From contig CM055901.1 in NCBI GenBank assembly GCA_029582155.1, positions 46,559,228 through 46,623,227 on the forward strand: a DNA stretch of 64,000 bases, written 5' to 3'. Below are positions 1-64,000 of this stretch, in pieces. This stretch comes from Panopea generosa. Lineage: Eukaryota; Mollusca; Bivalvia; Adapedonta; Hiatellidae. Both the position numbers and the translations under genes were made by a program. The notes below the pieces were generated by a model that had not been told where the DNA came from, searched no databases, and saw only the letters and a program-made list of their open reading frames with translations. The first letter of the stretch is position 1. Each line of letters begins with the position of its first letter.

Positions 1-3000
1 ATAATGGTGAGAGGAGGCTTAGTTCACAATAGTGGTGAGAGGGGGCTTAGTTCACAATAGTGGTGAGAGGGAGCTTAGTTCACCACAATGGTGAGAGGGG
101 CTTAGTTGACAACAATGGTGAGAGGAGGCTTAGTTCACAATAATGATGAGAGGGGGCTTAGTTCACAACAATGATTAGAGGAGGCTTAGTTCACCACAAT
201 GATGAGAGGAGGCTTAGTTCACAATAATGATGAGAAGGGGCTTAGTTCACAACAATGATGAGAGGGGGCTTAATTCACCACAATGGTCAGAGGAGGCTTA
301 TTTCACAATTATGGTAAGAGGAGGCTTAGTTCACAATAGTGGGTGAGAGGAGACTTAGTTCACCACAATTTTGAGAGGGGGCTTAGTTCACCACAATGAT
401 GAGAGGGGGTTTAGTTCTACACAATGGTGAGAAGAGGTTTAGTTCACCACAATGGATAGAGGGGGGCTTAGTTCACCACATTGGTGAGAGGAGACTCAGT
501 TCACCACAATGGCGTGAGAGGGCTTAGTTCACCACTATGGTGAGAGGGACTTTGTTTACCACAATGGTGAGAGAGGGTTTAGTTCACCCCAATGGTGAGA
601 AGAAACTTAGTTCAACACAATGGTGAGAGGAGACTTAGTTCACCACAATGGTGAGAATGGGCTTTGTTCACCACAATGGTGAGAGGAGACATAGTTCACC
701 ACAATGGTGAGAGGGGGTTTAGTTCACCACAATGATGAGAGGGAGCTTAGTTCACCACAATGATGAGAGGAGGCTGAGTTCACCACAATGATGAGAGGGG
801 GCTTAGTTCACCACAATGGTGGGAGGAGACTTAGTCCACCACAATGGTGAGAGGGGGCTTAGTTCACAATAATGATGAGAGGAGGCTTAGTTCACAATAA
901 TGGTAAGAGGAGTTAGTTCACAATAATGGTGAGAGGAGGCTTAGTTCACAATAGTGGTGAGAGGGGGCTTAGTTCACAATAGTGGTGAGAGGGGGCTTAG
1001 TTCACCACAATGGTGAGAGTGGCTTAGTTCACAACAATGGTGAGAGGAGACTTAGTTCACAATAATGATGAGAGGGGGCTTAGTTCACAACAATGATGAG
1101 AGGGGGCTTAATTCACCACAATGGTCAGAGGAGGCTTAGTTCACAATAATGGTGAGAGGAGGCTTAGTTCACAATAGTGGTGAGAGGGGGCTTAGTTCAC
1201 CACAATGGTGAGAGGGGTTTAGTTCACCACAATGGTGAGAGGAGGCTTAGTTCACAATAATGATGAGAGGGGGCTTAGTTCACAACAATGATGAGAGGGG
1301 GCTTAATTCACCACAATGGTCAGAGGAGACTTAGTTCACAATAATGGTGAAAGGAGGCTTAGTTCACCACAATTTAGAGAGGGGGCTTAGTTCACCACAA
1401 TGATGAGAGGGGGCTTAGTTCTACACAATGGTGAGAAGAAGCTTAGTTCACAACAATGGAGAGAGGTGGCTTAGTTCACCACATTGGTGAGAGGAGACTC
1501 AGTTCACCACAATGGCGTGAAAGGGCTTAGTTCACCACAATGGTGAGAGGAGACTTTGTTTACCACAATGGTGAGAGAGGGTTTAGTTCACCACAATGGT
1601 GAGAGGAGACTTAGTTCAACACAATGGTGATAGGAGACTTAGTTCACCACAATGGTGAGAATGGGCCTTGTTCACCACAATGGTGAGAGGAGACATAGTT
1701 CACCACAATGGTGAGAGGGGGTTTAGTTCACCACAATGATGAGAGGGAGCTTAGTTCACCACAATGATGAGAGGAGGCTGAGTTCACCACAATGATGAGA
1801 TGGGGCTTAGTTCACCACAATGGTGGGAGGAGACTTAGTCCACCACAATGGTGAGAGGGGGCTTAGTTCACCACATTGGTGAGAGGGGGCTTAATTCACC
1901 ACAATGGTGAGAGGAGACTTAGTTCACCACAATGGTTAGAGGAGACTTAGTTCACCACAATGGTGAGAGGGGGCTTAGTTCACCACTATGCTGAGAGGGA
2001 GCTTAGTTCACCACAATGGTAAGAAGAGGTTTAGTTCACCACAATGATGAGATGAGCTTAGTTCACCACAATGGTGAGAGGGGGCTTAGTTCACCATAAT
2101 GATGAGAGGGGGCTTAGTTCACCACAATCGTTAGAGGGGGCTTAGTTCCCAATAATGGTGAGATGAAGCTCATTTCACCACAATGATGAGATGAGGCTTA
2201 GTTCACCACAATGGTGAGAGGGGGCTTAGTTCACCCCAATGGTGAGAGGAGACTTAGTTCACCACAATGATGAGAGGGGGCTTAGTTCACAATAATGGTG
2301 AGAAGAGGCTTATTTCACCACAATGATGAGAGGGGGCTAAGTTCACCACAATAGTGAGATGAGACTTAGTTCACCACAATGATGAGAGGGGGCTTAGTTC
2401 ACAACAATGGTGAGAGGGGGCTTAGTTCACAAAAATGGTGAGATAAGACTTAGTTCACTACAATGGTGAGAAGGGGCTTAGTTCACCACAATGATGAGAG
2501 GGGGCTTAGTTCACTACAATGGTGAGAGGAGACTTAATTCATCACAATGATGAGAGGGGGCTTAGTTCAGCACAATGGTGAGAGGGGGCTTAGTTCAGCA
2601 CAATGGTGAGAGGGGGCTTAGTTCACCACAATTATGAGAGGGGTTTTAGTGAACCACAATGGTGAGAGGGGGATTAGTTAACCACAATGGTGAGAGGAGA
2701 CTAAGTTCACCACAATGGTGAAAGGAGGCTTATTCACCACAATGATGAGAGGGGGCTTAATTCACCACAATGATGAGAGGGGGCTTAGTTTACCACAATG
2801 GTGAATGGAGACTTAATTCACCACAATGATGAGAGGGGTCTTACTGGCTCCTTATAACAGTGAGATGAGGCTGTGTTCACCATGATGGTGAGAATGGGCC
2901 TAGTTCCCCATAACAGTGAGAGGGGTCTTACTGGCTCCTTATAACAGTGAGATGAGGCTTTGTTCACCATGATGGTGAGAATGGGCATAGTTCACCATAA

Positions 3001-3420
3001 TGGTGAAAGGGGTCTTACTGGCTCCTTATAACAGTGAGATGAGGCTTTGTTCACCATGATGGTGAGAATGGGCATAGTTCACCATAATGGTGAAAGGGGT
3101 CTTACTGGCTCCTTATAACAGTGAGATGAGGCTTTGTTCACCATGATGGTGAGAATGGGCATAGTTCATCATAATGTTGAAAGGGGTCTTACTGGCTCCT
3201 TATAACAGTGAGATGAGGCTTTGTTCACCATGATGGTGAGAATGGGCATAGTTCACCATAATGGTGAAAGGGGTCTTACTGGCTCCTTATAACAGTGAGA
3301 TGAGGCTTTGTTCACCATGATGATGAGAATGGGCATAGTTCACCATAATGGTGAAAGGGGTCTTACTGGCTCCTTATAACAGTGAGATGTGGCTTTGTTC
3401 ACCATAATTGTGAATGGGGT
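1..3420. repeat. 28-bp G-rich tandem array (array 1)
   Basis: About 100 copies of a 28-bp unit of the form GGTGAGAGGGGGCTTAGTTC followed by ACCACAAT or ACAATAAT. Units differ by point changes (GGTGAG/GATGAG; GGGGGC/GGAGAC). A large block is itself duplicated: the rare variant GGCGTGA occurs at 511 and 1514 with matching neighbours, about 1003 bp apart. From about 2838 the array changes to an ~87-bp unit (three diverged 28/29-mers, one reading CTTACTGGCTCCTTATAACA), repeated about seven times. The array begins before the window. It lies downstream of COA7 exon 2 on the coding strand, so it is probably intronic. No coding potential is seen. Confidence 0.95.
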
Positions 3421-3648
3421 TTGACGCCAATTCAACACATTTCAGGTTATTTATGGCATATCCAGTTTTACTGGTGGAGGAAGACCTCAGATTGAGTAGA
3501 ACCACCGTCTTTCCGTAAGTAACTGGCAAACTTTCTCACATAAAGTTTGTGGATCAAGCGGGACTCGAACCTACAACCTTAGCAGTGAGCAGTAAATGAT
3601 CTTGAGACAACACCTTAGACCACTTCCACCATGAAGGACCCACCCATA
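3420..3648 (-). mobile_element. tRNA-derived SINE copy S1
   Basis: On the minus strand this starts with a tRNA-like head. An A-box-like GTGGAAGTGGTCTAAGG and a B box GGTTCGAGTCC are followed by CTTTATGTGAGAAAGTTTGC, a body with TCTGAGGTCTTCCTCCACCA, and a tail ending GTTGAATTGGCGTCAAACCCC. The same head, body and tail order recurs at 25893, 31711, 33556 and 47697. This copy sits inside array 1: array-type sequence (GATGAGAATGGGCATAGTTC) resumes immediately after it at about 3650. Confidence 0.75.
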
Positions 3649-3740
3649 ATGATGAGAATGGGCATAGTTCACCATAATTGTATCAACATGCTGCTATAAT
3701 GCATATATTTCATACACACAAAATATCAAAAAATGTTCAC

Positions 3741-3884
3741 CTGCTGTTCCCAGCAAGTAATATCGCCCAACACCAAAACAGCTACGCCCGTGATTGTTTT
3801 CATCGCAGTTCATTTTGTAGATCTTAGCTGCCTTCTCCAAATCCTTTGAAACAGCTTCATAGTAATTTCCTAATCTATGACAAC
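3741..3884 (-). CDS. COA7: COA7 exon 2
   Basis: A 144-nt exon with acceptor ttcttcag|GTTGTC and donor GCAG|gtgaac. It encodes [20 protein letters not shown] and then [27 protein letters not shown]. This is a Sel1-like helical pair with the LGxYY signature. The incoming intron phase matches exon 1 exactly. Confidence 0.88.
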
Positions 3885-6800
3885 CTGAAGAAAAACAATC
3901 AACTTATGGGTTACCAAACTCCTCATGGCCGCCCTTTTAAGCAACAAAACTGACATGATACATGTAGTTCGAATTCCCTCAATTCTCAAATTTTTAAGAC
4001 ATTTTTGTTTTTTGTATTTCATCTAGGAAATTTCATGCATGTGTACATATATTGTTTTTGTGAACCAAGATAGTATATAGAGAAGGAAAGGCAACTGATT
4101 TAGATTTTGTGAACGTTCGCATATTCACGCAAAATCTCACAATATCTTGTTTTCAGTTATAAATCTTAACTTCCACTCATCTCATGAACACAAATCAAAA
4201 TTCTTATACTACAGAATGAAATTCTCATCAAAACAATGCTATTCCCAGAAATTTGTGTTTAAAATTGTTGAAGCACTTTTGCTTACAAAATTTGTGTACT
4301 GCAGCAAAATAATGACAAATTACAAGAAATTTTCCTTCAAACCTCAATAGATTTAACCGAAGATCATTTTGCATGAACAAAACATGTTTAAAACTTTAAA
4401 CATCTAAGATTACATACAGCTTACAGTTTATGTAAAAGAAATCAGCTGCCTGACAATTATGAATGATTAATTTGCGAAATAATTAATCCTTTATGTGCTA
4501 TTTTATCAACATTTAGTCAGGATATGCAAGTTTCTTATCCTTCTATACAAGTCTTTGCTGTTAACATAATTATACATTTTTGGATATTGAAAAAAACACA
4601 TACCTACCCATTTTTGAACACTAGGATTGGGAGACTGCAAACTAACATTATTTTAATGCTGACCCAATGATATTTTACGCAAAATATTTATATTCAGAAA
4701 AATTGCACAGCATGGTAATATATGGCTATCAGACATCTCGGCCCCTTGACATTTTGACCCCTGATAGTTACGACATCTGGACCCCTCAACGTTTCAACTC
4801 CCGGACATCTCTCGGCACCTCATAAAAACGGGAATGTTCACCTTGTAATGATAACTTAAAACATAAATTTCATGTTGTAATTGTAATTTTATATATATAT
4901 ATATGTATATTTATATATAATTCATTTATTTGGTAATTTATCATTAATCAATTATTATCAATTTTTGTATATTTATTATCATTCTATATACTGGTTTTTA
5001 TACAGTCCAAACTCGTTATCTCAATATTAGAGGGACTGCCAAAAAACATTGAAATATCCGAACATCAACATAGATTTTGTCTCAAGATCAATTTTTATTT
5101 CAATCACCTGAAAAGTGTCGTCTGTCGTATGTCAACTGCACTTTCGCTTTCATATTGCGATCCATGCAGTAAAATTACACTGTTGTGATAAATGCTCATA
5201 TCTGGGTCTTTTTTTTAACTACTTTGAGTGCAAGATGTAAGATGAGGCTGATTGATTGAATCAAAAGATATTTATACAATTTACATGCAATCACTCAATT
5301 CGATAACACGATGTTTACAACATTCTATCAGTCATTAAAACTGACACGTTTGCTGCCGGTAATTAGTAATGCGTTTTAAATAAACTGTGAAACATAGCAC
5401 CATAGATTTTCACACAACTTAAACGTACAATATTATGTCAACAAATATTATATCCAGACAAACATTCAATTAAAGGTGTGAAATGATCAATCGGGAACTA
5501 GAACTGGGATCGAGATATCCAAAATATTGACACAAACAATATTGAGTTAAAAGAAATGTATTTATACAAAGAAGGGGAAAAGTTGAGGATGGCAAAAAAT
5601 ATTGACACTACCAGAATATCGTCTCAAGCGATATCAAGATAATGAGTTTCGACCGTATATTTATTCTTTCAAATTTTCATACATACAAATCAATTTAAGT
5701 ATATCTAAGGATTAGAATGGAAGCTAAAATATTATAAAGTTCTTCTCCATCTATATTATTGTGTCTAATATATATAATTGGTGCATTATTTATATTTCAT
5801 TATTTTGTACAAATATATATTATTGGACCTTTGGTATTGGTATATTTCTTATATTTTATAGTATTGTTAAGTATATATAATTATAAGTAATTTATTTTCA
5901 AACTTTAAAAATTTGCTAAAATATTTTTTATTTCAATATATCATGCCTATATATACTCACTGCCCCCATATTGACAAAAAATATATATTTAAGCCTGTCA
6001 AAATAATATATCAATAAAGGGATTTTACTAACTTCGGCTACGGGCCTAGGTTAGACTAAAATAGATTTCCTGCTTAAAAGTGCAACATATTTTGTGACAT
6101 ATTAAATGTGACTTACATGATTTCATTTTGATTTCAAATTGATCCTTTATACACATGAGTGGATCCAGGATTTCAGTTTAGAGGGGGACACAACACAAAA
6201 TCTAAATGGGCAAACATGTTTTCATTATAAATAAAATGCATTTAACACTATATGGGAGTTCTGGGGGGGAGGGGGCATACGCCAGGTTTTTTAAACTGTG
6301 TTATTTCTTTTTCTTTTTTTTTCTCTCTTTTTGTTAATTATCATTTATAAATTATTATTAATGTGTATGTATCAAGCTTTAGATTTTAATACAAACATTT
6401 ATAGCCTAAAAATAATCATGAACTGGTAACAAATATACCTTATTATTATGACCATAAAATGTGTCACTTTTGTTGAGTGATTAAGTGTGTATATTGTTTA
6501 TTTTAGCAGGGTACTCACTTGTGTTGTATATAAGCCCCTAAAATAATAACACCCACAGTTAATACAAAAAGGATAACCTAAAGTACATCCATACATAACA
6601 ATAAATAAAATGATAAAATAAAATTGATGTGGTTATGATATTAAAAATAATATTTATACATGTATGTGAAAGCATAGAAATAACCTAAAACATATGTAAC
6701 TTAATTGTATGAATAAATAGCCGTTTTTAAAAAATATATTTTTCTCTGGTATCAGCAGAATTGATTATTTTAAGGCACAGAAACGCCTTTATAATCTTAC

Positions 6801-9800
6801 AGTTTCTGTAAGGATGCAGACTACACTTTGGCAGTTGAAGCTGGCATGCCTGCTCATCTGTCATTGGCAGAGGCTGTTGCGGACATGCTACATGTGACAC
6901 TAGAAGAGGTTTGTTTACTTATATAGGCTGAATATAAGACAGTGTGAACATGCGACTAATCAACACGAACAACATACCTACCTGTTCTGGAGTTCTGATT
7001 ATGTATCAAAGCAATACTTATTACTATATAAACAAAGTGGAATCACACTATGTTTGTTCCCTGGTCTTCCTACTTGGAAATGAAAACCACATCTCCAAAC
7101 AAATACCCCGTCTTTTTTGTATTGAACTTTTTCTTTTATTATGCTGTTCAATTTATAATTTTGATTATAATTATACCAGTAGTTTGACATCTGAGAAAAA
7201 AAATCCAATGGATTAAAAGAAAGAAGTTTTATACAGGTTTTGCAGCTAAACTGTTCTAAATATTTATCCAATCACACACAGTAGACTTTATTCTGTCTTT
7301 TTTGTATTGAACTTTTTTCTTTTATTAAGGTGTTCAATTTATTATTTTCGCTATAATTATAACTTGACATTTGGAAAAAAATCTAGTGGATTAAAAAAAA
7401 AAAGAAGTTTTATACTGGTTTTGTAGTTAAACTGTTCTAAATATTTATACAATCACATACAGTAGACTTTATTCTTTCAATCTATTTTTCCATTTTTTCA
7501 TTATGAAAATGCAAATATTTAGTATTTAGTATTGAGAGAACATGAGAAAAAAACAAGCATTTATGGGTAGCAGTTTCAGATGATGTTGATGTCTATAAAT
7601 AAGTAAATGTTACATAAATTCTTTAAATCAAAATAGATAATACTGTAAAGTCTTTCTTTGAGATAACATATAGTATACAAGTATGTTACATACAACTTAT
7701 ATGTCTATGATGAATACTTCAATGAAGTTATTTTATTTAGTTTTTCAACGCACTGAGAATGAGTTTTTGTTTCACCAACACTTTTTTTGAATTACTGTCT
7801 TAACTGATTTAAGAATGGTGGTTCGTCTATTCTGTAACTAGTGGGACTTAAATGTACTGCAATTCTACAGAATCCAGTGCAAAAACAAGGTAACCTAGAA
7901 TATATTTCTGTAAACTTATGTCTCCTTGAGGTACTAGTGTGAATGACCGGGTTTTGGTTGGTGAGGAGTTAGCCTGTTCTCTGTCATGGTTTTTGTCTGT
8001 GAAATTAAAGAGCAATCTTTCCTTGCTAGCAAAAAAAATTTATAATGTTAGAACAAACTGAAACACATTGGTTTGTACAGTTATTGTATAACTTACCAGT
8101 ATTTGATACTAATAACAAAATATATAAACAAAAAAACAAAAAAAAACAACATTGGTTTGTACAGTTATTGTATAACTAACCAGTATTTGATACTTATAAC
8201 AAAATATATAAAAAAAACAAAACAAAAAAAAACACAACTCAGAGTTAATAAATTTACTAAAGAACCTGGAAAGTTTGCCTCTTAATCTACAAAAAATGAA
8301 AATGTTATATTAGAAATTTTGTAAATACTACATCAGTATTTGTATTGTTTACATCTGATTTTGATTAACTGTTATAATGAAATAACAAATTACAAAAAAA
8401 ACAACAAAGTGGAATTATTACAGTTTACATATTAATAAAACTGATATTTATATAATTTAATACTTTTAAAACTGAAATTTTATGCTTTCCAGTATCACAT
8501 AGGTTAATCTACTGTTAACATGATAACAGCAAAATTATAATATTTATCTAGGCTAAAACATAAATAATACAGCATCATACATACTTTTGTATATATATGT
8601 TTTTTCTTTTTTATGTTCAATGCTTCTATGTTGTTTTTTTTGTAATTTTTTATTTCATTGTAACAGTTTAACAATATCAGATGTAAAGAAGCATATTATG
8701 ATATAATATATACAAAATTCAACATTTTCACATTTGTAAAATTAAGGGCAAACTTTCCAAGTCTTTTAGTGAGTTTGCTAACTCCCATTCTTTATGTATA
8801 TATATTTTGTTATTGATATCAAATAAGTTATACAATGACTATATATACCATATTTTTTTCATTTTGTACTAACATTTTTTTTAATTTTTATACAAGGAAA
8901 GTTTGCTCTTTAGTCTGTTTGTGAAAAAGAAAAAATCCTCACAAACAAAAACGCTAAAAAAAACAACAACAACAGAGAGCAGGCTTATGTTTCATCAACA
9001 CACTCGGGTATTCGTAGAAGTATCTATAAAAAACTTAAGTTTAAAGAACTATATGTAACCGTGGTGGCTTGCACTGGATTAAAAAAAAAACTGCATTACT
9101 TTTACTTTACTTTTAATAGTTGAACCACCATTCTACAATCGGTTAAAACGGTAAAGCAAAGAAAATGCTGGTTAAACCCGCTGTCTGTGCATTGTATTCA
9201 AAACAAGATAACTTCATTGACGTATTCAACATAGACATATATGTTGTATGTTACATATTTGTACAATATATATAATCTCGAAGAATGACTATGTAACAAG
9301 AATGTAACATTACTTAGTTATAGACATTAAAATCATCTGAGACTGATAAAACTGCTTGTTTTTTTTTCATGTTCTTTAAATACTAAATAGTAGCATTTTT
9401 TTATTATTATAATAATAATAATAATAATTGTATCAAAAAAAGATTGGAAGGATCAAGTCTACTGTACTTGATTGTATAAATATTTAAAGCAATTTAACCA
9501 CAAAAACCCGGAGGGAAATCAATAATGTATCTTAGATTACAAGAGGTTTATAGACCTCCCAAAGAGCATCAAATCCTACCAAATTAAAGTTTACTTTTGC
9601 TATATATCTTTCTGTGTTATAAAGATTTTGAATATAATGTTTAAAGTTTGTTAAACAGAGTTCTTTTTTATTTAATTTATGGATGAAGATGATTTTTTTT
9701 GTTATCAATAATAATTTATTCAACACTGGGTCAAACTCTTTGTTTCCAAATAGAATATCAGTAATTGACCAGTTTGTAATAATAGCACTGTTCTTTTCTT

Positions 9801-11165
9801 TGATATAGTCAACAAGACTAGACATAAATTGATTTGATGTTGCACAGTCTATAAATAGATGTTTTATGGTTTCAATTTCTGTCTGACAGAATGTACACAT
9901 TTCTGAAACAGCGATATTTATTTTCTTCAGGAGTGAGTTTGTACCCAATATTTTATGGTTGATTCTATATTGAAACCATTGTAAATTCGTATCTGTAGTG
10001 AAACTAAATGGTAGAGCATAATATTTTGACCATCTTAAATTAATTCTTATATCTAACTCCTCTTCCCACTTACATTTTGAAGAAGGTTCACTATTTTCTG
10101 AAAAAAATGTTTTATATATTGCTCTACAACCCTTTTTATCTTTAACAATAGTCAAGACTGGAAGTGGTCATATAGGGTTCTGGCAATTACTTGCTAAGTG
10201 TTGACACTTAAATTTATTTATGTATTGTCTTGCTGATGCAATAAGCCCTTCAAATTCAAGAAAATTTGTATTGATATTATACTTGTTGATGAATTCTCTA
10301 ATGGTATACAAATTGTCATTGCTATTCATTAGGTCATTTATAACTATTATTCCTTTAGAAAACTAATGCTTATAAAAAATGCTCGAGCCTCCGATCTTAA
10401 GATTAGGGTTGTACCAAATGTATGAATTTTGTAAACCAGACCATGTGGTAGGTTCGGTGTTTGATGAAAACTTTTGTTTTTTCAATGCTTCTATGTTTGT
10501 GTTAATTTTTAATGGTATTGAAAATGATTTTGACATAATTACAACAGCAATATGTTTTTTTCTGTTCATTTTATACATATCCCAGTACTTATCAAGAAAA
10601 GTGTATTAAATAACTGTTATTAAAGTGGGTAAAAATGTTACGGAACTCTTTAAGTGTCATGCACAGACACCTATACCCACCTTTACACATTATTAAACAT
10701 TAAAAACAGATAATGAGGGATTGAGATGTCAAGGGGTTGAAATGTCCAGGGGTCAAACTATCGTAACAATTAGGGGTCAAAATGTAAAGTGGCCGAGATG
10801 TTCCAATACCCAATATATTACCATAAACAAAAAAATATGACAGTTGTTCTATATAAGACACAAAGAAACGTATGTAACCATAAACTTTCTCTGTTTCAAA
10901 AATTACAAACACTCTAATTGTTTACTGGATGGTTATTACAACATCATTGTATTTTATTCGGTTCGAACAGAGCGAAGAGCGAAATGTAATAAGACTTGTA
11001 CGAGTTTTCCCCCCTGCAATATAGTCCCTGAATCGTACCGTCTGGATCTTTTTCTCCGTAACATTGAAACGTATATTCAGTATTTAAGTTTTTCAAATAC
11101 TCTCTGACGTCTTCTTCTTTTTTAAAGTCCCATGGTGTATTTGTTCCCATTGTTAATTCCGGCAT
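3741..11165 (-). CDS. COA7: Cytochrome c oxidase assembly factor 7 (COA7), 5' part, two exons
   Basis: Partial gene joined from complement(11039..11165) and complement(3741..3884). In the family this is a cysteine-rich Sel1-repeat protein of the mitochondrial intermembrane space that is needed for complex IV assembly. The N-terminal residues [19 protein letters not shown] and [10 protein letters not shown] match the family start. Exon 1 ends one base into a Gly codon (GACG|gtacga) and exon 2 supplies the other two (cttcag|GT), giving [15 protein letters not shown]. Exon 2 continues with [11 protein letters not shown], a typical Sel1/cysteine pattern. I chose the ATG at 11165; a second ATG lies five codons in. 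The intron is 7154 bp. Exon 2 ends one base into a codon at GCAG|gtgaac, so the remaining roughly two thirds of the protein is encoded left of the window. Family identity is recognised from sequence; function is inferred from the family. Confidence 0.88.
4709..4806 (+). repeat. Dispersed ~100-bp repeat, left inverted copy
   Basis: Begins ATGGTAATATATGG and contains ACATCTCGGCC, ACATTTTGACCCCT, GACCCCT and TTTCAACTCC. The reverse complement of 10718-10825 shows the same segments in the same order (ATGGTAATATATTGG, ACATCTCGGCC, ACATTTTGACCCCT). The family is not known to me. Confidence 0.7.
5003..5655. mobile_element. pogo/Tigger-like MITE, 653 bp
   Basis: The left end CAGTCCAAACTCGTTATCT matches the reverse complement of the right end (CGGTCGAAACTCATTATCT) at 16 of 19 positions. 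It is flanked by TA on both sides (5001-5002 and 5656-5657). A TA target and a CAGT(C/T)GAA-type terminus are usual for Tc1/mariner-superfamily pogo/Tigger elements. There is no transposase ORF, so it is non-autonomous. Confidence 0.7.
6803..6908 (+). CDS. Orphan internal exon candidate, unrecognised
   Basis: A 106-nt stretch bounded by a plausible acceptor (atcttacag|T) and donor (GAAGAG|gtttgt). One frame is open throughout and reads [20 protein letters not shown] then [15 protein letters not shown]. It looks like ordinary protein, with an amphipathic helix, and its codon content is unlike the AT-rich surroundings. The other two plus frames have stops. It lies on the strand opposite COA7 inside COA7 intron 1, and no partner exons are visible. 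It may belong to a nested or adjacent plus-strand gene, or be a captured exon or relic. I do not recognise the family. Confidence 0.35.
7115..7480. repeat. Tandem duplication, ~185-bp unit
   Basis: The segment starting ATTGAACTTTTTCTTTTATT near 7120 is repeated from about 7304. Both copies run through AAACTGTTCTAAATATTTAT and CAGTAGACTTTATTCT. The second copy forms the outer edge of the long palindrome that follows. Confidence 0.75.
7420..9505. repeat. Long imperfect palindrome (~2.1 kb)
   Basis: The left arm (about 7420-8415) matches the reverse complement of the right arm (about 8625-9505) along its length. Left-arm landmarks found in the same order in the reverse complement of the right arm include: AAATATTTATACAATCA; CAGTAGACTT; TTTAGTATTT; GAACATGA; CATACAACTTATATGTCTATG; GAATGGTGGTTC; AATCCAGTGCAA; CCTGCTCTC-type; TATTGTATAACTTA; GGAAAGTTTGCC; TTTACATCTGAT; AATGAAATAA. 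The central ~210 bp is a loop. A local 78-bp duplication (around 8073 and 8150) lies in the left arm. No ORF of note, so it is probably a fold-back or MITE-type element rather than a gene. Confidence 0.8.
9532..10600 (-). pseudogene. 5'-truncated LINE ORF2 fragment, dead
   Basis: One minus-strand reading frame of about 350 codons, broken by two in-frame stops (TAG at about 10363 and TGA just before 10155). It encodes the C-terminal end of a non-LTR retrotransposon protein. A segment of the type [19 protein letters not shown] is followed by [20 protein letters not shown] and then a zf-RVT-like region with [23 protein letters not shown], and HLFIDC (C-x2-C-x8-H-x4-C). This layout is what I know from L1/Tx1-type LINEs. 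The reverse transcriptase core is absent, so it is a 5'-truncated insertion in the COA7 intron, in the same orientation as COA7. Confidence 0.8.
10718..10825 (-). repeat. Dispersed ~100-bp repeat, right inverted copy
   Basis: Inverted partner of 4709-4806, about 6 kb away, near the other end of the COA7 intron. The short internal phrases 'GACCCCT' and 'ACATCTC' are themselves repeated inside it. Confidence 0.7.
11039..11165 (-). CDS. COA7: COA7 exon 1 (initiator)
   Basis: Encodes 42 residues plus one base, beginning [14 protein letters not shown] and ending QCYGEKDPD(G). The donor GACG|gtacgattc is at 11038-11037. In the same frame the codon two before this ATG is TTG, and no better upstream ATG exists. 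No mitochondrial presequence is evident, which suits an intermembrane-space protein imported through its cysteines. Confidence 0.87.
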
Positions 11166-11400
11166 ACACAACTTTATAACTTCGCGATAATGGAACCGGA
11201 AGTTGTGGGTCCGCCGCCAGATGTCGTTTCGCGCCAGAATAATCAGTGCAATGGTGGTCGTTGTATATGCATATTTCTGTCAAAAATTTAAATCATGATT
11301 ATCGTTGTAGATGGTAAATTTGGTGTAAGACACTTGTGTCGTGAGTTAGCCTTGTAAATGGTGATGATAATTAACGAATGTAATCGTTTTGAAGAGGTAA
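11150..11400. promoter_or_regulatory. Divergent COA7 / zinc-finger-gene promoter with ETS-type site
   Basis: COA7 starts leftward at 11165. A candidate first exon of the rightward gene ends at 11396 with a near-perfect donor (GAAGAG|gtaagttg). Between them lies ACCGGAAGT at 11195-11203, a canonical ETS/GABP site, in a locally GC-richer patch. ETS/GABP (NRF-2) sites are common in promoters of nuclear genes for respiratory-chain factors. No TATA box is clear. The transcription starts and the assignment of the rightward exon are inferred. Confidence 0.5.
11270..11396 (+). other. Candidate 5'UTR exon of the zinc-finger gene
   Basis: Only the 3' boundary is supported, by the strong donor GAG|gtaagt at 11397. 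The start is not determined. A short ORF from the ATG at 11358 would, if spliced directly to 15802, read out of frame with the zinc fingers, so the exon is taken as untranslated. Confidence 0.4.
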
Positions 11401-13079
11401 GTTGAACTTGTAATGTGCTTTCGTTTTCACAGGACGGGTTGTGTTGACATTTTCATGATTCTTGTTGCTTATGTCAGATTCAATGCTTTTCCAGCTTTCG
11501 AGTTTTTGATATGCCGACCTGTTTGATAAAAGTAGTTGAGGAGTGGTCTTTTTTATGAATTTAGCTAGTTAACAGAAAGGTATATTATATTGATTGCCCG
11601 TGTAAACAAGCAGGATGTTATTTAGGTCAAAAGCAAAATTCAACGATTTATTTCCCCTCAACAAGGGAGGTCACTAGCAAGACATAAATTAGTAAACCAC
11701 AGTTTGTACAATAATATTTTTCTTAAAATGTTATGCAGATCTATTGTTATTATTTCCAGGTAGAGTTTGAACTGTTTCATGTTAACATAATTTCCACAAT
11801 GAACCAGGTACTCATTTTACATAAAACATAGATGATGTAATAATTTATTTTATAATTTTAGAGAAATGTGCTGCAATTATGACCACTCACATGTGCAGAT
11901 TTAGCTACCAGTGAATATTTGAAAGGTATGATTAATAATACAGTTATTGAAAATTGATCATTTTTTATGTCGAAGGTATTAAACCTGCAGAATTAATCAT
12001 TCTTAAGTACAAACATTTATATTATCTACTTAAAACTTTTAAATGAGACAGATTTTCTGTAATTTTTTTTAGCTTACATGTGCAAAAGCTCAAGATGAGC
12101 TATTCTGATCACCTGAATCATAAAAAAACAAACTATTTGACCTTATTAGTACTAGAAACTTCCTCGCTCAGCATTTAGAGAATAGTTATAGTCTGGTAGG
12201 CCTGGTGTCAATTTAATATGACTGGGTGAGGTATGCTACTATCTGACTGTGGCATGATTCTCCAGTGTTGCAGTGCTCAGTCATACTATTGTAGACACAG
12301 TTGCATATGACTGAAAAAGTGTTGCTAAACACTTTACAACATTTTTTGTAATTATATAACAATACTATTGTGAACAACTTAATTGTTAAAATTAGTTACG
12401 CTGCATATTTCCTCAAATAAATTCGTAGAAAACACAAATAATTTGTTTTTAAGTGTTCTCATTACACAAATAATTTTCCTTTCACGTAAAAAACATTGTT
12501 AATACATGCTTATCCAAACAGTTTTTGACATTTCCTGTATTTCAGTAAACAGCAAGATGAACTTTTCCCCAGTTATTCATTTGTATGTCACAAGCTATCA
12601 AGATCACACATTTTAACAAAATGTCAATGTTAGAACTAAAATCTCAGCTTGCAAAGGCAAAACTATGTTCTAACCTAAATCAAATTACAATTTGAGTTAC
12701 TTTTTGCCAGAAATTATGAGTTGTAGGCAGCTGCATTTGTGCAATAAGTAACTAGTTTGTTCAGCCACAGTTGATACAATATTGATAATGCAAATCAAGA
12801 GCTGCTGGCAGCAACAATTTCACAATACTGTGCATTTAATAAAGAATAGTTGAATTGAGATAAGACATTTGAATTATTTTCATTCAGACCATTCTCCATG
12901 TTTCACTTAATTATTGTAAATTGACGGAATGAAAATCACCCAGTTAAACCTTTGATTATAGGATTTCACTCATTTAGTTTAATTTTAAAGAGTTTTCACC
13001 CTTTTTAGTCAATTTTTATCTGGGGCACTGAATTAGATAAATTAGTGTTGGAGTTAAGGCCTGAAAATTGTATAAATTG

Positions 13080-13944
13080 CATATACCGTATATTCCCTAA
13101 TAAACGCCCCCACTCTAATAAACGCCCCCCCCCCCTTTTTTTTCCCGGATAATTAAAAAATAAAACATACCTTTCTAAATGAAAATTCCTTTAATCCAGA
13201 TACTTAAAACTCACATAAAAATCGTAAACCGGGTATTAGTAATACATATTGAACACTTAAGATAAATTTTAGTTCTGTACACTGTTGTCAAAGTACGGTA
13301 TAAGAATCGATGTCCAGGACTGTCATAATCCGTCTCGTCACTTTTCACTTCATCAGCAGATGATTCACTCAAAACGAGTATATTTATATGGCCGACCACC
13401 CCCATCAAAACGTTTGGCACTTTTTGACATCAATTCAATTTTGTCTGTAGATGCCCTCCATTCTCGGACACGTTTTCTATCTACCCCAAAAACTTGCAAA
13501 GTGATTGCTTTTTCCCTCAGCAACTTTAATAACTTTTAATTTAAAGCCAGCCGTATAGGCCCTGTGTTTCTCTACTCTATCCATGGTTAAAACGTGCTTA
13601 CTGTGAAAGGTCACGTAGACATGATCAGCAGGAAATATTTATGACGTAATAGTGGTCGGCAAACATCAAAGGTGTCAAAACTGCCAGCTGCCAAATGTTG
13701 AGAGCAAGAAACACGATGCCTATATAAACACGATACCGTAATTGATATAAAGCGGGCTCTAGCGTACCGTATAATTGTTTTTAACATGTTTCGAAAATAG
13801 CGTGAGAATCGGAAGTTAACCATTTATAACAATGAGAAAAAAAACAATGGGTTAAATTTGCTTTTTTTTTATCTTTAATAAACGCCCCCACCTTGTAAAA
13901 TGTAACGCTCCCGGGGGCGTTTATTAGGGAATATACGGTATATG
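13080..13944. mobile_element. TIR element, 865 bp ('ATATTCCCTAATAAACGCCCC')
   Basis: The left end CATATACCGTATATTCCCTA, continuing ATAAACGCCCC, is repeated as an exact reverse complement at the right end (GGGGCGTTTATTAGGGAATA then TACGGTATATG). Short copies of AATAAACGCCCCC recur just inside both ends. There is a C run at about 13126-13137. No transposase ORF is visible, so it is a MITE or fold-back. The target duplication cannot be separated from the palindromic ends. Confidence 0.7.
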
Positions 13945-14008
13945 TGTTTTGTGTGCACTCTAGCAAGTTCTTGAATTGGCCAAATTTTATAAATAGTGTC
14001 ATGGTAAT

Positions 14009-15217
14009 CAGTGTTTTCTCCAGAGCGCGTTTCTTGCGTTTTTGACGCAATAAATTCTCATCTGACGCAATCAACTTTGTTCAGTGCGTCCACTATGACG
14101 CAACCTTAAAAATACAGAAATTCAAATTACGCATATTTGTTTCGGCAAGCTGGTTTCAGTTATTTTTACAATGCCAGCTGAGTTGACAGATCACGTTGTC
14201 TGATTCAGGGCAATCCCGGTCATGCGATTCTACCAAGTTAAATAAACACTTTAATTGGTTACGAATGCTTTATTGATGCAATCGCATAGACAATTACATA
14301 ATTTTCCTCGAAGACAACATCTGTGAAAACAAACGTACCCAGCAACAATAGTACTGACATATACCCAGTTTTAGGTTGTTTGTATATGAAGATGAAATGT
14401 GGAAGCGTGAAACTTTTCATAAAAAGTTGTTTAAAATGTACGGACGGTACTCTATCTGAAAAAACTTTTTATTTTGTTTTCTATAAGGTATCGAGACGCG
14501 CATGCGCGACATTTTAATACCAGTTTAAACATCGGCCGGTCCAAGTTTTAGGGCAGTATTCCCGGGGCCGTTTATGTTTCTATAACGGACGATTACAAGG
14601 TTGTTGAAAAATAAAATAATTGAAAAATGATTACTTTATTTCAAAAATTCAATTATTTTTTGTGAAGTTACCATTAAAATGTATTTTATATTATTTTTTT
14701 TAAGATAAAATTTTTCTAAAATGAATCTAGCTTTGAAGAAAAATGCTTTTGGGAAAAATAAAATAAAAACAAAGTTTTGTTTTCCAAAGAGTATAATGCT
14801 AAACATGTAGCTTAGCAAATATAAAATATTGAAAGAATTTGAGTGTTTTTCATTTAAAATAGTTAAGGTCCTGGTGATTGAGCTGTGGCCATGACATTTG
14901 AAAAGTTCACGACCAAAGGGCCAAAATCATAAAAACAACTGCTAAGTTTCAAGTTGTTGTAACTTATTGCCAGAATTGAAACATTCGTTTGGAGTTAAAT
15001 TGTTTTGAAGTTATTATCTTAAGTTGCAGTTTTGATGGAAAAATTTGTGTGAAACAGGAAGTAAAACTGTTTTAGTAAAATATGTATTTTAACTCAATTT
15101 ATTCATCAAGTTTAAAGCTAGTCAATTGATGACCCCCAGATTTTGAAAATGACCCCTAGATTTTTAGTCAGTGGGTCATCAATGACCCCCAAAAAATTGA
15201 AGCTGGAGAAAACACTG
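14009..15217. mobile_element. TIR DNA element, 1209 bp, 6-bp target duplication
   Basis: The ends are CAGTGTTTTCTCCAG (14009) and its exact reverse complement CTGGAGAAAACACTG (ending 15217). Both flanks read GGTAAT (14003-14008 and 15218-15223). The interior contains repeated TGACGCAA and TGACCCCCAGA phrases but no long ORF. CAGTG termini with a short duplication suggest a non-autonomous hAT-type element. The 6-bp duplication is shorter than the classical 8 bp. Confidence 0.78.
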
Positions 15218-15802
15218 GGTAATGCTTCTTCAAACATTACAAATTGTTTTATTTGGCATTGTGTGTACCCCAGTACTTGCAGTTACCAAATTTACACAAT
15301 AGTGTCATATCTAACTGAAATATCTGAGACTTGCGGTGCAGATTAGGTTGAACACTGGTTGCATATTGAATTTCGAGTGTGAACCTCATGTTGGGATTTA
15401 GGTAATTTAATAAGAGGAAGCAGGGCAGCATTAGAAGTTTTACTGATCTATATAGAAGGCAAATACAGATAGTCCAGTGGACTTGCTGATAATTTTGTAA
15501 GTTGCCTGGCAGCAACATTTTTTGAGCTGATGGTTTATTGAACCCTGTTCCCAAACATTACATATTAATGATGCTGGAATGATGGAAAAAGTTGTTCCTT
15601 GACGTTTGAGCATGTCGCAATTCAATGATATCATTTGAAGACATGTTAAGTATAACCCTGGTGACATTTTACCAGGGACTGGTCATTTTCTCTTTCTTTA
15701 CCATTAAACAATTGATGTGAAAGATGTGATCATAGTAATTATAAGTATTACTTCAATTCGTAACCATAGTGATGTCAATATATATTGTTTTCTACTGACA
15801 GC

Positions 15803-15931
15803 ATGGTATCCAGAATGTGGGTATGCAACGTTTGTGGGAAGGTGTTTATGAGTTACCTCCAGTGTACACAGCACAGACGGACACATTCAGTGTTTCGGCC
15901 ATATATCTGTTCTGATGGAAGATGCATAAAG
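15803..15931 (+). CDS. Zinc-finger gene, coding exon 1
   Basis: The acceptor ttctactgacag|C is at 15801, the ATG one base into the exon, and the donor AAG|gtatta at 15932. It encodes finger 1 (CNVCGKVF...HRRTH) and the cysteine half of finger 2 (CSDGRC). Confidence 0.85.
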
Positions 15932-18900
15932 GTATTAAAACAAACAATCTTTTTTATTTTAATATATAATTTTTTAAGTATGTGAAAAGATAGTAAGTCA
16001 ATTGTCATTCTCAAACTTACTTCCTACTCTGAAAAATTGCTTTTGAAATAATTTGTTGAAGTAGGCTGAAAATAATAGGTCACATTTGACTGAAATAAAA
16101 TTACTTTCAGTTCTTTTTGAAAAGGTATTAATATATAGAGATTGTACAAAATAGATATGAACCATATTTCTCCTAAGTAATGCTCCAACATAAGAGTTGC
16201 ACCCCCAGCCCAGGGCGAGGGGTAATGATGTAATATTTTGCAGAAAATTATGATCATGGACTGCAAATGATTAGGCAAGTGCAGAATTGCAAAGGTCAAT
16301 GCTTACCTGAGAAATTTTTTGCTAAAGCCAATTCATATTTGATTGTTTTGAAGCTTGCCTAGCCAGTACTATGTCAACATTAAATGATATTTGTTTGCTC
16401 TCTCCCCTCCTAGTTTTCAAAACAGTTAAGGCAGGTAGTGAGAGTAAACAACTTTTTTAAATTACTGTGAAATAATTTATTTTCGTGGGTATTAAATTTC
16501 ATGGTTTCCACTTCAAAGACATATTAGTGGGGTCTTAAATTTCGTTGACCCCCCCCCCCCCCCCCCCCCCAAATAAAGTTTACACTTTCGTGCATTCCAG
16601 TAATTAACCTACTGTAATACACACCTCACTCGTCTGGGTTTATCACAACACACTGTGCCAATTAGAGTTGACACATGCCAATTAGTACCCTTATATACAA
16701 GTATGATATTGAACTAATTGTTAGGCAAAACAAACCAGAGGAGAGGAAAGGAGAAGTATGAGATCTAATCCAGAAAGAGTTTCAGAAGGCAGGCTTGCAG
16801 TAAATAACAAAAGTATGTGCCACATCACATGACTGATAATGAACACTAAACGAATGTGCTACGACTTTTAAGAAATTTGTTTGTTTTATTCATTAAAAAT
16901 GATCAAAAAGAGAAACAATAGAAATAAATAAAAAATGCCACTAAATAAAAGATATTACTTCACTAGAAACTTGTGTTTTAGTTTTCTTTGTTCGCGTGCA
17001 TACTGTCCCTTTACAATGTTTTACACTTTTTATACAATGTTTACCGTTTTATACGTCACATTGTTTCAAAGTGTTTCAACTTGATAGCATTTAGCTACAT
17101 GGTGAAGGTCTATTTTAGCAACTCTGACATTTGATTGAAATACACGCGCAGTGGGGTAAATTATAACACATATCGCTACACACACATGTCTGTCAGCGAA
17201 TGAACATAAAATTAAAGATGATATCAGTATTAAAAAATTCTTACACTTTACAAAATTATCAATGTAAATATTGATGCAATATGATGCACGTAGGCATATG
17301 AACACAGAGGTAATTTATATGTTGGCAGCATTACATAGCATAAACTAAGTTCATGTGTATTTGATTTCGTTGTCTAGCCTCCCATCGAAATCCAAGAAAA
17401 TTAGTACCCAACAAAAATCAGTGATTTCACAGTATAGCCAAACTATTTTGTGTAAAAGATTATAAGATTAATGTAATTATTTTTCTTTTTGTATTTCAGT
17501 CTTTTTGCACGTTGAGTCATTACCAAGGGCATCATCACCTTCATTCTGACTATCGTCCGTATAAGTGTGATTTATGTCGAAAACATTTTTTGTCTCGACT
17601 TCATCTACGTGATCACAGATGCAGTAAGGAAATCAAAGTGTACAGCTGCTACATATGCTCAGTGAAATTCCATCGAATTTTATCATTATCCAGTCACATA
17701 GTTAGAGAACACAGTCAAACTCGAGTCTGTCCACGTACAGATAGTCATGAAAGAAATAAAAGTTTTAAACACTTTGAAAGTCGCTACAAGCTAAAAAAAG
17801 ACAAGAATGATGGAGAAGCAAGTGAGAATGCTGATGATGAGTTTGACAAGGATGCTGATAAAATACTGTTAAAAATAAAAGCTGGGAAAAGCATGACAAT
17901 TATCTCTCCCAGCAAACAATCTAGTCAAGAAAGTAAGAAAAGACATTTGAAACGAAAGACAAAGAAGAAACATAAGAGAAATGAAAAAGATAATCGTAAA
18001 GATAGTATAATATTGTCCATTAAGAATGGTTCTGTGAATTTCCCAAAGAAAAAGAAGTCCCATTTGTCCATGTATAAACCTTTAGAGAAAATAAATGGAG
18101 TAGTTAATAGAGTGATTGAACCAGTCAGAGAGTGGAGTAATTTAAAGTTAAAGATAAAAATGAATCCTGAACCATCTGCCTCTCCAACTATATTGGAACA
18201 AATGTCAAAGAGTCCTGCAACAAATGACTTGCCTATGGAAAATGTGACGCCTGCAGTGCAAAGCCTTTCAAAGCTAAAGAAGAGAAATGGTGTTGTTATT
18301 CATAAAGATAAGTCTGGCAACTTTTTGTCAGAACAGTTGCAGTCCAAGTCTAAAAAGAAAGATAGGGAAAATGTGTTTGATAGTTTTACAGATATTGGTG
18401 TGTGGAAAGTGACGCCTAGTCCACGAACTGACAGTCCGTTAGAAGTGTTGAAGCTGAGGTTGTCTCCCCAGAAACCTCTAAGACTTGAACCTGGTTCAGA
18501 TTCAACTTTTGAAAGTGCAAAATGTTTAGATATTTCCATGAAAGCCAAGATTGACAATTCTGGGGAGGATTCTGATTTGTGTTCAGCGTCTCCAATTAAT
18601 GAAAAAGAAATGGAAAACGGCATGCATAATGTGAATGATTCTGGTATTGAAGTTCTGAGTAGCTCGTCTTGCAATCGAAGCAATGGAAATTCAGTGCGCT
18701 CTGTTGCTCTTGACGAAAGCTCTCCAATATATTCGCATACAGAAGATTCACTGCTGTCCTTTGATTCACCTCTCACGGAAATGCACAGCAAAGTTGAGCA
18801 CACAATTTGTCATAAATGCGGTGGTATCATAATGGAAGCCAACAACAATACTCGCTCACCTGGAAACTGTAGGTGTAATTTCTCCAATCCTAATTCTCCT

Positions 18901-21900
18901 TTCCAAACCCCAGTGTCACCAGTAAAGTCTAATTTGCTGTCACTGGATAAATCCATTGAACAATGTAACATGGATGAAAAAGTAAAGTTAACATCTGAGA
19001 GCAAGGATATGCTTGAAAATGACAGGTTGATGTCGGAATCAGATAAACATGTTAAAGATATTAAAAACTGGAATAGTACAAGAAATGAACAAATGGATGA
19101 AGGGGGACAAAGTGACAGTGGAGATAGTGATATTATGATAATTAATATGATTGATAGTGAAGCTGATAATAAAAAGCTGAAAGTTGTTTCGAAATATGTG
19201 CAAAACAGAAGTGATGGTCAGAATATAAACAAAGATAACAAACTGCGATTGAAATTACGCCCAAGACAAGCATCAGATTCCCCGAATAAAAAGGTTAATA
19301 TTGACAGAAAACCTGATAAGGAGGAATTATCAAAAACAAAATTTTCGGGATCTGAACAATGTTGTTCAAATAGCGGCAATAAATTAAAAACCCAGTCAGT
19401 AGTTTCGCCTGTCATAGTAATCGATGCAGATGAAGATGTTAATTGTAAAATTATTACAAGTAAACAGCCACTATGTAAGGTGTTTCGGTCATTATCATCA
19501 GAAAGTGAAAATAGTAACAAAGATAATACATCTGTTAAGAAGAAACCACTTTTCAAACCAAAGAAAGCAGAACAAAATGCTATAAATTCTTGTTCAGAGA
19601 TGGCTTCTGGTATCAATTCCAAGGATATATTAGATACATCTCTTCCTTTGAATGAAAAGCTCTCAACTAATAAAAAGCCATTGTTCAAAAAGAGAGCTTT
19701 TTCAGAATGTGAAGAAAGCTCTAATGCTCTTATAGTAAAAAACAACAAAAAACCTATTTTCAAGAAAAGGAATTCACAATCACTTTCTCCTGAAATAAAG
19801 AGTGACAGCAAAGATGTGAAATTAAAAGCTGAAAATCAACTGGAAAATTCTGTTTTGTGTAATATGGAAAGAGCTGCTCATTCTATTAATTCTGTAAAAC
19901 GTGCAGAAGAAGACACCGAGTTAAAATTTCAGCAGTTTGGAAAAGACCATCAGGGTTTAGTTTCTTCTGAAATTATTGAAAAGTCGTTCAAAGAACAGTC
20001 TACCTGGTACAAAAATAAAGTGAATTATGATGAAAGTAAATCAAAAAGTCCATTAAAGAAAGGCCTCAAGTGTAATAAAATAAGCGGTGAAAAGCAACTG
20101 CAAAATACTCAATATAAAAATAAAACTGATGATATGATGGGAGATAAGGACACACATCCTAGCACAAAATTAAAAACTGAAATCAAAACAGAGTTGTTAA
20201 AAGATGACAAAAAACTTGAGCTACCTACTACAAACAAAAAGTTGGGCTTTTCAAAAGTATTGAAAGAAAACGAATGGCAAAATGAAATTAATTCTGAAAT
20301 GTCTGATAAGAACAAAAACACTGTAAAATCAGAAGACGGAATGAGCAAACAGAAGTTGATAAATGAAGTTAAGACTGAAACAGGTTGCAAGAATATGAAT
20401 GTGGACACAAATTTACTATTGCCATGTAAAGAACAGGAATCAAAAGAGAAAATTGGTAATATAAGAGAAAAGAAACAAGATCATTCAAACAAAAAGAAAG
20501 TCATTGAACAAATCGGTTTTGATGAAATTCATTTTGAGAACAAATTGCAAATGAATGATAAAAATGATATTCTTGAATTTCCGCCCAATAAAATGGAAAA
20601 AGGTTGTTCAGAGACCATAAAAATTGGGAATGTTCAAAGTGGATCTACTGAAAGTAAAAAACTTGTTGAAGCGGTATTTCTAGCAGCAGATGAGGATAGC
20701 TTACAGCAGCTGCCCATTATTGAAGATGAAAGTATTTCAGTTCCAACGAAGCCATTAAAATCATCAAATACCTCTCCATTAGATCTTTTCCAGCAGCAAT
20801 TCTTGTCATTTTTATCAAGTAACCAACCTCCTCATACAAAAGACAACAGCAAGAAGCTTTCAAAGAAAAGGAAGAATACAGAACATGAAAAATTGAAATG
20901 TGAAGATGTTGAACAAGAGGAAAAGAAAAAAGCTAAAAGTCGATCTGATGCAAAAGTCAATAAAAACAAAACATCTGAAGAAAAGACTAAACATACAAAT
21001 TTGTCTGTTAAAGAAAAGAAATCAGATACAAGTATGTCTTGGTTGAAAATATTTTCTCAAGACGAAGGTAATGAGAGTAAAAAGAAATTTGAAGATACAG
21101 GTAACACAGATGAAGCTACAGAATTCACTGATGATTTGGCTTTAATAAATAAAAAAATGGACATATCAGATCAGGAAGAGAATTCTCTAGATGTCGATGA
21201 TGTGTTTGAATCTGAAAAGCTGTCTATACTTCAACCAAAGGAGGAAGTTCATGCAGCTAAGGATATTGATACACTGAACAATTGTGCTGCATTAATTTCA
21301 AATGCGGACAAACGCCGGCCAGGTAGGCCTCAAAAAGCAAAACGTTCAAATCCTAAGTTATGTGACACAATTTCTAGACCACAAAAAGCAAAGCGGTCTA
21401 ATCCAAAACTGAGTGACACTGTTTACAAACATAGACATGATTCTGACTCTGATTTTTCGTACTATAGTTCAGATGCTGACACCCTTGATTTAATCAGTTG
21501 TAACGGTAACCATAGTAACTCTGATCCCGACTTCAACCCCTACCATGACTCTGACGAGGATGAATTTGCTCCAGCCAAGCTTGTCAGACGCAGGGAGTCC
21601 ATAAGACGAAAATCAAAACAAATATTCCATGGTAATTCGGATGAGGAAAGTAAAGAAACTATTCTGGATGAAAATCATGTTAATGTTCTTGAAAGAACTA
21701 GAAGGACAAAACAAGGTCGCAAGAGTTGTTGTCCTTGTTGTTTAGGTTCGCCCAGGAAAAGTTCACGTGACCATCATTCTCATCGTCATCGTAAACAAAA
21801 TTACAAATTGCCTCGAAATTACAAACAATTTGTAAAAAGCACAGTAAAACTTTTAGAACTTCAGGGAAAGATTCATGAATTATTTTTGACATTGTTCCCA

Positions 21901-23820
21901 GATTGTGTTGATCTCATTACCAAATCAAAAATAGGTACAGAGGAATTTGAAATGTTAATTGATGATGTTCTATATGGACTAGAAAATACAGAAATCCCTT
22001 TTGAACCAACAATGTCAAGATCAGAGGTAATCCAAGTCCAGCCATGTAAGATCTCTCAGGTAAATAACTGCCATGTTGATGACATCAGGACAGATACAGT
22101 GCTGAAAAAGGAACCTCATGCTAGTCCTTTTGTCAGTGACATGTCAGAAAATAATGAAACAGATAAGTTTGGAATAAATTTTAAAAGCATAGGGATAGAA
22201 AAAAAACCAATATTAAGCACTAAGATAGAGGAAAAAACTCCAGGAAAACAAAGTCATGATAAAATTCAGTATAAAAGTTTTAGTCGCCAATTAAAAACTA
22301 ATCCAGATGATCTCAAAATAACAGAACAAAATGTTTGTGAATCTCAGTTGGCAAATGACCCATGCAATGTACTCACAAGTAGGAAACTTTATGACAAAAA
22401 CGGTTCTCAAAGAATTGAAAGTATTAATGAAAATAGTATTAGTGTACCAGACATAGGTAATGCTGCTTCAAATAAAACTTTTTCTGAAGCATCATCTTTT
22501 CTTACAGAAGCGGAAGATTTTAAAATTGCAAATATGAAGAATAGTGAAAATTCAGTGTCTCGGGTTTCAAATATTCCCTTTGAAGTGGAGTCGTCTCTAC
22601 CGGATAAGGGAATTTTAATGGACTGTGAAGATAATGGCCTCCACAGCTTACAAAACAACCACAGTAATGATATAACGCTGAACGATTTTGATGAATTTGA
22701 ACCAATAGAATGCATCCTGGAAAGCGAACTGACCATTACAATAGATCTCAATGCAGCCAGAGTGTCATTATGCCGTGATCCAAAAAACTGTTTACAAAGA
22801 CTTCATGGTAGACTTATTAAACTTGCACATTGCTTGTTACCAAAACTGGAATTCAAAAATTACTTCTTCAAAAATATTGACAATTTGGAGTTTCTTTTGG
22901 ATTTAATGATTAAAGCCAACAGGGATCCTTATGCAGTTGACAGTGATTCAGATATGTCCAGATATGATGATGCTAGTGATATTCTCAAATCAGAACTGAC
23001 TGAAGGTCCAAATAAGACTATGATTGAGGCAAAAGTTACAAATGAGCTTATTGATAATGATATCAGTGATTGTAAATCCGAAGAAAATGTGCCTCTGCTT
23101 TTAGTAGATGAAAAATCTCAGGAGCTCTTTGAACAAGCTATAAAGTCGTGTAGGGAATCATTAAAGAAAGATGTGTTTGATTTTGAGGAAGATGATACTG
23201 ACAAAATAATGAAAAACTCTGAAGTCATCACGAGTATTGAGTCCTTGAACAAAATTGCAAAACGAAACCGTAGAAGCAGGGATTCTCGGCTAAGAAAAAG
23301 AAATGCTGATGAAAAAAGAAAACTATTTGTTCAAGAAAAAATTCAAAATAGTCATAACTCAACAATTGTGTGTCATACAAAAAAAAATGTGTCCGATATT
23401 GATAGCAAGCATGTAAATAAATCGAAACACCCAGAAAATTCAAAAGAAAGGTTTCTATCAGGGTTAAGTTTGGGTGACACTTTAGGCAGCAGTCATAAAA
23501 CAGTTGATGGAGCAAAAGATAGTGTTAAGAAGGAAAATACGATTGACATTAAAATGTTGGATGAAACAGATAAATGTAACCCTTTAAAGGCTTTTGTGGA
23601 GCATGATGATTCTTTTGATGTGAAAGTTCCAGCAAACTGTGGAGGTATGGAAGTGAAAGCATCTAGTATGTGTGATGGGACAGTGGTAGCAATTGTATCT
23701 GAAATTGAAGACCAGAAGAAGGAATCAGATGGCAGCTCAGAAACCAGGAGAAAATCTGGAGACAAAAATATTTTTGAATTGATGCAACCTTCACAGGCAG
23801 CTGAGACACCTTCACTTTAG
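15803..23820 (+). CDS. Large C2H2 zinc-finger protein (~2149 aa), two coding exons
   Basis: join(15803..15931,17500..23820). Exon 1 encodes 43 residues with finger 1 (C8, C11, H24, H28). Finger 2 spans the splice: C36 and C41 in exon 1, H54 and H58 in exon 2, with AAG|gtatta and tttcag|TCT in phase 0, which proves the join. Finger 3 is C66/C69/H82/C84 and finger 4 is C93/C96/H109/H114. The remaining ~2000 residues are mostly Lys/Ser/Glu-rich and probably disordered. They contain three KKP(L/I)FK motifs (near 722, 768, 793), a CxxC...CRC cluster (CHKCGG), an AT-hook-like RRPGRPQKAKR near 1316, an acidic tract, a SCCPCC cluster and two related helical segments near 1480-1540 and 1785-1850. The protein is probably nuclear and DNA- or chromatin-binding. 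I do not recognise the orthologue. Upstream coding exons are not needed: the ATG has a good context (cagcATGG). Confidence 0.85.
15932..17499 (+). other. Intron between zinc-finger coding exons
   Basis: A 1568-bp phase-0 intron that splits finger 2. It contains a dispersed molluscan-type segment (TGAAATAATTTATTTTCGTG, about 16466) followed by a ~23-nt C run at about 16548-16570. Nothing coding is seen. Confidence 0.8.
17500..23820 (+). CDS. Zinc-finger gene, giant terminal coding exon (6.3 kb)
   Basis: The acceptor ttgtatttcag|TCTTTTTGC is at 17499. The exon is open for 2106 codons to TAG at 23818-23820. It completes finger 2, adds fingers 3 and 4, then runs without introns to the C-terminus. 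Uninterrupted reading over 6.3 kb of AT-rich DNA is itself strong evidence for selection on the protein. Confidence 0.93.
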   Translation, partial: SFCTLSHYQGHHHLHSDYRPYKCDLCRKHFLSRLHLRDHRCSKEIKVYSCYICSVKFHRILSLSSHIVREHSQTRVCPRTDSHERNKSFKHFESRYKLKKDKNDGEASENADDEFDKDADKILLKIKAGKSMTIISPSKQSSQESKKRHLKRKTKKKHKRNEKDNRKDSIILSIKNGSVNFPKKKKSHLSMYKPLEKINGVVNRVIEPVREWSNLKLKIKMNPEPSASPTILEQMSKSPATNDLPMENVTPAVQSLSKLKKRNGVVIHKDKSGNFLSEQLQSKSKKKDRENVFDSFTDIGVWKVTPSPRTDSPLEVLKLRLSPQKPLRLEPGSDSTFESAKCLDISMKAKIDNSGEDSDLCSASPINEKEMENGMHNVNDSGIEVLSSSSCNRSNGNSVRSVALDESSPIYSHTEDSLLSFDSPLTEMHSKVEHTICHKCGGIIMEANNNTRSPGNCRCNFSNPNSPFQTPVSPVKSNLLSLDKSIEQCNMDEKVKLTSESKDMLENDRLMSESDKHVKDIKNWNSTRNEQMDEGGQSDSGDSDIMIINMIDSEADNKKLKVVSKYVQNRSDGQNINKDNKLRLKLRPRQASDSPNKKVNIDRKPDKEELSKTKFSGSEQCCSNSGNKLKTQSVVSPVIVIDADEDVNCKIITSKQPLCKVFRSLSSESENSNKDNTSVKKKPLFKPKKAEQNAINSCSEMASGINSKDILDTSLPLNEKLSTNKKPLFKKRAFSECEESSNALIVKNNKKPIFKKRNSQSLSPEIKSDSKDVKLKAENQLENSVLCNMERAAHSINSVKRAEEDTELKFQQFGKDHQGLVSSEIIEKSFKEQSTWYKNKVNYDESKSKSPLKKGLKCNKISGEKQLQNTQYKNKTDDMMGDKDTHPSTKLKTEIKTELLKDDKKLELPTTNKKLGFSKVLKENEWQNEINSEMSDKNKNTVKSEDGMSKQKLINEVKTETGCKNMNVDTNLLLPCKEQESKEKIGNIREKKQDHSNKKKVIEQIGFDEIHFENKLQMNDKNDILEFPPNKMEKGCSETIKIGNVQSGSTESKKLVEAVFLAADEDSLQQLPIIEDESISVPTKPLKSSNTSPLDLFQQQFLSFLSSNQPPHTKDNSKKLSKKRKNTEHEKLKCEDVEQEEKKKAKSRSDAKVNKNKTSEEKTKHTNLSVKEKKSDTSMSWLKIFSQDEGNESKKKFEDTGNTDEATEFTDDLALINKKMDISDQEENSLDVDDVFESEKLSILQPKEEVHAAKDIDTLNNCAALISNADKRRPGRPQKAKRSNPKLCDTISRPQKAKRSNPKLSDTVYKHRHDSDSDFSYYSSDADTLDLISCNGNHSNSDPDFNPYHDSDEDEFAPAKLVRRRESIRRKSKQIFHGNSDEESKETILDENHVNVLERTRRTKQGRKSCCPCCLGSPRKSSRDHHSHRHRKQNYKLPRNYKQFVKSTVKLLELQGKIHELFLTLFPDCVDLITKSKIGTEEFEMLIDDVLYGLENTEIPFEPTMSRSEVIQVQPCKISQVNNCHVDDIRTDTVLKKEPHASPFVSDMSENNETDKFGINFKSIGIEKKPILSTKIEEKTPGKQSHDKIQYKSFSRQLKTNPDDLKITEQNVCESQLANDPCNVLTSRKLYDKNGSQRIESINENSISVPDIGNAASNKTFSEASSFLTEAEDFKIANMKNSENSVSRVSNIPFEVESSLPDKGILMDCEDNGLHSLQNNHSNDITLNDFDEFEPIECILESELTITIDLNAARVSLCRDPKNCLQRLHGRLIKLAHCLLPKLEFKNYFFKNIDNLEFLLDLMIKANRDPYAVDSDSDMSRYDDASDILKSELTEGPNKTMIEAKVTNELIDNDISDCKSEENVPLLLVDEKSQELFEQAIKSCRESLKKDVFDFEEDDTDKIMKNSEVITSIESLNKIAKRNRRSRDSRLRKRNADEKRKLFVQEKIQNSHNSTIVCHTKKNVSDIDSKHVNKSKHPENSKERFLSGLSLGDTLGSSHKTVDGAKDSVKKENTIDIKMLDETDKCNPLKAFVEHDDSFDVKVPANCGGMEVKASSMCDGTVVAIVSEIEDQKKESDGSSETRRKSGDKNIFELMQPSQAAETPSL

Positions 23821-24100
23821 TGTTTGATAATTTCATCTAAATTGATTCTTTTCTCATTATTTCTTCAGTTTTATTACATTTATATTAAACATTATTTATT
23901 CATAGAACAAAGTAGATGTTTGTTTCTGGTGATTTCCATTCTCTATACATGTATAGTTTTACTTGATCTGTAACGTAATATATTTTGAAACATTTAAAAA
24001 ATAATTATTTTAGTGAGTAATAACATAGTATTGCATTGCCACTATCATGAAAACATGTGTTTCGGTACATATAAACTTCATAAAATCTTGAGCAAATAAA
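23821..24100 (+). terminator. 3'UTR and candidate poly(A) signal of the zinc-finger gene
   Basis: The first clear AATAAA after the stop is at 24095-24100 (AGCAAATAAAACAAATAAC), followed by another AAATAAAAG near 24402. The true cleavage site cannot be chosen from sequence alone. Confidence 0.4.
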
Positions 24101-24539
24101 ACAAATAACAAGACTGACCTATAAGGCAGTGTCAGGAAAAATAGCTATAAATATATCTAAAGAATTAAATTATTTCTAAAATGAATACAAAGTATTCTAT
24201 AATCATTCTTAAATGAAATATGGATTATTTGGAATTTCAGATTTGCCAAATATTGACCAAAAAAACAACAACTCTTAATCTGAGTGGTCGTATTGAAAGG
24301 AAATCTGTGTTATGAAAATAAATATCATGTGCAAACTTCTCGTTAAATGACATTCACTTTTATTTGGACCCATTCTACAATGATATGTAACCATTACAAT
24401 CTAAATAAAAGATAAATGTGACTCATTTGATACTTTACAAAAAAAATGCAATTTTATGCAGAAATTTTGTAAGGTCAAGTATTACAGGAAATTATTTTTC
24501 ATTTCATTATTAGCTTGACTGTTCTAAGAATAACGGAGA

Positions 24540-25266
24540 GCTTTTCTACTCACCTGGGCGCCGGCGTCACACCTTGGTTGAAGTTTTGCGTGCAAGCAAA
24601 TATCTCAGTAGCCATTGCATGTATTGGATTGAAACTTTACACAAGTCTTCCCAGTCATCAACCCTACTACAATAACTAGATACTTCTTGCATGAATATAA
24701 TGCAAATTATTGCCCTTGTTTGACTTAGAAATTCTGGTTGAAGTTTGTGTGAAGTACCATCCAGTCCATATCTCACAAACCACTCAATGTATTGGATTAA
24801 AACTTTACATAGGTCTCCCAGTCATCAACCCTACTACAATAATTAAGTTAGATAAATCTTGCATGAATATACTACAAATTATTGCCTGTCTTTGACTAAG
24901 AATTTTTGGTTAAAGTTTTACCTGTAAGTACCGTCAAGTCCATATCACACCCACCACTCTTGTATTTGATTGAAACCTTACATATGGCTTTGTAGTCAAG
25001 ACACCAACAAAATTAATCAAGTGGGATAACTCTTGCCAGATTTTTTGCAAATTAGGGCCTTTGTTTGACTTAGAAATTTTATAACTCGGCAGTCACTGCA
25101 TGTATTGGATTGAAACTTCATACAAGGAAATGCAGTTATAATCCCTACTTAGTTTTGTAAGTTAAATAACTCTTATTTGCTTGGATTTGTCATCATTCTC
25201 AATCAAATTTGTACTTTTGTGACAAATATTCGAGCGCGCTGTCTCTCCGACAGCTCTTGTTTTTAT
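24540..25266. repeat. Molluscan-type dispersed repeat with four internal units
   Basis: Begins near CTGGGCGCCGGCGTCACACC and ends CGACAGCTCTTGTTTTT. Internally a segment of the form ATGTATTGGATTGAAACTTT occurs at about 24617, 24784, 24959 and 25097 (spacing 138-175 bp), each followed by a TGCAAATTATTGCC-type line. The ...CTCTTGTTTT end is shared with the element ending near 34912. Confidence 0.65.
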
Positions 25267-25892
25267 TATATAAAAATAGATATCAGTAAGGGCTTGTAGC
25301 CCTAAAATATATTTTTCGCATTTAAAATTGCAATTTTTTTTGTGAAGTATTAATGATTTGTCAGTTCTAAATTTTTGTAAAAGTCGTGGCATCAGTGTCA
25401 CTGGATATCTCAATTTGAGATTTTCCTCAACTCAAATTTTTGAAATGCTATAATTTCATTTACATTGATTATTTTGCATTTCACAATATGTGTTATGAGT
25501 TCAAGTGAATCATTTAGAGAATTGAGATTTTTTTAGTTGACGAAAATTTCAGCTTTAGATGTTTAGTGAAACTGGCCCCTGATGTCTGTAAGTATTCATG
25601 CAACTGTTTTTGTATCGAGCAATTAAGGCAAACAGACATAAATTTTGTTCTCTATTTTGTTACTCTTTTTTTTTTTTGATGACTGTCTTGTGAAGATATC
25701 ATTTATTTATTTATTTATTTATTTTGGTTCTAAAATTTCAGGACCTAAATTTATGGAAAACATCAGTCTTAAATTCTGATTTAAGTATTTTTTTCTAATT
25801 TAGAAATTAAACAATTTAGCAAGAAAGTGTCCTATATTACTTAGAAATAGTGTTTTTAATTTTTAAACTAAAATAAATTTAATGACATTTTG
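25267..25892. other. No gene seen
   Basis: AT-rich sequence with T tracts and a (TTTA)n run at about 25700-25725. No ORF or recognisable element. Confidence 0.6.
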
Positions 25893-26745
25893 TCTTAAGT
25901 GGCCTATGGCACCATCATCTTACAACTACTTGCCTATCACCACTGAGGTCATTGGTTCAAGTCCTGCTCATTCCAAAATCTTTATGTGAGAAAGTTTACC
26001 AGTTACTTGTCAGGGTTCCACATTAACCCATGTCCGACCGACAAACGCTAGTATATACTTGGTCCGGTCATGTTCTACTGGAGTGAAGGTAGCCCGACTA
26101 GTCGTGTTAGATTAAAATTAGGAAGTCAGTTTAAAAGGACCAAAACCTGAGCTGATGATGTTTATCATTGAGTCAATTATTATGCACCTGCCACCGAGCA
26201 TGTAATATCATTGATTATCGATAATTTGTAGCATTAAGGCAAAAAACACATAACATAGAATTACTAAGCGGCATAACTCTAACCTGTTCTAATGACGTTA
26301 TATATTAAGCGGCGCAACTCTTCCGGGTACAATCAGCTTTGGTTATTTCCATTCTATATTTTACGACATAAGAAGACCAATTTAGGATTTATTAACACCT
26401 TTCGACATGTCTCTATTCAATTTTGGCTTCATTTGGGGGAAAGATCGGGATGATAACGACAAAAATACAAAAGGCAGAACTGAAACAAAGAAAACTTATG
26501 AGAAAACTCTGATTGTGACCAATTTTCAGTACTATGTCCGGAATCATAGTTACAGTATTGGTCTGGTCTAGTTGAAGTTTGGTCTGGTCTAGTAGTTTTA
26601 CTGAGTTACAAGCCCAGTGATCTAGTAGAAAAAAAGTTAATGTTGAACCCTGCTTGTTGAAGGATAATGGTTCTACCGGTATTCGGATTCATTTTGAGGT
26701 GTTCCTCCAACATTGAAACAGGATGTCCCATGTATGACCTTGTTA
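25893..26745 (+). mobile_element. SINE copy S3, interrupted
   Basis: The head GGTTCAAGTCCTGC (B box) and CTTTATGTGAGAAAGTTTAC run to 26010. The body resumes at 26653 with TTGAAGGATAATGGTTCTAC and TTGAGGTGTTCCTCCA. The 642 bp between is a separate DNA element. The order of parts matches SINE copies at 3420 and 31711. Confidence 0.7.
26011..26652. mobile_element. TIR DNA element, 642 bp, nested in SINE S3
   Basis: The ends are CAGGGTTCCACATTAAC and, inverted, GTTAATGTTGAACCCTG (16 of 17 matching). The flanking direct repeat is CTTGT (26006-26010 and 26653-26657). The inside has repeated GGTCTGGTCTAGT and GACCGAC/GGTCCGGTC phrases and no transposase. Probably a non-autonomous hAT-type element, given the CAGGG terminus. 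Confidence 0.78.
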
Positions 26746-28751
26746 TGTGTTAGAAGTGATAATGAACTCTATTTACCACGCATCCCCCCTCCCCCTTCAC
26801 ACCTCAAACTTCATGTAACATAGATTGTAAATACACACACACTCACACATAAAATAGCTAACTTGTAATATGAACTTAATGGAAACACAGCCACTGACGT
26901 ATATATGGAAAACTGTTTAATTTTTGAAAGATCCACTGAATATTTCTTGTCAGTTTTGTGTTGCTATTTGACATGCGTAATGCATTTGATTATTTTAAGT
27001 GTTTGCTTTAGAACTCTGTTGCATCAACATAAGAGTAGTCTCCCTGTGTACAGGTCTCCTAAGACATTAATTTTTTAGGATTGAGTTAATTCCCTTTGTT
27101 ATATTTTTACCTGTGTGTGCAGGCATGTGCAATGTTATGTTTGTTTGGAATGATATGGTATTACAAGACTTCTGTACATACATAAAGTAACAACTCAAGT
27201 AACACATAATGAACCACATCCATTATCATTTAAATTATTTTGCCCCTTTATCAGTGTTTACATTAAATAGTTAAATAATATTCAAAATGGTATATCGCTG
27301 TTAAATATTCCTATGATTTGTGTGGTTTTTAACTGATAGATGAAGTCGTTTCTTTTTTTATATGCAACCTTTTTTTGTTTTTAATCACAGTAATTGTTCC
27401 ACGGATATTGTATGTTTATCTGCTCTATATACATTAAGATTAAACTTTATAATAGTTGAAAATGCAAACAGTTTTATAATAACATTTTGTAATGGTATGC
27501 TCACAAAATAGTAGTCATTTGATTATTGAATATTTATATTGTTACGGTTTGCATAATTTTCAGTAAGTAGTTTTTGACAATTCATGATTGCGGGTCAACG
27601 TTACTATTTTGGAAGACTTTCATTTACAGCTCTTTCAACACTTTATGATGTATCGATATACTGGAATTCTCTTTGTTCATACGTCAACAATACACTCTGT
27701 GTGGACAAGTACAAATTGGCTTTGTAAAAAGTTTGTTCTTCGTAAGAATGTGTTACCATTACTTTGGATATCTATTTAAAAATTGTATTGAAAAGTTGAA
27801 ATGTCAATTTTAATGTTCTGCAAATCTACTGATATAACTTTATAGGCTCAGTGCAGAGCTATCATAAACACATGTGAATAATGTAGTGATGATGACAAGT
27901 GAGCTGGTTTGAATATTAGTCACTACAAAAATGAATGTGCACTTAGCTCCCAAACTTTTTTTAACTTCTTTTTCTGTTAATTATTGATTGTTGCTGTCGG
28001 CAATGATATATTTCTTCAGTAAATTTTAAAGAAATTTAGAAATTTAACAAGATGTATGTGCATAAATACAACCTTTATGGACATTCAGTGCAAGGCATAA
28101 ATCATTTATTGACATGGTAATACGGTCCCGGCAGTACATATGCTATGACTCGACTGGTTTTAATCTGAGTCATAGAAGACAATATTCAAGACAAACGTAC
28201 TGGGTGGAGGGGGTCACATTAAGTCACTTTATATTTGTACTTACAATGAGTCATGGAAATGAAAATAACTTCAGTACTATAGAAATACGGTAAAAAACAT
28301 AAGAAACATCTCTCCAGATTAGATGGGTGCAAGATTGTCTAAACTATAACAAAAAAGTTCAATTTGCTCAAGATATGGCAACGTGACATTTTATCGTACA
28401 TATGTGATATTGTAGGTAATGCTGGTGACATTGAGACCCGGTTTGATTATGTGTGATAATTGAATAATACTTGATCAAAGAAGAATATATATATATATAT
28501 AATAAAGCATAAAATTAATTTTTTCTTCCTGGTTATTGCTGCAGTTGTGTGTAAAATGGAAGTGTATTTTAGTGGTGAATGGTTTTTACTATATAATTGT
28601 AACACATTTTAGGAGTAATAGAACTTTTTTCTCCTTTTATATAAGTTTTAAGAATTTTGAAAGCATTTTATTTATATAAACATCTTTGAGATACTTGTTA
28701 CCCTCTTCCTAAAAAAGTTGAGAGCATTTATTTTATAAAAAAGTGTTCATT
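26746..28751. other. No gene seen
   Basis: AT-rich sequence with a short (CA)n at about 26833 and a (TA)n at 28486-28500. Short ORFs here (for example about 27588) have no splice context or recognisable protein content. Confidence 0.6.
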
Positions 28752-29550
28752 CAGGGGTAAAAAAATATTTTGTTGACTACTCGCCCTGTAGGACTAGTGA
28801 CCAATGACAGTTACTCGCCTGTGGTAAATTGTTACTCGCCCTTACTTTTTTCATCCTTTTCAATGATTTATCTAAATTTATCAAGCCTAGATTCTTTGAC
28901 TGTTATAACAATTTAAATTACAATAGCCTGCTCTAATTTAAATATTTTGTCCTCATGTTTTATGATAGTTAATGGTAAACTTTATCTAAAACATTCTGCA
29001 AACAAATTGAATATATTGTTTGGTTGCCCATGTTTTCCAGGGCCCACATGGGAGTCTACATTAAAATTTACCTGTGTTTTTAAATTTTACAGCTGATGTT
29101 ATCATGTCATGCAGAACTTCTGTCACGATAAACTATAAAGCTAGTAGATGTTCCATTTTTAAAAGAAATTGCCAATAGTCAATTGTTAGGATGCCATATT
29201 TATTATGTTTTTGACAAATGACAGTGGGGAAATAGCGTGCATAAAGATTAATACACCTATTTTAGAAACAGAACAGTCCATAATATTATAAGGATTGCGA
29301 CAACTAGTCTTTGTTCACATTTTACGCTTGCTTCTATATTTATTTGTGTATTGGGAAGTTTATATACCTATCTGATATGTTAAGCATTGAAATATAATCC
29401 ATATCACGAAATTTATTTGCCTAAAGTAAGTGGGTATATGGCCTATCTGGAGAAAAACCAGACTCACCCAGGCAGTCGAGTATTGACAGATCTTCACTTG
29501 TCGGCAGTGAAATCCACTCCCAAATGAGCAAGTGGAATTTTACACCCCTG
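28752..29550. mobile_element. hAT-like non-autonomous element, 799 bp
   Basis: The ends are CAGGGGTAAAAA (28752) and, inverted, TTTTACACCCCTG (ending 29550). Interior phrases near both ends (ACTCGCC, and CACTTGTCGGCAGTGAAATCC) are not coding. No convincing target duplication can be seen, so the assignment rests on the termini only. Confidence 0.5.
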
Positions 29551-29776
29551 ATATTTAATACGGTATTTGATGATTTGATTAGAAAACTGTGGAAAATCTT
29601 TGAAAAACTGCCCGGTATGTGCCAAAAAAAAACTTACACACAACCTGCTGCCAACCAAAATGATATTGATCTTATATGTAATAATAATTGATAATTTACT
29701 GTAGGATAAACAACATGACTAAACGTGTAAACTATGATTATGATCTTACAATTTGTTTCAGTAAATCATTTAGTTG

Positions 29777-29860
29777 TATCACATGATATGTCATGGTGTA
29801 TTATAGTGTCACATGGTATGTCATGGTGTATTATAGTGTCACATGGTATGTCATGGTGGA
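29777..29860. repeat. 30-bp minisatellite, ~3 copies
   Basis: The unit GTGTCACATGGTATGTCATG plus GTGTATTATA is repeated almost exactly. Confidence 0.85.
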
Positions 29861-31710
29861 CCATGTGATATTGGCATGATACTAAAGTAATGTGGTTGGT
29901 CCATCTATATGATATGTTATGCATCAATCAGACATAGGAGAACATACTTTGTACTGAGTCACATCTGCTTCACATGTTTGTTTCAAAAACACTGCTTTTG
30001 TGCATGATTAATTGTCTATTTATCAAGGCTTTAAATATTTTAACTGTTTTAAGTTTATGTATGACTTGTCAGAAAAAAATGATAAAAATGAAACTTAATG
30101 TCAGCAGTAATCTTTCTTTTTTCTTTTCTTTTTTTTTTTCTTTTGAGGAAAATCTTTTGTCGACTTGTACTTGTTTTATCCATATGGAAGGTATTTAAAA
30201 TTAAGAAAAATAATATTTAACAATACTTTGCTTTAATTGACAATTGAATAGAGTGAAAAAATTGTTACTCTGGCAAAACAGCTATTTGCTGCGTGTCAAA
30301 TCCAACATTTTTATTAATTTTATCAAAAACAAATCACAGATATTAATTTTAAATTAAAGTGAAGAAAAAAAAATTTGTTGAGAGGTTTGTCAGAAAAATA
30401 AACAGAATATATTTATCTTGTGTTAGAAATGTGATATAGTTGCTTTTGAAAATGAAAGTATCTGTAAGTGAATACTGAAAATTTTTTTATTTAGAGATAA
30501 ATATTTTTTCCTTAAGAATTTAATGAGATTATATTATGATCAGGTGGAATCTTTGTTAGAGATTTTCCCTTGAAAATATGATTAGAAAAGCAGTGTAGGG
30601 TTCAAGTTGGGGAAATATTTCTCATTATTTCATATATATATATTTTTAAATTGCTTTTTGCCACAATGATACTAAAGCAAATGAAGCAGCCATTGATCAA
30701 AGTTATCCTGTTCTTATAAGCATCCCTTATATGCATATGATATTGGAATGAAGTTTTTTTATACCTCCGCCATTCGATGAATTGTGAAGGTGCATCAAGT
30801 GCTACACATATGCAAGAGTACATCCATCAAGTAACTTCTGAAACAATCTCTGTATTCAATTATTATTTGGTGTGTTACTTTATACAATGTTATTATGAGT
30901 TACAGGTGAGGTTTGATATTTGTCAATGTTGGTAACATTTTTACAGGAGCTATTTACACATTTTTAGTTAAAAATAAATATTATCTTGCGAGGATGTTGG
31001 TGTTCCCTAGACACATTTCGAGTCTTTAAATCATATTAAAATGGTTAAAAAAAAAAAGGGAGATGAAAGAAAATTTAAAAAATCAGGCAGTCAAATATTG
31101 TAATGATTTTTTTCAATGCAAAGCGACTTTTGTTTTATTTGTTTTTTTTTCAGTATGAACATATATATACATTTATAACTTCCTAGCAACTTTTTAATGA
31201 AAACATTTTTGGCTGTTAATGAAGTGTTTTTGTATTGTTTGTTAAACCGGTGCATTTCTATGATCACAGCTGAGCCAAAGGCTCATGGTGAGCTATTCTG
31301 ATCACCCTGTCTTGTCGTCCATCATTTGTCACCTCTGGCGCCTGCATTTATCAGTTGACCAGACTTACAGAGAAATGTACACTATGTTACTGGGTTATTA
31401 ATGTTTGAGTCTTGGCTCTCAATCACCAGAAATTGCACTGTTCGGCTGTTTCTAACTCCACCTACTCAGTGAATTCTAAACAAACACGTATTGTTGTTGG
31501 ATGACCATGTAGTTTTCAATGTTCTTACTGGCTAAATCAGATAATTAATTGTTTTAATTGATGTCTGCATTCTTTTATCATTGGATTTTTTTGCCTAACT
31601 TGTTCAGCAGTTATATAATTATGAATGATTCAATAGAACAATCAAGAAAATTAATGCGAGTTGGAACTCAAATAAATTTTCTTATATGTTCTATTGAATT
31701 ATTAATGATT
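29861..31710. other. No gene seen; molluscan-type repeat at ~31262
   Basis: AT-rich sequence with a T/C tract near 30117. The segment GAGCCAAAGGCTCATGGTGA GCTATTCTGATCACC at about 31270 is a second copy of the repeat at about 12090 and of a type common in mollusc genomes. Confidence 0.5.
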
Positions 31711-31940
31711 CGTCGTTCATGGCTGGGTGGTTTAAGGCTCAAAATTATTTACCTTTCACCACCAAGGTCTTAGATTCGAGTCTTTCTTGCTCCATAACCT
31801 TTATGTGAGAAAGTTTGCTAGTTACTTGGAGAGTGACAGTGGTTTTACTCCGTTTCTTTCTGAGGTCTTCCTCAACCAGTAGAACTAGTAATGCCACATA
31901 TAAAATGAAATGTGTTGAAAATGGCATTGAACCCCATTAA
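31711..31940 (+). mobile_element. SINE copy S2, near full length
   Basis: An A-box-like GGCTGGGTGGTTTAAGGCTC, a B box AGATTCGAGTCTT, CTTTATGTGAGAAAGTTTGC, a body with TCTGAGGTCTTCCTCAACCA and a tail GTTGAAAATGGCATTGAACC CC. This is the most complete uninterrupted copy and the best reference for the family. The head resembles a Ser/Leu-type tRNA. Confidence 0.8.
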
Positions 31941-33555
31941 AAAAAATGACTGAATTCACATTGAGCATTTCCTGACTTACACAAAAGTTATATAACAATA
32001 ATATCTTGGACAAATTCTGGCCAATCAGTTATTACTGTTAAAAGTTTTAGAAGACCTTGACTTGTCAAAAGTTGTTCAACAATGTTCTATATGAGAGTTC
32101 TTCGTAGACATAAATGTCTGCCAATAGCCAAATTCAGCACATCCTAACCTCTAATGGATGAGAGTATACAATCGAATAACGATGCATAGTAAATGTAATT
32201 TTTTGTTTTATTTTGCCATTAAACACAATTTCTTGTGCAGAAGGTGAGCGAATTAAACCCAAGATGAGTCTTTTGTTCTTATATGTCTTTCTGTTGTGAT
32301 TTATGGTGTATTTGAAATTAGTAAATGTTTGTTTGAAGCCCTTGATTTCAGATAATTGTCTGGAAAAAAACACAAGTATTTGTTTATAAAATGTTGAGTT
32401 TTTGTTTTAAGTTTAACATAGTATGGTTGGCTTGGCACTGAACCCGAGTTGCTGTATAAAAGCTTGCCTATGATGTGTGTGTATATATAGTATATAATTA
32501 TAGCTGCAAATGTTGATATGTCTGTTACCCATGCATTTGATAAATTGTTGATTTAAAGTTTAATTTCACCTGTTGAGTATACTGGCATTTTGTTTGTACA
32601 TGGTGTATGTATATAGAGTGGTGTATATATTTATTTTTCAAAATTTAAATTTGTGCTATGCTTATTAAGATGTTTATAAAAAAAAATCATGATGTAATTA
32701 AGTTTTGTAGCTTGTTTTGTTAAGATTTCTATGTCAGAAATCTAATTTGATGTGGAAAATGGAAATAAACGTGGTTGCAGTCCATCTTATAGACCTGTAA
32801 ATAAGGTGTTTTTTTTTCTTAAATCTTGTTGCAGTTAAAAAACATCATTTGAAACATTCTCTATGGAACTTGCAATAAAAAAAGTTTGATTTATTCATTT
32901 TGTTGAGTATTTAAATCTGAATAAAAAGACCTTTTGTTTTTTGTAACTACGCACAATTTGTTGAATAATTAATAAAACCATCATTATACTCGGTTACAAT
33001 CACTTGTTCACCCATCTTCGTCGTCAATGTCATATCTCCTTTAACTTTAGAAATAAATTGTATAATTGCTTAACATGAATAAAATGGTGGGCTGTGAACA
33101 TTTCTTGCTTCCCTGCCTTCTCTTGGGTCACTTAGAGGTAAAAGGTCAAGACTTTAGTGTTTTGTTGGTTTCTCTGCTGCCAATGAAGAGAAAATCTTTC
33201 AAGACAGATAACTGTTTAAAATGGCTCTACTTCTGCTATAGTGTTTTCTTGATATCTATTGTCCCTCATTTGTGGCAGGTCATTTAAGCCCTGCTTGTTC
33301 AAAACACCATATGTAAGAAGTTAAATCAGTGGTAAAATTTTTACTTGTGATTCATTCAGAAATTTTGAATATTGACACTGGAGTAAAGAACTCCTTTTCT
33401 TTCTTTTTTTACTCATCACTTACATGAAAATGATAGAGGGAGGAAAATGATTAACTGTGGTTGGTTAACAATGGATGTCCTTGACATAAGTTGAACAAAT
33501 GATTCCATCTTACTGGTAATTTAATTTTCAATTAAATCATTGTTATAGACAGTCT
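31941..33555. other. No gene seen
   Basis: AT-rich sequence with A/T tracts and isolated AATAAA-type signals (about 32765, 32875). No ORF with credible protein content. Confidence 0.6.
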
Positions 33556-35178
33556 AATCTCGAGTTTAACACCATTTTCAACACATTATATATGGCATAT
33601 CTAGTTTTATCGATGGATGAAGACCTTAGAATGAATCCGAGTATGATTGCAATGCTTCCACATGTAACTGACAAAATTTTCTCTTTTTAGGTTTTAAGAC
33701 CGGTGTCATATTATATTTTCACCCACCTAAAAATTCACCCGCGGGTGAAAATATTATAGAATTTTGCTATAATATATTCGTTTTCTTCAGAACAGAATGT
33801 CAGATTTGTTCATATTTTGCATAAATTATCCCTATGTGTAGGGGTTTGATTGCAGATAAGAATTTAGGGGCTAAAATTTATAGGGGCCCTGTAAAGGGAC
33901 TTAGAATTTTACATAGGGATACTATGGGAAAACAGAAAATTCTCATTTTCTTTCTTCTGTTCTAAAACAACTAGGCCAATTAAACTGAAATTTCACACGG
34001 ATGTTTCTATTGTGTAGGAGACTATACAGAAGATTTTTTTTCGATCTGAAATTCAAGATGGCCGCCGTTACTAAAAATGGTCCAAAACTTAAAAAATCTT
34101 CTCATGAACAGCCCAACAGATTTTCAAAATGTTTATGTAGTAATGATGACCATCTATAGTTCTGTTAGATTTGTTCAAATGGTGTCCCTAGGGTTAAAAA
34201 TGACCCTGCCCCGAGATTTCAATTAGGGGACACATGTCAATATAATATTTTTTTATTTTTTTTTAAATGGAAAAGATTTTGCCTTTATCTTCACTAAAGC
34301 ATTGTTAGGTGATGGAGGTTAAGATTTGTAAAAATGACTGGGTTCCTATGTCTTAAGGGATCAGGACGGGCCCCGAAAGGGTACAAATGGGAATTAGTAA
34401 AATTGTTTTCTTAAGATCCGGTATGTCATATTTGTACATATTTGATATAAATTGTCCCTAATGTAGGAGTTTGATTGCAGATAAGAATTTAGGGGCTAAA
34501 ATATATAGGGGCCCAGTAAGGGGACTTAGAATTTTACATTGGGATACTGTGGGAAAACGGAAAATTCTCTTTTTTTTTCATTTATTCTGAAACCACTAGG
34601 CCAATTAAACTGAAACTTCACATGGATGTTTCTATTGCATAGGAGACTATACAAAAGATTTATTTTTTTCTATCTAAAATTCAAGATGGCCATCGTTACT
34701 AAAAATAGTCCAAAACGGTCCAACAGATTTTCAAAATGTTTATGTAGTAATGATGACCAACTATAGTTTTGTTAGATTTGTTCAAATGGGTGTCTCTAGA
34801 GTTAAAAATGACCCCGCCCCAATGTTTCTATTGCATAGTAGAATTTCAAAAAGTGCTATGGCCACTATGAGTCAGTAGAGCGTCCTCAGGCGCTCTCGGG
34901 CCTCTTGTTTTCGTTTAAGTTTGCTTCATCATAAATGCAAGTTTATTTGCTTTTTTTATCATAATAAATAGTTGTGTTCACTTTTTAGAAAATATAATTG
35001 AGGGGGGGGGGGGGGGGGGAATATTATAGTAAAATTCTATAATATTTTCACCTGCAGGTGAAAATATTATACGGGTGAAAATATTATCTGACACCGGCCT
35101 TGGCTCAAACCCACGACCTCAGCGGAGAGTGGTCATCTGATGGCAGTGCCTTAGACCACTCAGCCGCGGAGGACCCTT
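33556..35178 (-). mobile_element. SINE copy S4, interrupted
   Basis: The tail and body (TTTAACACCATTTTCAACAC, ATGAAGACCTTAGAATGAA) lie at 33556-33699. The head (GGCTCAAACCCACGACCTC, then CTTAGACCACTCAGCCGCGG AGGACCC) lies at 35098-35178. On the minus strand the head gives GCGGCTGAGTGGTCTAAGGC, a very tRNA-like A box. A 1.4-kb element splits it. Confidence 0.72.
33700..35097. mobile_element. Fold-back TIR element, 1398 bp, nested in SINE S4
   Basis: The terminal inverted repeats are about 78 bp long: CCGGTGTCA(T/G)ATTATATTT at the left and its complement, ending AATATTATCTGACACCGG, at the right. Each arm contains its own palindrome (TTCACCCGCGGGTGAA and TTCACCTGCAGGTGAA). Inside, a ~500-bp segment is duplicated in tandem (about 33787-34230 and 34410-34860; both contain GATTGCAGATAAGAATTTAG and AATTCAAGATGGCC). 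The second copy ends CGGGCCTCTTGTTTT. A ~20-nt G run lies just inside the right arm (about 34998). No transposase. Confidence 0.78.
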
Positions 35179-36239
35179 AAAACAAGGGTCCGATATTGTT
35201 TTAAATGTGTTTGATACGCATTTACATAATACAGAAAAGGAAAGAAATAAGACTATTTTGCATTCAGTCAGTCACATGTTCTCTTGTACTGACAATGTTT
35301 TGTACTATACTGTATAGTTTATTTGTGATAGTCGTGTGCATTTGTTTTTTCTTTCAATATTTAATTCAATTTGGTATATATATATATATAGATAAACTAG
35401 CTAGTGTGAAAATTATTTCAAAATGTGGATTTTAAAAGAAGAATAATTTTAATCATACTGGTCATGTAAAAGGAGTTTGCAAAAAATATTTAGCACTTAA
35501 ACCCTTGGCAATAGAGATATTTATTTAGTTTATATCACTCGTAAAATACTGCTACCCTTGGGCCCATCATCATTGTGGGATTGACCACCGAATAAACTTA
35601 TAGCTAAATGCAAGGTCCTCAGCTTGTATATCATTGTTTGGTAAATGTTGAAATGAGACATCCAGTTAATGTTTTAAAATAAGAGCCATTGTCTTTCTTA
35701 GGGCAATAAAACTAAATGGTTGTTTTGTGCATTTAGTACTCGGTCAGTCCCATATCATTTCCTGTGTCTATTTAACAAACAAAAAAGGCAGGAAGAAAAA
35801 CTAATAGAATTATTTAGTGTTGGTCATAATAGCAAAAGATGTGAATATATATTATTGTACTAAGACTTATGCAGGTGTTGAGGTTATTTAAGCTGTATTA
35901 TCTGCTATCTTAACATTTAATACCATAATAATTATGTGGCTTTGTGTTTAATATTAATTAAAAGTTGCATACATGTGTCTTTTTATTGAAAGAGTAGCAT
36001 TTGATGATTTAACATGATGTAAGTGTGAAACCTGTGACAGTTTATTGACGTATATCACTCATTCTATTATTGTGTAAAATAAAACATTGTTTTTCTAACT
36101 TAACAGTTGTAACTTCCTAATTTTAACCCAGCTGTATACTGCAAGAGTTGTTTCCCTTAGAATGTGTTTCATAAAAGAAAGTTTCTAAAAATAACATGAT
36201 TGATTTGTGGATCTTTTCTTAACAATGATTGCATTTTTA
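35179..36239. other. No gene seen
   Basis: AT-rich sequence with a (TA)n at about 35375. Short ORFs are not credible. Confidence 0.6.
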
Positions 36240-39200
36240 TAGAAATTTAGTATTGAAATAATACCAGTCTAAAGGCAAAATACTTAATACAGAAACATGT
36301 ACTCTGGATCACTAAGGAACAAAGTCAATTTAGTATTAAACTAATACTAGTCTACAGGAAATATACTTAATACAGAAACATGTACTCTGGACCACTGAGG
36401 AAATAAGTCAATTTAGCATTAAACTAATACTAGTCTACAGGAAATATACTTAATACAGAAACATGAACTCTGGATCACTGAGGAATAAAGTCAATTAAGT
36501 ATTAAACTAAAACTAGTCTACAGGAAATATACTTAATACAGAAACATGAACTCTTGACCACTGAGGAATAAAGTCAATTTAGTATTAAAACTAATACTAG
36601 TCTACAGGAAATATACTTAATACAGAAACATGAACTCTGGATCACTGAGGAATAAAGTCAATTAAGTATTAAACTAAAACAAGTCTACAGGAAATATACT
36701 AACTACAGAATCATGTACTTTGGATCACTGAGGAATAAAGTCAATTTAGCATTAAACTAAAACTAGTCTACAGGAAATATACTAAATACAGAAACATGTA
36801 CTCTGGATCACTGAAGAATAAAGTCAATTAAGTATTAAGCTAAAACTAGTCTTCAGGAAATATACTTAATACAGAAACATGAACTCTGGATCACTGAGGA
36901 ATAAAGTCAGTTAAGTATTAAACTAAAACAAGTCTACAGGAAATATACTTAATACAGAAACATGAACTCTGGATCACTGAGGAATAAAGTCAATTTAGTA
37001 TTAAACTAAAACTAGTCTACAGGAAATGTACTAAATACAGAAACATGAATTTGGACCACTGAGGAATAAAGTCAATTTATTATTAAACTAAAACTAGTCT
37101 ACAGGAAATGTACTAAATACAGAAACATGAACTCTGGACCACTGAGGAATAAAGTCAATTTATTATTAAACTAAAACTAGTCTACAGGAAATATACTTAA
37201 TACAGAAACATGTACCCTGACCACGGAGGAGTAAAGTTAATTTAGTATTAAACTAAAACTAGTCTACAGGAAATATACTTAATACAGAAACATTTCTCTG
37301 GACCACTGAGGAATAAAGTCATTTTAAAATAAAATAATACTAGTTTGCAGCATTTATACTTAATACAGAAACGTGTACTCTGGACCACAGAGGAATAAAG
37401 TAAATTCAGCATTAAACTTATACTAGTCTACAGGAAATATACTTGATACAGAAACATGTACTCTGGACCATTGAGGGATAAAGTCACTTAAGCATTAAAC
37501 TAATACTAGTCTACAGGGAATATATTTAATACAGAAACATTAACTCTGGACCACTGAGTAATAAAGTCAAGTTTAGTATTAAACTAAAACAAGTCTATAG
37601 GAAATATACTTAATACAGAAACATGTACTCTGGACCACGGAGGAGTAAAGTCAATTTAGTATTAAACTAAAACTAGTCTACAGGAAATATACTTAATACA
37701 GAAACATTTCTCTGGACCACTGAGGAATAAAGTCATTTTAAAATGAAATAATACTAGTTTGCAGCATTTATACTTAATACAGAAACGTGTACTCTGGACC
37801 ACAGAGAAATAAAGTAAATTCAGCATTAAACTTATACTAGTCTACAGGAAATATACTTGATACAGAAACATGTACTATGGATCACTGAGGGATAAAGTCA
37901 CTTTAGCATTAAACTAATACTATTCTACAGAAAATATATTAATACAGAAACATGTACTCTGGATGACTGAGGTATAAAGTCAATTGAGTATTAAACTAAT
38001 ACTAGTCTATTGGAAATATATTAATACAGAAACATGACTGAGGTATAAAGTCAATTGAGTATTAAACTAATACTAGTCTATTGGAAATATACTTAATACA
38101 GAAACATGTACTCTGGACCACTGAGAATAAAGTTAATTAAGCATTAAATTAAAACAAGTCTACAGGAAATATACTTAATACAGAAACATGAACTCTTGAC
38201 CACTGAGGAATAAAGTCAATTTAGTATTAAACAAATACTAGTCTACAGGAAATATACTTAATACAGAAACATGAACTCTGGATCACTGAGGAATAAAGTC
38301 AATTAAGTATTAAACTAAAACTAGTCTACAGGAAATATACTTAATACAGAAACATGAACTCTTGACCACTGAGGAATAAAGTCAATTTAGTATTAAACTA
38401 ATACTAGTCTACAGGAAATATACTTAACACAAATACATTTACTCTGGACCACTGAGGAATAAAGTCAATTTAGTATTAAACTAATACTAGTCTACAGGAA
38501 ATATACTTAATACAGAAACATGTACTCTGGATCACTGAGGAATAAAGTCAATTAAGTATTAAACTAAAATTGGTCTACAGGAAATATACTTAATACAGAA
38601 ACATGTACTCTGGATCACTGAGGAATAAAGTCAATTAAGTATTAAACTAAAACACGTCTACAGGAAATATATTTAATACAGAAGCATGTACTCTGGACCA
38701 CTGAGGAATAAAGATAATTTAGCATTAAACTAATACTAGTCTACAGGAAATATACTTAAGACAGAAACATGAACTCTGGACCACCGAGGAATAAAGTCAA
38801 TTTATTATTAAACTAATACTAGTCTACAGGAAATATACTTAATACAGAAACATGAACTCTGAATCACTGAGGAATAAAGTCAATTAAGTATTAAACTAAA
38901 ACAAGTCTACAGGAAATATACTTAATACAGAAACATGTACTCTGGACCACTAAGGAATAAAGATAATTTAGCATTAAACTAATACTAGTCTACAGGAAAT
39001 ATACTTAATTCAGAAACATGAACTCTTGACCACTGAGGAATAAAGTCAATTTAGTATTAAACTAATACTAGTCTACAGGAAATATACTTAACAGAAATAC
39101 ATTTACTCTGGACCACTGAGGAATAAAGTCAATTTAGTATTAAACTAATACTAGTCTACAGGAAATATACTTAATACAGAAACATGTACTCTGGATCACT

Positions 39201-42200
39201 GAGGAATAAAGTCAATTAAGTATTAAACTAAAATTGGTCTACAGGAAATATACTTAATACAGAAACATGTACTCTGGATCACTGAGGAATAAAGTCAATT
39301 AAGTATTAAACTAAAACACGTCTACAGGAAATATATTTAATACAGAAGCATGTACTCTGGACCACTGAGGAATAAAGATAATTTAGCATTAAACTAATAC
39401 TAGTCTACAGGAAATATACTTAATACAGAAACATGAACTCTGGACCACCGAGGAATAAAGTCAATTTATTATTAAACTAATACTAGTCTACAGGAAATAT
39501 ACTTAATACAGAAACATGAACTCTGAATCACTGAGGAATAAAGTCAATTAAGTATTAAACTAAAACAAGTCTACAGGAAATATACTTAATACAGAAACAT
39601 GTACTCTGGACCACTAAGGAATAAAGATAATTTAGCATTAAACTAATACTAGTCTACAGGAAATATACTTAATTCAGAAACATGAACTCTTGACCACTGA
39701 GGAATAAAGTCAATTTAGTATTAAACTAATACTAGTCTACAGGAAATATACTTAACACAAATACATTTACTCTGGACCACTGAGGAATAAAGTCAATTTA
39801 GTATTAAACTAATACTAGTCTACAGGAAATATACTTAATACAGAAACATGTACTCTGGATCACTGAGGAATAAAGTCAATTAAGTATTAAACTAAAATTG
39901 GTCTACAGGAAATATACTTAATACAGAAACATGTACTCTGGATCACTGAGGAATAAAGTCAATTAAGTATTAAACTAAAACACGTCTACAGGAAATATAT
40001 TTAATACAGAAGCATGTACTCTGGACCACTGAGGAATAAAGATAATTTAGCATTGAACTAATACTAGTCTACAGGAAATATACTTAATACAGAAACATGA
40101 ACTCTGGACCATCGAGGAATAAAGTCAATTTATTATTAAACTAATACTAGTATACAGGAAATATACTTAATACAGAAACATGAACTCTGAATCACTGAGG
40201 AATAAAGTCAATTAAGTATTAAACTAAAACAAGTCTACAGGAAATATACTTAATACAGAAACATGTACTCTGGACCACTGAGGAATAAAGATAATTTAGC
40301 ATTAAACTAATACTAGTCTACAGGAAATATACTTAATTCAGAAACATGAACTCTTGACCACTGAGGAATAAAGTCAATTTAGTATTAAACTAATACTAGT
40401 CTACAGGAAATATACTTAATACAGAAACATGAACTCTGGATCACTGAGGAATAAAGTCAATTAAGTATTAAACTAAAACTAGTCTACAGGAAATATACTT
40501 AATACAGAAACATGAACTCATACTTAATACAGAAACATGAACTCTGGATCACTGAGGAATAAAGTCAATTAAGTATTAAACTAAAACTAGTCTACAGGAA
40601 ATATACTTAATACAGAAACATGAACTCTTGACCACTGAGGAATAAAGTCAATTTAGTATTAAACTAAAACTAGTCTACAGGAAATATACTAAATACAGAA
40701 TCATGTACTCTGGATCACTGAGGAATAAAGTCAATTTAGCATTAAACTAAAACTAGTCTACAGGAAATATCCTAAACACAGAAACATGTACTCTGGACCC
40801 TTGAGGAATAAAGTCAATTTAGTATTAAACTAATACTAGTCTACAGGAAATATACTTAACACAGAAACATTTACTCTGGACCACTGAGGAATAAAGTCAA
40901 TTTAGTATTAAACTAATACTAGTCTACAGGAAATATACTTAATACAGAAACATGAACTCTGGATCACTGAGGAATAAAGTCAATTAAGTATTAAACTAAA
41001 ACAAGTCTACAGGAAATATACTTAATACAGAAACATGTACTCTGGACCACTGAGGAATAAGATAATTTAGCATTAAACTAATACTAGTCTACAGGAAATA
41101 TACTTAATACAGAAACATGAACTCTTGTCACTGAGGAATAAAGTCAATTTAGTATTAAACTAATACTAGGATACAGGAAATATACTTAATACAGAAACAT
41201 GAACTCTGGATCACTTAGGAATAAAGTCAGTTTAGTATTAAACTAAAACAAGTCTACAGGAAATATACTAAATACAGAAACATGAACTCTGGATCACTGA
41301 GGAATAAAGTCAATTAAGTATTAAACTAAAACAAGTCTACAGGAAATGTACTTAATACAGAAACATGAACTCTGGATCACTGAGGAATAAAGTCAATTTA
41401 GTATTAAACTAAAACTCATCTACAGGAAATGTACTAAATACAGAAACATGAATTTGGACCACTGAGGAATAAAGTCAATTTATTATTAAACTAAAACTAG
41501 TCTACAGGAAATGTACTAAATACAGAAACATGAACTCTGGACCACTGAGGAATAAAGTCAATTTATTATTAAACTACAACTAGTCTACAGGAAATACACT
41601 TAATACAGAAACATGAACTCTTGACCACTGAGGAATAAAGTCAATTTAGTATTGAACTAATACTAGTCTACAGGGAATATACTTAATACAGAAACATTAA
41701 CTCTGGACCACTGAGTAATAAAGTCAAGTTAAGTATTAAACTAAAACAAGTCTATAGGAAATATACTTAATACAGAAACATGTACTCTGGACCATGGAGG
41801 AGTAAAGTCAATTTAGTATTAAACTAAAACTAGTCTACAGGAAATATACTTGATACAGAAACATGTACTCTGGACCATTAAGGGATAAAGTCACTTTAGT
41901 ATTAAACTAATACTAGTCTACAGTGAATATACTTAATACAGAAACATTAACTCTGGACCACTGAGTAATAAAGTCAAGTTTAGTATTAAACTAAAACAAG
42001 TCTATAGGAAATATACTTAATACAGAAACATGTACTCTGGACCACGGAGGAGTAAAGTCAATTTAATATTAAACTAAAACTAGTCTACAGGAAATATACT
42101 TAATACAGAAACATTTCTCTGGACCACTGAGGGTTAAAGTCACTTTAGCATTAAACTAATACTATTCTACAGAAAATATATTAATACAGAAACATGTACT

Positions 42201-45200
42201 CTGGATCACTGAGGAATAAAGTCAATTTAGTATTAAACTAATACTAGTCTACAGGGAATATACTTAATACAGAAACATGTACTCTGGATCACTGAGGTAT
42301 AAAGTCACTTTAGCATTAAACTAATACTATTCTACAGAAAATATATAAATACAGAAACATGTACACTGGATCACTGAGGTATAAAGTCAATTGAGTATTA
42401 AACTAATACTAGTCTATTGGAAATATATTAATACAGAAACATGTACTCTGGATCACTGAGGTATAAAGTCAATTGAGTATTAAACTAATACGAGTCTATT
42501 GGAAATATACTTAATACAGAAACATGTACTCTGGACCACTGAGAATAAAGTTAATTGAGCATTAAATTAAAACAAGTCTACAGGAAATATACTTATACAG
42601 AAACATGTACTCTGGATCACTGAGGAATAAAGATAATTGGGCATTAAACAAATACTAGTCTACAGGAAATATAATAATACAGATACATGAACTCTGGATC
42701 ATTGAGGAATAAAGTTAATTGAGCATTAAACAAATACTAGTCTACAGGAAATATACTTAATACAGAAAAACGTACTCTGGATCACTGAGGAATAAAGTTA
42801 ATTGAGCATTAAACTAATACTAGTCTACAGGGAATATACTTCATACAGAAAAACATACTTTAGATCACTGAGGAATAAAGCTTATTGGGCATTTAACAAA
42901 AACTAGTCAACAGGATATATACTAACACAAAAACATGTTCTCTGGATCACTGAGGAATAAAGTTAACTGAGCATTAAACAAATACTAGTCTACCTGAAAT
43001 ATACTTAATACAGAAACATGTACTCTGGATCACTGAGGAATAAAGTTAATTTGGCATTAAACAAATACTTATCTACCTGAAATATACTTAATACAGAAAC
43101 ATGTACTCTGGATCACTGAGGAATAAAGTTAATTGGGCATTAAACAAATACTAGTCTACAGGAAATATACTTAATACAGAAAAATGTACTCTGGATCACC
43201 GAGGAATAAAGTTAATTAAGTATTAAACTAATACTAGTCTACAGGAAATATACTTAATACAAAAAACATACTCTGGATCACTGAGGAATAAAGCTTATTG
43301 GGCATTTAACAAAAACTAGTCAACAGGATATATACTAACACAGAAACATGTACTCTGGATCACTGAGAATAAAGTTAATTGAGCATTAAACTAAAACTAA
43401 TCTACAGGAAATATACTAATACAGAAACATGTACTCTGGATCACTGAGGAATAAAGTTAACTGAGCATTAAACAAATACTAGTCTACCTGAAATATACTT
43501 AATACAGAATCATGTTCTCTGGATCACTGAGGAATAAAGTTAATTGAGCATTAAACTAAAACTAGTCTACAGGAAATATACTTAATACAGAAACATGTAC
43601 TCTGGATCACTGAGGAATAAAGTTAACTGAGCATTAAACTAAAACTAGTCTACAGGAAATATACTTAATACAGAAACATGTACTCTGGATCACTGAGGAA
43701 TAAAGTTAACTGAGCATTAAACAAATACTAGTCTACCTGAAATATACTTAATACAGTATCATGTTCTCTGGATCACTGAGGAATAAAGTTAATTGAGCAT
43801 TAAACTAAAACTAGTCTACAGGAAATATACTTAATACAGAAACATGTACTCTGGATCACTGAGGAATAAAGTTAACTGAGCATTAAACTAAAACTAGTCT
43901 ACAGGAAATATACTTAATACAGAAACATGTACTCTGGATCACTGAGGAATAAAGTTAATTGAGCATTAAACTAAAACTAGTCTACAGGAAATATACTTAA
44001 TACAGAAACATGTACTCTGGATCACTGAGGAATAAAGTTAATTGAGCATTAAACTAAAACTAGTCTACAGGAAATATACTTAATACAGAAACATGTACTC
44101 TGGATCACTGAGGAATAAAGTTAACTGAGCATTAAACAAATACTAGTCTACCTGAAATATACTTAATACAGAATCATGTTCTCTGGATCACTGAGGAATA
44201 AAGTTAATTGAGCATTAAACTAAAACTAGTCTACAGGAAATATACTTAATACAGAAACATGTACTCTGGATCACTGAGGAATAAAGTTAACTGAGCATTA
44301 AACTAAAACTAGTCTACAGGAAATATACTTAATACAGAAACATGTACTCTGGATCACTGAGGAATAAAGTTAATTGAGCATTAAACTAAAACTAGTCTAC
44401 AGGAAATATACTTAATACAGAAACATGTACTCTGGATCACTGAGGAATAAAGTTAATTGAGCATTAAACTAAAACTAGTCTACAGGAAATATACTTAATA
44501 CAGAAACATGTACTCTGGATCACTGAGGAATAAAGTTAACTGAGCATTAAACAAATACTAGTCTACCTGAAATATACTTAATACAGAAAAATGTACTCTG
44601 GATCACTGAGGAATAAACTTAACTGAGCATTAAACAAATACTAGTCTACCTGAAATATACTTAATACAGAAACATGTGTTCTGGATCACTGAGGAATAAA
44701 GTTAACTGAGCATTAAACTAAAACTAACTACAGGAAATATACTTAATACAGAATCATGCTCTCAGGATCACTGAGGAATAAAGTTAATTGAGCATTAAAC
44801 AAATACTAGTCTACCTGAAATATACTTAATACAGAAACATGTACTCTGGATCACTGAGGAATAAAGTTAACTGAGCATTAAACAAATACTAGTCTACCTG
44901 AAATATACTTAATACAGAAACATGTACTCTGGATCACTAAGGAATAAAGTTAACTGAGCATTAAACTAAAACTAACTACAGGAAATATACTTAATACAGA
45001 ATCATGCTCTCAGGATCACTGAGGAATAAAGTTAATTGAGCATTAAACAAATACTTGTCAACAGGACATATACTTAATACAGAAAAAACGTACTCTGGAT
45101 CACTGAGGTATAAAGTTAACTGAGCATTAAACAAATACTAGTCTACCTGAAATATACTTAATACAGAAACATGTACTCTGGATCACTGAGGAATAAAGTT

Positions 45201-47504
45201 AATTGAGCATTAAACCAATACTTGTCAACAGGACATATACTTAATACAGAAAAACGTACTCTGGATCACTGAGGTATAAAGTTAACTGAGCATTAAACAA
45301 ATACTAGTCTACCTGAAATATACTTAATACAGAAACATGTACTCTGGATCACTGAGGAATAAAGTTAATTGAGCATTAAACCAATACTTGTCAACAGGAC
45401 ATATACTTAATACAGAAAAACGTACTCTGGATCACTGAGGTATAAAGTTAATTTAGTATTAAACTAATACTAGTCTACAGGAAATATACTTAATACAAAA
45501 AACGTACTCTGGATCACTGAGGAATAAAGTTAATTTAGCATTAAACTAATTCTAGTCTACAGGAAATATATTAATACAGAATCATGTACTCTGGATCACT
45601 GAGGTATAAAATCAATTTAGTATTAAACTAATACTAGTCCATTGGAAATATACTAATGCAGAAACATGTACTCTGGACCACTGAAAATAAAGTTAATTGA
45701 GCATTAAACTAAAACAAGTCTACAGGAAATATACTTATACAGAAACATGAACTCTGGATCACTGAGGAATAAAGATAATTGGGCATTAAACAAATATTAG
45801 TCTACAGGAAATATACTAATACAGAAACATGAACTCTGGATCACTGAGGAATAAAGTTAATTGAGCATTAAACAAATACTAGTCTACAGGAAATATACTT
45901 AATACAGAAACATGTACTCTGGATCACTGAGGAATAAAGTTAATTGAGCATTAAATTAAAACAAGTCTACAGGAAATATACTTATACAGAAACATGAACT
46001 CTGGATCACTGAGGAATAAAGTTAATTGAGCATTAAATTAAAACAAGTCTACAGGAAATATACTTATACAGAAACATGAACTCTGGATCACTGAGGAATA
46101 AAGATAATTGGGCATTAAACAAATACTAGTCTACAGGAAATATACTAATACAGAAACATGAACTCTGGATCACTGAGGAATAAAGTTAATTGAGCATTAA
46201 ACAAATACTAGTCTACAGGAAATATACTTAATACAGAAACATGTACTCAGGATCACTGAGGAATAAAGTTAATTGAGCATTAAACAAATACTAGTCTACA
46301 GGAAATATACTTAATACAGAAACATGTACTCTGGATCACTGAGGAATAAAGTTAACTGAGCATTAAACAAATACTAGTCTACAGGAAATATACTTATACA
46401 GAAACATGAACTCTGGATCACTGAGGAATAAAGATAATTGGGCATTAAACAAATACTTATCTACCTGAAATATACTTAATACAGAAACATGTACTCTGGA
46501 TCACTGAGGAATAAAGTTAATTGAGCATTAAACAAATACTAGTCTACAGGAAATATACTTAATACAGAAACATGTACTCTGGATCACTGAGGAATAAAGT
46601 TAATTGAGCATTAAATTAAAACAAGTCTACAGGAAATATACTTATACAGAAACATGAACTCTGGATCACTGAGGAATAAAGATAATTGGGCATTAAACAA
46701 ATACTAGTCTACAGGAAATATACTAATACAGAAACATGAACTCTGGATCACTGAGGAATAAAGTTAATTGAGCATTAAACAAATACTAGTCTACAGGTAA
46801 TATACTTAATACAGAAACATGTACTCTGGATCACTGAGGAATAAAGTTAATTGAGCATTAAACAAATACTAGTCTACAGGAAATATATTAATACAGAATC
46901 ATGTACTCTGGATCACTGAGGTATAAAATCAGTTTAGTATTAAACTAATACTAGTCCATTGGAAATATACTAATACAGAAACATGTACTCTGGACCACTG
47001 AAAATAAAGTTAATTGAGCATTAAATTAAAACAAGTCTACAGGAAATATACTTATACAGAAACATGAACTCTGGATCACTGAGGAATAAAGATAATTGGG
47101 CATTAAACAAATACTAGTCTACAGGAAATATACTAATACAGAAACATGAACTCTGGATCACTGAGGAATAAAGTTAATTGAGCATTAAACAAATACTAGT
47201 CTACAGGAAATATACTTAATACAGAAACATGTACTCTGGATCACTGAGGAATAAAGTTAATTGAGCATTAAACTAATACTAGTCTACAGGGAATAAACTT
47301 AATACAGAAAAACATACTTTGGATCACTGAGGATTAAAGCTTATTGGGCATTTAACAAAAACTAGTCAACAGGATATATACTAACACAGAAACATGTACT
47401 CTGGATCACTGAAAATAAAGTTAATTGAGCATTAAACTAAAACTAATCTACAGGAAATATACTAATACAGAAACATGTACTCTGGATCACTGAGGAATAA
47501 AGAC
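36240..47504. repeat. Satellite with 83-bp unit (array 2), ~11.3 kb
   Basis: About 135 copies of an 83-bp unit running GTATTAAACTAATACTAGTC / TACAGGAAATATACTTAATA / CAGAAACATGTACTCTGGAT / CACTGAGGAATAAAGTCAAT. Higher-order structure is visible. An 8-mer of about 663 bp repeats at about 38431, 39095 and 39758 (marker AAATACATTTACTCTGG). In 42.6-47.4 kb most units carry AAGTTAATTGAGCATTAAA in place of AAGTCAATTTAGTATTAAA, with a marker ATCATGTTCTCTGG recurring every 3-5 units (43508, 43756, 44170). The right end abuts a SINE fragment. Non-coding, with frequent stops in all frames. Confidence 0.96.
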
Positions 47505-47893
47505 GCAGTTCCAGTTTTATTGGTGGAGGAATAAATCTGGCCATAACCACCGTCCTTCAGCAAGTAACTGGCAAACTCTCTCACATAAAGGTTTTGCTAC
47601 AAATAGTTCTTCATAGGCTTAGTTCATTCTTAATTTGAAACAAAGTGACATAAAATAAAGTGAGCGAATAACGCCCATTCTGGCTTCTTGTTTTTTAATG
47701 GAGTTTAATGCCATTTTCAACATATAAAAGGTTCTTTAGGTTATGACATACTAGTATCCAGTTTTATTGAAAGAGGAAGACCTCAGAATGAATATGAGGA
47801 GAACCACTGTCCTCATGCATGTAACTGGCAAACATTTTCAAATAAAGATTTTGGACAAGACTCTAACCCCCTACCTCTTAGTCCACTCCGCTA
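47505..47893 (-). mobile_element. Two SINE fragments (S5, S6) between satellites
   Basis: 47505-47600 carries body sequence only (TCCAGTTTTATTGGTGGAGG, AGTAACTGGCAAACTCTCTC). 47697-47893 carries tail to head (TTTAATGCCATTTTCAACAT, GAGGAAGACCTCAGAATGAA, GACTCTAACCCCCTACCTC). The head of S6 runs directly into the first unit of array 3 at TTAGTCCACTCCGCTATC. Confidence 0.7.
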
Positions 47894-50800
47894 TCTTGTT
47901 CATTTGACTTTCATACATTAACACAATTAACAATAGCTGCTGCTAGAAGCAGCTATGGGTTAGTCAAATACGCTATCTTGTTCATTTCACTTTCGTACAT
48001 TAACACATAAACAATTGCTGCTGCTGGAAGTAGCTCTGGGTTAGTCCACTCAGCTATCTTGTTTATTTGACTTTCGTACATTAACACAATAAACAATTGC
48101 TGCTGCTGGAAGCAGCTATGGGTTGGTCCACTCTGCTATCTTGTTCATTTGACTTTCATACATTAACAAAATAAACAATAACTGCTGCTAGAAGCAGCTT
48201 TGGGTTAGTCCACTCCGCTATCTTGTTTATTTGACTTTCATACATTAACACAATAAACAATTGCTGCTGCTGGAAGCAGCTATGGGTTGGTCCACTCCGC
48301 TATCTTGTTCAGTTGACTTTCGTACATTAACACAATAAACAATTGCTGCTGCTGGAAGCAGCTATGGGTTGGTCCACTCTGCTATCTTGTTCATTTGACT
48401 TTCATACATTAACAAAATAAACAGTAACTGCTGCTAGAAGCAGCTTTGGGTTAGTCCACTCCGCTATCTTGTTCATTTGACTTTCATACATTAACACAAT
48501 AAACAATAGCTGCTGCTGGAAGCAGCTATGGGTTGGTCCACTCCGCTATCTTGTTCAGTTGACTTTCATACATTAACACAATAAACAATTGCTGCTGCTA
48601 GAAGCAGCTATGGGTTGGTCCACTCTGCTATCTTGTTCATTTGACTTTCATACATTAACACAATAAACAACTGCTGCTGCTATAAGCAGCTATGGGTTGG
48701 TCCAATCCGCTATCTTGTTCATTTGACTTTCGTACATTAACACAATAAACAATTGCTGCTGCTGGAAGCAGCTATGGGTTGGTCCACTCCGCTATCTTGT
48801 TCATTTGACTTTCATACATTAACAAAATAAACAATAGCTGCTGCTGGAAGCAGCTATCGGTTCGTCCACTCCGTTATCTTCTTCATTTGACTTTCATACA
48901 TTAACACAATAAACAATTGCTACTGCTGGAAGCAGCTATTGGTTGGTCCACTCCGCTATCTTGTTCATTTGACTTTCATACATTAACACAATAAACAATA
49001 GCTGCTGCTAGAATCAGCTATGGGTTAGTCCACTCCGCTATCTTGTTCATTTGACTTTCATACTTTAACAAAATAAACAATAGCTGCTGCTAGAAGCAGC
49101 TTTGGGTTAGTCCACTCTGCTATCTTGTTCATTTGACTTTCATACATTTACAAAATAAACAATTGCTGCTGCTAGAAGCAGCTATGGGTTAGTCCACTCT
49201 GCTATCTTGTTCATTTGACTTTCATACATTAACACATTTAACAATAGCTGCTGCTTGAAGCAGCTTTGGGTTAGTTCACTCTTCTATATTGTTCATTTGA
49301 CTTTCATACATTAACACAATAAATAATTGCTGCTGCTAGAAGCAGCTATGGGTTAGTCAACTCCGCTATCTTGTTCATTTGACTTTCATACATTAACACA
49401 ATAAACAATAGCTGCTGCTAGAAGCAGCTATGGGTTAGTCCAATCTGCTATCTTGTTCATTTGACTTTCATACATTAACAAAATAAACAATTGCTGCTGC
49501 TAGAAGCAGCTATGGGTTAGTCAACTCCGCTATCTTGTTCATTTGACTTTCATACATTAACACAATAAACAATAGCTGCTGCTAGAAGCAGCTATGGGTT
49601 AGTCCACTCTGCTATCTTGTTCATTTGACTTTCATACATTAACAAAATAAACAATTGCTGCTGCTAGAAGCAGCTATGGGTTAGTCCACTCTGCTATCTT
49701 GTTCATTTGACTTTCATACATTAACAAAATAAACAATAACTGCTGCTAGAAGCAGCTTTGGGTTGGTCCACTCTGCTATCTTGTTCATTTGACTTTCATA
49801 CATTAACAAAATAATCAATTGCTGCTGCTACAAGCAGCTATGGGTTAGTCCACTCTGCTATCTTGTTCATTTGACTTTCATACATTAACAAACTAAACAA
49901 TAGCTGCTGCTACAAGCAGCTATGGGTTAGTCCACTCTGCTATCTTGTTCATTTGATCTTGTTCATTTGACTTTCATACATTAACAAAATAAACAATAGC
50001 TGCTGATAGAAGCAGCTATGGGTTAGTTAACTCCGCTATCTTGTTCATTTGACTTTCATACATTAACACAATAAACAATAGCTGCTGCTAGAAGCAGCTT
50101 TGGGTTAGTCCACTCTGCTACATGTTCATTCGACTTTCATACATTAACAAAATAAACAATTGCTGCTGCTAGAAGCAGCTATGGGTGAGTCCACTCTGCT
50201 ATCTTGATCATTTGACTTTCATACATTAACAAAATAAACAATTGCTGCTGCTAGAAGCAGCTTTGGGTTAGTCAACTCCACTATCTTGTTCATTTGACTT
50301 TTATACATTAACACAATAAACAATAGCTGCTGCTAGAAGCAGCTATGGGTTAGTTCAATCCGCTATCTTGTTCATTTGACTTTCATACATTAATACAATA
50401 AACAATTGCTGCTGCTAGAAGCAGCTACGGGTTAGTCCACTCTGCTATCTTGTTCATTTGACTTTCATACATTAACACAATAAACAATAGCTGCTGCTAG
50501 AAGCAGCTATGGGTTAGTCCACTCTGCTATCTTGTTCATTTGACTTTCATACATTAACACAATAAACAATAACTGCTGCTAGAAGCAGCTTTGGGTTAGT
50601 CCAATCTGCTATCTTGTTCATTTGACTTTCATACATTAACACAATAAACAATTGCTGCTGCTGGAAGCAGCTATGGGTTAGTCCACTCTGCTATCTTGTT
50701 CATTTGACTTTCATACATTAATACAATAAACAATAGCTGCTGCTTGAAGCAGCTTTGGGTTAGTCCACTCAGCTATCTTGTTCATTTGACTTTCATACAT

Positions 50801-51988
50801 TAACACAATAAACAATAGCTGCTGCTAGAAGCAGCTTTGGGTTAGTCCAATCTGCTATCTTGTTCATTTGACTTTCATACATTAACACAATAAACAATTG
50901 CTGCTGCTGGAAGCAGCTATGGGTTAGTCCACTCTGCTATCTTGTTCATTTGACTTTCATACATTAATACAATAAACAATAGCTGCTGCTTGAAGCAGCT
51001 TTGGGTTAGTCCACTCAGCTATATTGTTCATTTGACTTTCATACATTAACACAATAAACAATAGCTGCTGCTAGAAGCAGCTTTGGGTTAGTCCAATCTG
51101 CTATCTTGTTCATTTGACTTTCATACATTAACACAATAAACAATTGCTGCTGCTGGAAGCAGCTATGGGTTAGTCCACTCTGCTATCTTGTTCATTTGAC
51201 TTTCATACATTAATACAATAAACAATAGCTGCTGCTTGAAGCAGCTTTGGGTTAGTCCACTCAGCTATATTGTTCATTTGACTTTCATACATTAACACAA
51301 TAAACAATAGCTGCTGCTAGAAGCAGCTTTGGGTTAGTCCAATCTGCTATCTTGTTCATTTGACTTTCATACATTAACACAATAAACAATGGTTGCTGCT
51401 TGAAGCAGCTTTGGGTTAGTCCACACTTCTTTATTGTTCATTTGACTTTCATACATTAACACAATAAACAATAGCTGCTGCTAGAAACAGCTACGGGTTA
51501 GTCCAATCTGCTATCTTGTTTATTTGACTTTCATACATTAACACAAAAAACAATTGCTGCTGCTAGAAACAGCTACGGGTTAGTCCACTCTGCTATCTTG
51601 TTCATTTGACTTTCATACATTAACACAAAAAACAATTGCTGCTGCTAGAAGCAGCTATGGGTTAGTCCACTCTGCTATATTGTTCATTTGACTTTCATAC
51701 ATTAACACAATAAACAATTGCTGCTGCTAGAAGCAGCTATGGGTTGGTCCACTCAGCTATCTTGTTTATTTGACTTTCATACAGTAACACAATAAACAAT
51801 GATGCTGCTAGAAGCAGCTATGGGTTAGTCCACTCTGCTATCTTGATCATTTGACTTTCATACATTAACAAAATAAACAATTGCTGCTGCTAGAAGCAGC
51901 TATGGGTTGGTCGACTCTGCTATCTTGTTCATTTGACTTTCATACATTAACACATAAACAATTGCTGCTGCTAGAAGCAGCTATGGGT
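47890..51988. repeat. Satellite with 82-bp unit (array 3), ~4.1 kb
   Basis: About 50 copies of an 82-bp unit: CACTCTGCTATCTTGTTCAT / TTGACTTTCATACATTAACA / CAATAAACAATTGCTGCTGC / TAGAAGCAGCTATGGGTTAG / TC. Each unit can form a hairpin at AGCTGCTGCTAGAAGCAGCT. A multi-unit block with the variant GCTTGAAGCAGCTTTGGG recurs at about 50740, 50985 and 51235, indicating a ~245-bp (3-mer) higher-order unit. A 15-bp local slip (ATCTTGTTCATTTG doubled) is seen at about 49950. Confidence 0.96.
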
Positions 51989-53283
51989 TTTATTGAATAC
52001 TGAAAGATTGGTAAGAAAATAAGAAGAAACACAAATACAGATTTATTGTTTAATTTTTAACTGGGCTTGGCAGCCAGAAATCATGGGAGATAGGCATTGT
52101 ATCAACAAGCTCTTAGATTTGTTTTTTTTACTTTCTGTTTGCATGTGTACATACAACTCTGATAATAGAGAAAAGGAAATGTAACTCGATAAAGCAAGAG
52201 TTCTCTGTTAAAAATTAAAAAGGAAGGTAATTCAATTCTGAAAATTTTTTTTTCTAATATTTCAGTACTCTCTCTTGTTTATAAATGTATAGCTTTTAGA
52301 GATAATTGTCTCTAGTGTTGTATATAATTTCTTTGAGAAAACTCCGAAATTTGTTGAATTAAACTGCCTTTACTGACATAATTTTCTTTTCAGAATTGAT
52401 TATCTCCCTTTATTACTCAAGAAGATCTTTTTTTCAAGATTCATCAACCAGTTTAAAGTGTTATGCATACTGCCAATATGAGAATAAATATTTATAGGAA
52501 TGATATCTCCATGCAAGTGTTGACTTGAAGCACAAACAGGTAATTTTTAAGTTTGTAAGTAACTATTATAACACATGATTTCAAACGCATCGTGTTTTCA
52601 TAATATTCTAATATCAACTACCCACTATTCTCTAACATTCATATAAAATGTAACCATGGCATGTATATGTTTATAAATAATTACCAAATCTTGGGTAAAT
52701 GAAGGTGTGTGAGTAAAAGAAACGCTACCAAATTTCTTCACAATAAATTTTTTTTCCCACAATTCCTAGCATATATCACAGAATGACTGGCTGATGGATT
52801 TCAAGTGACATGAAATGAAGTCACATGATTTTGTTACTATTTTAAACCATGATTTGAAACTAACTTGTATCTAAACTATCTAATTGTAAAATCCAACCTA
52901 TTTGAAACGAACTTCATTATATAGTTATTAACTTGACTCTATATTCAATAAAACTCTCCTTAAAAGCATTTTTAATACACACGATGAAATGTTGATGACG
53001 AGTTGACACTTTCAATGTACCTAATCTCTACTATATCATTCATTAAACACAACAACATTATTGTGTAGAAGATATTACAAGAATGATGTATCCTTTATGA
53101 AATTTAATGTATTAAAAAAAAAAAACAACATAAGAAATATACCTGGCTAGTAATTATATATAGTTTTTATTGTCAAGTATGTATTTGCAATATCAAACCT
53201 CTCTGAATAATAACTTGGTACACAGACACTTGATACACAATTATCAATTTATTATTCAATTTACTATCAAATACTTTACTTTG
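51989..53283. other. No gene seen
   Basis: AT-rich sequence with no ORF, element or repeat I can support. Confidence 0.6.
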
Positions 53284-53862
53284 CAGGTTAAATGTTTAAT
53301 TTACCACTAACCACTTTACCTCCACACCTGTATTTCAGGTTGAATGTTTAATTTATTATCAAACACTTTACCATAATACTTGTATATTGGTTACCACTGA
53401 TGTTTAATTTACCATCAAACACTTTATCTCCACACCTGTATATCAGGTTAAATGTTTAATTTACCATCAAACACTTTAACTCAACACTTGTATATCAGGT
53501 TAAATGTTTAATTTACCATCAAACACTTTACCTCCACACCTGTATACCAGGTTATATGTTGAATTTACCATTAAACACTTCACCTTAGAACTTGTATAAT
53601 TAGGTTAAATTTTTAATGGTACAAAATAATTTACCTTGATATTTGTACATCAAGTAAAATGTTTACTTTACCATCAAACACCATTCCTTAGTATTTGACC
53701 AAAACACAAATCTACTTGTACATAAATGAGTTCAAAATTTAATTACCAGCAAGCACTTTTCGTTAGCATTTGTATAATTAGGTTAAATATTTAATGAAAC
53801 CATACATTTTACCTTGATATTTGTACATTAGATTAAATATTCAACTTACTATCAAATGCTAT
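53284..53862. repeat. 52-bp minisatellite, ~8 diverged copies
   Basis: The unit AGGTTAAATGTTTAATTTAC / CATCAAACACTTTAACTCAA / CACTTGTATATC. Copies are clear up to about 53570 and degrade after that. Confidence 0.85.
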
Positions 53863-54061
53863 ACACCTTTCTTTTCACAAGTACTGGTACCCAGTGTTGC
53901 TATACACGTTTCTTTATACAAGTACTGGTACCCAGTGTCGCTATACACCTTTTTTATATAAGTACTGGTACCCAGTGTCACTATACACCTTTCTTTATGC
54001 AAGTACCGGTACCCAGTGTCACAATACACCTTTCTTTAAACAAGTACTGGTACACAGTGTC
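53863..54061. repeat. 41-bp minisatellite, 5 copies
   Basis: The unit CTATACACCTTTCTTTATGC / AAGTACCGGTACCCAGTGTC / A. GGTACC-type sites recur in each copy. The repeat happens to be open in two frames, which explains apparent short ORFs here. Confidence 0.9.
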
Positions 54062-55050
54062 TTAAGCAATGATGGGTTTTTGTACTGTTAAAATTTGATG
54101 TACGACTTTCAAGAATCCAATTAAACAGTATATCTACATTAGCTTCATTATTAATATGTTGTAGTAAAAGCAAAGAAAACATAATAAACAGTCTTTTTGA
54201 GAACAAACCCAGTTTTGAGGTATTCTTGTTTCATAAATTATCAGTATAATATATTATCCGCGAGTCATAATCTCACTGCACGTCATGTGTTGCCATCATA
54301 GCAAAGACCCGCATTTTACACTCTTTCCCCGTCATCAGCCATTTATATCATCAGATTCAATGGGGCTAGCACATTTTCAAACTTTGATATCTTAAAATAG
54401 TCAATACCGGTACACTTGTTACGGTAATTCCGGTACCAAATTTTTTTCTTTTAAAAATGTTGGTTGGAACTTTATACAAAGTTGATGAAAATGTATTCAT
54501 TTGCCTGCCTCAAAACTTGTAACATTGTATGTTATAGGACTTAAAATAGTAAATAAATAATTGATATAATAATTAACATTTAAAATGATACACAAGTCGA
54601 TGATATGGATGCATCAAAAAGAATGAATGATAAAAAGTAAAAATATCTTTGCTGTTGCTAACATTAAACAGCAGCAAACTTGTCACCAAGCGTCACTAAC
54701 ACTTAATTATAATCTCCCTTTACAACTTTCCCATAGGAAGCTCAACTGTGAACTGTTAAATAATATTTATGAGTAAATGGATTCAAATCCAAACTTTTAT
54801 AAATATAACACAACAATATCAGACTGTATCATCCATACAAAGTCCACCAACTGAAATGCGCACATTTGTCTATTTCACTCTTATCAGCTAGTCCCAACAA
54901 ATCTATTCTAAGCCAGGGAGATGAGACTTACGAAAACACAAACACAATGTATTGCTGTATGTAGACAATGAAACACTGTCTGCCATGTTAATTAGGTCCA
55001 ACAAGTTTCAGATAATATCCTAAGCAACTCCATCATCAGACATAAACTTT
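54062..55050. other. No gene seen
   Basis: AT-rich sequence downstream of PDE4. It may include distal 3'UTR of PDE4, but nothing in the sequence decides this. Confidence 0.5.
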
Positions 55051-55311
55051 TTTATTTTCATTTTCGAGACAGAATTCAACCATCTTGTCATATCTAGCAT
55101 AGGTCTAGTCCTGGAACTGATCTCCCTGAGAAGTACTGTAATTACGTCGTATCCAGGCATGTCCATGCTTTACTACTATCTCCATGGCAACCATCTCCAT
55201 GGCGATGTTGACGATCACTAAGCACTAATTGCCACCAGGGCACAAGTGCTGGGGAATATATCGCCTTCCTATCACAATATTATAACATGTTTTACCTACT
55301 ATTGTTCAATA
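55051..55311 (-). terminator. PDE4 3'UTR with candidate poly(A) signal
   Basis: The nearest AATAAA on the minus strand after the stop is at 55056-55051, about 255 nt into the 3'UTR. The region also has a doubled CCATGG-containing phrase (about 55181 and 55197). The cleavage site is not determined. Confidence 0.4.
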
Positions 55312-55626
55312 CTATTGTCCCGTGTGTTGATCGGATGACGTACTAGTACTCCCGCTGTCTGATAATTTGATAATGATATCAGAGTCTGCGTGATCATGAT
55401 CACCTTCTTTCTCTTCCTCAATCTCAAACTGAAACTTGCTGTCCGCAGACTTGTCCTCCGTTGATTTAGCACTAGAGGAGAAACTAGACGATGGACTGAT
55501 AGGTATCATACTCTGGAACCAGTCTCTATTTTCTTCCACTTGTTCTATAATATCCTGGGCATCCGGGTATACCAGGTCCGCCCATGTCTCCCACAATGGG
55601 TGCACAATATAGTCGATGAAACCAAC
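55312..55626 (-). CDS. PDE4: PDE4 terminal exon: C-terminus
   Basis: Acceptor attcatcag|GTTGGT, 104 codons then TAG. Encodes [20 protein letters not shown], completing the active site, then [16 protein letters not shown] and a Ser/Asp/Glu-rich tail ending [10 protein letters not shown]. The tail is not conserved in sequence across the family. Confidence 0.96.
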
Positions 55627-58600
55627 CTGATGAATACAGAAAATTAACAATATTGATATTTTCTAAATATTTATTACAGTAATTATTATTTTCAAATGGA
55701 TTAACATACAAAAACTACAATTATTTTGCTGCCCATCCCTCACTTACAAACTTGTATCTTCATAAGAAAACATTATGTCTATAAAGATTATATCAGAATG
55801 GTTGGGTTGTGTAACATCAAAAAAATATATGGGTTGCTTAAAGGCATAAACGGGATTCAATCCTAGAATTTCAGGTGACTGTTATGAGCCTCATATCCAG
55901 AGTTCATGCTAGACACACACTGTGAGATTATTGGATTATTGAGCTCAGGATCAGACATTGCAAGGCTAGTATCTGTTTACTCTAAATCATTCAACTGAAG
56001 TTTGTAAAACAAAATACCTGCATATACATATTAAAACCTGGAAGAATAATTACCTGTGATTTTTCTACAGTTGCAGTCAGTTTGTCACACATGGGACTTA
56101 GATCCAAGCCCTTTTCTCTCTCCATATCACCCTGTCTAAAGAGCTCCATCATGATTCTATCTACCCATTTCTTGTAAAGGTCAAGGGGCTTTGTTGGGTT
56201 GCCAAGGTCCGCACAATGAACCATATTCTGTAATACCTGGAATGCATAATGATATAAACTATGGTTAGATATATTCCTTTTTCTTCATGCAATATATGAA
56301 TATAGAACTTTTAAAAATATAATCTCAAACAGAAATTCTTCAAGTTTTGTTTCAACAGGAACATGGTACTAAACCCTATTCAGCAGTTAATGAAACAAAT
56401 ACATTGAAATTCTGTTATCTGCAAAAATTATATAAACATTTTATCTTTCATTGAAGAAAACAAGTTAAAGATTTCATAGAGATGCTCACCTGTATTCTAT
56501 CTGTGTAGTTGTCCAGCAGCAATACCCCGGAGCCGGCAACTTTCTTTGTTTCCACCATGGTTTTCAAGTCAGCCAGCAAGCTCATATGCTTCGTCATGTC
56601 CGTTGCTAAAACCATGTCGATGACCATCTTTCGTAAGGTTTGTCGTTGTTTTTTGGAAAGGTTCAAGAATATGTCACAATTGTCCTCCTGCAGCAGTTTG
56701 AATGCAACGGCCAGATGATGGTTCTCCAGCACAGACTCGTCATTGTACATCAACGCCAGCTCAGAACCTGTAAGTACACAGTGAAAGTTTAGTTTCTGTG
56801 TCCATGCTGAAGTCAAAGATTAAGTTGCTGTATTTCTATTATAAGTATAGGAACTACTTCCTACATCAGTGTTGAAATATGCTGCACAAACAACTTGTTA
56901 ATTTAGTGTTTATGCTAAAGTCGGACCTGTTTTGATACCAAGCATTAGCCCAATAAATTAAGAGTGATATAAACAAAACATGGCTTGTCTCATTAGCACA
57001 GGAAGTTTACAAGTCTGTGTGAAATAAGATGGCACTTAGTACAGTTCTGCACTACAAATGGGACAAATTACTTGATCTTCTCAACAAAGTTGTAACATGT
57101 TCAATTTAGTATGTCAATTTTTACATGACATGATGCACGCAGACATAAAAAAACAAGTTAACAGCACGTAGAAAAACAGGCCATCCATAACTGATTTCAA
57201 CTTACATGGGACTGTTTTTGTGTATATAGATAAACAAATATATTGTTTTTGTTTTAAAATGAGCCAGCAAAAATGATTTACAAGCCTCTATTACGTAAAA
57301 TATTTGATTTATTATATTACATGTATTACAAGTGCAATAAACACAAACAAATAATTAATGATTAATATGTTTATACAACCAGAATTTTTTTCTGTCATTA
57401 TCTGTTGTCAGAATAAGCATTAATAACCTTTAAATCTCTGCATAATTAAATGAAATCACTCAGACTTAAACATTAAACTTATGTTTATGCTACGTTCAAC
57501 AACATAACTACTTTGTTTACTTCAAAGTTGAATTCATTATGATAAATAGTACTAGAGGACTGGAGCGTATGGGTTTTCAAAACACAGGCCTCTCACACTG
57601 ACACTTTGACAACATCTGATGACCTGATTAGAAGATGATTTAATAGCCGACTTTGTTTTATATTGATTATCAGTTGCCCAAATGAGAACTATTATTATGT
57701 AGGAATATTGAATTGTGGGATAGATCAGGGTAGCAGTCAAAACATCATAAAATACAGTGGGTTTTAATTTGGCGTTTATAAAGTAAAGATTTAATCTATA
57801 CAAATGACACCTAATTTTTGCCCAATTACACATTGTGTGAAAAACAATAACAATTTTATGGCTAGCTACCCAGAATTCAATACTGCCTTTGGAATAAGAG
57901 TTTATATGTTGTAGGTGAGAAGAGTGTATAATTACTGACGTCATAACCATACTGAAATATGGTCCTCTAAAATGATATGTCCAAATAAGTTCTTGTTCCC
58001 CATTTCTAGACAATTCTTAATGGTATGCGATCGTAATCTAACGGGTTGAATGCCAAACTGTTGCAACTTTTCATGTTCATATGAAGAAACAACTGTATTG
58101 CAATAGACCATGTAATTATGTTCCAATTAAGTCTATGACCTCCAAATATAAAGACAATTTTTTGCTGTAATTAAAAAAAACAACATTTCTGTGGTAGTCA
58201 CTTACTAGTATTCACAAGGAACTGATTGGACACCCCTGGGTGATCCACGTCATGAATGGCACTAGCGAATATGGCAGCAAGAATCTCCAGGTCTGTAAAC
58301 ACGTTCTGAAAAATAGAAAGCTATCAATCAAACATAACCTAACAAACAGAACACATTCTCAAAAATGTATACAACCCCAGCAAAAAAACCCCAACAAAAC
58401 ATGAATGCTTTTTGGAACAAAATAAGAAATTGCATATTCATATGAAAAAGTCATATAATATTGAATGATACAGATATTTTATCTTTTTAATCAGGAATTA
58501 GAAATTGAATAAAAAATATAAAAAAAAACATGCTGAAATATTATTTCTCAATCTCTAGTAAAACCCACATTTGTTTTTTATTTGTTCAAGTGTCTTAATT

Positions 58601-61600
58601 GGCCTTTTTAAGTTTCTATTCACACAGGAACAATATGCAACACACAATTTAATTCTTTTGATAATGAGCAACCGTCTTGTGTTGGCAGATGAATATTGAG
58701 TTTAATCACAAACATTTCCTTTGCTTTTTAATGACAAATATATTTTTGTGCATTTGACAACATGTCAAAGAAGCACTCATCAAAACCACACTTCAGTTCA
58801 GCTGTGTGAAGTAAACAGGGCATAGCTAAATCAGTTATTGACACTTAGTGAAACACAACCAACTCTAACTGAATTTTACCAACATGTGGTACTTAATCAT
58901 GTGTTAGTCCCAGGAAAACAGATAATAGGCAAGACCTGTTTGCTTATAAACAGCTACATTTTTCTCTGTATTTTTTTATCAAACATCATGCTAATGGAAT
59001 ATCCGAGACATTGGCTAAAAATAAACCAATCAATCCATTTCAGTACAGAATTAGAATATAAACTTAAGATAAACTTAAGATTAAATTTTTATTTTTATCA
59101 CAAAAATACTATAGTCAAGTTCATGTAATTTAGGGGGGACAACTTTCTATTCTACATAACAAAAACTTGAAATGGAATCTTCTACATTGTGGGTGTGCAT
59201 TAAGTTGGTTTCTAGTTCCAGGACTAATTGTGACCACACTTTCTAAAATACCACAGTCGAATGAAATACATGAAAGACAACTCTTGTCAAACAAATGTTA
59301 CAAGCAAATAACCTGCCTCTAATGCTGTAGCTGAGAGTAATACAGGGTATATAACTCTTGTCAAACCAATGTCAGAGGAAGATAACCTATCTCTAATGCT
59401 GGAGATGAGAGTCAGGATACTTAACTCTTGTCAAACCAATATTACAGGGAGATAACCTACCTTTAATGCTGGAGCTGAGAGTCAGGATACTTAACTCTTG
59501 TCAAACTAATATTGCAGGGAGATAACCTACCTCTAATGCTGGAGATGAGAGTCAGGATACTTAACTCTTGTCAAACCAATATTACAGGGAGATAACCTAC
59601 CTTTAATGCTGGAGCTGAGAGTCAGGATACTTAACTCTTGTCAAACTAATATTGCAGGGAGATAACCTACCTCTAATGCTGGAGATGAGAGTCAGGATAC
59701 TTAACTCTTGTCAAACTAATATTGCAGGGAGATAACCTACCTCTAATGCTGGAGATGAGAGTCAGGATACTTAACTCTTGTCAAACCAATATTACAGGGA
59801 GATAACATACCTCTAATGCTGAAGCTGAGAGTCAGGATACTTAACTCTTATCAAACCAATATTTCAGAGAGATAACATACCTCTAATGCTGGAGCTGTGA
59901 GTCAGGATACTTAACTCTTGTCAAACCAATATTACAGGGAGATAACCTACCTCTAATGCTGGAGCTGAGAGTAATACATGTGTGGACTGAGTAACGTCTG
60001 CTGCATGAATACAATTGTGGTATGGAACTTCGCGATGATAGTGATCCTCTAAATGCATCAAGTAGGTCACCAACATCGTAGTGGGAATATTAAACTGTTG
60101 GCATAAATTTCTATCCTGCAATTTACAAAATGATATATATGTTAACTGTTCTTGAAAATGAAGCTAGCCAATAGATTACCATGGCAGACTGACAGACTGA
60201 CATACTAGTATTTAACTGTCTATAATTAGAGTACATTAATCGGCTAGAAGTTAACAATTATCGGTAGTGGTCTTCCATCATCATCTGATTAAAACTTTTT
60301 TCATATAACAAGTTAATTAACATCAGAAAATATTTATTAATGGCAATTAAAGCATGATGAAATATCTTAATTAGATTCAATATGACACTACAACAATAAA
60401 TAAAACAATGGAAGTTAATAAAATTTACCCCATTGGTGCAAAAAGGTACCAAGTGCCTTCTTATTTCATATACACTTGGTATGTTATTGCACTAATAGGA
60501 CATAATATGGTCCTTGTAGTTTATAACACACTTACCTGAAATATTTTATATGTGATACAGGTGAGAGGCCTATTATTTGAGAATTCAGCAATTTTGAACA
60601 CGTCAACACCCCATCTGTCTATCTCATTCAACAGCTGCAAAAATGTAGAAGACAAATCATGAGTACAACATGCACAATCTGCAGTTCTTGTAAAAAAGGT
60701 GCATTTGAGTATTTCATATTTTGTATTCAATTTTGTCAAATCAATGCATATAGTATATCTTAATATTAAAGGAAACAATTTGTGAGCACAGTCTGTAGTT
60801 CTTGTAGAAAAAACAAAAACAAAAAAAAACAAAAATCCATTGATCTGTTATTTCATGTTATTTTCTCGCTTGGATTTTGGTCAAATCAATACAGAACATA
60901 TCTTGATAAATCTTAAGATAAGCAGTTGCCTGCTGCTTCAATGTGTTTGCAGACTTTTTATTGCCAGGCAACCACAATAACTGCAGTAGACTATAATTCA
61001 AACAGTGTACAACCAAAAATGATGTTCTCTATTAACAACTGTTGTGGTCTCTTGCCAATGTTACACTGTTACACCCTACTGCCTCAGTGAACATGTCGGG
61101 AACAGAATCATATTTTAATTGGCAGTGAGAAACAGGAAAAACAGTAATTCATTCATATAGAATCAAAACAACTTAATATAGAACATAAAACACAAGTGCT
61201 TTGTTAAATATCGAATCACCCACTGACTTCACATCTACCGCTGTATGAATGAGCAGCCAGTTTCAAAACGATAGCACAATCTTACATGTCAATCAAATGC
61301 TCAAGAGTTTAAATAAGAAAGTATCTTTTGCATTTGATTTTGGCAATAATTTGAAAAAGAAAAAAAAATGTCTCTCTTTTTTTTTTAAAAATAATAATCA
61401 TCTCTGATATTAGAACTCATTTAATTAACTAGACTTACCTATAAGACAAACTATGGTTAATGAACACGTATACATCTATGAAAGACTTACCTGTCCTAAT
61501 TCTTCCTTATGTGGTGTTTCAACCCCAAACTTTGGCACAGTACCCGTGAAGCTGTTTGTGTGTTTTAGTTTACGTACACCTGTGATCTGAGTCATTGGGC

Positions 61601-61699
61601 GTCTTTTCCCAGCATCCTTCACATTCTCCTTCTCCTTGTGTGTCAGCTCATTATTGTCCTCGATCTTTAATGTTGGGACGTCAAGTTCCTGTTGTTTGT
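55312..61699 (-). CDS. PDE4: cAMP-specific 3',5'-phosphodiesterase 4 (dunce/PDE4), 3' seven exons
   Basis: Hydrolyses cAMP to AMP. Joined complement exons: 61491-61699, 60536-60634, 59951-60115, 58206-58305, 56490-56767, 56054-56236, 55312-55626. Together they give 448 residues plus a stop with all phases matching. The first exon begins where UCR2 ends in the family and has the linker ([18 protein letters not shown]). The catalytic core is intact. In local numbering, H135 and H139 lie in [10 protein letters not shown]175/D176 in [15 protein letters not shown]293 in MVHCADL, and the purine-binding Gln344 in VEKSQVGF. The C-terminus has [13 protein letters not shown], corresponding to the PxSP ERK site of vertebrate PDE4, then an acidic Ser-rich tail. 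UCR1/UCR2 and promoter exons lie beyond 64000. Family identity is very strong. Whether it is the single PDE4 gene of the animal is inferred. Confidence 0.96.
56054..56236 (-). CDS. PDE4: PDE4 exon: metal Asp and invariant Gln
   Basis: Acceptor tgcattccag|GTA with a good branch-point-like CTAAC upstream, donor TCACAG|gtaatt. 61 residues, [20 protein letters not shown] to [15 protein letters not shown]. Confidence 0.96.
56490..56767 (-). CDS. PDE4: PDE4 exon: central catalytic helices
   Basis: Acceptor acttacag|GTTCTG, donor ATACAG|gtgagc. Completes the split Ser and encodes [20 protein letters not shown] to [12 protein letters not shown] (92 full codons). It includes the [20 protein letters not shown] helix, typical of PDE4. 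Confidence 0.96.
56768..58205 (-). other. PDE4: PDE4 intron
   Basis: AT-rich intron without recognisable elements. A 153-codon open frame at 57552-58013 has no protein-like composition or splice signals. Confidence 0.8.
58206..58305 (-). CDS. PDE4: PDE4 exon: HD metal motif
   Basis: Acceptor tatttttcag|AAC, donor AATACTA|gtaagt. Encodes [20 protein letters not shown] and [13 protein letters not shown] plus one base of the next Ser codon. It carries the His-Asp metal pair. Confidence 0.95.
59285..59950 (-). repeat. 70-bp minisatellite carrying a PDE4 exon end and 5' splice site
   Basis: Nine ~70-bp units lie immediately downstream, in transcript terms, of the PDE4 exon ending at 59951. On the coding strand each unit reads CTCTCA(G/T)CTCCAGCATTAG AG followed by gtaggttatctccctg and then a segment ending gttaagtatcctga. 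The first part is the exon end (LSAPALE codons) and its donor. The most distal unit (about 59306-59350) even keeps GAGAGTAATACA from further inside the exon. Seven of the nine units keep a GT at the donor position; one has GC and one AT. Confidence 0.93.
59951..60115 (-). CDS. PDE4: PDE4 exon: catalytic His and first metal His
   Basis: Acceptor aaattgcag|GAT, donor TTAGAG|gtaggt, phase 0 to 0, 55 residues. Contains [20 protein letters not shown] with the catalytic His and a metal-binding His, and ends [12 protein letters not shown]. The last ~22 nt and the donor site are the source of the 70-bp minisatellite just downstream. Confidence 0.95.
60536..60634 (-). CDS. PDE4: PDE4 exon: start of catalytic domain
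   Basis: Acceptor tttttgcag|CTG, donor TTTCAG|gtaagt, phase 0 to 0. Encodes 33 residues, [20 protein letters not shown] to TYKIFQ, the N-terminal helices of the PDE4 catalytic domain. Confidence 0.94.
61491..61699 (-). CDS. PDE4: PDE4 exon: UCR2-to-catalytic linker
   Basis: The acceptor aactttcag|ACAAAC and donor GGACAG|gtaagt. Encodes (x)[17 protein letters not shown] to [15 protein letters not shown]. It enters mid-codon (two bases) and leaves in phase 0. The linker is charged, with a [13 protein letters not shown] segment, and is less conserved than the core. Confidence 0.92.
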
Positions 61700-62049
61700 C
61701 TGAAAGTTTATATAAAAATATGTAATATAAAGATTGAGTACAGTCCCAATGCTAGAAAGTCAGCAGGTTGTAAAGTACAAAGACAATCTGATAAAGATCT
61801 GACTGTTACCTGTAAAAACTAAAATCAATGATGTAGTATGTCAAGGCTTGTTAATGGAATAGTGCTCGAACTGTTGGTCGTCTGTCACACAGATATCAAA
61901 CCTACATCCCAATTAAAGAACTTGTTATGCAGCTTTGACAGTATTATCTGCGAAGATTTTATGTAGATATTAAGTTAATGAATACTGTCTGCCACTGAAT
62001 TACAAAATGCCAGAATAATTTCCAGCCATTAAAATACAGTAGTTCTTTC

Positions 62050-62490
62050 TTTGAAGAGAGATAGGCAGATACGGGAGTAGAATTAGGACATCATTACCAA
62101 AAATCACAGACAAAACAGTGTCTGACGGCATTATCCTGCCTCTGCTTACAATATGAAGGAGAGGTATGGCAGATAAGGTAGTAGAATTAGGACATCATTA
62201 CCAACAATCACAGACAAAACAGTGTCTGCCGGCATTATCCTGTCTCTGATTACAATATGAAGGACAGGTATGGCAGATAAGGTAGTAGAATTAGGACATC
62301 ATTACCAACAATCACAGACAAAACAGTGTCTGCCGGCATTATCCTGTCTCTGATTACAATATGAAGGAGAGGTATGGCAGATACGGGAGTAGAATTAGGA
62401 CATCATTACCAACAATCACAGACAAAACAGTGTGACAGCGTTATCCTGTCTCTGCTTACAATATGAAGGAGAGGTATGGCAGATAAGATA
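62050..62490. repeat. ~104-bp minisatellite, 4 copies
   Basis: The unit GAAGGAGAGGTATGGCAGAT / AAGGTAGTAGAATTAGGACA / TCATTACCAACAATCACAGA / CAAAACAGTGTCTGCCGGCA / TTATCC. Copies are near identical; the fourth has a short deletion. Confidence 0.92.
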
Positions 62491-62683
62491 CAGGTAAACA
62501 TATGTTTGGAGCATGTTTTTTTACATCTGTTGTTAATAGCCACACTACATTAAGCAACAAGTCTGTATTTTTTTAATTACAATATCACTTCTTGCAAAAG
62601 AGCATACACTTTTCAATTTCTTATTAATTGATCCAGAGTTATAAAACATGACCTATCAGAAATTCTATCATATGTTTGGTTTG

Positions 62684-63195
62684 TATAACAGAGTCCTGAT
62701 TGAGATACATCTCAGTTATGCTGTTAATTATATGTTATCAAGGCCTGTTCTTAATGTTCTGTAGTCTGTATAACAGAGTCCTGATTGAGATACATCTCAG
62801 TTATGCTGTTAATTATATGTTATCAAGGCTTGTTCTTAATGTACTGTAGTCTGTATAACAGAGTCCTGATTGAGATACATCTCAGTTATGCTGTTAATTA
62901 TATGTTATCAAGGCTTGTTCTTAATGTACTGTAGTTTGTATAACAGAGTCCTGATTGAGATACATCTCAGTTATGCTGTTAATTATATGTTATCAAGGCT
63001 TGTTCTTAATGTACTGTAGTTTGTATAACAGAGTCCTGATTGAGATACATCTCAGTTATGCTGTTAATTATATGTTATTAAGGCTTGTTCTTAATGTACT
63101 GTAGTCTGTATAACAGAGTCCTGATTGAGATATACCTCAGCTTTGCTGTTAATTATATTTGTAGCATTGTTCTTTTTGCACTGTAGTTTGTATAA
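62684..63195. repeat. 85-bp minisatellite, ~6 copies
   Basis: The unit TATAACAGAGTCCTGATTGA / GATACATCTCAGTTATGCTG / TTAATTATATGTTATCAAGG / CTTGTTCTTAATGTACTGTA. Each unit has the near-palindrome TGAGATACATCTCA. The last copy is diverged. Confidence 0.93.
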
Positions 63196-64000
63196 CTTCA
63201 TGATTACATGCTATTTCATGTACAGAGTGTATCAAATAAAATCTTGTATTTTGCTTGCTTACTCAATTACAATAAGTGAAAATGTTAATCAAACAACTTC
63301 CATCTAATGCAATTATCTCAACACAATGGAATTCAAAACCATACAGATAAACACATGGCAACAGTGTCCATTCCACAATAATCTGATTTTATGGCAAACT
63401 TTGCAGCTGTAAAGATTACAAGAAATGTAAAAAGAAGTAATTAATATTTAATTACTGCATTCACTGAGCATTCCCTTAGGTTACATCACCAGACACATAC
63501 CTGGAGCAGAGATACTTATAAAAGGTCACATTCACCTTTATGAAAACTTGTAATGCGGCCAACATGGAACAGATAGTGAAATTCGGTGAGGACAATTGGA
63601 GTGCGATTTTATCAAATAATCACTATGGGTTGAGATAACCTTGTTCTCCATTGCCCATACATTCCTGAGATTCAGCTTTACCTATCTGAAGAATTAAAAC
63701 ACTGACATTTCTCATGTTTCTCATTTTTACATCCAAACCAAAACTACGTTTTCTCAATTTTAACTCTCCTACTCCCACAATACCTTCAGAAAGAAATATC
63801 AAAGGATCTATTTTTTCTATATTAACATACTGGTAACACAAAACTGTCTGATATTATATTCTTTAACACTTCTGTTGCACTATACGTGTGCCTTGTTCTT
63901 AATCATAAAAACACAACTGTCTTCTGTTTTATGATGCTGCTTTCATTGATGTTCCATATTACCCCAACCACTGCACACTATAATGTTTTAATGAATCAGT

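Follow-up and report, generated by a model that had tools for sequence, protein, structure and literature searches.

A minisatellite that carries a PDE4 5' splice site into the following intron in a bivalve, and arrays of the same kind at exon edges of other genes

Choice among identical 5' splice sites is a classic question, asked mostly with two-site constructs. A PDE4 gene of the bivalve Panopea generosa raises it in a genome, since a minisatellite at the end of one of its catalytic-domain exons places nine further copies of the donor in the intron. How did this array arise, which donor is likely to be taken, and are the extra copies of any use? The gene lies on the reverse strand of the window, that is, the whole stretch of DNA analysed (64,000 nucleotides; contig CM055901.1, positions 46,559,228 to 46,623,227), and the following features, numbered by window position, are considered below.

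59951..60115, reverse strand: PDE4 catalytic-domain exon of 165 nt, 55 codons (phmmer; tblastn)
59945..59950, reverse strand: authentic 5' splice site GTAGGT, preceded by GAG; joining it to 58305 restores the PDE4 frame
58306..59950, reverse strand: host intron of 1645 nt, containing the nine decoys
58206..58305, reverse strand: next PDE4 exon (tblastn; 3' end set by eye from the sequence)
59279..59972, reverse strand: minisatellite of period 70 with the authentic junction and nine decoy units (TRF, unit alignment)
59875..59880, reverse strand: decoy 1, GTATGT, U1 duplex -6.4 (authentic -9.9)
59805..59810, reverse strand: decoy 2, GTATGT, U1 duplex -6.4
59735..59740, reverse strand: decoy 3, GTAGGT, 9-mer identical to the authentic one, U1 duplex -9.9
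59665..59670, reverse strand: decoy 4, GTAGGT, 9-mer identical to the authentic one, U1 duplex -9.9
59595..59600, reverse strand: decoy 5, AAG before GTAGGT, U1 duplex -9.8
59525..59530, reverse strand: decoy 6, GTAGGT, 9-mer identical to the authentic one, U1 duplex -9.9
59455..59460, reverse strand: decoy 7, AAG before GTAGGT, U1 duplex -9.8
59385..59390, reverse strand: decoy 8, GT changed to AT, U1 duplex -4.0
59311..59316, reverse strand: decoy 9, GT changed to GC, in the most diverged unit with a longer exon-matching piece (TGTATTACTCTCAG...), U1 duplex -5.5

The product of the 165-nt exon (DRNLCQQF...LLSAPALE) matches PDE4D over all 55 residues (phmmer, E 8e-21), and the tblastn support for the PDE4 exons was obtained with a PDE4D probe. 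Joining position 59951 to 58305 gives a PDE4 protein without interruption and restores the conserved sequence.

At this exon TRF, run on the window, reports a single array (59279-59972, period 70, 9.9 copies, 91% matches, score 1114), which is real and beyond chance. Each 70-bp unit consists of approximately 22 exonic nucleotides, the donor and about 48 intronic nucleotides, and the authentic junction is the outermost unit on the exon side. Donor-like junctions follow positions 59951 (authentic), 59881, 59811, 59741, 59671, 59601, 59531, 59461, 59391 and 59317. The earlier note, made from the sequence of the window, had described a ladder of near-identical decoys behind one authentic donor, and this is what we find: nine decoys, seven of them with an intact GT, the exceptions being 59391 (AT) and 59317 (GC). 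Its nine 70-bp units are correct as to the number of decoy copies and not quite as to spacing, which comprises eight steps of 70 bp and a final step of 74. The 831-base stretch containing the array was found at a single place in the whole assembly (1.47 Gb, 39 contigs) by a search that ignores very common words, and a dispersed repeat or transposon is, within that search, ruled out.

Conserved PDE4 coding sequence makes up the exonic part of the repeat, and hence the copying went from the exon into the intron. According to the unit alignment, units 3, 4 and 6 do not differ at any of their 70 nt, nor do units 5 and 7 from each other, while the outermost unit, u9 at 59317, is the most diverged one, being 74-81% identical to the others. 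It retains a longer exon-matching piece (TGTATTACTCTCAGCT.CAGCATTAGAG), 4 nt of which are absent from the inner unit aligned beside it, and this fits the last step of 74 instead of 70. Homogenised inner units and a diverged outer one represent ordinary minisatellite turnover. We infer that the minisatellite (a "mirage") began as a tandem duplication of the end of the exon together with the donor and the start of the intron, with subsequent amplification by unequal exchange or slippage. The first copy would have remained attached to the intact exon, so that all later copies would end up in the intron and be spliced out, provided that the exon-side donor is taken.

The array is a single instance of a wider feature of this genome, contrary to the uniqueness that the earlier note implied. 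TRF was run in the sense orientation on 90 loci, the best 30 matches each to PDEase_I (39 listed), myosin head (81) and kinesin (126). Five loci were dropped before counting: L004, whose match starts within the L019 gene's array; L066, apparently a duplicate of L065; and L003, L005 and L017, which belong to the PDE4 gene itself. Among the remaining 85, which are top matches of three families rather than a random sample and many of which overlap or are near copies, arrays that start within the exon and repeat the donor were found at six loci (7%, 95% interval 2.6-14.7%), namely L009 (two copies only), L013, L019, L039, L057 and L080, from PDE, myosin and kinesin genes. Thus six further donors, five of them with many copies, are arranged like that of PDE4. 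Three of the 85 loci (L019, L044 and L056) have arrays that run into the exon at its acceptor end. Within 60 nt of the 3' end of the exon matches there are five array left ends, where the intron background predicts 1.57 (P 0.02), and three right ends fall in the first 60 nt with 1.77 expected (P 0.26), the 60-nt limits having been set after the data had been seen and match ends serving as a proxy for exon ends; the left end of the L019 array, at -69, is outside this count. It is safe to state that boundary-spanning arrays are tolerated, because array ends are not depleted at exon edges.

Several of the sampled loci deserve separate description. L019, a PDE gene on C17 also represented by L004, has an exon with arrays at both sides. 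Its acceptor array has 49-bp units with AG in 30 of the 30 readable copies, and its donor array, with units of 63/84 bp, reaches to about 10 nt short of the acceptor of the next exon, so that the whole intron seems to be built from copies of its own splice junction. L080 is a kinesin gene on C11 with a donor array of 43-bp units. Arrays with a period of at least 10 span 10.8% of the 90 loci, overlaps being counted twice. The muscle myosin exons L046 and L043 match best the PDB chains that we take to be from squid and scallop (up to 167.5 and 156.7 bits, respectively), followed by another chain, 3jbh (134.7 and 133.0 bits), and by what is presumably human cardiac myosin (approximately 126-128 bits). 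This ranking suggests a molluscan genome and not that of an amphioxus; to our knowledge, other lophotrochozoan myosins are absent from the compared PDB chains.

What would the use of a decoy do? At any of the nine PDE4 decoys translation would continue in frame into added intron sequence (VGYLPVILV) and stop 30 nt past the exon; the expectation that decoy use damages the catalytic domain is thus borne out, and a translatable isoform from a repeat donor is not predicted, the early stop being the same for all decoys. Since PDE4 protein would be made only if the exon-side copy is used, splicing presumably takes the first donor. An in-frame stop lies 4-102 nt past the authentic donor in all seven donor arrays, the two-copy L009 included. 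Two decoys precede it: the first L019 decoy, at 63 nt, is in frame and would insert 21 codons ahead of the stop at 102, and the first L039 decoy, at 41 nt, is frame-shifted and lies ahead of the stop at 45.

Donor strength gives no general rule for such a choice. That decoys are weaker than the authentic donor holds for the two PDE4 decoys nearest the exon and is contradicted by L013, L057 and L080, where decoys exceed the authentic donor in U1 pairing, and marginally by L039, where they do so by 0.1 kcal/mol; in PDE4 and L019 decoys equal it. In L080, for example, two decoys have the sequence GTAAGT, whose U1 pairing is better than that of the authentic GTTAGT. Because decoys are as strong as the authentic donor or stronger, it must be position or exon definition, and not donor strength, that selects the exon-side copy. 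RNA structure was also considered as a means of concealing the decoys and rejected. Three local folds at the PDE4 array are unremarkable (z -0.30, 0.65 and -0.10), and the predicted openness of the GT in a local pairing estimate, 0.041 unpaired for the authentic site against 0.004-0.024 for the five strong decoys, differs too little to be relied on; the two weak decoys have 0.090 and 0.042 and the AT unit has 0.544. In PDE4, U1 strength and folding may nevertheless help the first donor in these models, given the lower strength of the two nearest decoys and a GT at the authentic site that is slightly less paired than at the five strong ones.

Taken together, the observations make it highly probable that the PDE4 array is a mirage, produced as minisatellite growth extended over a splice junction and tolerated there, in which the exon-side donor is used by virtue of position and not of strength. 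The choice would most simply be made by exon definition, with the donor paired with the acceptor across the short exon, and position-based choice would make boundary duplications nearly neutral.

Another explanation is that repeat number tunes the gene: some transcripts would use a decoy, gain the stop and be degraded, so that copy number would set PDE4 output. Five PDE4 decoys within 0.1 kcal/mol of the authentic donor in U1 pairing and the identical early stop in every decoy product are consistent with this, and repeat units are reported to act as donors in human IFI6 (6-16), whose minisatellite has multiple splice donor sites and for which three mRNA species are reported (Turri et al. 1995, as cited in a later paper). 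The PDE4 array likewise supplies several donors in tandem units. It differs from IFI6 in that any decoy would bring a stop, if a translatable isoform is indeed a defining trait of IFI6, as an isoform statement in the citing paper leads us to assume. However, the two exon-proximal decoys are weaker (-6.4 vs -9.9), and the recurrence of such arrays in other genes points to a general process rather than a mechanism peculiar to PDE4. We regard tuning as decidedly improbable.

If decoys were harmful, their GTs should decay faster than other alignment columns, and they do not; decoy GTs are not weeded out. By wraparound alignment GT is intact in 93 of the 96 decoys of six donor arrays (PDE4 7/9, L013 28/28, L019 17/17, L039 4/4, L057 3/4, L080 34/34). 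Local alignment can trim decayed end units and is thereby biased toward intact GTs; one more L019 unit, beyond the alignment end, has lost its GT, so that 93/97 is the fairer total. At the acceptor side AG is intact in 36 of the 37 readable copies of three arrays (30/30, 4/5 and 2/2).

This retention bears on a further possibility, namely that the decoys are kept as useful U1 landing sites which, for example, shield the intron from premature polyadenylation or strengthen exon recognition. Counting authentic copies, three of 102 GTs were lost, compared to an average loss of 16.9 when one dinucleotide is drawn at random from each array (P 0.013; 0.027 once the additional lost L019 unit is included, 0.048 by a rank test and 0.015 without CpG-like columns), and other GTs within the same units are more variable. 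Donor GTs may therefore be retained better than arbitrary dinucleotides, which is a lead and not a result and may count against pure neutrality. The signal, however, comes largely from L013 (P 0.115 when this array is left out), the complete donor 9-mer reaches just P 0.059, the alignment may omit decayed end units such as the one in the L019 gene, and PDE4 runs in the opposite direction, having lost two of nine. Landing sites for U1 therefore have, in our opinion, only a slim chance of being the explanation.

Still less probable is recursive or mini-exon splicing, in which the AG|GT of each unit would serve as a zero-length exon and the intron would be removed in 70-nt steps or as a whole. 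AG does stand immediately before GT in all seven GT units, and CTGAC lies approximately 21 nt upstream of AG|GT in the inner units. On the other hand, the pyrimidine stretch is short, and AG|GT is missing from the arrays of L013 (CAA|GT) and L080 (AGG|GT). The acceptor-like CTCTCAG, which had been claimed for each unit, is exact in four of the nine decoy units only (59811, 59601, 59461 and 59317); 59881 has CTCACAG and the remaining four have CTCTCAT. A second AG, as CTCCAG or a one-base variant of it, is present in all nine. A 14-nt mini-exon would lead to a stop at the fourth codon and an 8-nt one to a stop as well, both counting against this route, and a 2-nt mini-exon would shift the frame and meet a stop later. 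Finally, an assembly artefact is barely conceivable: the array was read in one assembly only, but its units differ by substitutions in an ordered pattern, and arrays with other units occur at other genes on other contigs.

Arrays of this class are known from amphioxus, where, according to the parts of two papers available to us (PMC3087553, PMC3902484), tandem repeats across exon-intron boundaries go by the name of mirages. Such repeats are found at either end of exons in genes such as Adh3, troponin C, globins and PGBD5; in Adh3 the units are of 10-72 bp; many units contain AG/GT and copy number varies; and the Adh3 data together with globin RT-PCR suggest undisturbed splicing. By its anatomy, as read from the DNA, the PDE4 array is a mirage. 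Each unit combines an exon edge with the splice signal and adjoining intron sequence, the signal is usable in many but not all units (7/9 GT), inner units are homogenised and the edge unit is diverged, and several genes of one genome are involved. It differs in having a mollusc host and in affecting PDE4, and it is known here from sequence alone. We found no published PDE4 case of a boundary-spanning array in a literature search that was not PDE4-specific.

Other systems share single features with the PDE4 array, as far as the accessible portions of the respective reports describe them. In humans, internal tandem repeats located at exon-intron boundaries within segmental duplications are linked to new introns and alternative transcripts in recent paralogs (PMC2812944), and there too a minisatellite expands at a boundary. 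In the Rogers model introns are gained by tandem duplication of AGGT segments (PMC4974935). The duplicated PDE4 segment does contain AG|GT, but the duplication spans an existing exon-intron junction, so that the intron grows and none is created; a duplication inside an exon giving rise to a new intron was not seen. Among invertebrates, an intron of the abalone TSSK1-like gene has a minisatellite with a 27-bp unit whose repeat number differs among individuals (PMC6905558), which is likewise an intronic minisatellite of a mollusc gene, with no mention of a splice-site span in the portion at hand; microsatellites are present in cone snail introns (PMC3862624) and minisatellites in earthworm first introns (PMC12783039). 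The available portions of these three reports describe no repeated splice sites. Mollusca seems to be a new phylum for mirages. No comparable frequency of boundary arrays was found stated in the portions of the literature searched. As to position, SRSF1 favours the intron-proximal and hnRNP A1 the intron-distal 5' splice site, according to the part of PMC5585400 that was available.

The window contains further repeats and open frames. Downstream of PDE4 lie two arrays, one of 83-bp units (36244-47502; 11 kb, approximately 135 copies) and one of 82-bp units (47878-51989; 4 kb, 50 copies), and positions 3-3413 hold about 120 copies of a 28-bp unit, partly with a higher-order period of 87 bp. On the forward strand, an open frame of 2131 codons (17425-23820) shows, by eye, zinc-finger-like residues close to its beginning and has no Pfam match at E 0.001. 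On the reverse strand, 9532-10167 encodes a zf-RVT (reverse-transcriptase-associated zinc-binding) domain (E 1e-8) and is probably part of a retroelement.

A broader picture, in which this mollusc has several percent of its exon edges fused to minisatellites, always takes the exon-side copy and keeps the decoys by selection, for example as U1 landing sites, appears unlikely to us as a whole. If true, it would mean that near-identical donors or acceptors compete in thousands of introns outside cephalochordates. With the PDE4 array read as a tolerated mirage, the genome provides natural donor ladders in conserved genes; each of the six larger arrays has between 4 and 34 readable decoys. If the exon-side copy alone is used in them, donor strength would drop out as a factor and leave position or exon definition to decide the choice. 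The PDE4 array illustrates how an intron may grow by copying its own splice site, and it would carry mirages from amphioxus into another phylum.
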